Virus record (IMG/VR): IMGVR_UViG_3300037493_007233
Coordinates: 1 to 64,000 of that record
Strand: one strand, 5' to 3'
DNA from: a virus
DNA length: 64,000 nucleotides
Shown here: positions 1 to 64,000 of the stretch, one piece after another
Position numbering within the stretch: position 1 is the stretch's first letter
Layout: every line of letters starts with the position of its first letter
Program-made: the position numbers and the translations under genes
The notes under the pieces: model-generated
Told to the model about the DNA's origin: nothing
The model's input: the letters and a program-made list of their open reading frames with translations, nothing else
Databases searched by the model: none

Positions 1-5
1 TCCAG

Positions 6-90
6 CGGAAGGTGAGGGGATCGAACCCTCGCGGCTTTTACACCCTACCTGTTTAGCAAACAGGCCCCTTCACCACTTGGGTAACCTTCC
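6..90 (-). tRNA. tRNA-Ser(GCT)
   Basis: Cloverleaf on the minus strand with acceptor GGAAGGT/ACCTTCC, anticodon stem CCTGT/ACAGG, loop TTGCTAA (anticodon GCT) and a long variable arm as expected for Ser. CCA is not encoded. Confidence 0.93.
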
Positions 91-93
91 TTT

Positions 94-168
<75 letters not shown>

Positions 169-173
169 ATTTG

Positions 174-284
174 TAGCCAGGGCAGGAGTTGAACCTGCAG
201 TACCGAATTAGTGCACTTACGGCGTTCGTCCTCTGTATGTTTCAACTTCACTGGACTAAGCGTCTTCCATTCCGCCACCTGACT
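174..284 (-). tRNA. tRNA-Leu-like gene with about 35-nt insertion in the anticodon loop
   Basis: Acceptor AGTCAGG/CCTGGCT, a leucine-type D-arm (GCG...GACGC) and T-arm (GCAGG/CCTGC) are clear. The anticodon stem TTAGT/ACTAA is perfect but encloses about 42 nt instead of 7, so no normal anticodon can be read. The inserted part shares AAACA..CAGAGG with the next tRNA-Leu-like gene. It could be a small intron, an unusual tRNA-like RNA or a decayed gene. CCA is not encoded. Confidence 0.65.
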
Positions 285-365
285 AAATAGTGGAGCGTCA
301 CTTATTTCTAAGTTATCCACTTCGGTTACGTTATCTTTCGATAAGAGGCTTTACCGAGCCCAAGG

Positions 366-523
366 TAGTCAGGACAGGATTTGAACCTGTATGTTATACC
401 AAATGGTTAGGGTTATATTGCTCTCTTGCGTCCAAGAGATAATGTAGTAGTTCACATCTACGCCGCACCCTCTGTGTTTGATAGTATAACTCCATTAGCG
501 TCTACCAATTCCGCCACCTGACT
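366..523 (-). tRNA. tRNA-Leu-like gene with about 77-nt insertion in the anticodon loop
   Basis: Acceptor AGTCAGG/CCTGACT, D-arm GCGGAATTGGTAGACGC typical of tRNA-Leu, and T-arm ACAGG/CCTGT. The anticodon stem AATGG/CCATT is intact but the loop holds about 85 nt with internal hairpins (CTCTTG-GACG-CAAGAG and GTAG...CTAC). It is far shorter than the usual group I intron of tRNA-Leu. The acceptor and D-arm are nearly identical to the neighbouring tRNA-Leu-like gene, so they are probably duplicates. The 190 bases upstream, to the tRNA-Trp gene, hold no gene I can support. Confidence 0.65.
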
Positions 524-720
524 ATTTAATTGTAAACCAGCTCTTTAGCATTCTACTTCTTGCAAAGAGAAATTGTATCTAACTTAGCCCTGCTCCAGCA
601 ATACGGGTACTAAAGTTTACTGATTTAATTTCTTTCCAACATGTCAAAGACCTCTTTGTTTTTGATACCTCAATAATAAGCAAGTGTTTCGCTAAGAAAA
701 AATAAAACTTGATTTTTTTG

Positions 721-791
721 CACGGGTACCAGGATTCGAACCCAGATCAAAGGTTTTGGAGACCCTTATTCTACCATTGAACTATACCCGT
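721..791 (-). tRNA. tRNA-Trp(CCA)
   Basis: Acceptor ACGGGTA/TACCCGT, anticodon stem AGGGT/ACCTT with loop CTCCAAA (anticodon CCA), T-arm with TTCGAAT. The 3' CCA is not encoded. Confidence 0.92.
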
Positions 792-870
792 AAATAAGGA
801 AAAGAGAAGATGGTTCAGTGGACATCTCTTTTTACAATCGGCATTACTCTGGTTTATACCTGTAAACTCC

Positions 871-913
871 GATAGTAACGACCGATATAAACTCTTGAGT
901 CATAGTTACTATC
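871..913. other. Stem-loop in tRNA spacer
   Basis: A perfect 9-bp inverted repeat (GATAGTAAC/GTTACTATC) closes a 25-nt loop between tRNA-Trp and a degenerate tRNA. It may be a processing signal or a small RNA; it lacks a T-run expected of a terminator. Confidence 0.45.
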
Positions 914-933
914 ATTCCCCGATTAACCTTTGC

Positions 934-1005
934 TAACATGTGTGGATTCGAACCACTTAAATCCTGTCTTTAAACAAAATTTCTAACCGATTTAGAATAC
1001 ATGCC
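934..1005 (-). tRNA. Degenerate tRNA-like sequence, anticodon unclear
   Basis: An acceptor helix GGCATGT/ACATGTT with two G-U pairs, a D-arm-like TCTA...TAGA and a T-arm GTGG-TTCGAAT-CCAC are visible. The anticodon region folds as a 9-bp helix with a 6-nt loop (TTAAAG), which cannot give a standard 7-nt loop. It is either a pseudogene or an unusual tRNA-like RNA. Confidence 0.45.
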
Positions 1006-1022
1006 ATATTTAATTCCACAAC

Positions 1023-1655
1023 TTATTTTCTGCCTAAATACCAACCCTGTGGGAGATCTTCTCCTTTTTTTATTTTTTTATCTTCAGTGCCGTTTGTTAT
1101 CCATCTAGTACCGTATTGTGAATTTTTGTCGCCAGTTCTAAGTGAAGCTTTTTCACTCATTTTTTGTTTGGTTTCTTCTGAATGTTTTAAACCGTACCAG
1201 GAGAAACCTTTGTTTCTCCCATCAGAATAAGATTTTTTTAAAGCAGCTGACATGGATTTCGAATATGATTCTGCCCAGTTTGGATCTTTTCTTAATTCAT
1301 TTAATTTTTGGTGCGCTGCTTCAACACCCGCTGCTTGGAATTTTTTGGAATGCTCTTCAGAATGAAATCCCCCGCCTCCGCCCAACTGTAAATTCATACA
1401 CATAGGATTCTCAAGAAATTGCTCATTCACAATCTCCTTTTCTCTTTCTGCTAGAAGTATTCTATTAGGTAAAAATTCCAATATTTTTTTTTCATGATTT
1501 TCTAAACCATTCTTCCGTATTGAATACCAGAGTTTTTTGCCACTCCCTAGGTACCCATCATCTAGGTTATCAGTGGAATGCATACCTATGTAAAATTTAT
1601 TATCAATTTTACAGGTCGTCATGTAAATATAGTGGTACTTTTTCTCCTTTCTCAC
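1023..1655 (-). CDS. GIY-YIG homing endonuclease (Seg-like)
   Basis: A 210-residue GIY-YIG nuclease with the signature YIY at residues 9-11 and YIG at 22-24, a conserved LGSG motif and a Glu-rich helix (EREKEIVNE) that should hold the catalytic Glu. The C-terminal half has NUMOD3-like DNA-binding segments (GLKHSEETKQKMSEKAS). Such free-standing enzymes spread within T4-like genomes by cutting homologous loci. It lies in the tRNA array, starts with GTG, and has a GATATATA element about 20 nt upstream. A paralogue lies at 4223-4912, with the same MHSTDNLDDGYLGSG block. Confidence 0.9.
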   Translation of the reverse strand: MRKEKKYHYIYMTTCKIDNKFYIGMHSTDNLDDGYLGSGKKLWYSIRKNGLENHEKKILEFLPNRILLAEREKEIVNEQFLENPMCMNLQLGGGGGFHSEEHSKKFQAAGVEAAHQKLNELRKDPNWAESYSKSMSAALKKSYSDGRNKGFSWYGLKHSEETKQKMSEKASLRTGDKNSQYGTRWITNGTEDKKIKKGEDLPQGWYLGRK

Positions 1656-1675
1656 TTACTTGTACTTGTTTTGAC

Positions 1676-1683
1676 TATATATC
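1676..1683 (-). promoter_or_regulatory. GATATATA promoter-like element
   Basis: Copy of the recurrent GATATATA motif, 20 nt upstream of the GTG start of the GIY-YIG gene. Confidence 0.45.
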
Positions 1684-1711
1684 AAAACAGAGGTACGTAA
1701 ATGTTGGCAGT

Positions 1712-1792
1712 TGGTAGAGAGGGATTCGAACCCCCGTACTCCGAAGAGAGCAGAGTTACAGTCTGCCGCCTTTAACCACTCGGCCACCTACC
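1712..1792 (-). tRNA. tRNA-Tyr(GTA)
   Basis: Anticodon stem GCAGA/TCTGC with loop CTGTAAC (GTA), long variable arm, T-arm with TTCGAAT. Acceptor GGTAGGT pairs with CTCTACC with one weak position. No encoded CCA. Confidence 0.93.
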
Positions 1793-1802
1793 AATTTAAT
1801 TT

Positions 1803-1997
1803 TTAGTCTTCTTTCTTAGCCTTCCTCCACTCGAGATAAAATCCTAATGCAACCAGAATATTCATTCCGAATGAAGCAAGAATTTCGTGGATGTCTTCAT
1901 AGATGTTCATCGTAAGGTGAACGTGTCCGACCATCCAAAAGGGAATGGAAAGATTTGATGCCACCCAAACGATAAAGAAGTGCAAGAATTTTTTCAT
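1803..1997 (-). CDS. Small membrane protein, unknown
   Basis: A 64-residue protein with a short basic N-terminus and two hydrophobic segments (about residues 5-28 and 38-55), ending in a charged tail (EWRKAKKED). This predicts two membrane helices with a short loop. It sits between tRNA-Tyr and tRNA-Asn on the same strand and would be transcribed with them. The family is not recognised; holin- or superinfection-type roles are possible but nothing in the sequence shows them. Confidence 0.6.
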   Translation of the reverse strand: MKKFLHFFIVWVASNLSIPFWMVGHVHLTMNIYEDIHEILASFGMNILVALGFYLEWRKAKKED

Positions 1998-2010
1998 GAC
2001 CTTAGATTTG

Positions 2011-2084
2011 CTCCCCGACCTGGACTCGAACCAGGGACCTACTGATTAACAGTCAGTTGCTCTAACCTACTGAGCTATCGAGGA
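2011..2084 (-). tRNA. tRNA-Asn(GTT)
   Basis: Acceptor TCCTCGA/TCGGGGA, anticodon stem ACTGA/TCAGT, loop CTGTTAA (GTT), T-arm with TTCGAGT. No encoded CCA. Confidence 0.94.
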
Positions 2085-2090
2085 ATATTG

Positions 2091-2164
2091 TGGACCGTAA
2101 CGGATTCGAACCGTTGACCCCCTGCGTGCAAGGCAGGTGCTCTAGCCAACTGAGCTAACAGCCC
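2091..2164 (-). tRNA. tRNA-Ala(TGC)
   Basis: Acceptor GGGCTGT/ACGGTCC, anticodon stem CCTGC/GCAGG, loop CTTGCAC (TGC), T-arm with TTCGAAT. No encoded CCA. Confidence 0.94.
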
Positions 2165-2170
2165 AACTAA

Positions 2171-2344
2171 TTAAATGAAAAGAAAAATATCCCCATGAAT
2201 GTTGTCCCATTCATCAACTTCAGGATCACTGCACTGACAAGAATTTTCTCTCTCTTTGTCAGGATCATAAATTCCTGTTTCTTGGTAAGCATTTGCCATT
2301 TCGATTAATTCTTTGCTTTCCTGTGGGGTTTCATTGTTTTTCAT
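2171..2344 (-). CDS. Small acidic hypothetical protein
   Basis: An ATG-to-TAA frame of 57 residues starts MKNNETPQESKELIEMANAY and ends DNIHGDIFLFI. It is strongly acidic and has a C-x-C near residue 37. It fills the gap between tRNA-Ala and tRNA-Pro exactly, which supports a real gene. I do not recognise the family. Confidence 0.55.
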   Translation of the reverse strand: MKNNETPQESKELIEMANAYQETGIYDPDKERENSCQCSDPEVDEWDNIHGDIFLFI

Positions 2345-2377
2345 TTCATGAGGTTTGTTATTTTTGTTTTTTGTTGG

Positions 2378-2450
2378 TCAGGGGGGCCCGGCTCGAACGG
2401 GCGGCCTCCTGGTCCCAAACCAGGCGATCTACCAACTGATCTACACCCTG
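2378..2450 (-). tRNA. tRNA-Pro(TGG)
   Basis: Acceptor CAGGGTG/CCCCCTG, anticodon stem CCTGG/CCAGG with loop TTTGGGA (TGG), T-arm GCCCG-TTCGAGC-CGGGC. The upstream protein gene runs 10 nt into its 5' end. Confidence 0.93.
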
Positions 2451-2641
2451 AATTTTTTAAGTGCCTCTTTAGATTTATCTTCAATCCAATTTAAATCGTA
2501 CTTAAACTCCTTCCAATTATCAAAATCCCTTAATTGTTCTATTACTTCCAAGGGAACTAAAACAAATCCTTCTGGCGCAATACCATCAAATTTATGATAG
2601 CTAGAGTTTAAAATTTTATATTCGACTGGATCTTCGCTCAT
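2441..2641 (-). CDS. Hypothetical protein
   Basis: A 66-residue protein, MSEDPVEYKILNSSYHKFDG at the start, with a central P-x-G-F-V-L-V-P-L-E-V-I segment seen in several small phage proteins and a charged helical C-terminus. The stop codon lies inside the 5' end of tRNA-Pro, so cleavage at the tRNA 5' end would trim the end of this message. Function unknown. Confidence 0.6.
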   Translation of the reverse strand: MSEDPVEYKILNSSYHKFDGIAPEGFVLVPLEVIEQLRDFDNWKEFKYDLNWIEDKSKEALKKFRV

Positions 2642-2660
2642 ATCTAATTTTTATTTTAGT

Positions 2661-2729
2661 AGCGGGGGAAGGTAACGCTCCTCCTACACACCTTGGCTTA
2701 TGAGGCCAGGCTGCTACTAAGCTCCCCGC
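2661..2729 (-). tRNA. Unusual tRNA-Met(CAT), initiator-like
   Basis: Acceptor GCGGGGA and CCCCGC, the segment GCAGCCTGG and loop CTCATAA recall bacterial initiator tRNA. It is only about 69 nt, the D-arm is short, and the T-loop (AGCGTTA) lacks the usual TTC. It may be a divergent or non-functional tRNA-Met. Confidence 0.55.
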
Positions 2730-2756
2730 GATATTGAAAAAGTGTTAAAACTTTAG

Positions 2757-2828
2757 TAGCCCGTAGGGGAATCGAACCCCTCTTACCAGGATGAAAACCT
2801 GGCGTCCTAACCGATAGACGAACGGGCC
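2757..2828 (-). tRNA. tRNA-Glu(TTC)
   Basis: Acceptor GGCCCGT/ACGGGCT, anticodon stem CCAGG/CCTGG with loop TTTTCAT (TTC), T-arm with TTCGATT. Confidence 0.94.
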
Positions 2829-2834
2829 AAATAC

Positions 2835-2887
2835 AGGATCGCTTTTTTTCGATATTGGAGATCAAATAAATTTGCTGAATCGATCCT
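2835..2887 (-). ncRNA. TTCAGCAA structured RNA element, copy 1
   Basis: The 5' strand AGGATCG is followed by ATTCAGCAAA, and the 3' end is CGATCCT, giving a perfect 7-bp closing helix around a 39-nt interior. It begins just after the stop codon of the 177-residue protein gene and ends before tRNA-Glu. Three other copies share RTTCAGCAA while the helix sequence changes in a paired manner. Confidence 0.55.
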
Positions 2888-2894
2888 AAATTTT

Positions 2895-3428
2895 TTATGC
2901 TCTCTTAAGAGTTACTATAGTAAAATATGCTTTTTCATCAAGGCAAAATTCAATATCCTCTGGATATGTGCAATCGTAATGGCTAAGATCAGAATCATAG
3001 ATACCTTTTGCTATGCCTTTTTTAAACTCCATCTCGTCATTTACGTTCACGGGGGAAATGGAGCATTTAAGAATTTTCGGTAGGTATTTAGACTCTAGTA
3101 ACTTATGATGCTCTTGAAGTTCTCTCCATTCTTTTGAATGGTCACTTTTGTCTTGAACGAGCTGGTACCATTTTTCTTGTAGTTCCAGATGTTTCTGATG
3201 CTCTTCAAGTGTTACAGAAATTACTTTTGAAGAATGAATACTATCTACCGCCAGTGTAGGAAGCCAATTTCTAGCAATCTCCTCGCCGACGTAAAATCCA
3301 AGCTGGTATTCCAAGCTCATAGACTTAATACGATCGATCCTTTTTTGCTTTAATCCCTCATCAAGTTCTGGCGATCTATCTTCCTGAAACCGATGAGTAA
3401 GTTTTCTTGCCGTTGTTTCTTTTTTCAT
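2895..3428 (-). CDS. Hypothetical protein, charged and helical
   Basis: A 177-residue soluble protein. The N-terminus is basic (MKKETTARKLTHRF), the middle (about residues 75-115) is a Glu/Lys/His-rich probable coiled coil, and the C-terminus is acidic with beta-like segments. No catalytic motif is visible and I do not recognise the family. It lies between tRNA-Asp and a TTCAGCAA RNA element; the stop codon is 7 nt before that element. Confidence 0.65.
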   Translation of the reverse strand: MKKETTARKLTHRFQEDRSPELDEGLKQKRIDRIKSMSLEYQLGFYVGEEIARNWLPTLAVDSIHSSKVISVTLEEHQKHLELQEKWYQLVQDKSDHSKEWRELQEHHKLLESKYLPKILKCSISPVNVNDEMEFKKGIAKGIYDSDLSHYDCTYPEDIEFCLDEKAYFTIVTLKRA

Positions 3429-3430
3429 AA

Positions 3431-3507
3431 TGGCGGCCCGTACGGGACTCGAACCCGTGACCTCCGCCGTGACAGGGCGGCATTGTAACCATCTCTACTA
3501 ACGAGCC
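3431..3507 (-). tRNA. tRNA-Asp(GTC)
   Basis: Acceptor GGCTCGT/ACGGGCC, anticodon stem CCGCC/GGCGG with loop CTGTCAC (GTC), T-arm with TTCGAGT. The terminal CCA is encoded. Confidence 0.93.
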
Positions 3508-3540
3508 AATTTAAAAGTCTCCCACGATTCTTTACCCCTT

Positions 3541-3606
3541 AAGGTAGTCCAGGATTTGAACCTGCCAAAACCGTTTATTTTTTCTTGCCACACCCACTAC
3601 GGACAG
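3541..3606 (-). tRNA. tRNA-like remnant
   Basis: Only a T-arm-like segment (GCAGG-TTCAAAT-CCTGG followed by ACTAC) and a partial matching 5' GTAGT are visible. A D-arm and anticodon arm cannot be drawn, so this is probably a broken tRNA gene. Confidence 0.3.
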
Positions 3607-3619
3607 GAGATTTTTTTTG

Positions 3620-3693
3620 TGACCCCGATGCGACTCGAACGCATAACCCCCGCATTAAAAGTGCGGTGCTCTAACCAATTGAGCTACGAGGTC
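3620..3693 (-). tRNA. tRNA-Lys(TTT)
   Basis: Acceptor GACCTCG/CGGGGTC, anticodon stem CCGCA/TGCGG, loop CTTTTAA (TTT), T-arm with TTCGAGT. Confidence 0.94.
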
Positions 3694-3741
3694 TGAAGTT
3701 TGTCACTTTCAGTTTTCATAGGACCTTTTTTAATTTGTTTG

Positions 3742-3812
3742 TTACCCCTGATGGATTCGAACCACCATTAACTGGACCAAAACCAGTTGTCCTGCCGTTA
3801 GACGAAAGGGTA
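3742..3812 (-). tRNA. tRNA-Gln(TTG)
   Basis: Acceptor TACCCTT/AGGGGTA, anticodon stem ACTGG/CCAGT, loop TTTTGGT (TTG), T-arm with TTCGAAT. Confidence 0.93.
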
Positions 3813-3822
3813 ATTTAAACTG

Positions 3823-3896
3823 TGGGCCCAGAGGGACTCGAACCCCCGACCAATTGATTATGAGTCAACTGCTCTAACCGACTGAGCTATGGGCCC
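3823..3896 (-). tRNA. tRNA-Met(CAT), elongator or Ile2 type
   Basis: Acceptor GGGCCCA/TGGGCCC, anticodon stem GTTGA/TCAAT, loop CTCATAA (CAT), T-arm with TTCGAGT. A CAT anticodon could also be tRNA-Ile read through lysidine modification; the sequence does not settle this. Confidence 0.92.
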
Positions 3897-3903
3897 TAAA
3901 AAC

Positions 3904-3959
3904 GGGATGGTTTTTTCTTTTTTCAAATAAAAGTTTGGGTAATTTGCTGAACCCATCCC
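3904..3959 (-). ncRNA. TTCAGCAA structured RNA element, copy 2
   Basis: 5' GGGATGG, then GTTCAGCAAA, closed by CCATCCC at the 3' end. It fills the gap between tRNA-Gly(GCC) and tRNA-Met. Helix positions 1 and 6 differ from copy 1 but remain paired. Confidence 0.55.
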
Positions 3960-3964
3960 TTTGG

Positions 3965-4037
3965 AGCAGCAGACAGGATTTGAACCTGCGACCCCAACCT
4001 TGGCAAGGTTGTGCTCTACCAACTGAGCTACTGCTGC
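3965..4037 (-). tRNA. tRNA-Gly(GCC)
   Basis: Acceptor GCAGCAG/CTGCTGC, anticodon stem CAACC/GGTTG, loop TTGCCAA (GCC), T-arm with TTCAAAT. Confidence 0.94.
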
Positions 4038-4074
4038 ATTATGCCCCTTTTATTCGGTTAAGAAGGCGGGCAAA

Positions 4075-4112
4075 AGATAAGTTGATCTTAGCTGATCAGG
4101 CCAAACTTATCT
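4075..4112. other. Stem-loop in tRNA spacer
   Basis: A perfect 9-bp inverted repeat (AGATAAGTT/AACTTATCT) encloses a loop that itself holds GATC...GATC. The surrounding 185 bases, between tRNA-Gly and the second GIY-YIG gene, hold no gene I can support. Confidence 0.45.
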
Positions 4113-4222
4113 CATATTCCTTAGGGTAACGAACCCACGACTGATATCGTTCACCGTCCGAAAAAACGTTCTTTTCTAATTTTATTACACTGCAGAAAAG
4201 AATAAAGATGCCGTGCGTGTGG

Positions 4223-4912
4223 TTAATCCTCGTCGAGATTATTATCTTTTTTAAAAAAAACCATTTTCATTCCGGATTTCCATCCTTCTTGAAGGTATTT
4301 TTCTATTTCCCCTTTTTTTATTCTTTTGTTAATTAGGTCTTCTGTGTTATGAATCCAACAGGTTCCAAATTGTGAATTCAATTCTGCTTTTTGAGCTCTA
4401 GAACTATTTTCACCGATTTTTCTTTTCGTTTCATCGGTGTGTTTTTTTCCTTTAAAAGATTTCATTGCTCCACCTAATAGCCTTTTTGAAATTTCTGGAT
4501 CGGACCAAAGCTTTTTCATAACTTCTGAAGAAACCAATTTCATTTTCGCGATGTAGTTGGGATCTTTCCAAACTTTTTCCGAAGTTTTTTTTGCGCCTTT
4601 GATAAGTTGTTCCTGTGTAAATCCAACATCTCCACCCTTACATAAATTCATACACATAGGATCGGCAAGAAGATCCTCGTTAACTATCTCGATTTCCCGG
4701 TCAGAAAGCTCTTTTCTAGTTTTAAAGAATTCAAGATATTCTATTCTAAAATTTTCTTTTCCGTGGTATTTTATTTTATGCCATAATTTATGTCCGCTTC
4801 CTAGATAGCCATCATCTAGATTATCGGTAGAGTGCATTCCAATGTAATATGACAAGTCAACTATACAAGTTGTTTTATATAAAACATTGAATTTTTTATC
4901 TTTCCTTGACAT
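4223..4912 (-). CDS. GIY-YIG homing endonuclease (Seg-like), second copy
   Basis: A 229-residue paralogue of the 1023-1655 protein. The nuclease core is shared (VLY then YYIG, MHSTDNLDDGYLGSG, DREIEIVNE, PMCMNLCKGGD). The C-terminal DNA-binding half is diverged, with GKKHTDETKRKIGE as the NUMOD3-like part, so it probably recognises a different target. A GATATATA element lies 19 nt upstream of the start. The pair flanks much of the tRNA array, consistent with homing within it. Confidence 0.9.
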   Translation of the reverse strand: MSRKDKKFNVLYKTTCIVDLSYYIGMHSTDNLDDGYLGSGHKLWHKIKYHGKENFRIEYLEFFKTRKELSDREIEIVNEDLLADPMCMNLCKGGDVGFTQEQLIKGAKKTSEKVWKDPNYIAKMKLVSSEVMKKLWSDPEISKRLLGGAMKSFKGKKHTDETKRKIGENSSRAQKAELNSQFGTCWIHNTEDLINKRIKKGEIEKYLQEGWKSGMKMVFFKKDNNLDED

Positions 4913-4931
4913 TTTGTACTTCCGTTTATCT

Positions 4932-4939
4932 TATATATC
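4932..4939 (-). promoter_or_regulatory. GATATATA promoter-like element
   Basis: GATATATA with a following A-rich stretch, 19 nt upstream of the second GIY-YIG gene. Confidence 0.45.
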
Positions 4940-4965
4940 CAAACGGAAGTACAAAATGTTGAGCG

Positions 4966-5038
4966 AGCGGGAGACGAGATTCGAACTCGCGACCTATAGC
5001 TTGGAAGGCTATAGCTCTACCAACTGAGCTACTCCCGC
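4966..5038 (-). tRNA. tRNA-Gly(TCC)
   Basis: Acceptor GCGGGAG/CTCCCGC, anticodon stem ATAGC/GCTAT, loop CTTCCAA (TCC), T-arm with TTCGAAT. Confidence 0.94.
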
Positions 5039-5041
5039 AGG

Positions 5042-5088
5042 TTTGAGTAGACCCGGGCCCGATGGGCCCTTTTTAAGATCTACTCAAA
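5042..5088. other. Nested stem-loop in tRNA spacer
   Basis: An outer perfect 10-bp helix (TTTGAGTAGA/TCTACTCAAA) contains an inner GGGCCC-GAT-GGGCCC hairpin. On the plus strand the inner hairpin is followed by five T, but no plus-strand gene leads into it. A processing hairpin or small RNA is more likely than a terminator. Confidence 0.45.
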
Positions 5089-5091
5089 GTC

Positions 5092-5176
5092 AGGATAGTG
5101 TTTAACTCCTAGTTTCCTAGGAGTATCGGAATTGAACCGATTGTATCCTAATAGTTTCAATTGCTGAATCTATCCT
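5092..5176 (-). ncRNA. TTCAGCAA structured RNA element, copy 3, with a T-arm-like hairpin
   Basis: 5' AGGATAG then ATTCAGCAA, closed by CTATCCT. The interior has a perfect T-arm-like hairpin (ATCGG-TTCAATT-CCGAT) and a second hairpin (ACTCCTAG..CTAGGAGT). Its 5' end directly abuts the 3' CCA of tRNA-Ser(TGA), so the two are probably cut from one transcript. Confidence 0.55.
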
Positions 5177-5267
5177 TGGCGGAGGCTGAGGGATTCGAAC
5201 CCCCGGACCGGTTCCCCGGTCTTCAGTTTTCAAGACTGACGCAATCGACCAACTCTGCCAAACCTCC
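5177..5267 (-). tRNA. tRNA-Ser(TGA)
   Basis: Acceptor GGAGGTT/AGCCTCC, anticodon stem TCAGT/ACTGA, loop CTTGAAA (TGA), long variable arm GACCGGGGAACCGGTC, T-arm with TTCGAAT, and encoded CCA. Confidence 0.94.
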
Positions 5268-5358
5268 GAATTGACTCTAAGCTGATCTGACGGTAAGCTT
5301 TCGAGTACTGTTAAATATTATACGAAAGAAATTAAAAATGTTTCTTTCTTATAATTTG

Positions 5359-5431
5359 AGCCTCCTGACGGACTCGAACCGCCGACCATCTGATTACAAA
5401 TCAGAAGCTCTACCAACTGAGCTAAGGAGGC
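5359..5431 (-). tRNA. tRNA-Thr(TGT)
   Basis: Acceptor GCCTCCT/AGGAGGC, anticodon stem TCTGA/TCAGA, loop TTTGTAA (TGT), T-arm with TTCGAGT. Confidence 0.94.
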
Positions 5432-5449
5432 CTCAAGGCCTTTTTTTTC

Positions 5450-5511
5450 CAATACGTCAAAGAACTCCTTTTTTCTTTACTGCCGCAAACGTACTGTGTT
5501 TCGGCGTATTG
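5450..5511. other. 7-bp closed spacer element
   Basis: CAATACG/CGTATTG pairs across about 48 nt between tRNA-Thr and the tmRNA. It resembles the TTCAGCAA elements in size but lacks their conserved core. Confidence 0.3.
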
Positions 5512-5549
5512 AAAAAACGATTCAATCTTTTTTTAGAAGATTGGATTTG

Positions 5550-5989
5550 TGGAGCTGGCGGGTTTCGAACCCGCGTCCAGCTAGATAAATCCTAAAAACT
5601 TCATTCACAGGCTTAGTTAATTTTTCTAAACTAACAAAATTTACCACCTATTTTTTTGGACTGAGATTGGTGATGATACTCAGCGGAGAACGCTAGCAGC
5701 GATCTAAAGGGTATTGGCTTGCGCCTCAGGGTTACTGATCATTCTCCAAAGCGGTACTGTTAACCCTTATTCCCGCAATTACAACTTTCTGTTCCCAGGC
5801 TGTTGCCGCCCAACGCTTAGGCTACTGCTAGAGCAACTTCAGCTTCCTTTTGAGGAACTAGTCCCGCAAGGATGAAAAATGGATTTTCGCCATTTGTTGT
5901 TTTACATAGGTTATTTAAGAGTTTCCAATGCTAACTCTGCCTGCATCAATTCAAAGAACTTTGACCTCCTGTCGATTCCATTCAGCCCC
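5550..5989 (-). ncRNA. ssrA: tmRNA (transfer-messenger RNA)
   Basis: The 5' end GGGGCTGA and 3' end CAGCTCC form the 7-bp acceptor. The 3' part has the tmRNA-type T-arm GCGGG-TTCGAAA-CCCGC, and the 5' part continues ATGGAATCGACAGG as in bacterial tmRNAs. The likely tag frame resumes at GGC-GAA-AAT (Gly-Glu-Asn, as in Bacteroidota tags) and ends ...EVALAVA before TAA. That makes about 24 residues, much longer than the usual 8-12. Length is about 440 nt. The RNA rescues stalled ribosomes and tags their products for proteolysis; the ClpP gene in this window is a possible partner. Confidence 0.88.
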
Positions 5990-6007
5990 ATTTGTTTTTT
6001 AGAGCCG

Positions 6008-6015
6008 CAAAGATA
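6008..6015 (-). promoter_or_regulatory. Possible Bacteroidota-type -7 box of the tmRNA
   Basis: TATCTTTG fits the TAnnTTTG -7 consensus of Bacteroidota promoters and lies about 18 nt upstream of the mature tmRNA 5' end. A clear -33 box is not seen. Confidence 0.4.
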
Positions 6016-6048
6016 CCGAATTTGTTTTGCTTAAAAAAACGAATCCAA

Positions 6049-6081
6049 TAAAAAACCCAAATCTTTTTAGGATTTGGGTTT
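6049..6081 (-). terminator. Rho-independent terminator of the glycan-modification operon
   Basis: AAACCCAAATC/GATTTGGGTTT, 11 bp with an 8-nt loop, then a T-run on the minus strand. It ends leftward transcription from the 6.3-13.7 kb genes before the tmRNA. Confidence 0.85.
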
Positions 6082-6216
6082 GTGGCTCTGTAAAATTCTT
6101 TCAAAAATTTAACTAACACAAACCCTGGTCACCTTTGGTGTCCAATTCCCTTTATCCTGCGATGCAAAATAACTGTATGTTTGTGAATGTATCATTTTTG
6201 ATTGAATTTCGAGATT

Positions 6217-15489: not shown

Positions 15490-15532
15490 AACTATCTTGG
15501 AACTTATCTATATGTTTACTTTTCTTATTGTT

Positions 15533-16624
15533 TCACAATTTTCTAAACTCTGGCTTAATAATTCTCCAGATTGTGGGCCCGATGTCCTTGCCGTCCAGAA
15601 GACCGAATAACAGGGATGGATGCTTGAATCCAGCAGTAGCAAATTGTGCAAACAACTTTCTAGTTCCAAGTCTTTTTATGGATTCAAAATGGTCCTCGTA
15701 CTCAGCCTTTAAAGCAGAGAATTCATTTAAAAGTTCAGTTTCGTATTCTTTAATCTTATTGAAAAACTCATCAGGTACACCTTTCAGTAAATTGTCCATA
15801 GATTCACCGCTAGACAAAACTTCCCAGACTGATGTAGTCGATAAATTAGTCATGATCTTATGAAGGGCAACGTAATCTTCGAATTTTATTTTCATCCGGA
15901 AGTTACCAGGAAAAAACCTTAAAACAAAACCTTCTTTGTTTTTTTCATTCTTTTCCTTCAAGGACTTGTAAAGATCATCCGAAAAATTAAAGTGTTGTTC
16001 TGTCTTAACAATATCTGATTTCTTGATTCCATTTGCAGCAAAAATAGAACAAGCGGTTGTCCAATGTAGTTCAGTTTCATCCGTTGGTTTCCAACCTGCA
16101 AATCCTTCGTTTAGGACTGCTGACAAGAAGGTTATTTTCTCCTTTCCATAGTCCACAACGATACGATTTTCAGGATATATGATTTCTACAAGATAAGCGT
16201 ACTCTTGTAGCCAAGCTCTATCAAATACCGGATACTTTCTTTTAATGATTTCCATTCCTTTGATTGCCTGTTCAGACGTAAATGAACCCCGAGTAGCCAT
16301 TATCCAGTCACCTTCGTAGCAGAACAGTATACCCAAAGAACCGTCCATCTTTTCCTGGATGTAAACGTAATCACCCTTGGATGGAATAAACCCCTTACCA
16401 ACAAGCTCTTCGTAGTTGAAGAATTTATTAAATGGGCGAACTAGGATAGTTCCCGATTTATCCTCGGTAATCAAACCTCTACATTGAAGGGTCACATCGT
16501 CCCAAAGCCCATCATACTGAACTTTTTCAGTGTAATTCCAAATAGTTAAGGGAAGACTTGGGTGTGACTGCTTTGAAAGCAATCCGTTCTCAAAGTACGT
16601 ATTTAGTGTAGCTATATCCATCAC
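15533..16624 (-). CDS. rnlA: T4 Rnl1-like RNA ligase
   Basis: A 363-residue ATP-dependent RNA ligase. The nucleotidyl lysine is in EKMDGS (K92), preceded by CRGLI and RPFNKFFNYEE, both typical of the T4 RnlA family. Downstream are the acidic motif AYLVEIIYPENRIV and NKEGFVLRF, with a K-x-K pair (MKIKFEDY) as motif V. T4 Rnl1 reseals tRNA anticodon loops cut by host nucleases such as PrrC. The tRNA array and other RNA-repair genes make the same role plausible here. A second Met at residue 2 is an equally good start. Confidence 0.9.
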   Translation of the reverse strand: MMDIATLNTYFENGLLSKQSHPSLPLTIWNYTEKVQYDGLWDDVTLQCRGLITEDKSGTILVRPFNKFFNYEELVGKGFIPSKGDYVYIQEKMDGSLGILFCYEGDWIMATRGSFTSEQAIKGMEIIKRKYPVFDRAWLQEYAYLVEIIYPENRIVVDYGKEKITFLSAVLNEGFAGWKPTDETELHWTTACSIFAANGIKKSDIVKTEQHFNFSDDLYKSLKEKNEKNKEGFVLRFFPGNFRMKIKFEDYVALHKIMTNLSTTSVWEVLSSGESMDNLLKGVPDEFFNKIKEYETELLNEFSALKAEYEDHFESIKRLGTRKLFAQFATAGFKHPSLLFGLLDGKDIGPTIWRIIKPEFRKL

Positions 16625-16673
16625 AAGGAATTTACTACAAATGTAAAGGAATGTTTCGTACTAAAAAAATGTA

Positions 16674-18107
16674 CTAAAATCTTTTAATCACATAAAGCTT
16701 TTTACTTGCTCTTGTATAAGCAGTATACTTAATCCTATTCCTCTCTATCACATCAAGATTCAAATCGATGTCATCTTCTGAAAGGAAAGTCACGGTGTAT
16801 GTGCTACCCTGAGATTTGTGGGCTGTGATCGAATATGCGTAAGAGACGTCCGCAAAAGTTCTTAGAAAATCATAATACTGGATCCACGATTTATCCTTGC
16901 CTTTTTTTGCAATTGCCTCAGCTTTCAAAAAGTTAGCAGCTTTTTGAAAATCAGCTTGGCTTGATTCGTGAAGAATGTCTATTACCTCTTTACACCTTTC
17001 CCCATTATCGTCTAAATAATAGACTTCAGTTTCGTAGTACTTGAGATCAACAAGTTCGTGGTCAATCGAGACCTTCGAATTCTTGATCTTGTACTCATGA
17101 ACAGTAAATTCGTCGTTGGTATTGAACAGGATCTCTGACTGCCAGATGATTGGATTGTTTGCAATCAATTTTTCACCTACCAGTATTTTAGAAGTCAGTG
17201 CATCTTCTCCATAAATTACCTTTCTAACAATTCCATTCATTGTGGCAACTGTCTTATTTCTCCAAGCTATGACCTTACAATATTCAGAATTTTTCTCGAA
17301 TTCCTCTGTTTTGAAATATCTGGCTAGTATATCAGAAAATGACCTCCGTACTTCTACGTTATTGATGTTTATGAATTCAATTCCTTCGCCTTTGGCATTT
17401 ACCTTATTTTCGAGAGGAACCAAAGAAACAGATCTTCCGACATTTTCTCTTATGAGAACAGAGGAGGAGATAATTGGGTTATCCAGTTTTTGCCTCATGA
17501 TGGTACTTAGCTGGAGTGTCTTGATACCATATTGTTCCAGGAGTTCATCCATAAACGGAATGCAATCCGGTCTTCCTACTGGTGGGATTTGGGCAGGATC
17601 TCCCATACAGATAATTTTCGTCTTATCCCTTCTTTCAATTACTTTCTCAAATAGGTCATCGTTAAGCATAGAAACCTCATCGATGATAAGCAACTTGGTG
17701 GAATTTATGGCTGGTTTAAATCCTGTTTCTTGATCAGCAACAAATTCCTGCCTACCGTCCATTGTTATTCTTTCCTTTAATCCAAGTAATTTGTGGATAG
17801 TCTGAAAAGATAGTCTGGGGCTATATAAACCTGATGCCTGCTTGATTACCCTGACTGATTTATTAGTCGGTCCCGTTACTGCAATTTTGTACCAGTCCTT
17901 GTTGGGATAAACCTCATCTAGGATGTAGTTGACAAGGAGACTGATGCAAAAAGTTTTTCCTGTTCCAGCCCAGCCTTTAAGAACAAAAATCCTGTGATCG
18001 TCTTTGTCCATAATATAGGTCAAAAGGCGTTCAAAAGCAATCCTCTGGTCCGTGTTCATCACGTCCAGGTTGATTTCAGGTTTCTTTATTTTTTTCTTAG
18101 TCTTCAA
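16674..18107 (-). CDS. dda: Dda-like SF1 DNA helicase
   Basis: A 477-residue RecD-like SF1B helicase. Walker A is GWAGTGKT (45-52), motif II is IIDEVSM (141-147), motif III is GDPAQIPP, and the C-terminal part has TAHKSQGST and YTAYTRASKK, typical of UvrD_C_2. T4 Dda (about 440 residues) acts at replication initiation and in fork restart. It overlaps the following small gene by 4 nt. Confidence 0.92.
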   Translation of the reverse strand: MKTKKKIKKPEINLDVMNTDQRIAFERLLTYIMDKDDHRIFVLKGWAGTGKTFCISLLVNYILDEVYPNKDWYKIAVTGPTNKSVRVIKQASGLYSPRLSFQTIHKLLGLKERITMDGRQEFVADQETGFKPAINSTKLLIIDEVSMLNDDLFEKVIERRDKTKIICMGDPAQIPPVGRPDCIPFMDELLEQYGIKTLQLSTIMRQKLDNPIISSSVLIRENVGRSVSLVPLENKVNAKGEGIEFININNVEVRRSFSDILARYFKTEEFEKNSEYCKVIAWRNKTVATMNGIVRKVIYGEDALTSKILVGEKLIANNPIIWQSEILFNTNDEFTVHEYKIKNSKVSIDHELVDLKYYETEVYYLDDNGERCKEVIDILHESSQADFQKAANFLKAEAIAKKGKDKSWIQYYDFLRTFADVSYAYSITAHKSQGSTYTVTFLSEDDIDLNLDVIERNRIKYTAYTRASKKLYVIKRF

Positions 18108-18703
18108 GATGGCATGTACAAAATAGTTGGGTTGTCCTTATGGACATCAACCTCAGGATAAGATTTTCTAAATTTTGACAGATTAAATGGTCTTGTGATA
18201 ATGTGGGTACCGTTCTTTGTAGGCAGGTATTTAACAATTGGTTCCTTCCCGGTTTGAGCCTGGAGTTCCTGAACAAGCAAAGCAAGATTTCCAATCTCTG
18301 CTTTATTTGGCCAATCTACCCAATCAATATCAATGATCCACTTTTTCTCGCTGTCTTTGCAATAAGCTCCACACACAGACTCATATGCTTTATGAACTGA
18401 TCTAAAATCTTTGTTCATAATTTGGTCCGTTACCTTTTTAAGAGTGTGAAATGCCATAGACTCAAACGATCTTTTGTTCAGATTTATGCAAGCTCTGGCA
18501 TTGTTAAAGTCACAAAGATTAATAATCTCTGGCATCTTACTTTCCAGATATTCCCAAGATCTTACGTAAAAGGTCTTGACAACATAAGAATTGGAACCAA
18601 GATCTGGATTTTCCTTTTTTCTCTTCAGAATTTGAAGGTGCAGGAATTCATCACTAGATCCGAACTTTACCAAGTCTTTTATGATATCTAGATTGTTAAT
18701 CAT
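18104..18703 (-). CDS. Hypothetical protein with a primase-like IDIDW motif
   Basis: About 199 residues from the preferred start MINNLDI; an upstream ATG would add 15 residues but lies inside the previous gene. Conserved-looking blocks are NARACINLNKRS, a WIIDIDWVDW strand with two acidic residues, and NGTHIITRPF near the C-terminus. An acidic pair followed by a His-containing strand recalls archaeo-eukaryotic primases, but this is a weak resemblance. It sits between Dda and the CCA-type nucleotidyltransferase with 4-nt overlaps on both sides. Confidence 0.6.
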   Translation of the reverse strand: MINNLDIIKDLVKFGSSDEFLHLQILKRKKENPDLGSNSYVVKTFYVRSWEYLESKMPEIINLCDFNNARACINLNKRSFESMAFHTLKKVTDQIMNKDFRSVHKAYESVCGAYCKDSEKKWIIDIDWVDWPNKAEIGNLALLVQELQAQTGKEPIVKYLPTKNGTHIITRPFNLSKFRKSYPEVDVHKDNPTILYMPS

Positions 18704-19431
18704 TTTTTCTCCATTGTTGGTTTCAGCCAAAGAATACCGCTGAAGCAAAAATCGGCTAGTAGCGGGTATTTCATCAAAGTTTGCATAGTGAAGAAAGTAT
18801 CAAACGAAAAACACTTAATCAGTTCTTCTCTAATTCTTTCCTGCGAAACAACCGCCATTTTGACTTCATAATCATAGTTAGAGATCACATTTTGCATTTC
18901 CTCTGGAATTGTAAATCTCTTAGTAATAGAAAATCTTATTGCTCTCAAAATTCTTAGCGGATCGTCATGAAAGGTAACCTCACACGGAAGTGGTGTAACC
19001 AAAACCCCAGCTTTTAAGTGTTCAATGCCGTCGAAGAAGTCTATGATTTTTCCGTCATCGTCTTTTGCCAGTGCGTTCAAAGTGAAATCTCTTCTTTGCA
19101 AATCATCGAAAAGAGTTCCAGGTACTACAATAGGTGTTCTGGTAAATGGAATATATCCTGTTTCTTTCCGAGCCATAACAAAATCTGCAACACCAGAATA
19201 TTTGTGACTCAATGGAAATTTTGCTCGGATAGTGAAGCAGTCCCCAGTAACCAAAAAGATCTCAAATCCTTCCAGTCGAAGGAAGCTTTCTAGAATTCCA
19301 AATAAAGCGTGTGGTGAGCTTACATCTTTAAGTAAGCTATCATCAGCAACAGCAACATAATCGATGTCCTTAGATTTAAGACCTAAGATTTCGTCTCTAA
19401 TACAACCACCTACTTCATAGAATTTGAACAT
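18700..19431 (-). CDS. CCA-adding/poly(A) polymerase-type tRNA nucleotidyltransferase
   Basis: A 243-residue class II nucleotidyltransferase. It has VGGCIRD (7-13), the metal-binding DID (22-24), RRDFTLNAL (113-121), DDPLRILRAIRF (156-167) and ERIREEL, the ordered signature of bacterial CCA/PAP enzymes. It is shorter than host enzymes (about 400 residues), having the head and neck and little of the tail. Most tRNA genes in this window lack an encoded CCA, so this enzyme has an obvious job in maturing or repairing them. Confidence 0.9.
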   Translation of the reverse strand: MFKFYEVGGCIRDEILGLKSKDIDYVAVADDSLLKDVSSPHALFGILESFLRLEGFEIFLVTGDCFTIRAKFPLSHKYSGVADFVMARKETGYIPFTRTPIVVPGTLFDDLQRRDFTLNALAKDDDGKIIDFFDGIEHLKAGVLVTPLPCEVTFHDDPLRILRAIRFSITKRFTIPEEMQNVISNYDYEVKMAVVSQERIREELIKCFSFDTFFTMQTLMKYPLLADFCFSGILWLKPTMEKK

Positions 19432-19492
19432 ATATTTTTGTTTAACTCACAAAACTAACTTTTACAAGCGTAATGAAAAATCGAATCTGGAT

Positions 19493-20581
19493 TTACTTCT
19501 CGTTTTTCAGCAAAAATTTATTGCTGATAGCTTTGAATGAAATGGACATATCATAAGATCTTATAACTACGCCCTCTCTTTCCGTATTTGGATTTAGTCC
19601 TGACTTACCCTCTGCCCATTGAAGCATGCCCTCAACTGTATGTGGAAGCAGGAAATCCAATCCTAAAAATGGAACATAGTCAAATTCCAATTTTTCGATC
19701 ATCTCGACAAATTCTCTCATGACCAATTTTTTGTTATTATCAATATCGAAAGCATTGAAGAATTTTACGGTGTGACCCTTTATCTTATAAGGGTTTCCTT
19801 GGATGCCCTCTCCTATCAATTCACCCTGTAAGCAAATATTTACACCTAAAGCGCCAAGTTTTTCTTCAATCTGAAGCTCCCTGGCAACTTTCCAAAAAGT
19901 ATTATCTGGGGTTTCAAGAAGTTCCAAATTTCTAGAACATACCCCGAACTGACCGTTTCTGAAGTAAAATGTTGCGGATGACCCGTCGAGTTTTTCAGTC
20001 ACATAAAATTTGTGGTCGCTTCTGTAATTCAATTTTAAAAATTGTTCCTCTAGATTCTGCACTCTTTCCTCGTCGGTTTTTCGGAGGAATGAAGGAAATC
20101 CACCCTTAACCTTTCCCGAAAGCTCTGCTGGAATTGGCGGTTCATATTTAAGGACATGCAGATAATCTGTGACGTCAGTTCCTTCTTCAATTAGAATAGC
20201 ATCATCCCAAGGACCAAGTTGAAGCTGATCTCCCCAGGGCTGTTGGCTGATTCCAATTTTCATATCAGAATCGTTTTCTAAAATAGATAAGGGTAAGCAA
20301 AGACCCTGTGAAACTTGACCTTTTAATTTAATTGTTTTCAATCTGAATCCCTCAAGATCGCCCATCTTTTTATATGATGATTTTCTTAGAAATTCAAAAT
20401 CTTCTTCAATGGGTAAAAAAGAATCAATTTCGAAATAAACACATAGATCACCAGGTTTAAACTCGCCTTTCTTTGTTACAACTTTCCATCCATCGACAAC
20501 AGCCACCTCGATAGCATCTGCTCCTTCAATCGGGAGTAATTCTTTTATTTTGCGTATAGACGCTAATTTTCTTTCTATCAT
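19493..20581 (-). CDS. DRB0094-type RNA ligase
   Basis: A 362-residue protein with an N-terminal OB-like region (about residues 1-150) and a C-terminal adenylyltransferase domain with TEKLDGSSATF (nucleotidyl Lys197), CLQGELIGEG (motif IIIa-like) and REGVVIRS plus SFKAISNKF (motifs IV-V). This OB-then-ligase order is that of the Deinococcus DRB0094 family, which seals nicked RNA. It is the second of three ligase-type adenylyltransferases in the window. Confidence 0.88.
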   Translation of the reverse strand: MIERKLASIRKIKELLPIEGADAIEVAVVDGWKVVTKKGEFKPGDLCVYFEIDSFLPIEEDFEFLRKSSYKKMGDLEGFRLKTIKLKGQVSQGLCLPLSILENDSDMKIGISQQPWGDQLQLGPWDDAILIEEGTDVTDYLHVLKYEPPIPAELSGKVKGGFPSFLRKTDEERVQNLEEQFLKLNYRSDHKFYVTEKLDGSSATFYFRNGQFGVCSRNLELLETPDNTFWKVARELQIEEKLGALGVNICLQGELIGEGIQGNPYKIKGHTVKFFNAFDIDNNKKLVMREFVEMIEKLEFDYVPFLGLDFLLPHTVEGMLQWAEGKSGLNPNTEREGVVIRSYDMSISFKAISNKFLLKNEK

Positions 20582-20632
20582 TCTGCCTTGTAAATTTTTT
20601 CTAAATTGTTCAAATACTCATTTTTTTCTTAT

Positions 20633-21016
20633 TCATAGCTTAAATTCAAATCGGTTTTTCATTTGTTCTAGCTTATCGACCGGAACCCCGTGCACATTCT
20701 CACCTCCGTGGCGGTTTTCAACAATCAAGGAATACACCCTGTATCCTTTTTCTGCTGCCATTTGGAAATAGGGTTCCATTTCCCACTCCTGAGTAAATGT
20801 GTTGGAGACAACAATTTTTTGTATTCCCAAAAACATCCAATCCGAAACTTGGGCTTTACACCATTCGTGGGCAGTCCTTATTTTGGTAGGGTCAAACTTG
20901 TATTCTCCGTTTACCATAAAATACTGGTCTGCTTCCACTTGTTCTCCACCTAAACTCTTGGCGAGAGTTGATTTACCTGATCCTGGTAATCCTCTTAGTA
21001 AAAATAGTTCTTTCAT
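20633..21016 (-). CDS. PNK/NEDD4BP2-like P-loop kinase
   Basis: A 127-residue protein with Walker A GLPGSGKS (9-16), a short acidic segment (EADQYF), IVVSNTF with a conserved T/N in the lid region, and ENRHGGENVHGVP. This matches the small AAA-like kinases related to the 5'-kinase domain of T4 polynucleotide kinase. No phosphatase domain is attached. It lies next to RNA ligases, which fits 5'-end healing before ligation. Confidence 0.8.
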   Translation of the reverse strand: MKELFLLRGLPGSGKSTLAKSLGGEQVEADQYFMVNGEYKFDPTKIRTAHEWCKAQVSDWMFLGIQKIVVSNTFTQEWEMEPYFQMAAEKGYRVYSLIVENRHGGENVHGVPVDKLEQMKNRFEFKL

Positions 21017-21502
21017 TTAGCTAAAATCTGTTGATGTTGAAACTCTAAGTCCGTCTACAACTTTATCGTAATATTTGGGACCGTGTGGGAGATAGCCAGG
21101 GGTTCCAATTTCCCTCTTTTTTTCGTATTCTGCATCAAATAAAATTCCATCCCATCCTAAAGCCATAGCGATGAATTCTTCAACCTCTAGCTCATCCCCA
21201 TATTCATCAACTACCCTACCAGATCTAACAAAGTTAAAAAGTTCATCCCGGTTAGAATAGTATTTGTTAGAATTGAAATTCCAACAAAATTTCCAGCCGG
21301 AAGATCTTTTCCCCAAATGGATATTTGTTCCATCTGTGAATTCTTCCCATGGATTCTCCCAAGAATTTTCCTCCCCTATGTACCGAAAATTTCTTTCTAT
21401 GAGTTGTGGGGTCAACTTCAGACCAATAATCCGTGCCTGCAGTCGATCTTTACGATCCTGCATTTCTTCTTCGGTCGGTATTCGGTAGAAATTGGTTCCC
21501 AT
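21017..21502 (-). CDS. Hypothetical protein, common phage family
   Basis: A 161-residue protein starting MGTNFYRIP and containing HLGKRSSGWKFCWN, a pattern I know from a widespread uncharacterised phage/bacterial family (MGTNYY... HIGK.S.GW.F). Acidic and aromatic-rich C-terminus. It is packed between the kinase and ClpP with no gaps. Function unknown. Confidence 0.7.
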   Translation of the reverse strand: MGTNFYRIPTEEEMQDRKDRLQARIIGLKLTPQLIERNFRYIGEENSWENPWEEFTDGTNIHLGKRSSGWKFCWNFNSNKYYSNRDELFNFVRSGRVVDEYGDELEVEEFIAMALGWDGILFDAEYEKKREIGTPGYLPHGPKYYDKVVDGLRVSTSTDFS

Positions 21503-22164
21503 TACTTTTTGTTGCGAATAATCTCGTCTATGATTCCGTACTTAACTGCTTCTTCGGCGTCCATCCAGAAATCTCGTGTTGCATCTTGCATTACAACTTC
21601 CGGATCTTTGGAACAATAAGATCCCAGAAGATCAAAGAGAATTTTATTAACCTTCTCCCATTCTTGGAAATCGATCTTTGCATCTTGAATGTTCCCGCCA
21701 AATCCTCCTGATGATTGGTGAAGCATAACTTTAGAAAATCTCAAACTGTATCTTTTGCCCTTGGTTCCAGCACCTAGTAGAATGGATCCCATTGAAGCTG
21801 CCATCCCAGTGTTTACTGTAACAATGTCAGATTTGATGTATTCCATGACATCTACCATAGAAAGTCCAGATTTAACCGACCCTCCTGGTGAATCTATATG
21901 CATAGTGATGTCCCTGTTTTCCACCGAGTCAAGGAACATTAGCTGTGCCTGAACTACTGTGGACATTTGGTCATTTACCGGTCCTGCAACCCAAAGGATT
22001 CTATCCATCATCAATCTGGAGAAGATGTCCATTTGTGTTACCCTCAATTCTCTTTCTTCAAGAATGTAAGGGGTTAAAGAAGACTCAACTTGCTTCTTGT
22101 AATAATCTAGTTTCAGTGAGCTTATTCCTTCGCTCATTGCAAATTTTTCAAATTCCTGTTTCAT
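21502..22164 (-). CDS. clpP: ClpP-like serine protease
   Basis: A 220-residue ClpP-fold protease with HIDSPGGSV (oxyanion region, 89-97), catalytic Ser124 in GMAASMGS, His149 in VMLHQSSG and Asp198 in ATRDFWMD, so the triad is complete. ClpP proteins degrade substrates fed by Clp ATPases; in phages they also serve as head-maturation proteases. No Clp ATPase or capsid gene adjoins it, so a role with the host unfoldase, perhaps on tmRNA-tagged proteins, is possible. Confidence 0.92.
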   Translation of the reverse strand: MKQEFEKFAMSEGISSLKLDYYKKQVESSLTPYILEERELRVTQMDIFSRLMMDRILWVAGPVNDQMSTVVQAQLMFLDSVENRDITMHIDSPGGSVKSGLSMVDVMEYIKSDIVTVNTGMAASMGSILLGAGTKGKRYSLRFSKVMLHQSSGGFGGNIQDAKIDFQEWEKVNKILFDLLGSYCSKDPEVVMQDATRDFWMDAEEAVKYGIIDEIIRNKK

Positions 22165-22354
22165 CTTCTACTTCTTGGTTAGTTGTGTTTTTAGACAGGA
22201 ATTCACGAATTATTTCCTGTGTTTGTGTAATTTCCCTTAATACGTCGTGTATGTTAACACTCCGATTTTTGTTTATCGTAAGGTCTTCAAGATCTGCGAT
22301 GGCTGAGCCCAGCTTATGGTCCGCCTCAAATAACAGGGTATTTGTTTTTGACAT
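22148..22354 (-). CDS. Hypothetical helical protein
   Basis: A 68-residue protein, mostly helix-forming and acidic, with no recognised motif. It overlaps the ClpP start by 17 nt and is preceded by an A-rich leader, so it is probably translated as part of the same operon. Confidence 0.55.
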   Translation of the reverse strand: MSKTNTLLFEADHKLGSAIADLEDLTINKNRSVNIHDVLREITQTQEIIREFLSKNTTNQEVEDETGI

Positions 22355-22409
22355 GATTCTATTTTTGATTTAACCACAAAAATAGATTATTCAAACGCTA
22401 AAAAAAAAT

Positions 22410-24002
22410 TTAGGAGATCTTTCTTGAAATTATAAAATCTTCAGTGACAATATGATCTACAACCCCATCAATTAGATGTCTAATTACTTGATGCGGGTAG
22501 TTGTTAATTGGCTCACCGTGTGCATTGAAGGACGTATTGAGCACAACGGGTATTCCTGAGATTTTATAGTATTCAGAGATGATCGAATGGAAGTTGGGAT
22601 TGTTTTCAGAATTAACAATCTGTGGTCTAGAAGATCTATCTAGAAGCTGGACTACAGCAGGGATGGTCTCCAGCCATTCAGTCCTTGTGTTGTAGCACAA
22701 TGTCATAAATTCCGCCGAATATTTAGACTTATCACATTCGAAGATCGAATCAGCATATTCTTCCAACACCGATGGTGCAAAAGGCATAATCTCAGTTCTC
22801 TTTAGCTTTTGGTTAAGTTTGGAGTGTGTTTCTGGATCTGTTGGCTTTACTACTATACTTCGGTTTCCTAAAGCTCTTGGCCCATATTCAGTCCTACCGA
22901 AAAAGCATCCAATAACATCACCATCCTGAATAAGCTGTGCAACTTTTTGGTATGTCATTTCTTGACACACCACATGCTCAGCATTTTCAGATAAAGGGGT
23001 TTCCCACTTTTCCTTGCCGTGAGATTCACCAAGGAATGCATTCTTTAATCTTTTGGGTCTATTGTATTCACCAATCTCATTGGCACAGATTAGAGCAGCA
23101 CCTAATGCAAGACCTCCGTCTCCCATAGAAGGGTGAATAAACATCTCATCGAAAATGTCAAGAGAATTTATATGCTGGTTTAGCTTCACATTAGCAAAAA
23201 GACCGCCAGAGAAACAAATCTTTCTGTAATCCGGATGTCTTTGTGAAAGATCAGTCAGGAAATTTTCCATAATCTCTTCAGAATATTTCTGAAGCGTAAA
23301 AGCAAAATCTTCTCTATTTCCTGGGTGATTCAAAAATCCATTATGTAAACAATATTGATCAAAAATGTAGTGGAAAATTGATTCCCAGTTGGCAGGTTGA
23401 AAACTTAAATTTCCATCGTAAGAAATACACATCTTAAGCCAATCATAGATTTTCTGCGAAAACTTTCCATGAGCAGCAAGACCAACTACTTTACCCTCAT
23501 CTTTAAGCATTGTCCAGCCTAAGAAATTTGTAGAAGCAGCCCATATACCAGCTAGTGATGCTGTCGTTGGAATGTGTTGAGAATGTATTTCCTCCATCTC
23601 TCCATTTTCACAAAGCAGAATTTTTCCTCTGCTTCTATATCCCTTACCGTCGTGGCTTACTGAGATAACCTTACCTTCAAAGCCAGAGGTCAGGTAAGAT
23701 CCCATTGTATGGCAGTGATGGTGTGAGTAAGTTCTAGATTTTTTCTGTTGATCTGAAGTAATATTCTTAATAAAATTTCTGTAATATGGTCTTGAAAGTG
23801 CTATGTAATCACAATTCTCCAAAGTTACTCCATATTCTCTATTAATTACATCAAGTGAAAGGTCCGGAAATTGCCAGTTAGAGTGACAAGCCTTAACACC
23901 TGTCATTTTCTCCTCTTCCATTGCAAATAATATTTCGCCATCAACAATCAAGGCGGTTGAAGTATCGTGTGCTCCGTAGTTTAATCCTATAATTTTACTC
24001 AT
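22410..24002 (-). CDS. NodU/CmcH/TobZ-family carbamoyltransferase, copy 3 (diverged)
   Basis: This is a 530-residue enzyme of the same family. The C-terminal signatures are intact: GRTEYGPRALGNRS, MPFAPSVL and LNTSFNAHGEP. In the N-terminal domain HHHCHT (94-99) replaces HHECHA, and the nucleotide loop reads SVSHDGKGYRSRG rather than a DGGG loop. The metal-binding histidines remain, but carbamoyl-phosphate or acceptor handling may differ. Its partner gene is upstream here, with a 4-nt overlap, the reverse of the other two cassettes. Confidence 0.9.
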   Translation of the reverse strand: MSKIIGLNYGAHDTSTALIVDGEILFAMEEEKMTGVKACHSNWQFPDLSLDVINREYGVTLENCDYIALSRPYYRNFIKNITSDQQKKSRTYSHHHCHTMGSYLTSGFEGKVISVSHDGKGYRSRGKILLCENGEMEEIHSQHIPTTASLAGIWAASTNFLGWTMLKDEGKVVGLAAHGKFSQKIYDWLKMCISYDGNLSFQPANWESIFHYIFDQYCLHNGFLNHPGNREDFAFTLQKYSEEIMENFLTDLSQRHPDYRKICFSGGLFANVKLNQHINSLDIFDEMFIHPSMGDGGLALGAALICANEIGEYNRPKRLKNAFLGESHGKEKWETPLSENAEHVVCQEMTYQKVAQLIQDGDVIGCFFGRTEYGPRALGNRSIVVKPTDPETHSKLNQKLKRTEIMPFAPSVLEEYADSIFECDKSKYSAEFMTLCYNTRTEWLETIPAVVQLLDRSSRPQIVNSENNPNFHSIISEYYKISGIPVVLNTSFNAHGEPINNYPHQVIRHLIDGVVDHIVTEDFIISRKIS

Positions 24003-24634
24003 ATTCCTAGAATGTGCTTAATGATCTCCTCATTTGGGATTGAAACCCAATCAATTGGAATATCCCATGTTTTATAAGCTTTACCGTGATTCTCAAAAAT
24101 CAAATCTGATTCCCACCAAGATTCTGATCTGGACTGTATGTCAAACTTTTTAATTTCAAAACTTGCATAAAGATCATCTATTTGTGATTCTCCTGGATAA
24201 GCAAACTTGCAAATATTTTCTCCAAATTGTTGAATCAGCCTATCTTTAAATTTTGATTCAATGGTAAGATTGCACCCAGTTTTTTCACGGTAAAGAAAAG
24301 CACTCCTTACCCATTTAGACTGAACATCAAAGCTGTAATCAACGAACTTTAGCAGAACGTTCTTCCCCTTCTCGTCGAAAACATGTTCAAATATTTTAAC
24401 CGGTGTTTCGTTCTCCCAGCCCCACACGGCTACTTTCCAGTCGGTTCTAAACCTCCTAGCGTATTTGTAATAATGAAAGGGTCTAATGTCATGGCAGGTA
24501 TTTACAAGTCCCCATGAATTACCTATTTTCTCGAAGATTTCAACTAAGTAGAATTCCGACTGACCATCTAAAACGTGAATACATGGTCCATCTATAAATT
24601 CAGCATAGCAATCTGCCTTTTTAATAATATCCAT
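23999..24634 (-). CDS. Carbamoyltransferase partner protein, copy 3 (diverged)
   Basis: A 211-residue protein matching the other two partners in outline: a beta-rich N-terminal half, a SWWESD segment where they have WWRY..R, and EEIIKHILGI at the C-terminus in place of HSEDIAREILGL. It lacks the NPS motif. It is translated just before carbamoyltransferase copy 3 (overlap ATGA). The repeated pairing with the enzyme argues for a physical or functional partnership. Confidence 0.7.
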   Translation of the reverse strand: MDIIKKADCYAEFIDGPCIHVLDGQSEFYLVEIFEKIGNSWGLVNTCHDIRPFHYYKYARRFRTDWKVAVWGWENETPVKIFEHVFDEKGKNVLLKFVDYSFDVQSKWVRSAFLYREKTGCNLTIESKFKDRLIQQFGENICKFAYPGESQIDDLYASFEIKKFDIQSRSESWWESDLIFENHGKAYKTWDIPIDWVSIPNEEIIKHILGI

Positions 24635-24644
24635 TAAAATTTTC

Positions 24645-24971
24645 TTAAATAAGAGATCTATTTACTGTCCTGTTAGCAACACCACCTATCCCTGGAAAGG
24701 CGCTAAATAAATTTTTAGCGTCCTTAATAGTTGTATCCCAAGGGGAATGGCTATTTTCATTAAACCTCTTCATGGGCAAGAAAGAATTTATTCTGTAATC
24801 TTCCAACTCTTTTTTAACCCTACATCTAACCGGATATTTGCCAAGCTCCGGCTCGTCTAATTCAATATAAAAAACTCCTGAGCCATCAGGGTTCCATCTC
24901 ACATCGGAAATAGTATAGGACTGCTTTCCGTTATCGATTAGGTATTCTTTAAGAGCAGACGTGAAATCCAT
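24645..24971 (-). CDS. Hypothetical protein
   Basis: A 108-residue soluble protein with a short N-terminal helix, a beta-rich centre (SGVFYIELDEPELGKYPVRC) and a C-terminal glycine-containing segment. No recognised family. It directly follows thioredoxin with a 1-nt overlap. Confidence 0.6.
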   Translation of the reverse strand: MDFTSALKEYLIDNGKQSYTISDVRWNPDGSGVFYIELDEPELGKYPVRCRVKKELEDYRINSFLPMKRFNENSHSPWDTTIKDAKNLFSAFPGIGGVANRTVNRSLI

Positions 24972-25270
24972 TATTTCTTGTGTGAATCGATTATTTCTTG
25001 AAACTTTGATTCGTGTTGTGCACCCGAAATTCTCTCTATTTCTTCTTCTCCTTTAAAAATAACCACGGTGGGAATATTTCTAATCCCGAATTCAGTAGTT
25101 AAAGCACTAGATTCATCAACATTAACTTTGATTATCTTTAAATCTGGGTTATTTTTTTGCAGAGAATCTAAAATTGGATGCAAAACCTTACACGGACCGC
25201 ACCAGGGTGCCCAAAAATCAACTATTGTTAAATCCCCATCCAGTTCTTTAACGAATTCTAAAATTTCCAT
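24971..25270 (-). CDS. Thioredoxin
   Basis: A 99-residue thioredoxin-fold protein. The active site is WCGPC (23-27) after VDFWAP, the cis-proline is in RNIPTVVIF, and the length is standard for a single-domain thioredoxin. It would reduce disulfides, including those of the ribonucleotide reductase encoded in this window, and could recruit host or phage reductases. Confidence 0.93.
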   Translation of the reverse strand: MEILEFVKELDGDLTIVDFWAPWCGPCKVLHPILDSLQKNNPDLKIIKVNVDESSALTTEFGIRNIPTVVIFKGEEEIERISGAQHESKFQEIIDSHKK

Positions 25271-25319
25271 CAGTCTAAATACTTTCTATTTTATATTACC
25301 AGGGTCTAACATTATTTCA

Positions 25320-25640
25320 TCACATGGTGAAAGTTTGGGTCATATCTGGATTGGTCCTATAAATAAACTGTGGACCTGGTGACATAATTACAGAAATTCC
25401 ATCAGAGAGTGTTTGCAAGCCCTGGATAAAGTTTTGGACGTCGTCTTTTTTCGCTGGTGGAAAATTAAAATGAACCATAACATCATTCACAATATCATCC
25501 AAAGATTTTTCAAATTCCCCAGTGTCGTGAAATGACATGTATTTCTCGTACTTCTTTACGAAATCTTTAATTTCAGCTTGCTCTACCTCAGATAAAGATA
25601 GGTTTGAAACAAAGTCATCAAATTCTAAAATTCTTCTCAT
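25320..25640 (-). CDS. Small protein with capsid-targeting-like leader
   Basis: A 106-residue protein. The N-terminus MRRILEFDDFVSNLSLSE fits the recurring leader (basic, then F-x-x-F-hydrophobic, ending acidic). The rest is helical and acidic with a moderately hydrophobic C-terminal half. It stands alone between thioredoxin and a divergent plus-strand gene. The leader suggests a virion-internal location; the function is unknown. Confidence 0.6.
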   Translation of the reverse strand: MRRILEFDDFVSNLSLSEVEQAEIKDFVKKYEKYMSFHDTGEFEKSLDDIVNDVMVHFNFPPAKKDDVQNFIQGLQTLSDGISVIMSPGPQFIYRTNPDMTQTFTM

Positions 25641-25661
25641 GAAACCATTTCTAATATTTTA

Positions 25662-25669
25662 GATATATA
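25662..25669 (+). promoter_or_regulatory. GATATATA promoter-like element (plus strand)
   Basis: GATATATA 26 nt upstream of the ATG of the 107-residue plus-strand gene. Confidence 0.45.
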
Positions 25670-25695
25670 TTTAATCAATTTATAAACTTACTACA

Positions 25696-26019
25696 ATGAC
25701 AGAAGAAAACATCGACCCGGATCAGGAATTTTCAATTCAAGACAGCACAGAAGAATTTGAAACTGGTGAAGAATCATCTAACGATTACCAACCAGCTGAG
25801 ACAGATTTCGATCAAGATTCTGCAGTAGCCGATCAAGACTACGATCAAGTAACCGAACCAGCAGACCAGCAATCATTTTCTGACACCTCTGATATTTCAC
25901 AGCCAGCTCAGAGTATTGAAGCATCTACACAAATTTCGGAACCCGAACAAAAAACCCCATCACCACAAAGTTTTAGGGTAATGAGGTTTGAGGATTTCGT
26001 TAGCCAGCCGAACGATTAA
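25696..26019 (+). CDS. Acidic, disordered protein with C-terminal targeting-like peptide
   Basis: A 107-residue protein that is Asp/Glu/Gln/Ser/Pro-rich and almost certainly disordered up to about residue 90. It ends SFRVMRFEDFVSQPND, which matches the leader seen at the N-terminus of other proteins (compare MRRILEFDDFVS of the divergent neighbour). It is one of only three plus-strand genes. The build suits a scaffold- or core-like protein, but that is inference. Confidence 0.6.
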   Translation: MTEENIDPDQEFSIQDSTEEFETGEESSNDYQPAETDFDQDSAVADQDYDQVTEPADQQSFSDTSDISQPAQSIEASTQISEPEQKTPSPQSFRVMRFEDFVSQPND

Positions 26020-26198
26020 TCTTCGGAAGAAGTACTTCTACCAAGATCTCTTCTGATAAGCTTTCTCACGTAATGTGAAACTGAAACTGGAGGCTCACCT
26101 TTAGTTAAAGCCTGCTTTGAGATCTTTTTTCCAAGCTCTTCTAAATCTTCTGTAGAAAGAAGTACTTGTATTTTTTCGGTTTTTTCTTCTCTTGCCAT
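26016..26198 (-). CDS. Small ribbon-helix-helix-like protein
   Basis: A 60-residue basic/acidic mixed protein: an N-terminal strand EKIQVLLSTEDLEELGKKI, then a helix and SVSHYVRKLIRRDLGR. A short strand followed by two helices with a final Y-x-R-K-L-I-R-R is the layout of CopG/Arc-type DNA-binding proteins. It ends 4 nt inside the convergent plus-strand gene. It may be a transcriptional regulator. Confidence 0.55.
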   Translation of the reverse strand: MAREEKTEKIQVLLSTEDLEELGKKISKQALTKGEPPVSVSHYVRKLIRRDLGRSTSSED

Positions 26199-26232
26199 TT
26201 TTATTGGTGGTTTTAATTTTAATTGCTATCTG

Positions 26233-27693
26233 TTACTCGAATTTTATTCCGGTATGTGGTTTACCATTAGACTTGTATTGATTGTAGTCTTTATCGAAAT
26301 TTTCTGTTGCTATAAACTTAGTATCTGGATTTACCATGACACCCATAGCTTTCATCGTATTTCTATTTATTAGGAGGGGAGTACTTTTATGGGTTCTATC
26401 TAATATAGCAACTTTCATCGTGTAGGGATTGCCTAAGAATTTTATTTCCATTTCTACCGTTGGATACTTAATAACTCCTTTACTGTGGATGCCCCCTGAG
26501 ATATCAGTTTGCCCAATTATCTTCTTTTTAAATTTCTTTTTTCCTATTTCGAAATATAGGGTTTTTCCTTTTTCTTCGACCTTATCTCCGTGAAGTACAC
26601 AGCAAAGAGTCCCATTCCCTGTATCAAATTTCCCTATCACTTTTCCTAGTCCTTCAACCTCAACAGTTTCCATATATCCAACCTCGATGCTGGGAAGAAT
26701 CCAGTTATTTTGATCCATTAAGAAATCAATCACGTCATTTACAATAGGCTTTCCAAGAGCTTCAGAAATTCCCTCCGTTCCAGGCGAAGAATTTACTTCT
26801 AACACATAAGGCTTGTTGGTCTTCTGATCGATCATGATATCAACTCCACTCCAATTACACCCAGTTTCCCTGGCTGCTTTGAAAGCAATTTCCTCAATTT
26901 CTTTAGTTAATTTTACTTTTTCAACAGTTCCACCCAGAGAATAGTTAGTTCTAAAGTCTTTACCTACGGAATTTCTTCTCATTGCTCCTATAATTCTATA
27001 GTTTCCAGGATGATCTAAATCTCTTATATCGATGTTTTTTATTAGAACGTGAATTCTAAGATCATATTTAGAGTCTATTTTTTCCTGCAACAGAACTTCG
27101 CCGGTCTCATCCAGTTTCTTAATAGTCTGGAAAACAGATTTTAATGAATTAAAAGAATCTACTATTGAAACTCCGATTCCTTTCGATCCTGTTAATAACT
27201 TCATAACAACAGGAAATTTTCCTCCTATAGTCTTTACTGCTTCCTCCATTTTTTCTTCTGAAGAAAGGATTGCATATCTGGGAACAGGAACCCCAACATT
27301 TTTTAAAATTTGACACGTGGAAAATTTATTCTCACAAATTTCCATAGGAAGAAGTCTGTTGACTATAAAATATCTTCCGGCTTCAAGTGTTCTTAATATC
27401 TCTTTATTGTGAGTGCTTTTAAGAACCCCAGATCTTGCTACTATTATAGTAGAATCGGGGTAAGCACTAGCTTCTTGTTTTCCGTCGCTAATTAAATATC
27501 CTCCATCGATTTTTTTTAACTCAGTTAAATCTATGTCTAGGACATTAATCTTAATTTTCTTCTTTTTACATTCTTTTTCGAGGGACCGGGAAAATTCATT
27601 TGTTCCACCTCCAATAAGAACAACCATATTGGGTTTTACTGACCTAGCTTCGTTCAGAAATGTTTCGAAGTCTACTATCCTATTAAAGGTCAT
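26233..27693 (-). CDS. RimK-like ATP-grasp ligase fused to RimB-like protease domain, with targeting-like leader
   Basis: 486 residues in three parts. Residues 1-16 (NRIVDFETFLNEA) are a capsid-targeting-like leader. Residues about 20-330 are an ATP-grasp ligase of RimK type: VVMKLLTGSKGIGVS (162-176), VLLQEKI, then VLEVNSSPG (297-305) with the metal-binding E and N. Residues about 335-475 match COG4067/RimB aspartic-protease-like proteins: KFDTGNGTLCCVLHG (355-369) and PLLINR (439-444). RimK adds Glu residues to ribosomal protein S6, and RimB is its usual genetic partner. Fusion plus leader suggests a protein-modifying enzyme carried in the virion. Confidence 0.8.
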   Translation of the reverse strand: MTFNRIVDFETFLNEARSVKPNMVVLIGGGTNEFSRSLEKECKKKKIKINVLDIDLTELKKIDGGYLISDGKQEASAYPDSTIIVARSGVLKSTHNKEILRTLEAGRYFIVNRLLPMEICENKFSTCQILKNVGVPVPRYAILSSEEKMEEAVKTIGGKFPVVMKLLTGSKGIGVSIVDSFNSLKSVFQTIKKLDETGEVLLQEKIDSKYDLRIHVLIKNIDIRDLDHPGNYRIIGAMRRNSVGKDFRTNYSLGGTVEKVKLTKEIEEIAFKAARETGCNWSGVDIMIDQKTNKPYVLEVNSSPGTEGISEALGKPIVNDVIDFLMDQNNWILPSIEVGYMETVEVEGLGKVIGKFDTGNGTLCCVLHGDKVEEKGKTLYFEIGKKKFKKKIIGQTDISGGIHSKGVIKYPTVEMEIKFLGNPYTMKVAILDRTHKSTPLLINRNTMKAMGVMVNPDTKFIATENFDKDYNQYKSNGKPHTGIKFE

Positions 27694-27714
27694 TATAAAT
27701 AATTATTTTTAGAC

Positions 27715-27722
27715 TATATATC
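27715..27722 (-). promoter_or_regulatory. GATATATA promoter-like element
   Basis: 21 nt upstream of the ATP-grasp fusion gene. Confidence 0.5.
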
Positions 27723-27736
27723 TTCCCAGATAGGAT

Positions 27737-28006
27737 TTAAAAGGGAATTTCCTCGAGTAATAACTGGACATCTATTGCTTGTTTTATTTTACCTATCTCA
27801 TGGCATTTTTCATATTCCTCTTCTAATAAGAAGAAGTCAAGCAACTCCTGCAGTCTTTCACACTTGAAAGCTGAGGTAAACCATTTGTCTGTAATAAATC
27901 CTAGCTTATTCTCAATTAGCATGCAATAGTTTTCATACATGAAATCTCTATACTCCTCGAATCCATCAGGATCTATTCCCTCAAAAATGTGATCGTTGGT
28001 TATCAT
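27737..28006 (-). CDS. Hypothetical small acidic protein
   Basis: An 89-residue acidic helical protein. A segment EEEYEKCHEIGKIKQAI near the C-terminus resembles EENYELCAEILVLAKEL in the 34145-34492 protein, so the two may belong to one small phage family. It follows the DNA polymerase C-terminal gene and a 66-residue gene in the same operon. Confidence 0.6.
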   Translation of the reverse strand: MITNDHIFEGIDPDGFEEYRDFMYENYCMLIENKLGFITDKWFTSAFKCERLQELLDFFLLEEEYEKCHEIGKIKQAIDVQLLLEEIPF

Positions 28007-28181
28007 TTTTTTCTTTTACTAAACTTTCTACCCCTTTTACATAGTCCATGGAATCAGCTGATCCAATAACCGTGTCTGGCCTGTATAAATACATGTTTAA
28101 AAATTCCTCATCGGAATTCATCTTTTCTCTGATCTCCCTGAGCTTATCAAGTTCTGGTAGATATCTTTTATTAAATCCCAT
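27981..28181 (-). CDS. Hypothetical protein
   Basis: A 66-residue charged helical protein starting MGFNKRYLPELDKLREIREK. It overlaps the DNA polymerase C-terminal gene by 1 nt upstream and the next gene by 26 nt downstream. No recognised family. Confidence 0.55.
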   Translation of the reverse strand: MGFNKRYLPELDKLREIREKMNSDEEFLNMYLYRPDTVIGSADSMDYVKGVESLVKEKNDNQRSHF

Positions 28182-29320
28182 TAGAAGAGTGTGTTAATCA
28201 TAAACAGATTTGGACTGATTGGATTGTGGCCCATAACTTCGATGAATCTATTGATTGGATCCAGAATTGTTTTTGTGAACTGCTCATCATAATCTATAGG
28301 AGGAGCAAATTCATAAGGATAAGCACCTTGGGCATAAGCAAATACGTTATTGTCCATAGATGATTTCGTTTTCACAAAGTAAAATCTAACCTTGTCTCCG
28401 CTTCTAAGTAGTGGGTATTTGTCTTTGTACTTTGAATTGTTGAGCAGGTAATTGTGGTATCCAGAAGCTCTTACGTGGATTGGGCAACCTTTTGCAACTT
28501 CTAATCCAGTGCTGTCATTCAATATGAATTTCTCCATGTTATTAACAGAAATACCAGCAGAGATGTTTTCCGGCTGTTGAGCTTTGAAATCTTTTTTGAT
28601 TGCCTTTAACTCGGTAACGAATTCTCTTAGATTGAAACTTCTTCCCTTTGAAAAAATGAATTTTGTTAGGAATAGAAGCTTTTCTCTTACAAAAGAAGGC
28701 GTACCTCCTTTAATCATCTCCACCCCAGTTGTTTTGATGGCGGATAAAGGTTCAGAGTGTACTCCGTCAGAGTAAACTATGTTTGTAACGTATTTCTTCT
28801 TACCTAGGAAAATTCCATTGATCGATAAGGTTTCAAGCTCAAAATCTTGGTAATTATCGGTACCCCATTTGGTTGAATACAGATCAAAACACTTCTTGAG
28901 ATATCCTGTCAATCTATATTCGTTGATCTTGAGAATAAGATCCTTATCCTCTCCCTTCCAATCACATGAAGCTACTACTTCCTGGAAAGTAACATAATTT
29001 GAATCCGTGTCTCCGTACACAACCATCGGGCGGTGTATTTTCTTGACTTCAGTAAGACCCAATTTCTCGTGCAATTCTGCATCGAGATGCCAATACTCAT
29101 GGAAATATTTGTGAAGAATCTTTTCAGAGTGCTTGATCAAATCCTGGCCCTGCAGGGTAACTGCTTCAGCTACCTCAGGATTAAAGCAAGCAAACCAGTT
29201 ATTACCAATCGCACCGTAGATTGAGTTCATGGTAAGCTTTACCGCTTGCTCCTCGTTTTTGAGCTCGTTTTTTAAAGCAGTCAGCTCCTCAATTTTCTTT
29301 TTTAATTCCTCTTTTTCCAT
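28181..29320 (-). CDS. 43: Family B DNA polymerase, C-terminal part (palm motifs B/C and thumb)
   Basis: 379 residues. Motif B is KLTMNSIYGAIG (28-39) and motif C is YGDTDSNYV (102-110) with the catalytic aspartates; the rest is thumb. The exonuclease and motif A are missing here and occur in a separate gene at 47696-49099. The first 27 residues (KEELKKKIEELTALKNEL) form a probable coiled coil that could pair with the helical C-terminus of the other part. It follows the gp45-like clamp gene by 3 nt, as expected of a replication operon. Confidence 0.93.
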   Translation of the reverse strand: MEKEELKKKIEELTALKNELKNEEQAVKLTMNSIYGAIGNNWFACFNPEVAEAVTLQGQDLIKHSEKILHKYFHEYWHLDAELHEKLGLTEVKKIHRPMVVYGDTDSNYVTFQEVVASCDWKGEDKDLILKINEYRLTGYLKKCFDLYSTKWGTDNYQDFELETLSINGIFLGKKKYVTNIVYSDGVHSEPLSAIKTTGVEMIKGGTPSFVREKLLFLTKFIFSKGRSFNLREFVTELKAIKKDFKAQQPENISAGISVNNMEKFILNDSTGLEVAKGCPIHVRASGYHNYLLNNSKYKDKYPLLRSGDKVRFYFVKTKSSMDNNVFAYAQGAYPYEFAPPIDYDEQFTKTILDPINRFIEVMGHNPISPNLFMINTLF

Positions 29321-29323
29321 ATT

Positions 29324-30085
29324 TTATTTTTCAATCACACCAACCGCAGTCGAAGTATCGGTTTGGTCTGAAAAGAATACGATCCTGTTTTCGTGGATGT
29401 AGCAAAAACAAGATTCGGTATCCACGTAATTCAAGTGTGATTTGTAAATAGATGAATCTGCAGACTCATCCGAAGTAATGTCCGATTTTCCAATATTTAA
29501 TTTGTAATCAAACGAATCTCCAGTTACTTTTACCGAATCACTAGTCACTCGGAAAACCAAAAGCTCCTCAGAGTTTGACTCCATTCCGCAAAGTGAAATT
29601 AGAGAAGAGAAATCGGAGTTGTAGATTTTAAAGTTGCTAAGTGCATCTTCTTTTGAATGTACAATTCCTAAGATCTTGTCTTCAACATACGATAGGAGAG
29701 AAAGATCAGCACATCTTAATTTGATTTTCAAGGAAGCTGAAACTACCTGTAGTTCAGTTGCTACACACTCACCTTCAACGGTAGAGGTCGAGATATCGAT
29801 AAAAATATCCTCTTCCGTTCTAAAGTGCTTAAAGCAGTCCATCAACCTTGTAACATCCATCAACCCAATTTTGATCCTATCACATTTAAGAGATGCAAAG
29901 TCTGTGAGTGCGTCGAAAATCTGGTCGTTGCTGATGCCCGCATATTTCATTACAGATTTATCGGGGGTGTGAACTTTTGAGAAAAGCTTGTCTTCGGTCA
30001 ATTCCAGTAAAACACTCTTGTCTACTACTTTAAGTTTCTTCAGGAAAGAAATTAGATTACTGGTACTTGTTACTCTTATCTTCAT
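29324..30085 (-). CDS. 45: gp45-like sliding clamp
   Basis: A 253-residue protein of PCNA/gp45 build: two similar beta-alpha halves, an acidic pI, KIRVTSTSNLISFLKKL at the start and a beta-rich C-terminal half. T4 gp45 is 228 residues. Position directly before the polymerase C-terminal gene supports the call. The clamp loader genes gp44/62 are not in this window. A weak GACATATAAAAA sequence lies upstream. Confidence 0.75.
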   Translation of the reverse strand: MKIRVTSTSNLISFLKKLKVVDKSVLLELTEDKLFSKVHTPDKSVMKYAGISNDQIFDALTDFASLKCDRIKIGLMDVTRLMDCFKHFRTEEDIFIDISTSTVEGECVATELQVVSASLKIKLRCADLSLLSYVEDKILGIVHSKEDALSNFKIYNSDFSSLISLCGMESNSEELLVFRVTSDSVKVTGDSFDYKLNIGKSDITSDESADSSIYKSHLNYVDTESCFCYIHENRIVFFSDQTDTSTAVGVIEK

Positions 30086-30141
30086 TATTTTATTTTTGTT
30101 TTTATATGTCGTTAATGTTTAAAATTTCGATCTTTTACCTA

Positions 30142-31512
30142 TTATTCAGAATCTCCATCAACCTCTTCGGGTGTAAAAATTTCAATGTCTGTGTTAATTC
30201 TCAGTGGCTCAGATCCTACAGGGATCAAAGATGTTGATTTACCCTTTAATTTAATTGGGCCCAAACTTTTAACAACAGCTTCTTGCTTTTTGATCAACGC
30301 CTGGGTTTCCTTGATCAACTGCTTGATCCTTTTGATTTCTGCTTCTGTTTCTACAATATGATCAGAGGATAGCTTTACAATTTGAATGTGAGAAAGCTTT
30401 GCGGAAATCCAGGAAACAAACTGGGAGAGAAATGTAGTTATCTCCTCGTTAGTTCTTTTCTTTTGACTCATAAAAATCAAGAATTTAAGTTTTGCTTCTA
30501 GAAATTCTAGGTCAAACTTTAAATTTTCAAAATCTTTAGCAAGTCTTCGTAGCTTAACTGTTTCTAGATGAATCTTGAAAGCATCAAGATATTCTTTTAC
30601 GGAGTTAAACTGAGCCACCCCTCCGTCTTTAATTAGCACAACATCCTCCTTCACTATGATCTGTGTTAACTTCTTTACCAGTTCAACTACAGATTGAAAT
30701 TCCTTTGGCTGTATCTTTGAGAACCAAATGGTTACATCACACTTACTCTGTGAGTTGTTATTCAATTTAAACTCGTGCCCATAAGAGGAAAGCTTATTGA
30801 TAAGCTTCTCCATAAAAGAATCATATCTCATTACAGGTGGAAGATCGAAAATCCTGATTGTTCTTTTTGTGGCGTTGCTTTCAAATCCACTTTCAAGCAA
30901 CCAAACATTTTCCTCGTTTTCGAACTTATAGATTTTTCCGGTAAAATCCCTGAAATAAGGTTTAAGTATCTTGTTCTTACCCTCTAGATATTCAATTATA
31001 TCTTCCATTTTACGGGGAAGGATGTTGCTTCTATATCCAACAGCAATACCGATTATATGGGTAAGCAAACCAACAGGCACTTCTACATGTAGCCAGTCGT
31101 GTCCGCCCTCCTCGTTTTTCTCATTGAGATCTGAGTGGCGGTTTACAATATTCTTAACCTCTGGGTTAATCCTTACCGAAGTATATCGGGCAGCTGATGG
31201 GCTGGGATTTACTGGGGATCCAAAAAATCCATCTCCTTCGAGAACCTGATACGAGCATCCAAAAGGCCTGGCCAATTTTGAAATAGCCCCAGATAATGAT
31301 GAATCACCATGGTGATACAAGCCGGTTCTGATTACTTCTCCGACTAGACCAATTGTCTTGTTGTAATGTGATGGGCTGTTTTCCAGAATGATTCTCTGAA
31401 CCGGAGTCAACGAATCATAAAAATTAGGAATACCTCTTGATTGCAAAACGTACAAAGCATATTCTCTGTACTTATGATTAATCTGATCTGAAATACTTAG
31501 TGTCGAACTCAA
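30142..31512 (-). CDS. 52: Type II DNA topoisomerase, gp52-like subunit
   Basis: A 456-residue GyrA/ParC-type breakage-reunion subunit of phage length. The catalytic Tyr110 is in SAARYTSVR, preceded by PVQR, LYHHGD and GDGFFGSP. The long helical segment (about residues 310-430) is the expected coiled coil. It pairs with the gp39-like ATPase encoded at 35728-37512. The T4 enzyme relaxes DNA and helps start replication. Confidence 0.93.
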   Translation of the reverse strand: MSSTLSISDQINHKYREYALYVLQSRGIPNFYDSLTPVQRIILENSPSHYNKTIGLVGEVIRTGLYHHGDSSLSGAISKLARPFGCSYQVLEGDGFFGSPVNPSPSAARYTSVRINPEVKNIVNRHSDLNEKNEEGGHDWLHVEVPVGLLTHIIGIAVGYRSNILPRKMEDIIEYLEGKNKILKPYFRDFTGKIYKFENEENVWLLESGFESNATKRTIRIFDLPPVMRYDSFMEKLINKLSSYGHEFKLNNNSQSKCDVTIWFSKIQPKEFQSVVELVKKLTQIIVKEDVVLIKDGGVAQFNSVKEYLDAFKIHLETVKLRRLAKDFENLKFDLEFLEAKLKFLIFMSQKKRTNEEITTFLSQFVSWISAKLSHIQIVKLSSDHIVETEAEIKRIKQLIKETQALIKKQEAVVKSLGPIKLKGKSTSLIPVGSEPLRINTDIEIFTPEEVDGDSE

Positions 31513-31563
31513 AACCTTATTCTTTCAGTATTGTATGAAAGGTAGGTTTAGATGTTTCTAATA

Positions 31564-32712
31564 TTATGCAGTCTTCTTAGATTGATCCTTTTCTTTTGTC
31601 TGTACTAAAGAAGCAGATGCTAAAACTTTAGGTGAGATATCGTCGATCTGAACCAGAGCAAAATCTATTTCCTGCTGATTTTTGGCTTTCATGTCGGCAA
31701 GGATCTCACGAAGGTCTGCAGAGTTTTTCAAAACTATACATCCTGCCGAATGTGAATCCACGGTTGGGGTAGATCCTGATCTTAATCCTCTGTGAATATT
31801 TATACCACCCTGACCATTTTCTTCCTTTCCAGGAGAATATGTGGTAAAGGTAGCTTTAGAGGGATCGTCTACTGGTTCATATCTCTGTATTTTAATACTT
31901 TCAGCTTGAACAAGTGCTTCGTATTGACCTCTATGTTTGCCTATCTTATATCTATAAACCCCGGGTTGCATGATAGCTGGTCCATTAGGATTAACAACAT
32001 CTTTTGCTCCAGTTGCAACATAGTAATTACGGAAAGATTTAACCAAAAAGAAAGGTCCAGGAACTGTAGTTGCAGGAAAGAATTCAACATTCTTTTCTTT
32101 CTGTGGGCTCATGAGGAAAACCACATCAGTAAATCTGTTAGGATAATTCTTTTTGGTTGAAATTTTATTTCTGAGACCAACAAGATTGTACTGATCGAAA
32201 TTCATTTCCTTAGAGAGTCCTTCAGAATCTAAAATTGCCTTTAAACCATCCCAAGTTATAACATTAACATCATCAAATTCATAGTCTGAACTCTGTGGTA
32301 GTAATTTATAATCTGGCTTCTGGGTTTTATTTCCAGCAGCATTAAGATTCTTAATGTTTTCGTCTGCAGCTTTTTTATTAGCGGAGTCTTTAGAAAGATC
32401 TGCTTCGACCTCTTCAGCGGTTGCCGGTGAATCCGATGGTATTATTTTAGCTTCTTCCCATGCTGCTTTAAGGTTAGGATCAGCATCGACAGCAGCAAGT
32501 AAATCCCCACCAAATTTGGTTGCGAAGAAAAGGTCACGAATAAATGTTTTACTAACATTTTCTTTTTTACCAGCTTCCTTACTAGAACCTTTTAAAGCTC
32601 CCTTAACTTCTGCTCCTTGGGCTAGTGCTTTTTGAATTATTGTTGGCTGGGCAAGGGAAGCCTCGTTTATTTCACCAAATTCGCTAAATGATAAGATTCT
32701 TTTGGGCATCAA
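31564..32712 (-). CDS. L,D-transpeptidase-like protein with targeting-like leader
   Basis: 382 residues. The N-terminus MPKRILSFSEFGEINEA is a capsid-targeting-like leader. An Ala/Lys/Glu-rich low-complexity region follows (about 20-130). The C-terminal domain has INIHRG (304-309) and SHSAGC (320-325), the His and Ser-x-Gly-Cys layout of YkuD L,D-transpeptidases, with Cys325 as the likely nucleophile. These enzymes cross-link or edit peptidoglycan. A virion-borne copy could act on the cell wall at entry, or it may be a structural relic. MM at the start leaves a 3-nt ambiguity. Confidence 0.75.
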   Translation of the reverse strand: MMPKRILSFSEFGEINEASLAQPTIIQKALAQGAEVKGALKGSSKEAGKKENVSKTFIRDLFFATKFGGDLLAAVDADPNLKAAWEEAKIIPSDSPATAEEVEADLSKDSANKKAADENIKNLNAAGNKTQKPDYKLLPQSSDYEFDDVNVITWDGLKAILDSEGLSKEMNFDQYNLVGLRNKISTKKNYPNRFTDVVFLMSPQKEKNVEFFPATTVPGPFFLVKSFRNYYVATGAKDVVNPNGPAIMQPGVYRYKIGKHRGQYEALVQAESIKIQRYEPVDDPSKATFTTYSPGKEENGQGGINIHRGLRSGSTPTVDSHSAGCIVLKNSADLREILADMKAKNQQEIDFALVQIDDISPKVLASASLVQTKEKDQSKKTA

Positions 32713-32724
32713 ATGTTATTATTT

Positions 32725-33081
32725 TTAGATCTCTCCATCTCTATTTATCTTCGAAGAAAAAGAGTTTAATAAGAACACTATAAAAGAATTGATTATAACA
32801 CTTATACCACTATTCAAGAATCCCCAGGTCAGAATTGTTAATGGCAGATATAATATTGAACCAGGATTTAAAAGATCGCAAAAGGGATTTACAATATGGT
32901 CTAGAACCGAAAGAATTCCTAATCCTATACCAACCCAAAATCCTGAGCATTGCATACAGGTAAGAAGCTTAGAAAACATCTGATTCTTTACCATCAAATA
33001 AATTCTTATCCCGTCGAAAATGGATCCATTAACAATGATGTTGGTAATAGACCACCCTATAATAATTAATAATAAAAGCAT
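32725..33081 (-). CDS. DUF1360-like small membrane protein
   Basis: 118 residues with three or four hydrophobic segments (about 1-20, 50-68, 78-110) and the motif CMQCSGFWVGIGLG. C-x-x-C followed by aromatic F-W-x-G is what I recall of DUF1360 membrane proteins in phages and sporeformers. Function unknown. It is placed between DnaJ and the L,D-transpeptidase-like gene. Confidence 0.65.
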   Translation of the reverse strand: MLLLLIIIGWSITNIIVNGSIFDGIRIYLMVKNQMFSKLLTCMQCSGFWVGIGLGILSVLDHIVNPFCDLLNPGSILYLPLTILTWGFLNSGISVIINSFIVFLLNSFSSKINRDGEI

Positions 33082-33083
33082 GT

Positions 33084-34133
33084 TTAAAAAGATTTTTTAT
33101 ATGTATTTAGAAATTCAGTCTGTTCCTGAGTTAAATTTTTTGGTACCTTCAGGGAAATCCTAACCAGAATGTCGCCACAGAAATCATTATTGAATTCAGG
33201 TACACCTTTACCTGCTAATCTGAATATTTTTCCTGGATCAGTACCTGCTGGAACTGCAATTTTGTAATCTCCGCCAGTAGAAATATTTGGTATCTTAATT
33301 TCGGTACCAAGGCATGCCTCAGGAAAAGTAATTTCCTTTTCACATATTAGGTTTATACCATCCCTTTTATAAAACTCGTGTGGTAAATCCTCGACGGTAA
33401 TTATTAAATCCCCTGGATCCGATGGCATTTTTTCAAAATCTCCTTTTCCCTCCATCTTAAAAGATATCCCAGTAACTGAACCCTTAGGTATGTTTAGTTC
33501 AACTTGATCTATATTTCTTTGGGTTCCGGCACCGCCGCAATAGGTACAGATTGCCTTAGGAACCTGTCCATGACCAGAGCAGGCATAGCAACTTTCGTCC
33601 AGAGCCATCTGTCCGAAATTTGTATTTACTACCTTTCTTTTAACGCCCAAACCAGCACAGGCAACACAAGTATCTACGTCGCCATTTTTAGCACCTGTTC
33701 CTTTACACGGATCACAGATTAGCCTTCTGTAAACATTAACCTTTCTGTTTGAACCTTTAAGTACATCCTCGAGATTAATCTGGATTCTAGCATTGATATT
33801 TTTTCCTTTGCCAACCGGATCTCTCGGTGCCTGCCTTCCGCCAAAACCACCAGAAAAGATGTCTTGGAATGGATTGCCGCCAGCGAATGGACTATTAAAT
33901 CCACCAAAACCCCCATGTCCTCCAAAAGGATTTGGATTATCATATTTGGATTTTTTTGCGGGATCGGATAAGTTTTCGTAAGCTTCTGCTATTTCCTGGA
34001 ATCTCTGCGATGCCTCCGGGCTACCCGGATTTTTGTCTGGATGATATTTAAGTGCTAACTTTCTGTAGCTCTTTTTAATTTCTTCGGGGCTTGCATTTCT
34101 CCCCACCCCTAAAATTTGATAATAATCTTTCAT
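33084..34133 (-). CDS. dnaJ: DnaJ co-chaperone
   Basis: A 349-residue full-length type I DnaJ. It has a J domain with HPD (31-33), a Gly/Phe-rich linker, a zinc domain with four CxxCxGxG-type repeats ([32 protein letters not shown]), and the C-terminal substrate domain ending in a helical tail. It would recruit host DnaK, for example in replication or head assembly. No DnaK or GrpE is encoded in the window. Confidence 0.95.
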
Positions 34134-34144
34134 CTAGTTTATCG

Positions 34145-34492
34145 TCAAAATGAAGATTTAAGCCATTCCCTAATTACAGTCTCTTGACCTTTCTTATTCT
34201 TGGGAATACCTCTCCACTTTGACTTTAGTTCCTTAGCTAGAACTAAAATTTCTGCACAAAGTTCGTAATTCTCTTCTACCTCCCAGTATTTAATCATGCG
34301 GGAAGCAAAATCATCGATCTTTTGTTCGCAATCAAAGATATAAATAAATTCCTCGCCTTGGGTTCGGAGAGCAACTAGGAAAAGATCCTGAACTGCTCTA
34401 TCGATATGATTTTTCAACACAGAAAACTGGGGATGATCCTCAAAGGATGATCGCCAATCGTTATATGGGAAGTTTTCTGAGTTGTTAGACAT
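34145..34492 (-). CDS. Hypothetical protein
   Basis: A 115-residue acidic helical protein with YELCAEILVLAKELKSKWRGIP near the end, similar in pattern to the 27737-28006 protein. It overlaps the upstream gene by 8 nt, and a GATATATA motif lies 24 nt before its start. Confidence 0.6.
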   Translation of the reverse strand: MSNNSENFPYNDWRSSFEDHPQFSVLKNHIDRAVQDLFLVALRTQGEEFIYIFDCEQKIDDFASRMIKYWEVEENYELCAEILVLAKELKSKWRGIPKNKKGQETVIREWLKSSF

Positions 34493-34748
34493 TCTTTTTG
34501 TTCTCGGCCAGAAAATTATATATCTCTATGTAAGTGGATTGATCTGCTAAATCTAAAAAAGTAAGGCTTAGTTTATTTAGAAGATCGTTGGTTTGTTCCT
34601 CACCAAAGTTTTCAAATAATACCTCTTTTTTGATTCTGGCTTCAATTTCACTATCACGTTGATATTTTACTCTTTCGTCCTTCAAAGATAAAATTTTATT
34701 TTCAAATTCTTTGAACGCTTCTAGTTCTTTTTTTCCAATTTCTTTCAT
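34485..34748 (-). CDS. Hypothetical protein
   Basis: An 87-residue, highly charged, wholly helical protein (KKELEAFKEFENKILSLKDE). Probable coiled coil; no recognised family. Its start overlaps the stop of the UV endonuclease gene by 4 nt. Confidence 0.55.
   Translation of the reverse strand: MKEIGKKELEAFKEFENKILSLKDERVKYQRDSEIEARIKKEVLFENFGEEQTNDLLNKLSLTFLDLADQSTYIEIYNFLAENKKNV
34517..34524 (-). promoter_or_regulatory. GATATATA promoter-like element
   Basis: 24 nt upstream of the 115-residue gene, inside the end of the preceding coding region. Confidence 0.35.
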
Positions 34749-35683
34749 AGAAGTATTTTTTCGATTTTTTGGTGATAATCAAGGAGGGCTTTATCCTTCA
34801 TTTTTACCTCTAATTCTATATCGAAAAAATGCCCATATGTTTCAATTTCTGTGTTTATCCAATCCGAATGCGCAAGCTCCTTAGCCGAAGAATCCTCAAA
34901 CAATTTTCTAGATTCTGAATAATGTGTAAGAGGAGTAATACAGACTGGCCAACTAGAAAGGCAAATCTTAAGGGATTCCTCCTCGCTTAATTCTTCGGGT
35001 GGATTACATTTATTATGAAGATAATCAAAAGTAATTGGTATACCAATTTTTTTGTGTACCATTTCATAGAGATCAACAGAAGTGTATTGTGATCTTTTAT
35101 CATCGACCTCTACGACTAATCTAGCTTTAACTCCTTCAGGGAGCAGAAAAAAATTATTGCAAAATCTCTCCGCTGCTTCTTCTTTGGTCGGCTGGGTTGT
35201 ATTGACGTGTATGTTAATAGGATATAAATGTGTCCTATCTAAATTCATCAAATCCATAATTTCAGCGTGTTGAGATAACTCTTTAATCGCTTTCTTAACG
35301 ACATCTTCCCTAAGTGAAGCTAAAACTGAATATGGTGAAGGGTGAAATGTTAATCTTTGACTGAGCCCAACTGCAATTCTACCTGCTAATTCCAATTTCT
35401 GCTTGATGTATTCGAAATCAGGTAGATCTTTTATTTCATACTCAGAGCACCACGGAAACATGTCAGAACTCATTCTGTACATCTTTATGCCCATTTGGTT
35501 ATTCCATTCAATTATGGTACAAAGATCAGTAACATTTTGTTTTGCAAGTTCAGAAGCATAAGAAATTCCCCTTTCGAGAAATGTCTTTTTAGTCATGGAT
35601 CTGTTAGTGGTAACGCGATCTGATTTTTTACCCTCTTGCAAAGTCATGTTTATGCAACAGTATCCATATCTTCTTTTCATCAT
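34745..35683 (-). CDS. UV damage endonuclease (UVDE/UvsE-like)
   Basis: A 312-residue TIM-barrel protein. It starts RRYGYCCINM, the typical opening strand of UVDE proteins, and has YRMSSDMFPW, LTFHPSPY and ITFDYLHNKCNPP, where the His, Asp and Glu residues of the three-metal site are expected. UVDE nicks DNA 5' of UV photoproducts. This would be an alternative to T4 DenV. A second Met at residue 2 is an equally good start. Confidence 0.85.
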   Translation of the reverse strand: MMKRRYGYCCINMTLQEGKKSDRVTTNRSMTKKTFLERGISYASELAKQNVTDLCTIIEWNNQMGIKMYRMSSDMFPWCSEYEIKDLPDFEYIKQKLELAGRIAVGLSQRLTFHPSPYSVLASLREDVVKKAIKELSQHAEIMDLMNLDRTHLYPINIHVNTTQPTKEEAAERFCNNFFLLPEGVKARLVVEVDDKRSQYTSVDLYEMVHKKIGIPITFDYLHNKCNPPEELSEEESLKICLSSWPVCITPLTHYSESRKLFEDSSAKELAHSDWINTEIETYGHFFDIELEVKMKDKALLDYHQKIEKILL

Positions 35684-35727
35684 TTCGTAAAGTTAGGCGG
35701 AATAAACGTGATAAAAAAATACCTTAG

Positions 35728-37512
35728 TTAAGAAAAACTGGAGAGCCAGATTTTCCTAGCGTCAGCTGACTTACCAAAAGCCATATCTAGGAAGTGTGCA
35801 GACTTTTTATCCTTGATGATATTGATAATCCTTTTGTTTTTCATTACATGATCCCAGTCTTCCAGTGACAATGAACCCAATCCTTTAAGATATCTAACGT
35901 TGGTGAATTTTTTCTTAGCAGATGCCTCCTTGAATTCACCTAGTGAATAAAAATATAACTTGGATTTATCTCCAGCAGATACAAGAGGAGTTTCTAGAAA
36001 ATGCAGCATCTTCTTTTCGATAATCCACGGGAACCAATTAAAGATCAGACTAATCAAAAGGGAAGTAATGTGTGCCCCGTCTGGATCCTGATCCGTAGAA
36101 ATTACAATCTTTTCATAAGGACATTGCAAAGAAGGGTTCTCTGGATCTAGATTTAAAATCTGCATCAATTCGAGAATTTCCCTGTTATCAGCTAGATCTG
36201 AAAGATTTCTGGCATTTTTAATTTTCCCCTTTAACGCATAAACTCCGTCTCTTGCAGGGTTTCTTTTTTGTAGAATAGATCCCATAGCTGAAAGCCCTTC
36301 CACTATAAAAAGATTCTCTGCAATTCTAGAAGTTGGAGGAAAGTATTTGTGAGAGAATTTTATGTTAACGTTTTTCTTTTCTTTTCGGATTTTCTTAAGA
36401 TCCGATTCCTTCTTCCTTCTTTCAACTAGCTCCTTGATCTTTTTGAAAAGTGGAGTGGAAAAAAACCTTTTAAGTGGACCTTCAAAAGCATCAAGTATAA
36501 TCTTTTCAACGTCTTCACGTCTGGAAACAAATTTGGTTTTGTTCTGGTCTCCAAATTTTACAAGTGCTGGTGGAAGATTCAGAATAAGACAAAAATCGTA
36601 GAAGTGGTGTGCAAGTGAATCGTCCAGCACACCGTTAATTTGGTCCATTATAATCTTTTGTTGAATCCCGGTACAGATTGCACTATTGACAAAAGAAACT
36701 GAACCTGAGTCTTCAGTTTTTTCCCATACTAGAATTTCTCCTATCGATGTTTTATATGACAACTGTTTGAGCACATCCGTTTTTACCTCAGTCTCCTTTC
36801 CATCCCAAACGAATTTGATCTTTATGGTTTTTGTGTTTGACTCAGTTTCTAATACTCTTTTTTTGAGAATTAGCATAGAGAAAAGGATGTCCTTACTCCA
36901 TTTGCAATTGTCAAAGATATCAGGCAAAGGAGAAAATGTAACTGCAGTTCCTAACTTATTCTTTGATTTTTTGGTAATAACTGGTTTTGATCCTTTGAAG
37001 TTATTCCACTCCTGAAAATAGCTTTCTTTAGAATTGGTAGATTCTATAGAAAAATAACTAGACATTGCATTAACCAAACTGACTCCCATCCCGTTGGTGC
37101 CAATAAGGGTTTCCGAGATCTGCTCATTATCAAAGTTGGACCCAGCTCTCAACATGGAAACTGCTGTCTCGATATTTGGTAAGCCGCTTTTCTCGTTTAT
37201 TTTAGAACCGTCCATAAACCCTTCACCGGTATCAGCAATCTTTATTCTGTTTGTTTTAGAATCAACCTCAATTATAATTGAGTCCATGGGTTTTTTCATC
37301 CTTTTAGCTTCGTCTACGCAGTTGGAAAAAACCTCATCGAATAACTTGTACATTCCAACAGAAATTTGATAAGGGACCGAGCATATTCGGTCTTCTTTTA
37401 CTATCGGAAGCATTTCCTCACTCAGTTTTACAGAGCCTACGTAAATGGTGGGCCTTTTGAGTATATGCTCAAAATCTGAAAGGACCTGAATTTTTTTATT
37501 AGCTGATGTCAT
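35728..37512 (-). CDS. 39: Type II DNA topoisomerase, gp39/60-like ATPase subunit
   Basis: 594 residues. The GHKL ATPase has DTGEGF (94-99) and a GTNGMGVSLVNA lid. The toprim part has FIVEGLSA and STDQDPDGAHI, carrying the metal-binding Glu and Asp residues. The gene is unsplit, in contrast to the 39 and 60 genes of T4. Together with the gp52-like protein it would make the complete phage topoisomerase. Confidence 0.93.
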   Translation of the reverse strand: MTSANKKIQVLSDFEHILKRPTIYVGSVKLSEEMLPIVKEDRICSVPYQISVGMYKLFDEVFSNCVDEAKRMKKPMDSIIIEVDSKTNRIKIADTGEGFMDGSKINEKSGLPNIETAVSMLRAGSNFDNEQISETLIGTNGMGVSLVNAMSSYFSIESTNSKESYFQEWNNFKGSKPVITKKSKNKLGTAVTFSPLPDIFDNCKWSKDILFSMLILKKRVLETESNTKTIKIKFVWDGKETEVKTDVLKQLSYKTSIGEILVWEKTEDSGSVSFVNSAICTGIQQKIIMDQINGVLDDSLAHHFYDFCLILNLPPALVKFGDQNKTKFVSRREDVEKIILDAFEGPLKRFFSTPLFKKIKELVERRKKESDLKKIRKEKKNVNIKFSHKYFPPTSRIAENLFIVEGLSAMGSILQKRNPARDGVYALKGKIKNARNLSDLADNREILELMQILNLDPENPSLQCPYEKIVISTDQDPDGAHITSLLISLIFNWFPWIIEKKMLHFLETPLVSAGDKSKLYFYSLGEFKEASAKKKFTNVRYLKGLGSLSLEDWDHVMKNKRIINIIKDKKSAHFLDMAFGKSADARKIWLSSFS

Positions 37513-37516
37513 TGTT

Positions 37517-38191
37517 TTATTTGGGTGTTACAAAATAGAGCATGGTTTGGCTTCCCCCACCATAGTCCCAGAAAAATTCGTGTCTAATTTTTCCAGGTAA
37601 TTGAAAATGAGGGATTTGCTCTGGGTAATGTGTTTCTATAGCTATTCTATCAATCTTAGAAAGAGTATTTTCGCTTAAATTCATGAAAAAATCCCATTCA
37701 CCTCCTTCTATGTCACACTTTATAAAATCAATTTTTTCCAATTCATAGATTTCCATGAATTTCTCAAGTGTAATTCTTAGCTTATTTCCTTTAAAAGACC
37801 ATAGATGGGATTGCTCTTGAGTTTCGGAAAGCATCGATGTATTTAGTGTAACCACATTTGATAGATCCTTGCAATTTTCAACTAAACAAGAATATGCTTC
37901 GGGTGATCCGTCTATAGAATAAACGCAACTAGCTTTTTCTGCTGCATGGCAAGTGAAAAAGCCAACGTTCGAACCAATGTCAATTACAACGTCTCCAGGT
38001 TTAAGAAAACAATCCCACATTTCATAGATACATTCTTTTTCGGAGAAAGGCCAAATTAAGTTCTCACAGTAAAGAAAATCATAACCATGTACTCCTCCCT
38101 CATAGGATCCTTGATTTAAATGATCAAAAGTTACATATTCGTAAATATTAGTTTTGTCATGGAATATTTTCCATTGCTTATTTGGTACCAT
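37517..38191 (-). CDS. FkbM-family methyltransferase
   Basis: A 224-residue class I SAM methyltransferase. The glycine-rich motif is DVVIDIGSNVGFFTCHAAE, with SIDGSPEAY as motif II and FIKCDIEGGEWDFF, the FkbM hallmark, further on. FkbM enzymes O-methylate sugars or small molecules. It may act in the same glycan modification as the carbamoyltransferases. It is 5 nt downstream of the topoisomerase gene. Confidence 0.88.
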   Translation of the reverse strand: MVPNKQWKIFHDKTNIYEYVTFDHLNQGSYEGGVHGYDFLYCENLIWPFSEKECIYEMWDCFLKPGDVVIDIGSNVGFFTCHAAEKASCVYSIDGSPEAYSCLVENCKDLSNVVTLNTSMLSETQEQSHLWSFKGNKLRITLEKFMEIYELEKIDFIKCDIEGGEWDFFMNLSENTLSKIDRIAIETHYPEQIPHFQLPGKIRHEFFWDYGGGSQTMLYFVTPK

Positions 38192-38239
38192 AAATCAATA
38201 TATTGATTTTTATAGATTAAAGCCTTAGTTAAATTTCAC

Positions 38240-38274
38240 AAAAAAAAGGACTGGGGTTGTTCCAGTCCTTTTTA
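38240..38274 (-). terminator. Rho-independent terminator
   Basis: AAGGACTGG-AACAACC-CCAGTCCTT with a long T-run on the minus strand, 16 nt after the 177-residue gene. Confidence 0.88.
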
Positions 38275-38289
38275 CTAAATATCTTAAAA

Positions 38290-38823
38290 TTACTTCTTTG
38301 GTGTAAAATAGATCTCTTCAATCTTGATAGGAGCTATTTTTGCTTCATATCCTTTATCTTTAAGAGAAACTGGAATACCAATTACAAATTCCTTACCGTC
38401 AATCATCTCTACTCTATCAACCATGAATTCAGAATCGAAGTAAATTGTGCGTTGATTTCCAAATCTATCAACATCAAAATCAAAATCTCCTTCTCTATCA
38501 TCATCGATATCAATACCTCTTTGAGCTTTCATCTTACGGGCAATTCTTTCTCTTTCCTGAGCAATAATATCTTTAACGTAATCTGGTGCTCCCTTTCCTT
38601 GTGTAGGAACTTCCGCAATCACAACAATTTCTTCAATCTCACCCATTTCTTTTTTCTTAAGAAGATCCTTAAGTGTAGCAGCAACCTCTGAATATTTAAC
38701 ATTCATTTCTGGCTTGGTGTTGATGTTCTTTCTGAATTCCAATTCATTAAAAACGGGAATCGCAGAATATGTTGATTCACTTACTTCTGCTGAATAGTCT
38801 TCAAAAATTTTAACGTATTTCAT
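38290..38823 (-). CDS. Probable virion-internal protein with targeting-like leader
   Basis: 177 residues. MKYVKIFEDYSAEVSES at the start fits the recurring leader. A central Lys/Glu/Arg/Asp-rich helical region and a beta-rich C-terminus (about 110-175) follow. It has its own GATATATA element 19 nt upstream and its own terminator, so it is a single-gene unit, as expected of an abundant late protein. No enzyme motif is visible. Confidence 0.65.
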   Translation of the reverse strand: MKYVKIFEDYSAEVSESTYSAIPVFNELEFRKNINTKPEMNVKYSEVAATLKDLLKKKEMGEIEEIVVIAEVPTQGKGAPDYVKDIIAQERERIARKMKAQRGIDIDDDREGDFDFDVDRFGNQRTIYFDSEFMVDRVEMIDGKEFVIGIPVSLKDKGYEAKIAPIKIEEIYFTPKK

Positions 38824-38841
38824 CTAGTAATTTTTCTTTTT

Positions 38842-39126
38842 TTATATATCTTCATAGGGAAGCAATTTGGTAACCTTGATTTTAAGCTGCCCGTTGCCTT
38901 TGATTAATCTGTGCCATACCCCGGCTGGTACAAATATTTCTCCAGAGAAAGGAATTGGTAACTGGTTATCAAATTGGAATTTCCAGTCTGTATTTTCTAC
39001 TACTTGGATTATCCTATCCTCTAGATCGATGTGCCATTTCAGTTCATTCGTCTCGAGTTGGGGATCAAACAAACGGAGAAATATATTTTCCCCGAGACCT
39101 TTTTCTTCGAATGGGAGATTTACCAA
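38842..39126 (-). CDS. Cupin-like small protein
   Basis: 94 residues, almost entirely beta. It carries KWHIDLEDR and PAGVWHRLIKG, where an H-x-D..E and a later H would match a cupin metal site. Small cupins in phages are mostly uncharacterised; the site may bind metal or a sugar. It overlaps the upstream structural-type gene by 7 nt. Confidence 0.6.
   Translation of the reverse strand: MVNLPFEEKGLGENIFLRLFDPQLETNELKWHIDLEDRIIQVVENTDWKFQFDNQLPIPFSGEIFVPAGVWHRLIKGNGQLKIKVTKLLPYEDI
38843..38850 (-). promoter_or_regulatory. GATATATA promoter-like element
   Basis: GATATATAAA, 19 nt upstream of the 38290-38823 gene. Confidence 0.5.
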
Positions 39127-39686
39127 GGGTTTTTAGATTTAATGCCTAATAATTTTCCATATCTTGCAACGTTACAAGACCAATATCTAGCTTTCCATTT
39201 AGGTCCTGGCTCTGAGCATCTGTGTCTTGCTCTGAAAGATCTAGACCTAGCAGGATCGTCGTTTCTAATCCTCATTCCAGGTTGCCCAAATCTTACCATT
39301 ACAACCTTTCCCTTATCATTTTTTGTATAGACAGCGAATTTTCTTGGAGCATTTGGAGTTCTGAAAGGTTTGTTTAAATCTACTTTTCTTCCCTGATATT
39401 CAGCTTCGAAAATATCATCATATTCAAATGGGATATCTAAAAGTACTTCTCTACCTTCAAAAGTAGCTTTTTGACCTGCATCGGTGCTTATCAAAAAAAC
39501 ATCATCAAAATCTAGATCGATCTTGTTTTCTGCCCAAAGCTGTCTGGATTCATTGATAAGATCTAACCACGCATCAGATTCGATTCGATAAACGCTCTCC
39601 AATAGGGAAATATTTTCCTCTAAGTGGTAAGCTAATCCCTCGCTTATTTGTGAGGTGCTGAACGAATTGAAGTCATGTATTCTCAT
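39120..39686 (-). CDS. Virion-type protein with targeting-like leader and SFRARH..YWSC domain
   Basis: 188 residues from the preferred start MRIHDF. An upstream TTG would put the GATATATA element inside the gene, so I reject it. MRIHDFNSFSTSQISE is a targeting-like leader. The C-terminal domain has VRFGQPGMRIRNDDPARSRS, FRARHRCSEPG and KARYWSC, a pattern I recall at the C-terminus of several phage prohead or structural proteins. The gene would be a late virion component. Confidence 0.7.
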   Translation of the reverse strand: MRIHDFNSFSTSQISEGLAYHLEENISLLESVYRIESDAWLDLINESRQLWAENKIDLDFDDVFLISTDAGQKATFEGREVLLDIPFEYDDIFEAEYQGRKVDLNKPFRTPNAPRKFAVYTKNDKGKVVMVRFGQPGMRIRNDDPARSRSFRARHRCSEPGPKWKARYWSCNVARYGKLLGIKSKNPW

Positions 39687-39691
39687 ACAAT

Positions 39692-39699
39692 TATATATC
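39692..39699 (-). promoter_or_regulatory. GATATATA promoter-like element, very close to the start
   Basis: Only 5 nt separate the motif from the ATG of the SFRARH-domain gene. If this is a -10-type element the transcript would be nearly leaderless. Confidence 0.45.
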
Positions 39700-40117
39700 A
39701 ATCGTTACTTTGGGTAACCTCTGAAGATAAAAGTCTTTGAATCCTATTTTTTGCTCTTTCTTGGAGTGGAATTGGATTACCCTCCTCGTCTATACAGACA
39801 AATTTGATATTAGTTTTAAGAATTATAGTTTGATTCCCGGTATAAACGTTGTGCGCTCTAGCCTCCATGTAAAGTGTTATGGAGGTAGTTCCTAATTTTG
39901 AGGGTGACCCGTAAATTTTAATAAGCTGTCCTTCTTTAGCAGGCTTTTCAAAAAAACATTTGTCGATAGAAACCGTAACCATTCTGGGGGTATCACAAAG
40001 CTGCATAGAATATCCTGCAGCCGCAGCGTCGATCCAAGCCAAAAGCTTGCCGCCAAAAAGATTACCATGAAATCCCAAATCCGATTTTTTAATCGGATGT
40101 GTGTTTAGTAACTCCAT
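39698..40117 (-). CDS. Acyl-CoA thioesterase (YciA-like hotdog protein)
   Basis: A 139-residue single hotdog domain. NLFGGKLLAWIDAAAAGYS carries the N-x-x-GG and D of YciA/BACH-type acyl-CoA thioesterases, followed by beta strands TVSIDKCFFEKP and TTSITLYMEARA. It would hydrolyse acyl-CoA esters. This is unusual for a phage and may alter host lipid pools. It overlaps the glycosyltransferase by 1 nt. Confidence 0.85.
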   Translation of the reverse strand: MELLNTHPIKKSDLGFHGNLFGGKLLAWIDAAAAGYSMQLCDTPRMVTVSIDKCFFEKPAKEGQLIKIYGSPSKLGTTSITLYMEARAHNVYTGNQTIILKTNIKFVCIDEEGNPIPLQERAKNRIQRLLSSEVTQSND

Positions 40118-41391
40118 TATGCTGGTTGTACTGGTTGCTTTTGAGCTTGTTGTTGTCTTAGTTTTTGAGCAGCAGCACCCCTAAATTGTTCAACATTCTT
40201 TGCAATCCTTTGCTGCTCTTGCTGGCCCATTTGCGGGAAGAAAGGCATTTCCATAACTGCTTTCATTTTCTCGTATGCAATTTCTGGGTTTCCTGTATGG
40301 AATGCACATAAAGAGAATTCATCCAAAAGTCTCCATTGCCAAATTTCGGGTTCAACAAAAAGAATATCTGAAGTTCCCGGATTTTTCAAAGCCATACTTC
40401 CGTAGGTGAAAGCTAATACCCATCTTCCTTGCTCTCTCAATTTTCTCATGCAATGGAAAGCTGCCTCCAATCTTTCTGGTCTAAATTCCCAAGCTTTTGA
40501 ATAAGCTTGAACAACTTCATCCGGATGTCTTCCGAGTCTTTCCTTAATTCTTGCAATCATATAAAGAGCGTAGTAAACCTCTTCTGGCCATCCCCCAACA
40601 TCTACCCTTCTTTGGTAAGCTTCAAGGGCCTTAAGGTTTTGACTAGAATCCCTGTAACTTTGTGCCAGATAAAACATGTATCGGGAATTGCTTGGATCCT
40701 TTTCTAGAGCTTTTTCAAGTATCTCAGCATCTTTGGAATATTTCTCCTCCAAGCTGTCTGCCCTTTTCAAAGGACTAATGTTTGCATTTACCTTACACTT
40801 ATCTCCTGGGATCTGTGATTGAATAACAGGATCCTTTCCCTGGAGATCCAAATACTCGTGCAAAACTCCTTTATAAGTCCAATCCTGATCAGATCTAACA
40901 ATTTGAGCCCTGTGATATTGTAAAGAATTCAATCTATACATGATTTGGAAGCAATCAACTCCCTGAGGAAGTTCTGCAAAAGGATTAATTCCTGGGGTTT
41001 CTACTTCAAAAAGATCATCGGCATCAATAATCCAGCGGTAATCGCAGATTCCTTTTGATAGCTCCAAACTCTCTGTACGGTTAACCTCAAAATCAACCCA
41101 AGGTCTTTCGTGGATCTCACCAGGAATGTTAAGTTCTTCCATGGTTGACCTAATTTCATCTATGGTGTTATCTTTTGAACCGGTATCACAGATAACATAA
41201 TATGAAATAAAAGGTGCTACCCTAGTTAAACATTTTCTAATTGTGTCGCCCTCATCTTTAACGATCATAACAAGACAAAAAGAAAAAGTTTGTCTTGGAT
41301 CTTTGGGCGTAAATTTAGAATTTGTTTTAGGAGTTGGCTTTTTAGAAGCTTGTTTTGGTTTACTTGGATTATTTCTTTTAGAAGAGGCCAT
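40117..41391 (-). CDS. Family 2 glycosyltransferase with TPR-like C-terminus
   Basis: 424 residues. A Lys/Pro-rich N-terminal tail (about 1-30) leads to a GT-A domain: CLVMIVKDEGDTIRKCL, ICDTGSKDNT and IIDADDLFE, the last holding the metal-binding D-x-D. From about residue 235 the protein has tandem helix pairs like TPRs (LEKALEKDPSNSRYMFYLAQ). It ends in a Gln-rich tail. A soluble GT2-TPR protein could modify glycans or proteins; the target is unknown. Confidence 0.85.
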   Translation of the reverse strand: MASSKRNNPSKPKQASKKPTPKTNSKFTPKDPRQTFSFCLVMIVKDEGDTIRKCLTRVAPFISYYVICDTGSKDNTIDEIRSTMEELNIPGEIHERPWVDFEVNRTESLELSKGICDYRWIIDADDLFEVETPGINPFAELPQGVDCFQIMYRLNSLQYHRAQIVRSDQDWTYKGVLHEYLDLQGKDPVIQSQIPGDKCKVNANISPLKRADSLEEKYSKDAEILEKALEKDPSNSRYMFYLAQSYRDSSQNLKALEAYQRRVDVGGWPEEVYYALYMIARIKERLGRHPDEVVQAYSKAWEFRPERLEAAFHCMRKLREQGRWVLAFTYGSMALKNPGTSDILFVEPEIWQWRLLDEFSLCAFHTGNPEIAYEKMKAVMEMPFFPQMGQQEQQRIAKNVEQFRGAAAQKLRQQQAQKQPVQPA

Positions 41392-41440
41392 AAGAGTTTA
41401 TCTTTCTCTTTATACCTCAAAACTTAGAAATATTTCATCC

Positions 41441-42130
41441 TTAACCCCGGACTATTTCGGTTATTCTTTCTAAAATAAGTCCTTCACTAAGAGATAAAGA
41501 AAAATCACCCTTTATCTTAAGAGGTGACTTAGAACTATCCGATACCAATTCTATGTTAAAAAATCCTTCCTCCGTTGGCATCTCTTCTTCGAGATTAACA
41601 TCACTTGAAACAAAAGTAGACTTAGACATTGATCTGCCATTCCAAACAACCAATGTCAAATTATCCAATTTAGCGTCTAGAGTTCTGATGACTTGATTTT
41701 CTCTGAGTGACTCAAGCTTAATTCCTATTCTGTAATCAGATCCACGGGAAACAAAAGAAATCATGGAATGACCTCTCCCTTCTACTAATCCGGGTATAGT
41801 GTTATTCTTTAAAGAAAACAAAGGGTAAGATCCGTTGAATTTATGCTTTCTAAAAGCAATTGAAGATGACTTAAAGTATTCACAAACCCAGTTGATCAAG
41901 GTATCGTCTGAAACTTTCTTCTTAAAATCAAAATAGGCAACAGGGTGATTACCACCTACCACTTTAACCGGCTTAATTTCTAAGGACATTTCTGAAAGAT
42001 AATTCTGAAATGATTCTGCTATCTTTGCTAACTGGTTATGCTCTGAAATGTGGATTTTTCCTTTGAGATCGATCTCCTTCTCAAAATTTTCTATAAAAGT
42101 TGATAGCAAGCTATCCTTAGCGCTCTTCAT
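41441..42130 (-). CDS. Hypothetical protein
   Basis: A 229-residue soluble protein with a helical N-terminal third and a beta-rich remainder. No motif is recognised. Position in the middle of late-type genes suggests, weakly, a structural or assembly role. Confidence 0.6.
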   Translation of the reverse strand: MKSAKDSLLSTFIENFEKEIDLKGKIHISEHNQLAKIAESFQNYLSEMSLEIKPVKVVGGNHPVAYFDFKKKVSDDTLINWVCEYFKSSSIAFRKHKFNGSYPLFSLKNNTIPGLVEGRGHSMISFVSRGSDYRIGIKLESLRENQVIRTLDAKLDNLTLVVWNGRSMSKSTFVSSDVNLEEEMPTEEGFFNIELVSDSSKSPLKIKGDFSLSLSEGLILERITEIVRG

Positions 42131-42134
42131 TTTA

Positions 42135-42566
42135 TTATCGATTAGATTTATTTATCCTCCTCCACGAAAAATCAGTATCCAGTTTGAAGTGTCCAAGAAA
42201 TTGATATTTCCCGTTCCATTCTTCAGGTGAAATTAAGCTACAGAATTTTTCACCATCATCTTTAATATAAACATAAATTTCAGAACCAACGTTTGGTTCA
42301 AACGAAAGTTTGGAGTCCCAAATCATTTCGTTATCTGAAAATTCTTGAAACAAGGACTCAATTTGTTCCTTGATTTCTTCAGCCCTTTTTGAAAACTTGT
42401 GATTAGCCTTTGCTAAACTATTCGCCTTAAACAATGCTACATCAGGGAGATCAATCTTAGGCCCAGATATATTTGTCGAATAAGTTTTTAGAAAAGAATC
42501 ATATAGGTTTTTCTGAGGATCAAAGACTACTGCATCAGGCAGATTTTTCTTCTTTCTTCTTTCCAT
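42135..42566 (-). CDS. DUF2452-like protein
   Basis: 143 residues. PDAVVFDPQKNLYDSFL, a LPDVALFKA segment, a helical middle and LSFEPNVGSEIYVY with SPEEWN match my memory of DUF2452, a small family found chiefly in Bacteroidota. Function unknown. It overlaps the adenylate kinase by 32 nt, an unusually long overlap; no later Met preserves the conserved N-terminus. Confidence 0.65.
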   Translation of the reverse strand: MERRKKKNLPDAVVFDPQKNLYDSFLKTYSTNISGPKIDLPDVALFKANSLAKANHKFSKRAEEIKEQIESLFQEFSDNEMIWDSKLSFEPNVGSEIYVYIKDDGEKFCSLISPEEWNGKYQFLGHFKLDTDFSWRRINKSNR

Positions 42567-43185
42567 CTTTGGTCTTTAATCCTAACGCTTTTGTAACTGC
42601 TTTGTATACTTCTTCGCTCCCTTGTGAAGCGTCGAATTTTTTTAATCTTCTACTCTTCTTATAAAGGTCGATTAAAGGAGAAGTTTTTTCCTCGTATGTT
42701 CTAAATCTCTTACCTACCACCTCAGGGTCTTTATCGTCTTCCCTGTTTTCTTTCTCTGCTCTTTTTAGAATTCTCTTTTTGGCTGTTTCCTCATCTAAAT
42801 CTAAATAGATCGCATGATTTAGACCTACCCCAAGTTTTCCTAAGAGTGAATCAAGCATCCCTGCTTGTTTGATTGTTCTTGGGAATCCATCCAGAATAAT
42901 TCCTTTAGAAAGATCTACTTTGCCAAGTTCTTTTCTCAGCATTTTGACCATAGTTTTATCATCAGCATATTCGCCTTTAGCAATTTTTGCTTTAAGCTCT
43001 TTATCGTCAGAATTTCTGATCAAATCTCCGGTTGAAATGTGGGTGAATCCGTTTCTCTCCGCCAATTTGGTCGAAAATGTTCCTTTACCCGAACCAGGAG
43101 GTCCCATGATAATTAGGATTTTTCCTTGAACATCGGGTAATTCCCTTTCGTTCAAAAACTCTGCAAAATTTTTAACGGTTTCCAT
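42535..43185 (-). CDS. adk: Adenylate kinase with targeting-like leader
   Basis: 216 residues. The first 15 (METVKNFAEFLNERE) are not part of an adenylate kinase and fit the recurring leader. The kinase follows: GPPGSGKGT P-loop, HISTGDLIR, ILDGFPRT, then a short lid and RFRTYEEKTSPLIDLY. The enzyme interconverts AMP, ADP and ATP. An unusual GATAAATAC sequence lies just upstream of the ATG. With such a leader the enzyme may be packaged in the head, which I have not seen described. Confidence 0.9.
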   Translation of the reverse strand: METVKNFAEFLNERELPDVQGKILIIMGPPGSGKGTFSTKLAERNGFTHISTGDLIRNSDDKELKAKIAKGEYADDKTMVKMLRKELGKVDLSKGIILDGFPRTIKQAGMLDSLLGKLGVGLNHAIYLDLDEETAKKRILKRAEKENREDDKDPEVVGKRFRTYEEKTSPLIDLYKKSRRLKKFDASQGSEEVYKAVTKALGLKTKDGKKKEEKSA

Positions 43186-43203
43186 GCTGTATTTATCCTA
43201 ATT

Positions 43204-43620
43204 TTATTCTGGAAAAATCTCTACTATTTTTTCCACTCGGACTAGGTCATCCCATACCCCATTATATCTGGTAGCTCTAACGGTATGATTATCAATCCAG
43301 TGGTAATTACCACCTCTGGGCTTGTTTAATAGGAGATTATGATATTTGAATCCATGCTTTTCCAACCATTCTTTTGTAACAAGTTCATGCTCGTCTGTTC
43401 TAGAGGTAAAGAATGTAATTATATGGCCTTGAGCATACCAGGTGTTAATAATATTTACTGCTCCTTCATATGGAAGACAAGTAGACATTCTTTCTGGCTC
43501 TTCGTTAGGTACATCTTCAGTAATAGTCCCGTCGATGTCTATTAGATAATTCTTGGTTTCCTTAGAAAGAACTGGGGAAATTGCTCTCCCCAGTTCATCT
43601 CTTTCCGTATTTAATTTCAT
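43204..43620 (-). CDS. HAD-type phosphatase
   Basis: 138 residues with HAD motif I IDIDGTIT (nucleophile Asp and the second Asp), motif II TFFTSRT and a conserved NKPRGGNYHWIDNHTV. The small cap-less build resembles capsular polysaccharide phosphatases and the phosphatase half of polynucleotide kinase. The substrate could be a sugar phosphate, nucleotide or nucleic-acid 3' end. Confidence 0.78.
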   Translation of the reverse strand: MKLNTERDELGRAISPVLSKETKNYLIDIDGTITEDVPNEEPERMSTCLPYEGAVNIINTWYAQGHIITFFTSRTDEHELVTKEWLEKHGFKYHNLLLNKPRGGNYHWIDNHTVRATRYNGVWDDLVRVEKIVEIFPE

Positions 43621-43632
43621 CTTAAATAAAAT

Positions 43633-46101
43633 TTATGATCCGCAAGCTAAACAATCTTCGGGATTATCTAGACTACAGGTAAGATCAGACATAGTTTGGC
43701 TTGCAAGTGCTGCAAGTTCTGCGTTTGGTGCTTCCTGAACTGGCTTTGCTTCTACAACAGGTGCTACTGTTTCTTTAGGAGCTTGATATTTAGAAACATC
43801 CATACCAAGTCCAGCCAAAGCATCAACTGCAGCCTTCGTTCTTAAGTAGTACATGCCCGTTTTCAATCCCAATTTCCAAGAATGGAAATGAGCTGCAGTG
43901 AGTTTAGCTGCATTAACGTTTTCGATGAAAAGGTTTAAAGACTGTGATTGACAGATAAATCTACCTCTATCAGCAGACATCTCGATCAAATCCTTCTGCT
44001 TAATCTCCCAAACAGTTTTATAAACATCCTTAAGGTCTTGAGGTATCCCTGGGACATTTTGAACTGATCCTTTATTGATGATAATAAGATTTTTAATATC
44101 CTCCGTCCAAAGACCCAAAGAGATCAAATCTTTTACCAAGTGCTTATTGACAACGATGAATTCTCCACTTAGAGTACGACGAGTGTAAATGTTAGAAGTA
44201 AAAGGTTCGAAAGCCTCGTTGTTACCCATGATTTGAGCTGTAGAAGCGGTAGGCATAGGTGCAAGAAGCAAAGAATTTCTTGCTCCGTGCTTCATTACGT
44301 CTTTTCTAAGTTTAGCCCAATCCCAACGACCTGAAAGCTCATCGTCTTGAACTCCCCATAGGTTGAACTGTAACTTACCTTGGCTCAAAGGAGAACCGGG
44401 GAAGGTTTCATAGTGGCCGTTTTTCTTGGCCAAATCCATTGAAGCAGTCATTGAAGCAAAATAGATAGTTTCAAAAAGTTCAGAATTTATCTTACGTGCT
44501 TCTTCTGATGAGAATGGCAATCCCATAATTGCATAAAGATCCGCCAATCCCTGAATACCGATTCCAATTGGGCGGTGTCTCATGTTAGACTTTAATGTCT
44601 CTGGAGTAGGGTAATAGTTAACATCGATTACTTTGTTCAGATTTAGTGTTGTCTGATAGGTAACGTTGTAAAGAAGCTCGTGATCAATTTCACACTTGCC
44701 TCTCATTAACTTAGATGTTCTATTGTCAGTTGATCTTAAAAATTTGTTAACTGGAATTGAAGCCAAGTTACAAACTGCTGTCTCATCTTTGTCGGTATAT
44801 TCTATGATTTCCGTACAAAGGTTAGACGATTTAATAGTGCCTAAGTTCTGCTGGTTTGATTTCCTATTAGCAGCATCTTTATAAAGAATATAAGGGGTGC
44901 CAGTCTCAATTTGTGACTCTATGATTTTTGCCCAAAGATCTCTAGCTTTCAGGGTCCTTCTTGCCTTGCCAGCTGCTTCAGCTGCTAGGAAAACCTCATT
45001 GAACTCCTGTCCATAAATTTCATGAAGACCAGGAACTTCTGAAGGTGAGAATAGTGGCCATTCACCATCTGCTTCTACTCTTTCCATAAACAAATCCGGG
45101 ATCCAAAGTGCCAAGAATAAATCTCTAGCTCTTCTTTCTTCTTTACCCGTATTCTTTCTTAATTCTAAGAAGTCCTCCACGTCGGCGTGCCATGGCTCCA
45201 AATAGATTGCAAATGATCCCTTTCTCTTTCCACCTCCTTGATCTACGTATCTTGCAGTCTCATTAAACACCTTAAGCATCGGAACGATACCGTTTGACTT
45301 ACCGTTTGTTCCTCTGATATAAGAACCGGTAGCTCTTACGTTGTGGATAGAAAGACCAATACCTCCAGCGTTCTGAGAAATAAGAGCAACATCAGAAAGT
45401 GTCTTATAAATTCCAGGAATAGAGTCATCACTCATGCTCAGCAAAAAGCAAGATGAAAGCTGTGGCTTTTTGGTTCCTGCGTTGAAAAGAGTAGGGGTTG
45501 CATGAGTCATCATGTGTGTAGAAAGAAGCTCATAAGTTTTAATCGCATTCTTAATATCTTCGCCCCAAATACCAACTGCAACTCTCATATACATATGTTG
45601 GGGGGTTTCAGCTGGCTTACCAAACATTTTCAGAAGATAGCTTTTCTCTAGAGTTTTAAAACCAAAGTATTCAAAATTAAAATCTCTATCGTGAATAACT
45701 GCAGAATCCAGTTTATCACGATTATTCATAACAACCTCATAGGTTTCATCAGAGATAAGAGCTGCTTCCTTTCCAGTTTCTGGATCGATGTATGAGTAAA
45801 GATCTTGGATGGTTTCAGAGAATTTTTTCTTTGTTGTTTTATGAAGTCTCGAAACCGCAATACGGGATGCTAAGATGGAATAATCTGGATGTTTTGGGAT
45901 CAACGAAGCTGCTGTCTCTGCTGCTAAGTTATCTAATTCCCAAGTTGAAATTCCATCAAAAATACCACCGATTACTTTTTGAGAGATCTCAATAGCATCA
46001 ACAAAATCTTGGTTTAATCCGTAAGTTACCTTTCTAACACGATTAGAGATCTTATCGAATCTAACCGCTTCTCTTGAACCGTCTCTTTTTACTACAAACA
46101 T
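43633..46101 (-). CDS. nrdA: Ribonucleotide reductase class Ia, alpha subunit
   Basis: 822 residues. An ATP-cone (residues about 1-90) is followed by the 10-stranded barrel with [15 protein letters not shown] (first active-site Cys), NLCTEI (finger-loop Cys region), [19 protein letters not shown], and a C-terminal redox tail ending CLACGS. Reduces ribonucleoside diphosphates to deoxy forms. It is followed by the HAD gene and preceded by nrdB. Thioredoxin at 24971-25270 can serve as its reductant. Confidence 0.97.
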
Positions 46102-46121
46102 TTTTCTTTATAATTATTTTT

Positions 46122-47105
46122 TTAGAATTCCACGTCCATATCGAACGCATTTTCGGAGGAATTTAGCACCCCAGCTTTTTGATATTCACCGACTCTCTTT
46201 TCAAAGAAATTTGTTTTTCCCTGCAGAGAAATGTTTTGCATGAAATCAAAAGGATTTTCGACACCATAAACTTTAGAGCATCCAAGATCAACAAGCAATC
46301 TGTCTGCAACAAATTCTAGGTATTGCTTCATCAAATCAGAATTCATACCAATCAAACGGACGGGCAAAGATTCTGTGATAAATTCTTTTTCAATCTCCAG
46401 AGCACCAGTAATAATTTCTTTAATACGTGCCTCTGAAACTTTGTTTGCTAAATATTTGTTATGGAGAAGAACTGCAAAATCAGTGTGCATTCCCTCGTCT
46501 CTTGAAATCAATTCGTTAGAGAAAGATAGTCCTGGCATCAAACCTCTTTTCTTCAACCAGAAGATCGAGCAGAAAGATCCAGAAAAGAAGATGCCCTCAA
46601 CAGCTGCAAATGCAATCAATCTTTCTTGGAAATGAGGAGATCCAATCCACTTTAAAGCCCATTCAGCTTTCTTTTGTACAGCTGCGATTGTATCAATAGC
46701 ATGGAAAAGCTTATGCTTTTCTGCTGGATCTGTGATGTAAGTATCAATCAGCAAAGAGTATGTCTCTGAATGGACATTCTCCATCATGATCTGAAATCCA
46801 TAGAAGAATTTTGCCTCAGTGTATTGTACTTCCTTCACAAAATTTTCTGCAAGGTTTTCGTTTACGATTCCATCAGAAGCAGCGAAGAACGCAAGAACGT
46901 TTTTAACGAAGTATTTTTCATCCTCGCTTAAGACGTTTCTCCAATCATCCAAGTCAGCCGAAAGGTCAATTTCCTCCGCAGTCCAAATGCACGCCTGTTG
47001 TTTTTTATATTCTTCCCATAGCTCCTGGTGCTGAATGGGGAAAATAACGAATCTGTCAGGATTTTCTTTTAAAATCGGTTCCGGTAGCGAATATTCTTCC
47101 ATCAT
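46122..47105 (-). CDS. nrdB: Ribonucleotide reductase class Ia, beta subunit
   Basis: 327 residues with the di-iron ligand pattern: [12 protein letters not shown], then [13 protein letters not shown] with E-x-x-H, and later [10 protein letters not shown]. The radical Tyr lies next to the second block (HSETYSLL). The C-terminus (FDMDVEF) is the peptide that docks on NrdA. It is 20 nt upstream of nrdA, in the usual order. Confidence 0.96.
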
Positions 47106-47140
47106 TGTTTTTATTTTTTTCTCTTAATTTTTAGTTATTT

Positions 47141-47608
47141 TTAGTAATTGTTAGCTTGACGCCTTCTGTTCTCCTCGTTTTTCGACATGTACATATTGTA
47201 CATTTCTTGAGAAGTCATTCCAATTGATGCAGCATAATTCATGAAAAAATGAAGCATATCGATTATTTCAAATTTGCACTCAACCTGATCAGATTCAGAC
47301 AAATCTGAAAATTTCTTGTCAGAAAATGAGCTATAAGCTTTCTTCCATCTCTTCCAAATTGCATTTCCATCGCCGTCTTTAATACCTCCGAGAGCATCTG
47401 TTGCCTCGTGGATTTCGTCAATCAAAGCGTGATTGTTCATGTGCCAGAATTCCATTAATTCTCTTAGCGACATGTTGGAAAAATCGTATCCGTAGACTGT
47501 TTCCTGAGTCGAAGCTTGTAAATTTAAAATGTCACCTAAGGTGTCTTGAGAAAGAGAATAGAGATCTTTGATCTCGAGGTCTGAACATGTATTATCTGTA
47601 TTAGCCAT
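47141..47608 (-). CDS. Dimeric dUTPase/dCTPase-like all-alpha NTP pyrophosphatase
   Basis: 155 residues, all helical. FEIIDMLHFFMNYAASIGM with the E-x-x-D metal motif, an earlier ALIDEIHEATDA helix with E-x-x-E, and YMSKNEENRRRQANNY at the C-terminus match the dimeric dUTPase family (relatives of MazG and T4 gp56). It would clear dUTP or modified dNTPs. It is the first gene upstream of nrdB with a GATATATA element before it. Confidence 0.85.
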   Translation of the reverse strand: MANTDNTCSDLEIKDLYSLSQDTLGDILNLQASTQETVYGYDFSNMSLRELMEFWHMNNHALIDEIHEATDALGGIKDGDGNAIWKRWKKAYSSFSDKKFSDLSESDQVECKFEIIDMLHFFMNYAASIGMTSQEMYNMYMSKNEENRRRQANNY

Positions 47609-47650
47609 ATTTTATTTTTTCTTCCTTCCCCCTGGTAACATTGGGTTTTT

Positions 47651-47658
47651 TATATATC
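47651..47658 (-). promoter_or_regulatory. GATATATA promoter-like element
   Basis: GATATATAAAAAAC, 42 nt upstream of the dUTPase-nrdB-nrdA operon. Confidence 0.5.
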
Positions 47659-47695
47659 AAGTTGACTTTGAAACCAGAGGAAAGTTGTGAGGGTT

Positions 47696-49099
47696 TTACG
47701 TTAATTTTTTTAATTGTTTCCCCAACTGGTCAATTTCTATTTCAAGTTTCAGCATTCGGTCTTTGGTAGCCCTTCTTTTGGCGTAAAGATCCTTAATTAT
47801 CGTCTTCAGTATTGGGCTTTCATTGTCACCTCCGAAGATAGCACCAGAGGAAGTTTTAATCCATCCTTCTTTTAGGTCAAGGAGATTTTTTCCTTTATAA
47901 ACTTCGGGAGAGATCCCCCATTGAACGATGGTGTTAGGGTACAGTGAAGCAAAGTCATAACAAGCTACCCATTCGTGCAATCCTACGATGGGCTCCTTCA
48001 CGTATCCACCTATAAATTTGACGTGTGACTCTTCTTTTCTTTCGTTCACGAACACCTGTTTTCTTTCCAGGAATTTCCTAAGCATCATAACCTCGGTAGA
48101 CCAAACAGGGGAAAGAGCTCTGTTGATTTCCACCCCGTTGAGATTTGCTATCTTAAAGAAAGTTAGGAGTGTTCCTAGCTTTTTATCGATGTAATGAACA
48201 AGCGCACAGTCAATTGCGTTATAGAAAATGAATTTGACAAAATCAGATTGATAAAGATCCCTTAGAGACCCGTCATAGTGAATCTTTTTAAGGCCAGTTG
48301 CTTTTTCAGCAACGTAGTCCAAACGATTTGATTCTTTAATCTTAATTACTCTATCCCACTTCTTGTAGATCTCAAGGTAATCGACCATTAGCAAGTGGAC
48401 TGGTAATTGGTTTTGCCCGATAAGATATCCGCCCGGAGAAATAATCTTTGGATCGATGCCCAATCTTTTTGCACGATTGAGCAAATACGGCCAGTCATAT
48501 CCAAACCAGTTCCATCCTGTGATCAAAGCCATTTTAGGCGCAAGATCTTTGAAGAAGGTATACATCATGTCGTATTCCGACTCAAACTGCATATACTTAA
48601 AAGACCATTCGTCTCCCATCTTAGAAAGGTACTCGTTAGTCTGCTTATAGATATCTGCTTGCTGTTCCGGTGTGAGCGGATCCAGACCAAGGACTATGAG
48701 TTTACATTTATCTGTTGCAATACCAATTGAAAGAACTTTATTTTTTGCGTTGACAGTATCGAGAGAATCCGCCATTTCATCAGTCATCTCAACCTCAATA
48801 TCGACGAAGTATTTCTTAGGGGTTTGGAAATCCCAAAAAGGCTGAGTTAAATCCTTGTCCGCTTGTTCCAAAAGCTGCACTATCCGATACTTATCGTATT
48901 TTTGACTTTTAGATTTCTTAACTGCGGATCCGTCCCAGTTTTTCCAATCCTGATCTCTTAGTCTGTCACTTGCTGAGCATTTTTCCCAGACGAATCTTTC
49001 TGTCTCTGGGATTGGCACTTCGATAAACACCATATCACCTTCAGGAGAGAAGGTAGACACTTTCAAATGGGTCCCTTTATTTTCTATATCTACAATCAT
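47696..49099 (-). CDS. 43: Family B DNA polymerase, N-terminal part (exonuclease and motif A)
   Basis: 467 residues. Exo I is FVDIE (98-102), Exo II GWNWFGYD (195-202), Exo III FYNAIDCALVHYID (292-305), and motif A YDFASLYP (381-388). It stops soon after motif A with a helical tail (KLEIEIDQLGKQLKKLT). Motifs B and C are in a separate gene at 28181-29320, about 18 kb away. Both ends at the break are coiled-coil-like, so the halves may reassemble into one enzyme. The split lies in the fingers. Confidence 0.94.
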   Translation of the reverse strand: MIVDIENKGTHLKVSTFSPEGDMVFIEVPIPETERFVWEKCSASDRLRDQDWKNWDGSAVKKSKSQKYDKYRIVQLLEQADKDLTQPFWDFQTPKKYFVDIEVEMTDEMADSLDTVNAKNKVLSIGIATDKCKLIVLGLDPLTPEQQADIYKQTNEYLSKMGDEWSFKYMQFESEYDMMYTFFKDLAPKMALITGWNWFGYDWPYLLNRAKRLGIDPKIISPGGYLIGQNQLPVHLLMVDYLEIYKKWDRVIKIKESNRLDYVAEKATGLKKIHYDGSLRDLYQSDFVKFIFYNAIDCALVHYIDKKLGTLLTFFKIANLNGVEINRALSPVWSTEVMMLRKFLERKQVFVNERKEESHVKFIGGYVKEPIVGLHEWVACYDFASLYPNTIVQWGISPEVYKGKNLLDLKEGWIKTSSGAIFGGDNESPILKTIIKDLYAKRRATKDRMLKLEIEIDQLGKQLKKLT

Positions 49100-49140
49100 T
49101 CTATTCTTTATTTAGTTCAAAATCCTGAGGGGTTTGGATT

Positions 49141-49148
49141 GATATATA
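49141..49148 (+). promoter_or_regulatory. GATATATA promoter-like element (plus strand), very close to the start
   Basis: GATATATAAA, 6 nt before the ATG of the plus-strand 105-residue gene; a transcript from it would be nearly leaderless. Confidence 0.45.
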
Positions 49149-49154
49149 AACCAT

Positions 49155-49472
49155 ATGTCTAGCAGGGTTAAAAGTTTCGAAAATTATATTCAAGAAAGCT
49201 TCCCACCAGGAGTGGTAGAGGTTCCTGGCCAGTGGTACAAGGATAATGTCAATTCAAGAAACTACAGGCCAGCTCACACGCAGATGCCAAGTGTTGTTGA
49301 CGATCTTTACAACAGGACAGATCTTTATACTTATTTAGACCAATTGGCTGAGGAGGAAGAGTTTCAGAAAATGCTATCTTCGAATGATAAAGATTCGAAG
49401 AAAATTGTGAATTACGTTAAAAAAAGAATTCACGAGGAGCTTTCACATTCTGCAAAGGTAGATTCTAAATAA
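49155..49472 (+). CDS. Small protein with targeting-like leader
   Basis: 105 residues. MSSRVKSFENYIQESFPPG fits the recurring leader. The rest is hydrophilic, helical and acidic, with a PSVVDDLYNRTDLYTYLDQL segment. It is 14 nt upstream of the amidase gene on the plus strand. Probably a virion-internal or late protein; no enzymatic motif. Confidence 0.6.
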   Translation: MSSRVKSFENYIQESFPPGVVEVPGQWYKDNVNSRNYRPAHTQMPSVVDDLYNRTDLYTYLDQLAEEEEFQKMLSSNDKDSKKIVNYVKKRIHEELSHSAKVDSK

Positions 49473-49486
49473 AACTTGAATGCGCT

Positions 49487-50317
49487 TTGAACCCCATTAT
49501 CCAGCATCTGGACGAAAACTCTTATTACAGCGAACCTCATCCCAAAGACGCTATATTTCTACATCACACAGAGGGGTATTACAGGCCGGATTGGGTCATC
49601 TCATCCTGGGACAGGAATAAAACAAATTCAACCAACAAGATAAGAACTGCAGCTTGTTTGGTAATAGGAGGTAAGGACCCTAAAGGATTGGACAACTCCT
49701 ATGATGGAGTGGTAATGCAAGCATTTCCGCCAAATGCCTGGGCACACAATCTTTCGATTAAATCTAAGAACAATACATTTCTTAATCAGAAGAGTATTTC
49801 AATTGAGCTTTGCAACTTTGGCCAGCTGATAGAATCTTTAGACGGAGGATTCTACACAAAAACTCATGTCAGAATACCAGAGGATCAAATCTGTGAACTA
49901 ACCCAGCCGTTTAGGGGTTACACTTATTTCCATCTTTACAGCGATAAGCAGCTTGAATCTCTTAGAAAGATGCTACTAGATCTTTCAGAAAAATTTGAGA
50001 TAGATCTTTCCCGCGGAATTAAAAAGGAGATATTAAAATCAGAATCACCCTTACCAGAGGGCATAAGCGGGCTGAAACTTCAAAAGTGGCTTAATAAAAA
50101 CGGATTTACTGATGCCTGGGGAATGAAGATCCATGAAACAGGGGAAATGGATCAAAAAACAAGAGAAGCTTTGGAATCTGTTGGTAAAAATCCATTTTCT
50201 TTAAACCCTATAGCAGTAAATGGCGGGCCCGGACTTTGGTCACATTCCAATGTGAGAATGGATCTACTGGACGTTACTCCCCAACCCAAGTTAATAGAGT
50301 TAATTAAATCTCTCTAA
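49487..50317 (+). CDS. N-acetylmuramoyl-L-alanine amidase (endolysin)
   Basis: 276 residues with an Amidase_2 (T7 lysozyme-like) fold: FLHHTEG (zinc His), SIELCNFG, and GPGLWSHSNVRMDLLDVTPQP with the second zinc His and the following Asp/Pro pattern. A segment about 170-220 (LKLQKWLNKNGFTDAWG) interrupts the domain and looks like a peptidoglycan-binding-like helical insert. No signal peptide. The only start is a TTG (the in-frame codons upstream lack ATG/GTG). Cuts the glycan-peptide bond in the cell wall at lysis. Confidence 0.85.
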   Translation: MNPIIQHLDENSYYSEPHPKDAIFLHHTEGYYRPDWVISSWDRNKTNSTNKIRTAACLVIGGKDPKGLDNSYDGVVMQAFPPNAWAHNLSIKSKNNTFLNQKSISIELCNFGQLIESLDGGFYTKTHVRIPEDQICELTQPFRGYTYFHLYSDKQLESLRKMLLDLSEKFEIDLSRGIKKEILKSESPLPEGISGLKLQKWLNKNGFTDAWGMKIHETGEMDQKTREALESVGKNPFSLNPIAVNGGPGLWSHSNVRMDLLDVTPQPKLIELIKSL

Positions 50318-50692
50318 ATAAAGGAGGAGCTTCTTATCTGTAGGATTTACATTCAGATTATTGTTGATGAATATCTCCCAGGAATCGGAAGCATATTTGC
50401 CCACCCCAGGCAGCTCTAGCACAGATTCAAACCCCTGAATCCATTTCCGACTTAATCCTTGTATTCTTTCAGACTTGACTCGAGAAAAACCAGTTGATCT
50501 TATTATTTCCTGTATAATTTCCGGGTTTATCGAACAGGCCAATTCTGGATTCGGTATGACTTCAAATAGAGGTGATAAGACTTTTCTAACTTGTTGATTT
50601 GTAGTTTGATTAAGTAGTATACAACATACCATCATTTTCCATGGATCATCCAAATAGTCTTCCTGTATTAATCTCTCTATATTTTGTACCAT
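50300..50692 (-). CDS. HhH-GPD DNA glycosylase (MBD4/EndoIII-like)
   Basis: 130 residues, a minimal helix-hairpin-helix glycosylase. PWKMMVCCILLNQTTNQQV is the opening helix pair, and ELPGVGKYASDSWEIF is the HhH motif with the start of the catalytic region. It is short and lacks an iron-sulfur cluster, as in MBD4-type mismatch glycosylases. A catalytic Asp may lie in NPTDKKLL. Convergent with the amidase, overlapping by 18 nt. Confidence 0.8.
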   Translation of the reverse strand: MVQNIERLIQEDYLDDPWKMMVCCILLNQTTNQQVRKVLSPLFEVIPNPELACSINPEIIQEIIRSTGFSRVKSERIQGLSRKWIQGFESVLELPGVGKYASDSWEIFINNNLNVNPTDKKLLLYLERFN

Positions 50693-50696
50693 ATCG

Positions 50697-50733
50697 AAAA
50701 TAAGCCTGGCAAGAATATTTCCCTGCCAGGCTT
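50697..50733 (-). terminator. Rho-independent terminator after the small heat-shock gene
   Basis: AGCCTGGCA/TGCCAGGCT with an ATTTT run on the minus strand, in the gap before the glycosylase gene. Confidence 0.85.
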
Positions 50734-50764
50734 TAAGGTGCTAAATTAATTAAAAGTTTCGAGA

Positions 50765-51121
50765 TTAAAGAATTTCAATCCTTTTTGAAATGGATTCTTT
50801 TCTTTTTGGCACTCTAAGTTTAAGAATACCATTTTCCATTTTAGCCTCTAACTTTTTCCCGTCCGTTGAATCTGGTAATCTGAACTTCTTTGAGAAATCA
50901 GAAGTCCATCCGGATTTATTGTCCTTTCCCTCAATGTGAAGTACGTTTTCACTCACCTCGATTGTAATGTCATCCTGGGTAAATCCTGGGACCAAAAATT
51001 CTGCAACATAAGCATCGTCTTTTTCTTTAATTTCATAGCTAATTGTTTCTGATGAGCTTAGTCTGTTTGATAGAATTCTTTCCATCATTTCGAGTGGGTG
51101 GTAAACTTTGTATTTTTCCAT
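50765..51121 (-). CDS. Small heat-shock protein (Hsp20/alpha-crystallin)
   Basis: 118 residues from the preferred start MEKYKVYHP. A longer frame would begin 24 residues earlier but would run into the upstream region next to the terminator at 51178-51207. The alpha-crystallin domain runs from YEIKEKDDAYVAEFLVPGF to the signature NGILKLRVPKRK with the C-terminal IEIL anchor. An ATP-independent chaperone that holds unfolded proteins. Confidence 0.93.
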   Translation of the reverse strand: MEKYKVYHPLEMMERILSNRLSSSETISYEIKEKDDAYVAEFLVPGFTQDDITIEVSENVLHIEGKDNKSGWTSDFSKKFRLPDSTDGKKLEAKMENGILKLRVPKRKESISKRIEIL

Positions 51122-51177
51122 ATTGTTGATATTTTTTTGATATAGAATATACAATTTGTGTTCCACCCGTGGAATAA

Positions 51178-51207
51178 ACAAAAAACCCGACAAAGTGTCG
51201 GGTTTTT
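51178..51207. terminator. Bidirectional terminator
   Basis: AAAAACCCGACA-AAG-TGTCGGGTTTTT, with A- and T-runs on both sides, separates the 51.2-52.8 kb genes from the Hsp20 gene. Confidence 0.88.
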
Positions 51208-51245
51208 AACTTATTAATCAAAAAAACTATGACAAAATGCCGGTT

Positions 51246-51734
51246 TTACTTTTCTTGAAGCATTTTCATTGCTTTAGAAAAATCCATAAAAGTCTGAATC
51301 GTTCTTTTCTTTTTCTTCTTTTTATTGTCATTCTGAGCAGCAGGTGTACCTACTGTTAAACTATCAAACTTATCACCAGATCCTTGTTTAGCGACATCAT
51401 AAAAGTTTGCATTAGTACCTGGACCCTGTGGAGGAGTAACAGGTCCCATACCAGGAGTGGTATTAAGTGTAGCCATTGCTCCACCTCCACCCATATCGTT
51501 TTCATCTAACTCGTATTCTGGGTATCCACATTCCCACACCATTTTCTCTACCTGCCAAGCTTCAGTGCAATATTTGTTTTCGTTCATCCACCTAGACAAT
51601 TTTTCGATTATATCTCGAGGTGTGCAAGAAGATTCAATAACTGGAGTATCATCACAGCAGCAAAGACAAACTACGGTGTGTCCATTAGTGGTTGATCCAG
51701 TTGGGAAGTACATATTATCCATTTTGTTTTTCAA
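51246..51734 (-). CDS. Virion-like protein with C-terminal targeting-like peptide
   Basis: 162 residues. A Cys-rich N-terminal stretch (VVCLCCCDDTP), a helical middle and a Gly/Pro-rich disordered region (about 80-120) precede a poly-Lys run and the end RTIQTFMDFSKAMKMLQEK. This end resembles the leader of other proteins but sits at the C-terminus. Translation may start at residue 5. It overlaps the upstream gene by 20 nt (8 nt with the later start). Confidence 0.6.
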   Translation of the reverse strand: MKNKMDNMYFPTGSTTNGHTVVCLCCCDDTPVIESSCTPRDIIEKLSRWMNENKYCTEAWQVEKMVWECGYPEYELDENDMGGGGAMATLNTTPGMGPVTPPQGPGTNANFYDVAKQGSGDKFDSLTVGTPAAQNDNKKKKKKRTIQTFMDFSKAMKMLQEK

Positions 51735-51960
51735 TTATTTGTGCAACATTTCTGGCAAATATCCTGATGGTTTGTCCAGATTCATTTAGTGTTATATAAC
51801 CAATAATATCGCCATAAACATCTCTAATAGCATCGGTTACAAGTAATTTATTGCCATTAGAATCAATGATGTTTTTGCCAGACAACCTATCAGTCTCCTT
51901 AGACCTATTTATTCTTTGGCCTATTTGATCTACGGTTCTTTTGCTACAGGTATTACACAT
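51715..51960 (-). CDS. Hypothetical small protein
   Basis: 81 residues, MCNTCSKRTVDQIGQRINR at the start with a C-x-x-C, then a beta-rich segment (NGNKLLVTDAIRDVYGDIIGYI). Possibly a zinc-binding structural protein; not recognised. Confidence 0.55.
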   Translation of the reverse strand: MCNTCSKRTVDQIGQRINRSKETDRLSGKNIIDSNGNKLLVTDAIRDVYGDIIGYITLNESGQTIRIFARNVAQIIEKQNG

Positions 51961-51970
51961 AACTTAGTAT

Positions 51971-52384
51971 TTATCTATAGTCTCCTCTGAGTTCTTTTCT
52001 TCTTAAATAATTAAAAAGATATCTAAGAGCCTTAGAATATTCTTTGGCAGTTTTAAAAGGCTTTGGGAATCTTCTAATGTCATTACCATTACCCTGTGGA
52101 ATCTCATCAGAAATAACCGGGTTGTACCTTCTCACTATTCCTGTTGGGTGAATAGTGTAGAATACATCCCCGTGACCTTTTTCTTTTTCCTTATGCTTAG
52201 TTCTGGTAAATTTCAAAGTATTATTAAGATCCTGTTGATGAGAATGAACCTCTTTAAACCCAAGATCTATGATACTTCTGTATTCTTTGCTTTTTCTAAC
52301 CTTCTCTATATCCAAATCTCTCCTATCCTCAGTTTTGTATTCTTTTCTGGGGTCGTATTTAGAATATTCTAGAAGGTTATTCAT
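51971..52384 (-). CDS. Hypothetical basic protein
   Basis: 137 residues, basic (Lys/Arg-rich), starting MNNLLEYSKYDPRKEYKTED. The first residues (LLEYSKY) are a weak match to the recurring leader. The protein may contact nucleic acid or capsid. It overlaps the upstream gene by 1 nt. Confidence 0.55.
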   Translation of the reverse strand: MNNLLEYSKYDPRKEYKTEDRRDLDIEKVRKSKEYRSIIDLGFKEVHSHQQDLNNTLKFTRTKHKEKEKGHGDVFYTIHPTGIVRRYNPVISDEIPQGNGNDIRRFPKPFKTAKEYSKALRYLFNYLRRKELRGDYR

Positions 52385-52842
52385 TACTTCTTGCTCTTGT
52401 TTATAAACTCTCTGTAATCGGCTAGATTTTGCATCTTTCTACCTTTCTTAGGAGCTTTAACATCCGGATTAAGAACTGGAGTGATTGGTGCAATTCCACC
52501 TCCAGGAGAAAGTCCAGGAGTGTAGGAAGGAATACCTTTGCTTGCTATAATAGGAGAAGTTGCTCCCGCAACAGCAATTCCTTTTTCGTCCAATTCTTCC
52601 ATTTCCTCAGATTCTTTCATTGGCTTGTCTTTATAGGGCTTGCCAGCTTCAACGTAATGAGGAAGTTTCTTTGATTTGGTAGATGCAAACTTATCCAGTT
52701 CCTTATCTGTCATATCGCCATCCGCAATTGACTTAATTTCTTTCCTGTATTTTGGGTCAATGTCTTTAAGCTTAAGAAGTCCTTTTCTTAAACCCCATGC
52801 TTGTCCCATAACTGCTTGCTGTGCTTTTGATACTGAAGGCAT
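52384..52842 (-). CDS. DUF3008-like protein with C-terminal targeting-like peptide
   Basis: 152 residues. SKAQQAVMGQAWGLRKG and FASTKSKKLPHYV match a small basic phage family (DUF3008-like, with SKAQQ..MG and FA-x-TK-x-K-x-LP). A disordered Pro/Gly-rich middle follows, then the C-terminus MQNLADYREFINKSKK, similar to the targeting leader. Probably virion associated. Confidence 0.65.
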   Translation of the reverse strand: MPSVSKAQQAVMGQAWGLRKGLLKLKDIDPKYRKEIKSIADGDMTDKELDKFASTKSKKLPHYVEAGKPYKDKPMKESEEMEELDEKGIAVAGATSPIIASKGIPSYTPGLSPGGGIAPITPVLNPDVKAPKKGRKMQNLADYREFINKSKK

Positions 52843-52882
52843 AGTTATTTAGATTCTATTTTTTAAAGTTTGATGTAGTAAT

Positions 52883-53287
52883 TTAGATAAATCTAGATTC
52901 ATCTTCCAATCTACCATCAGGATTTTTTATACTTTCGAATTCCTCCTTTAAATAAAGGTGTTTCATCTTCTTCTGGATTTCCTTTGCTGTCATAGGTTTA
53001 GCATTGAGTCCCCAGTTTGTATTCGGATTAATTATCTTAGAAGGTTTTTTCTTCCATTCTGGAAAAGTCCATAACCACTTGTTATAAGCCTTTCCTACAA
53101 TTTCGAATCCCTTATCACCAGGTTGGATTGCAATTGGTGATTGTGGCGGAATGTAACTAGAAGTTTCTGCCTCGTTTTCCTGTTTGAATGCTTTGTCAAC
53201 TATAGCAAATCCCTTGTCTCCCTTTGGAATTTTTTTAGCAGATTTTGGTGCTTTGTAGCTTGATGTTAGAGATGGATCTTTTGCCAT
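52883..53287 (-). CDS. Hypothetical protein with an internal repeat
   Basis: 134 residues. Two units of about 28 residues recur at the start: SSYKAPKSAKKIPKGDKGFA and SSYIPPQSPIAIQPGDKGFE, each followed by IV-x-KA and an aromatic/basic residue. The C-terminal half is helical and acidic. Such repeats may bind a repeated partner such as capsid subunits. Not recognised. Confidence 0.55.
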   Translation of the reverse strand: MAKDPSLTSSYKAPKSAKKIPKGDKGFAIVDKAFKQENEAETSSYIPPQSPIAIQPGDKGFEIVGKAYNKWLWTFPEWKKKPSKIINPNTNWGLNAKPMTAKEIQKKMKHLYLKEEFESIKNPDGRLEDESRFI

Positions 53288-53301
53288 AGTTATTTGTTAA
53301 T

Positions 53302-53508
53302 TTAGTCTATTACTGCTTCAATCTTGGACTTTGTAATTTGAACTGTTTCAAATGCACCAGCAGTTCCTTCCAGGTATTCTGCTAATTTCTTTTCAACTTC
53401 TAAAACAGTTTCTGCCGGAACTAAAAATTGACCAGCGTGAATTACTGGATCCCCGTTTCTTTTTGCTTCTCCGGTTTCGAAGTTTACTTTAGCGATGTAA
53501 AATGCCAT
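53302..53508 (-). CDS. Hypothetical small protein
   Basis: 68 residues, a beta-then-helix build: MAFYIAKVNFETGEAKRNGD, then a helix EVEKKLAEYLEG and a final strand. Its own GATATATA element and the terminator just upstream make it a separate unit. Function unknown. Confidence 0.6.
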   Translation of the reverse strand: MAFYIAKVNFETGEAKRNGDPVIHAGQFLVPAETVLEVEKKLAEYLEGTAGAFETVQITKSKIEAVID

Positions 53509-53536
53509 ATTTAAATTTTTTAGAGTGTTAGTTTTT

Positions 53537-53544
53537 TATATATC
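53537..53544 (-). promoter_or_regulatory. GATATATA promoter-like element
   Basis: 28 nt upstream of the 68-residue gene and downstream of a terminator. Confidence 0.5.
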
Positions 53545-53554
53545 CACGGAAAAC

Positions 53555-53583
53555 AAAAAAGGCAACCATATAGGCTGCCTTTC
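53555..53583 (-). terminator. Rho-independent terminator of the histone-like gene
   Basis: AAAGGCAGCC-TATA-TGGTTGCCTTTTTT on the minus strand, 18 nt after the histone-like stop codon. Confidence 0.82.
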
Positions 53584-53600
53584 ATGTTCTAAAATGGGTA

Positions 53601-53777
53601 TTAACCTTGATTCTTAGAGTCTTGTACCTCAACTCGTACTTGCTGAGCAAGCTTCTTAAGCTCTTGCATAGCTTGTCTAACACGAGTTCCTGCAGCTTTA
53701 TTTCCCTTTTCAGCGAATTTAACTACATCAGCTTCAGCAGCTGCTACGAGGTTTTTGATTTCTTCAAATGTTTGCAT
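53601..53777 (-). CDS. Histone H1-like (Hc1-type) DNA-binding protein
   Basis: 58 residues, start MQTFEEIKNLVAAAEADVVK, with the core EKGNKAAGTRVRQAMQELKK and a Lys/Gln-rich tail. This is the pattern of Bacteroidota histone H1-like proteins. It is a stand-alone gene with its own terminator. It could bind host or phage DNA, for example in chromosome compaction or virion DNA packing. Confidence 0.8.
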   Translation of the reverse strand: MQTFEEIKNLVAAAEADVVKFAEKGNKAAGTRVRQAMQELKKLAQQVRVEVQDSKNQG

Positions 53778-53843
53778 GATTCGAATTTTTTTTAAGTTAT
53801 AGTGAGAATTTTGTAAAAAGTTCCATTTTGGTGCTTTTTTGAG

Positions 53844-54377
53844 TTATCTACTTAAAATGTAGATTCCTCTGTGAGATCCTTCTTGCATAGCCCACTCTGG
53901 ACCTAGAGCAGAAATAAGCATCGATTTTGCGAATTCTTCATAGTTTTCTATGTCCAAGTTATCGTGCATTTCATCAACCATTCTAACTACTTTAGGATTT
54001 TTTTCCAGGTAGTTGTTTATACATCTGTTAACTTGCTCAAAGAATCTAGAAAGATCATTTCCTTCAAGTTTGAATTTTTCGTCGTTAATCTGGGGAAGTG
54101 TAGCTTTATTGATAGCAATGTCCTCAATTACTTCAGATCCTATTTCGTTAACGTTTAATACAGCATGAGAATTTTTAGGTCCCTCTAAAGTTTCGTATTC
54201 TGAGTATTTGCCGATGAACATAACGTACCCATTTTGTCCACCCTCTTCCATATCTAATTGAAAGAAATAATAGAACATATCGCCATCTCTTCTAAACAAA
54301 AATGGTTCGGTACCAAACCCATCTGCTTCTTTTAGATGATCTAAAAATTGACCGTAGCTTTTAATCCTTTTTTCCAC
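53844..54377 (-). CDS. Probable virion protein with targeting-like leader
   Basis: 177 residues, GTG start. MEKRIKSYGQFLDHLKEADG fits the recurring leader. A beta-rich middle (FRRDGDMFYYFFQLDMEEGG) and helical C-terminus follow. It has its own GATATATA element 17 nt upstream. No enzyme motif. Confidence 0.65.
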   Translation of the reverse strand: MEKRIKSYGQFLDHLKEADGFGTEPFLFRRDGDMFYYFFQLDMEEGGQNGYVMFIGKYSEYETLEGPKNSHAVLNVNEIGSEVIEDIAINKATLPQINDEKFKLEGNDLSRFFEQVNRCINNYLEKNPKVVRMVDEMHDNLDIENYEEFAKSMLISALGPEWAMQEGSHRGIYILSR

Positions 54378-54394
54378 TGTAGTTTGTATTTTTT

Positions 54395-54402
54395 TATATA
54401 TC
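54395..54402 (-). promoter_or_regulatory. GATATATA promoter-like element
   Basis: GATATATAAAAAAATAC, 17 nt upstream of the GTG start of the 177-residue gene, in the 26-nt gap after the ligase-NMNAT gene. Confidence 0.5.
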
Positions 54403-54403
54403 T

Positions 54404-56320
54404 TTACTTTGGCATCTCAGCAGAGAGCAGGGTGTAAAGATTTAGAACAGATTTCGGTAGAAGCTTCTTAAGTGAAGCAAAATCTTCACTTTTTAATTTG
54501 TCTCGTACCTCTGTTGCAGAAGTAAATCTAGGGGTAACTTCCAGCCCAAAATCCTTCGGTAAATTGTCTATTAGATCTGATCTCTTGATATACTCGATCT
54601 GCTTCTCGTAGTAATCTTTACGGTCGTCCCCAGCTGCAATTAAATGTGGTTCTAGACCCATCATTACAAGCTTGTTTATGATAGAACCTACTAAACCCCT
54701 ATCGACTATCATATAATCTACGAGATCCTCTGGATTATCCTTAACCACGGCTTCCATATACTGCTTAATGATCCTTTCATCAAAAGGAGATTTACCAGAT
54801 TTGATATGCCCAGGATATACAACAACCACAAAACTTGGGAGGTTGTTTTTCTCCTTTAATTTCTTAGCCATTTTTAAATGTCCAGAATGAAATGGCTGGA
54901 ATCTGCCAATAAGGACGTTAACAGCTTTTGGATCCTCTGGTGCTTTTTCTACAAGTTGATCCTTATCGTCCTTTGTCTGGTTATCGATAGTTTCCAATTT
55001 GCTAATAAACTCATCGTAAGAAAAGAAAGGATTTTCTGATCTTTCAGATTCCTCATTTTCCTCCTGGATGTAATCTACGTTTGGTATAAACTCCTTTTTA
55101 AAATCAGAGAAAGAAACAAACTCAGATTCATTAACGGGGGATTTCTCTTTTTTAATGTAATCCTTGATATCCTGAATTAACAGATTCAGCTGCTCAACCA
55201 TACCTGAGGTCACAATACCTGTCGCTCTGGTTTTAATTTTGCGGAATGAATTTAGGATAAGTTTGAAAAGAGATTCAAAAGATTCATCCTCTTCAACATA
55301 CTTAAGAACTTTTCTGTCAGTAATCAGATTCTTATTAAGTCGAAAATCTTCTTTTTTCAAATAGCTAGGCTCTTCAAAATCGGTCCCCTTGTATTTCTCC
55401 TTGTTTTCATCCAAAAACTTAGCGAACACATCTGATATAAACGAAATGTATCTTTCATCTTCTGTATCACCTTCTACTTCGAAATTCTTTAATCCTTTCT
55501 CGAGAATAAAGTTCATCACATCCAAAAGAGTAATACCCAAAAAGTCGCTAGGCTTCTTTTCTCTTTGTTCTGAACTCTTCTGCTTTGCTATCTCGGTAAA
55601 AATTGGATCTACCATTTTAGCAAGAACAGTTTCATTTTCTTTATTGGGATCACCAAATCTAAAAACAATTCCTTCAACCTCTTTATCTAGATCTTCATTC
55701 AATGCGCTTTTAGAAAGTTCAGGATTCAAAGTAGAAATGATGTATCTCACAAAACTCTGGGTAGAGAATCTTTCCACTAATTTTTTGAACGGGGTATTTA
55801 GAAATTCTAGAAGTTTTGACTTCTGATCCTCATCGAGTTTACCTTGAAATATAATAGGAGAATGCTCAACGCCTAATAGATCAGCCCATTCATCTAAAGA
55901 TGATTTTTTCTGTATAGTCTTAACTATTTTTCCAGCATCGTCTAATTGGTGAACGTATGATAGAATCAAATGATTCTTGGGTAATCTATCATAAACAATC
56001 TCAACCGGATTTGTGTTGGCAAAGTATTCTAGTCCAAATCTCCACCCTCTTGGTATTTTTTGAATCACATGGGGTGGGAGAGATTCGATATACTGGATTG
56101 GCTTTTCGTAGTACTTCATCAGAGTCCTATCGACCAAGGTAATAGGATTTCTTTGGTCCCTTCTGTAAAATTTGAATTTTCCTGTGTCCTTATCTCTTTC
56201 GAAACTAAAGGCAGATCCATCCATCTTTTCGTTGATGGTAACATATTGATTAAAAAGCTGATTTACGAAATCAGCTCCTTTTTTATTGTAAAGGTCGTAT
56301 AGGTGATTAATTCCAGCCAT
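54404..56320 (-). CDS. RNA ligase-type adenylyltransferase fused to an NMNAT-like nucleotidylyltransferase
   Basis: 638 residues. The N-terminal domain is a ligase-type adenylyltransferase with EKMDGS (Lys32), FGLEYF (motif IIIa-like) and VEGIVFRFG plus LAKMVDP (motifs IV/V, Lys235). A helical linker of about 150 residues contains two leader-like segments (FVSFSDFKKEFI and FFSYDEFISKLE). The C-terminal domain is a HIGH-type nucleotidylyltransferase: IGRFQPFHSGH (471-481) and TSATEVRDKL, as in NadM/NMNAT. It may join RNA repair to NAD synthesis, since adenylylated or NAD-capped 5' ends are chemically related. Confidence 0.85.
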   Translation of the reverse strand: MAGINHLYDLYNKKGADFVNQLFNQYVTINEKMDGSAFSFERDKDTGKFKFYRRDQRNPITLVDRTLMKYYEKPIQYIESLPPHVIQKIPRGWRFGLEYFANTNPVEIVYDRLPKNHLILSYVHQLDDAGKIVKTIQKKSSLDEWADLLGVEHSPIIFQGKLDEDQKSKLLEFLNTPFKKLVERFSTQSFVRYIISTLNPELSKSALNEDLDKEVEGIVFRFGDPNKENETVLAKMVDPIFTEIAKQKSSEQREKKPSDFLGITLLDVMNFILEKGLKNFEVEGDTEDERYISFISDVFAKFLDENKEKYKGTDFEEPSYLKKEDFRLNKNLITDRKVLKYVEEDESFESLFKLILNSFRKIKTRATGIVTSGMVEQLNLLIQDIKDYIKKEKSPVNESEFVSFSDFKKEFIPNVDYIQEENEESERSENPFFSYDEFISKLETIDNQTKDDKDQLVEKAPEDPKAVNVLIGRFQPFHSGHLKMAKKLKEKNNLPSFVVVVYPGHIKSGKSPFDERIIKQYMEAVVKDNPEDLVDYMIVDRGLVGSIINKLVMMGLEPHLIAAGDDRKDYYEKQIEYIKRSDLIDNLPKDFGLEVTPRFTSATEVRDKLKSEDFASLKKLLPKSVLNLYTLLSAEMPK

Positions 56321-56322
56321 TA

Positions 56323-56772
56323 TTATTCAAAAAGAAAATTTTCTATTTCACTACTAAAACTCCTTGTAAAAGAAAGGGGTCCAAATTTTTTGTTAAAATC
56401 CACACTAATTATTCCAGAGATTACCATTTGTGATATTCCTTTTAGTAAACTTCCCACTAGGATTTTCGATTTTGGCTGTAAATTCTTATGATATAAGTTG
56501 ATTAATAGCGGGGTAAATATTTCCAATGGTGGTATTTTAGATTGATAGTTTAGAATTCTATATACTTCTTTTTCGATAAAATAAACAGATTTGCCTCCAA
56601 CTATAACCTCCATATTTCCATCTTCTGCCTTTAGAACTACTCCTTTATGCCCATTATCAGTCCTAAATAAAATTAGATCTTTATCCCTTAATACAAGGTT
56701 TACACCGTCTCCATCCAGTATAATATCAAGAGCACTGTAGATTAGATCTGTATGTTTAAGTGTAAATTCCAT
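56323..56772 (-). CDS. Hypothetical protein
   Basis: 149 residues, beta-rich N-terminal half (ALDIILDGDGVNLVLRDKD) and helical, hydrophobic C-terminal half. Not recognised. It is translationally coupled (1-nt overlap) to the nucleotidyltransferase gene before it. Confidence 0.6.
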   Translation of the reverse strand: MEFTLKHTDLIYSALDIILDGDGVNLVLRDKDLILFRTDNGHKGVVLKAEDGNMEVIVGGKSVYFIEKEVYRILNYQSKIPPLEIFTPLLINLYHKNLQPKSKILVGSLLKGISQMVISGIISVDFNKKFGPLSFTRSFSSEIENFLFE

Positions 56773-57677
56773 TAAGCTACTTCTGTTGGGATAACGTATC
56801 CAGCATTATTTAAATACCTGATCAAATCCTGTCTTATTTCTTCTACTCTATCGCTATATTTAAAATTAGGAGAGGTTACTATATTCCAAACCTCTTCAAA
56901 GGTTTTAACGTTGTCTGGTTTTACTCCACCGCCAAACATGAGATCTAATAATTCCTGTGGATCCCTTGTTACAAAAACAGATTGACCTTTTACTGTATCA
57001 GGTCTTTTAAGTCTCTTAGTTGCCCCCTGGAATGTTTTCTTATTCTTGTAGATCCCATCATTTAGCCTTAGAGCATAGGTGTCGAAATCTACAATATCTC
57101 CATTCTCGTCTCTCTTGGTTACATTCTTTAGGGCAGACAATATAGCCTGGAAAAGCCAGTTCCTGTGTGCAGATTTATACTTAGATTCATTCTTTCTATA
57201 ATCCGGTGAATAGAATATGAATTTTGCCCAATCCATATTTGAGATCGGAATTAGATCCAGCTGAACTGTTCCGTTTTCTGTATCGCCTTCGATTGGCCAA
57301 GCTATGCTAAGAACGTTTATTCCCTTCATTAGCTTCATGTCTGGCTCATAGCCAAGTATTGCTGGAAGCTCAGACGAAAGCTTGTCGTATAGAAACTGAA
57401 GTGATTGATCTGCAGAAATACCAAATTTTTGGGCTAAGAATTCCTGAGCTATACCAAGATCAATATCACCAGAAGTATCCGAAGGACTTTTCTTTTTTCC
57501 TATGCTACCAATCAGAAGATAATCCTTATCAAATTCGCCGTCTCCAATCAAGGGGAATAGAACTTCCCTCATGTGTTGAATTGTCTTTTCAACCTCTGAC
57601 TCTTTTATTGGTCTAGATGATTTGATAGCAGCACCTCCCTCGAAGAGCTTAGAAAAAGAAGAAAAACTCTGGATCAT
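56772..57677 (-). CDS. Nucleotidyltransferase-fold protein with targeting-like leader
   Basis: 301 residues. The start MIQSFSSFSKLFEGGAA fits the leader. The core has LIGSIGKKKSPSDTSGDIDLGI (the GS...D-x-D of the pol-beta nucleotidyltransferase fold) and later VQLDLIPIS with the third carboxylate. The family is a phage nucleotidyltransferase I recall only by pattern. It could transfer nucleotides to protein, RNA or small molecules and may be packed in the virion. Confidence 0.75.
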   Translation of the reverse strand: MIQSFSSFSKLFEGGAAIKSSRPIKESEVEKTIQHMREVLFPLIGDGEFDKDYLLIGSIGKKKSPSDTSGDIDLGIAQEFLAQKFGISADQSLQFLYDKLSSELPAILGYEPDMKLMKGINVLSIAWPIEGDTENGTVQLDLIPISNMDWAKFIFYSPDYRKNESKYKSAHRNWLFQAILSALKNVTKRDENGDIVDFDTYALRLNDGIYKNKKTFQGATKRLKRPDTVKGQSVFVTRDPQELLDLMFGGGVKPDNVKTFEEVWNIVTSPNFKYSDRVEEIRQDLIRYLNNAGYVIPTEVA

Positions 57678-58198
57678 TTTAATTTGTAATATTTGCCAGC
57701 AGAATTTACATAATCAACATAGATCTCTTCTTCCTCAGTTTTGGGATTATTTATGTCAAAATCCTTACCAAAACTCTTCTTTCCGTTTTCTATTGATTTT
57801 TTATAAAAAACCTCGTGATCTTTTTCTTCGTTCCTACCGGTCTTCTTAATATCTTCTCCCCACTTTTGAAGAACCTCTTGCTTTTTACCTTTTAATGTTT
57901 TAGAATCGTATTTTTCTAAATCAGATCTTTTACCAAATAGATTAGCAACTCCTCTTCCAAGGCCTAGAAGTCCAGAGGCAGCCCCCGATACTAATCTTTG
58001 TAATGCCTGGCCAGGTCTTTCTGCCATGGCATCGAACCAATCCTTTCCTCCTTCGTAACCTGCTACCTCAGCTTCTGGGTTTTCAGCTTTAACTCTAGCC
58101 TGCATTTTGCCGAGCTTCCTCGCCACAATATTCTTATCCCCGGTTACTGAGTATTTTGATTCGTTTAAAAATCCTTGAAAATTTAAGATTTTGGTCAT
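57674..58198 (-). CDS. Probable virion protein with targeting-like leader
   Basis: 174 residues. MTKILNFQGFLNESKYSVTG fits the leader very well. A glycine-rich hydrophobic stretch (SGAASGLLGLGRGVANLFG, about 90-108) may be membrane-active. The C-terminal half is Lys/Glu-rich. It is coupled to the nucleotidyltransferase by a 4-nt overlap and has a GATATATA element 19 nt upstream. Confidence 0.65.
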   Translation of the reverse strand: MTKILNFQGFLNESKYSVTGDKNIVARKLGKMQARVKAENPEAEVAGYEGGKDWFDAMAERPGQALQRLVSGAASGLLGLGRGVANLFGKRSDLEKYDSKTLKGKKQEVLQKWGEDIKKTGRNEEKDHEVFYKKSIENGKKSFGKDFDINNPKTEEEEIYVDYVNSAGKYYKLK

Positions 58199-58217
58199 AT
58201 AGAACTTTTCTTTAGTC

Positions 58218-58225
58218 TATATATC
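58218..58225 (-). promoter_or_regulatory. GATATATA promoter-like element
   Basis: 19 nt upstream of the 174-residue gene with the best leader match. Confidence 0.5.
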
Positions 58226-58235
58226 CCTTTTTTTA

Positions 58236-59759
58236 TTAAAGCTTGACCTTAAAAATTTTGTACTGGAAATGTTCGTTTTTGTAAATCTGAATTCTAGCAT
58301 CTCCGTGCTTCATTAGGTAGTTAACATACTTGGATGAACTAAAATCGTCTACAAAGTCAATAATGTTAACTTTCTCTTTTCCCTCCATCTTACGCATTCC
58401 TCTACCAAGACTTTGCTTTATCAAAACCTCACTTTTGTATGATTCTACCAAAAAGATATTGTGAAGATTGTTAATAGAAATACCAGTCGCAAAAGTACCG
58501 AATGTTGCTACCAGGACTTTATTTTCTCCCGTAGCCATTCTAGTTTTATACTCTTCCCTCAGATTTTCATCTGTATCTCCATCTACATAGAAAGCCTCTT
58601 TATTATAAGTAACCTCCCTCAACCTATTCCAAATTTGCTTACCGTATTCATCCTTTACGGATTGGAACAAAACAAGAGAATTCTTAGAAGTCTTAGAAAT
58701 AAAATCTACAACGTAGTTTAATCTCTTCTCGCTTTCTATGACAAGCTTTCTTTCGATATTGTAAATCTCGTTTCCCTCTAGATTAGCACCGCTGTGCTTG
58801 AGATTTGCAAGCTTTTCTTTAATCGATTCGTCCAGCCAGTCCAAAATTACGACCTTGATAGAAACCGGGGTTGCGTGTTTATGTCTGAATAAAAAATCTG
58901 GTGAGATTTCTACAATAACAGGTCCTAAAAATTGCTGGATAGTCAAGTGATCTGCAGAACCTCTTTTTGTAAGTGTACCAGTAAGTCCAAATCTCCAGCC
59001 AGTGTGCATACACTTAGCCATGATTTTCTTAATGGACATAGAATTGGTATGGTGTGCTTCATCAACAAAGACTGCATCGATTTCTTCGAAAAAATCTTCT
59101 TCCTTTTTAACTAAAGATTGGAAAGTACCGATAATAATATCACATCCTTCCCTGAGTTTACTACCACCCCCGATTTGCTGGATCTTAATTCCAAGCTCAT
59201 CTATACCGTAATCAACAAAGTCATCATGGCCTTGAAAAACAAGGTTTGAGCTAGGAACGATCATGAGAAATTTTCTAATCCACCCTTTATGCTTAAGGAA
59301 AGCAAGGATCATAAAAGCAATCAGGGTTTTTCCAGAAGACGTGGCAATCTCCGAAACCGAGTATCGGTATTTTACTATCTTCCAGGCAGCTTCTACCTGG
59401 TAATCTCTTGGGGTTATGTCTTTGTCCGAAAAGAATTCATCAACCCACGATTGAAATTCCTCAAGAGTTAATCCTGCGAGAATAAGTTCGTCGAGTCCTT
59501 CTATTTCAATTTCTATATTAAACTCTTTGCCAATTTCAAAGACCTCTCTCCAGAGACCTATCGGAACCCTCCAAAATGGGCCTTTCTTTTCAATGAAACA
59601 AATATTGCCGTCCCATAGCTTCTTCTTTACTAAAGGATGGAAATAAAAATTGTGAATTTTCTTAGTAAGTGAAATCTCAATTTGCTTCTTCTCAACATCG
59701 TTCGGAAATTGGGTTAATACTAGCCACTGCTTGTCATCTGATATAATAAACTTCAGCAT
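58236..59759 (-). CDS. uvsW: UvsW-like SF2 DNA/RNA helicase
   Basis: 507 residues. An N-terminal region of about 110 residues precedes PRDYQVEAA (Q-motif-like), ATSSGKT (139-145), DEAH (233-236), LTGTL, and motif VI QSLGRGMRK. The length and layout match T4 UvsW, which unwinds R-loops and branched DNA and drives late replication and recombination. A UvsY-like gene is adjacent, as in T4. Confidence 0.93.
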   Translation of the reverse strand: MLKFIISDDKQWLVLTQFPNDVEKKQIEISLTKKIHNFYFHPLVKKKLWDGNICFIEKKGPFWRVPIGLWREVFEIGKEFNIEIEIEGLDELILAGLTLEEFQSWVDEFFSDKDITPRDYQVEAAWKIVKYRYSVSEIATSSGKTLIAFMILAFLKHKGWIRKFLMIVPSSNLVFQGHDDFVDYGIDELGIKIQQIGGGSKLREGCDIIIGTFQSLVKKEEDFFEEIDAVFVDEAHHTNSMSIKKIMAKCMHTGWRFGLTGTLTKRGSADHLTIQQFLGPVIVEISPDFLFRHKHATPVSIKVVILDWLDESIKEKLANLKHSGANLEGNEIYNIERKLVIESEKRLNYVVDFISKTSKNSLVLFQSVKDEYGKQIWNRLREVTYNKEAFYVDGDTDENLREEYKTRMATGENKVLVATFGTFATGISINNLHNIFLVESYKSEVLIKQSLGRGMRKMEGKEKVNIIDFVDDFSSSKYVNYLMKHGDARIQIYKNEHFQYKIFKVKL

Positions 59760-59768
59760 TAGATCTTT

Positions 59769-60206
59769 TTATTTTATCGTACTTCCCCTCAAATATTCTT
59801 CTAAAGCAATTCTTGATTTGATTCCGTAAAGCATGTGGTCCACAGTTTGAATCGTCTGGTCTAAAAACTTTCTGTGTCCCTCAACAAGTTCAATTTTCTG
59901 GGTTATCTCGGAAAGATCTGCCTCTATCATAGTTTTGGTCTCGTTAGCACCATATCTAACGTCTTTGCTTTCCTGATACTCTCTTAGCTTTCTAGCTCTT
60001 TCCTGTCTTTCTTTAGTTCCAAGCTTAGAAATAATACTAGCTAACTTGTAGCTATATTCAAGTAGTATTTGTCTTGTTGAAAAAAGCTCAATCTGTGCTT
60101 CTGCAACGGTTTTAATGCTTTTAAGGTTTAGTGAAATAACCTGGATTTTCTCCCTCCACTCTGCTCTTTCTGCTTCGAATAACTTCGCGTAATCTGTTTC
60201 TGCCAT
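59769..60206 (-). CDS. uvsY: UvsY-like recombination mediator
   Basis: 145 residues, wholly helical. The C-terminal half aligns by pattern with T4 UvsY: an ETKTMIEAD segment (T4 has EMKTVLSAD), then GIKSR followed by about ten residues and an E-x-x-x-x-G end. UvsY loads the UvsX recombinase on gp32-coated DNA. Position 9 nt upstream of uvsW supports the call. UvsX itself is not in the window. Confidence 0.75.
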   Translation of the reverse strand: MAETDYAKLFEAERAEWREKIQVISLNLKSIKTVAEAQIELFSTRQILLEYSYKLASIISKLGTKERQERARKLREYQESKDVRYGANETKTMIEADLSEITQKIELVEGHRKFLDQTIQTVDHMLYGIKSRIALEEYLRGSTIK

Positions 60207-60207
60207 A

Positions 60208-60444
60208 TTAAAATAGTTTTCCCTTGGAGGGTTTATTGTTCTTATTCTTACTTATATCTACTGTGGTAGTTCTTGTCGGTTTCAATTTTGGTGCGACGTA
60301 TGTAACAGATTCGCTAATCTCACCCAAATTTTCCAGAACAGAAACCTCGTGGATAGAAATAGGGAATTTTAGCTTCCCGTCATTCTCCTTCTCAAATGAG
60401 TTTTCCCAAGATTCTGTTTCGTCAACGTAGAACATATCAAACAT
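60208..60444 (-). CDS. Hypothetical protein
   Basis: 78 residues. An acidic, aromatic N-terminus (MFDMFYVDETESWENSFEKE) and a Lys/Thr-rich basic end (KNKNNKPSKGKLF). Not recognised. It overlaps the primase by 8 nt, so it is part of the replication operon. Confidence 0.55.
   Translation of the reverse strand: MFDMFYVDETESWENSFEKENDGKLKFPISIHEVSVLENLGEISESVTYVAPKLKPTRTTTVDISKNKNNKPSKGKLF

Positions 60445-64000: not shown

What the first reader, a model, noticed from the sequence alone, without database searches (positions are those of the whole stretch)
26233..27693. RimK-type ATP-grasp ligase fused to a RimB-type protease domain
In bacteria rimK and the COG4067/RimB gene are neighbours acting on ribosomal protein S6. 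Here both occur in one 486-residue protein with a targeting-like leader. If delivered on entry it could add and trim Glu tails on a host protein such as S6. I am not aware of this fusion in phages.
Basis: partly seen in the sequence, partly recalled or inferred. Interest (0 to 1): 0.72.

Follow-up and report, generated by a model that had tools for sequence, protein, structure and literature searches.

The report
Phage-packaged glutamate ligase–protease fusion
A large virus of bacteria carries one protein that joins an enzyme which adds glutamate tails to proteins with an enzyme which cuts them off, behind an address tag that probably packs it into the virus head for delivery into the host; the fusion has been reported in marine phages since 2008, but I found no earlier mention of the address tag.

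Summary
The 486-residue ORF lies on the minus strand (26233-27693) and contains a RimK-type ATP-grasp ligase and a C-terminal RimB/RloA-type retropepsin domain. Profile search, structure prediction and fold search agree. Catalytic residues of both halves are invariant in 31 aligned phage sequences. The leader is real: it fits the pattern of the T4 IPII/IPIII capsid-targeting sequence (MKTYQEFIAE|A), and that pattern is strongly enriched at N-termini of the fusion family and of other proteins on the same contigs. In Yersinia phage YerA41 a near-full-length relative was found in purified virions by mass spectrometry (PMC7354516), although its leader is not canonical.

The fusion is not new to phages. 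Monier et al. 2008 (PMC2530865) reported marine phage contigs with RimK plus C-terminal DUF785 (PF05618) and suggested S6 modification. A bacterial fusion in the opposite order (RimBK) was shown to be an active protease in 2025 (PMC11957791).

Best reading: a virion-packaged writer/eraser of poly-glutamate tails, injected with the DNA to modify host proteins. Packaging is well supported; injection is inferred; S6 as target is only the default guess. Interest is moderate.

The parts
26233..27693 (-). whole gene, 486 aa RimK-RimB fusion protein
   Evidence: open frame ATG to stop; full-length homologues in IMG/VR contigs
27649..27693 (-). N-terminal capsid-targeting-like leader, residues 1-15 MTFNRIVDFETFLNE, predicted prohead-protease cut after Glu15
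   Evidence: same [FY]xxF[IL]xEA pattern as T4 IPII/IPIII MKTYQEFIAEA; Glu15 in 29/31 homologues, residue 13 L/I/V in 30/31; positional enrichment
26716..27636 (-). RimK-like pre-ATP-grasp and ATP-grasp ligase, residues 20-326
   Evidence: PF08443 2e-33; PDB RimK 7qyr profile E 4e-49; Foldseek RimK TM-score 0.82-0.87 normalised by target
26839..26841 (-). Asp285, predicted Mg ligand of the ATP-grasp site
   Evidence: invariant in 31 sequences
26791..26799 (-). Glu299-Val300-Asn301, predicted Mg ligands of the ATP-grasp site
   Evidence: invariant in 31 sequences
26305..26688 (-). RimB/RloA-type retropepsin-like aspartic protease domain, residues 336-463
   Evidence: profile to 9g59/9g58/2pma; Foldseek to 2pma, 9g59, 9g58, HIV protease
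26617..26625 (-). catalytic DTG motif, residues 357-359 (Asp357)
   Evidence: DTGN invariant in 31 sequences; corresponds to catalytic D31 in the DTG of Pseudomonas RimB (PMC11957791)
26236..26304 (-). C-terminal tail, residues 464-486 (ends KPHTGIKFE), conserved in the jumbo-phage-like clade only
   Evidence: alignment A3; little predicted structure

Best explanation
A virion cargo enzyme. The leader docks the protein to the scaffold core of the prohead in the way a T4 capsid-targeting sequence does, and the prohead protease cuts it after Glu15 (LNE|A). The mature enzyme stays in the head and enters the host with the DNA. There the ATP-grasp half adds L-glutamate to the C-terminus of one or more host proteins, and the tethered retropepsin half trims poly-Glu tails and/or stimulates the ligase. 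Shown by sequence and fold: both domains, intact catalytic residues, and a positionally conserved leader with the T4 pattern. Shown in a relative only (literature): presence in purified YerA41 virions. Inferred: cleavage, injection, activity, and the host translation apparatus (S6 first) as target.
For: RimK domain. Retropepsin domain. Invariant D285/E299/N301 and DTGN357-360 in 31 sequences. Leader pattern in the first 25 residues of 19/31 fusions versus 0 in 14,149 other residues, and in 9/232 other proteins of the same contigs versus about 0.09 expected; same pattern in T4 IPII and IPIII, where the targeting sequence and the L/I-x-E cleavage motif are experimentally established (PMC9026906). 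A gp21-family prohead protease lies on 6 of 10 contigs carrying the fusion. YerA41 g112 'Ribosomal protein modification protein' is marked as an LC-MS/MS phage-particle protein (PMC7354516 Table 3) and the gene is annotated 'structural protein'. RimB trims poly-Glu and stimulates RimK (PMC11957791).
Against: The only relative with virion MS (YerA41) has a leader extension without the canonical T4 pattern (read from the GN1 copy), so the MS result does not test the leader. The match g112 = YerA41_066 rests on gene order and description, not on a shared identifier. No gp21-family protease was found in the window's own 73.6 kb record (a fragment, so uninformative). Some members lack the leader motif (L030, L031), and a lineage has lost the DTG (L036, L093), so neither feature is universal. 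Poly-Glu-contact residues of RloA are only partly kept: R137 is R433, R114 is Tyr410 in this protein (Arg in 28/31), K46 is Gly/Ser throughout. The host is unknown and there is no substrate evidence.
Confidence: 0.6

Rival explanations
1. The enzyme works in the phage-producing cell or inside the prohead: it glutamylates and trims phage head or core proteins, or makes free poly-glutamate inside the head, and its presence in virions is a by-product of that.
For: A leader that places it in the prohead core is equally consistent with a job during head assembly; RimB-stimulated RimK makes free poly-alpha-glutamate (PMC11957791). YerA41 g112 is a middle-expressed gene.
Against: T4 proteins carrying this type of leader are delivered into the host (PMC9026906). 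Only 29 of 50,697 phage records match the protein, mostly the ligase domain alone, so it is not needed for head assembly in general.
Confidence: 0.2
2. It is made during infection and acts in the cytoplasm like the leaderless cyanophage RimK proteins; the leader is a general N-terminal feature of this phage group with another role.
For: Leaderless phage RimK proteins exist (cyanophages); the gene sits among replication genes (DNA polymerase, topoisomerase, clamp) in the window and in marine relatives.
Against: The leader matches an experimentally defined head-targeting signal, including the residue at the protease cut, and a relative is in virions.
Confidence: 0.13
3. The C-terminal domain is a dead or purely regulatory RimB domain that only binds and stimulates the ligase.
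For: L036 and L093 have lost the DTG while keeping the ATP-grasp; RimB also stimulates RimK (PMC11957791); one poly-Glu-contact Arg is Tyr410 here.
Against: The DTG is invariant in all 31 aligned members including this one.
Confidence: 0.1

Closest known systems
Phage RimK + C-terminal DUF785 on GOS marine contigs (Monier et al. 2008, PMC2530865)
   Same: Same domain order (ATP-grasp then DUF785/PF05618), beside regA/PolB on phage contigs; S6 modification already proposed
   Different: In 2008 DUF785 was a domain of unknown function, and the passages read do not mention a leader; the window protein belongs to a jumbo-phage-like clade about 33% identical to the marine clade
YerA41 / vB_Yru_GN1 'structural protein' (QSM00767.1, BES79878.1)
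   Same: RimK-RimB fusion, 34.5% identical over residues 62-456, with DTG; the YerA41 copy was found in virions
   Different: N-terminal extension lacks the canonical [FY]xxF[IL]xEA pattern
Bacterial RimBK hybrid (Desulfotalea psychrophila; PMC11957791)
   Same: RimK and RimB domains in one protein; protease activity on poly-Glu S6 shown
   Different: Opposite order (RimB first) and cellular
Pseudomonas RimB-RimK pair and RloA retropepsins (PMC11957791, PMC12239564)
   Same: Same folds and catalytic motifs
   Different: Separate genes; RloA is secreted with a signal peptide; the phage version has DTGN(G/S) where the solved relatives have DTGA
T4 internal proteins IPII/IPIII
   Same: Leader pattern with the L/I-x-E cut; packaged in the head and delivered to the host
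   Different: The T4 cargoes are unrelated proteins, not ligases or proteases

Membership tests
RimK-family alpha-L-glutamate ligase | RimK ATP-grasp domain by profile and fold | tested here: met
   PF08443 E 2e-33; 7qyr profile 4e-49; Foldseek 7qys TM-score 0.87. TIGR00768 scores 140.4 against a cut-off of 143.4, just under
RimK-family alpha-L-glutamate ligase | ATP/Mg catalytic residues | tested here: met
   D285, E299, N301, K123, K165, R248, N250 invariant in 31; their roles are assigned from general knowledge of ATP-grasp enzymes
RimK-family alpha-L-glutamate ligase | S6 as acceptor and glutamate as donor | not testable with these tools
   no substrate assay; the S6-ligase equivalog model scores 90.5 against a cut-off of 331, so S6 specificity cannot be assumed
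RimB / PF05618 retropepsin | retropepsin fold of the RloA/RimB type | tested here: met
RimB / PF05618 retropepsin | catalytic DTG | tested here: met
   DTG357-359 invariant
RimB / PF05618 retropepsin | Pfam gathering score for PF05618 reached by this sequence alone | tested here: not met
   14.7 bits against 27; 20 of 31 members match at E<=0.01. A sensitivity limit of the model, not a missing defining feature: fold and active site are met
RimB / PF05618 retropepsin | poly-Glu contact residues K46, R114, R137 (RloA numbering, PMC12239564) | tested here: inconclusive
   R137 kept (R433), R114 is Y410 here but R in 28/31, K46 is G/S
T4-type capsid-targeting sequence | 10-19 residue N-terminal leader ending in L/I-x-E | tested here: met
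   residues 1-15 ...FETFLNE|A
T4-type capsid-targeting sequence | gp21-family prohead protease in the same phage | tested here: inconclusive
   found on 6 of 10 relatives' contigs; not on the window's 73.6 kb record
T4-type capsid-targeting sequence | leader removed in the virion | not testable with these tools
   needs virion proteomics

The most novel reading that the evidence does not exclude
Many jumbo and T4-like phages inject a pre-made enzyme that both writes and erases poly-glutamate tails, resetting host ribosomes or other proteins before any phage gene is expressed; the same leader marks a wider set of injected cargo (an adenylate kinase and several unknown proteins in this window).
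Probability: 0.4. Interest if true: 0.65.

Novelty: new member of a known kind. Interest (0 to 1): 0.42.

Why it matters
If the leader works as predicted, a simple N-terminal pattern identifies cargo injected by uncultured large phages, and this protein would put protein glutamylation and its removal among the first actions of infection, comparable to ADP-ribosylation by T4 Alt (general knowledge) and to the T7 kinase, which phosphorylates S6 among other targets (as noted in PMC2530865). The domain fusion by itself is already published.

Tried and rejected
Single-sequence Pfam/PHROG scan of the C-terminal part: too weak on its own; resolved with a family profile. Chance as the explanation of the leader: rejected by positional counts and shuffles; a first, looser pattern on the window alone gave only weak enrichment. 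Bacterial origin of the RimK-RimB-order fusions found in genome contigs: the ten hits look like phage contigs binned into MAGs, several with T4-like polymerase, clamp or clamp loader next door. Gp21-family protease in the window's own record: none; a ClpP-like protease at 21502-22164 that also matches phage head-maturation proteases was found and not assigned to this role. Nucleotide match of 20000-32000 to public phage records: none. Paper search for capsid targeting plus ATP-grasp in phages: none.

Full report
What is there. The ORF is real and intact but runs on the minus strand, 27693 down to 26233. It lies in a 73.6 kb viral record. Its polymerase fragment is closest to those of huge uncultured phages of 460-735 kb, and a relative 66% identical in this protein sits on a 434 kb contig. 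The window therefore looks like a piece of a jumbo phage; the host is unknown.

The ligase half. Residues 20-326 are a RimK-type enzyme by Pfam (2e-33), by profile against solved RimK (4e-49) and by predicted fold (TM-score 0.82-0.87 to RimK structures, including the RimK-RpsF complex 5zk6). Predicted ATP/Mg residues are invariant across 31 sequences. The S6-ligase equivalog model is far below its cut-off, so the substrate cannot be read from sequence.

The protease half. The single sequence gives only a sub-threshold PF05618 match. The family profile removes the doubt: it hits the retropepsins RloA2 (9g59), RloA (9g58) and Lpg0085 (2pma). The predicted domain (mean pLDDT 83.6) matches those three first and HIV protease next. 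The DTG motif is invariant. The RloA study assigns basic residues to poly-Glu binding and finds K46, R114 and R137 conserved in RimB (PMC12239564). Here R137 is kept (R433), R114 is Arg in 28 of 31 homologues but Tyr410 in this protein, and K46 is replaced by Gly/Ser throughout. That mapping is my inference from the equal 23-residue spacing of the two arginines in 2pma, 9g59 and the phage proteins. Specificity may have shifted.

The family. A profile-guided scan of viral contigs found 217 loci; 80 were kept and nearly all carry the full fusion. Two clades are visible in the alignment: a jumbo-phage-like one with a conserved C-terminal tail, and a marine T4-like one that includes Pelagibacter phage Mosig, where the gene lies beside regA-, clamp- and polymerase-like genes. 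In genome contigs ten such fusions were found, apparently phage contigs binned into bacterial and archaeal genomes. In one lineage (L036, L093) the DTG has become DDN, so the protease is presumably dead while the ligase is kept. In L033/L034 a nucleotidyltransferase-like domain is fused in front.

The leader. T4 IPII and IPIII begin MKTYQEFIAEA; the first ten residues of IPIII are the capsid-targeting sequence, and gp21 cuts after L/I-x-E (PMC9026906). The window protein begins MTFNRIVDFETFLNEA. The pattern [FY]xx[FY][ILV]xE[AGS], written to fit T4, occurs in the first 25 residues of 19 of 31 representative fusions and never in their remaining 14,149 residues. In 232 other proteins of the same contigs it occurs 9 times at the N-terminus against about 0.09 expected from its rate elsewhere or from shuffles. 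Caveat: the pattern was relaxed after the family leaders had been seen; the strict form [FY]xx[FY][IL]xEA still gives 15 of 31 against 0, but only 1 of the 232 others. Glu15 is kept in 29 of 31. Proteins of this window with a leader of this kind include an adenylate kinase (42535-43185). A gp21-family protease is on 6 of 10 relatives' contigs. Independently, the YerA41 relative is listed among virion proteins by LC-MS/MS (PMC7354516); the link g112 = YerA41_066 is by gene order and description. Its leader is not of the T4 pattern (GN1 copy), so this supports packaging of the family, not the leader mechanism itself.

Prior art. Monier et al. 2008 reported the fusion in marine phage contigs, with the same domain order, and proposed S6 modification (PMC2530865); they also noted the same order in Halobacteria and the opposite order in Synechococcus. 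Little et al. 2025 showed that RimB is a retropepsin, that it trims poly-Glu S6 and stimulates RimK, and that the bacterial hybrid RimBK is an active protease but gave no observed S6 glutamylation (PMC11957791). The finding's suggestion of novelty therefore fails. A search for capsid targeting together with ATP-grasp enzymes and phages in the held papers found none, so the leader on this enzyme may be a new point; subscription papers were not searchable.

Verdict. Observation confirmed; interpretation partly supported. The fusion is a new member of a known kind, with virion delivery as the interesting and testable addition.

Noticed in passing
28181-29320 (-) and 47696-49099 (-): Family B DNA polymerase apparently split into two genes about 18 kb apart: a C-terminal part (phrog_262 positions 491-840) and an N-terminal part recognised by eye from the ORF translation.
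   Followed up: partly
6989-8581, 11140-12726, 22410-24002 (-): Three similar carbamoyltransferase-type genes of about 530 aa in one phage fragment (Pfam confirmed for the third only), each with a neighbouring 211-242-aa protein.
   Followed up: partly
42535-43185 (-), 57674-58198 (-), 49155-49472 (+): Adenylate kinase and two unknown proteins carry a similar leader (FAEFLNER, FQGFLNES, FENYIQES): candidate injected cargo.
   Followed up: partly
25696-26019 (+): Very acidic 107-aa ORF on the opposite strand beside the fusion, ending in a leader-like FRVMRFEDFVSQ; no family match.
   Followed up: partly
L036 3944-5734, L093 872-2635: RimK-RimB homologues whose DTG has become DDN, with an extended C-terminus: natural loss of the protease site.
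   Followed up: partly
L033 908-3076, L034 1728-3896: Nucleotidyltransferase-like domain fused in front of RimK-RimB in a 722-aa protein.
   Followed up: no
L001 5470-6444, L017 5457-6446: A second RimK-like ATP-grasp gene directly downstream of the fusion, with its own leader-like N-terminus.
   Followed up: no
26236-26304 (-): Tail after the protease domain (consensus KGxPHAGIxFE) conserved in the jumbo-phage-like clade and absent in the marine clade; it ends in or near Glu, so self-glutamylation is conceivable.
   Followed up: no
54404-56320 (-): RNA ligase domain fused to a HIGH-type nucleotidyltransferase domain in one 638-aa protein.
   Followed up: no
21502-22164 (-): ClpP-like serine protease that also matches phage head-maturation protease families.
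   Followed up: partly
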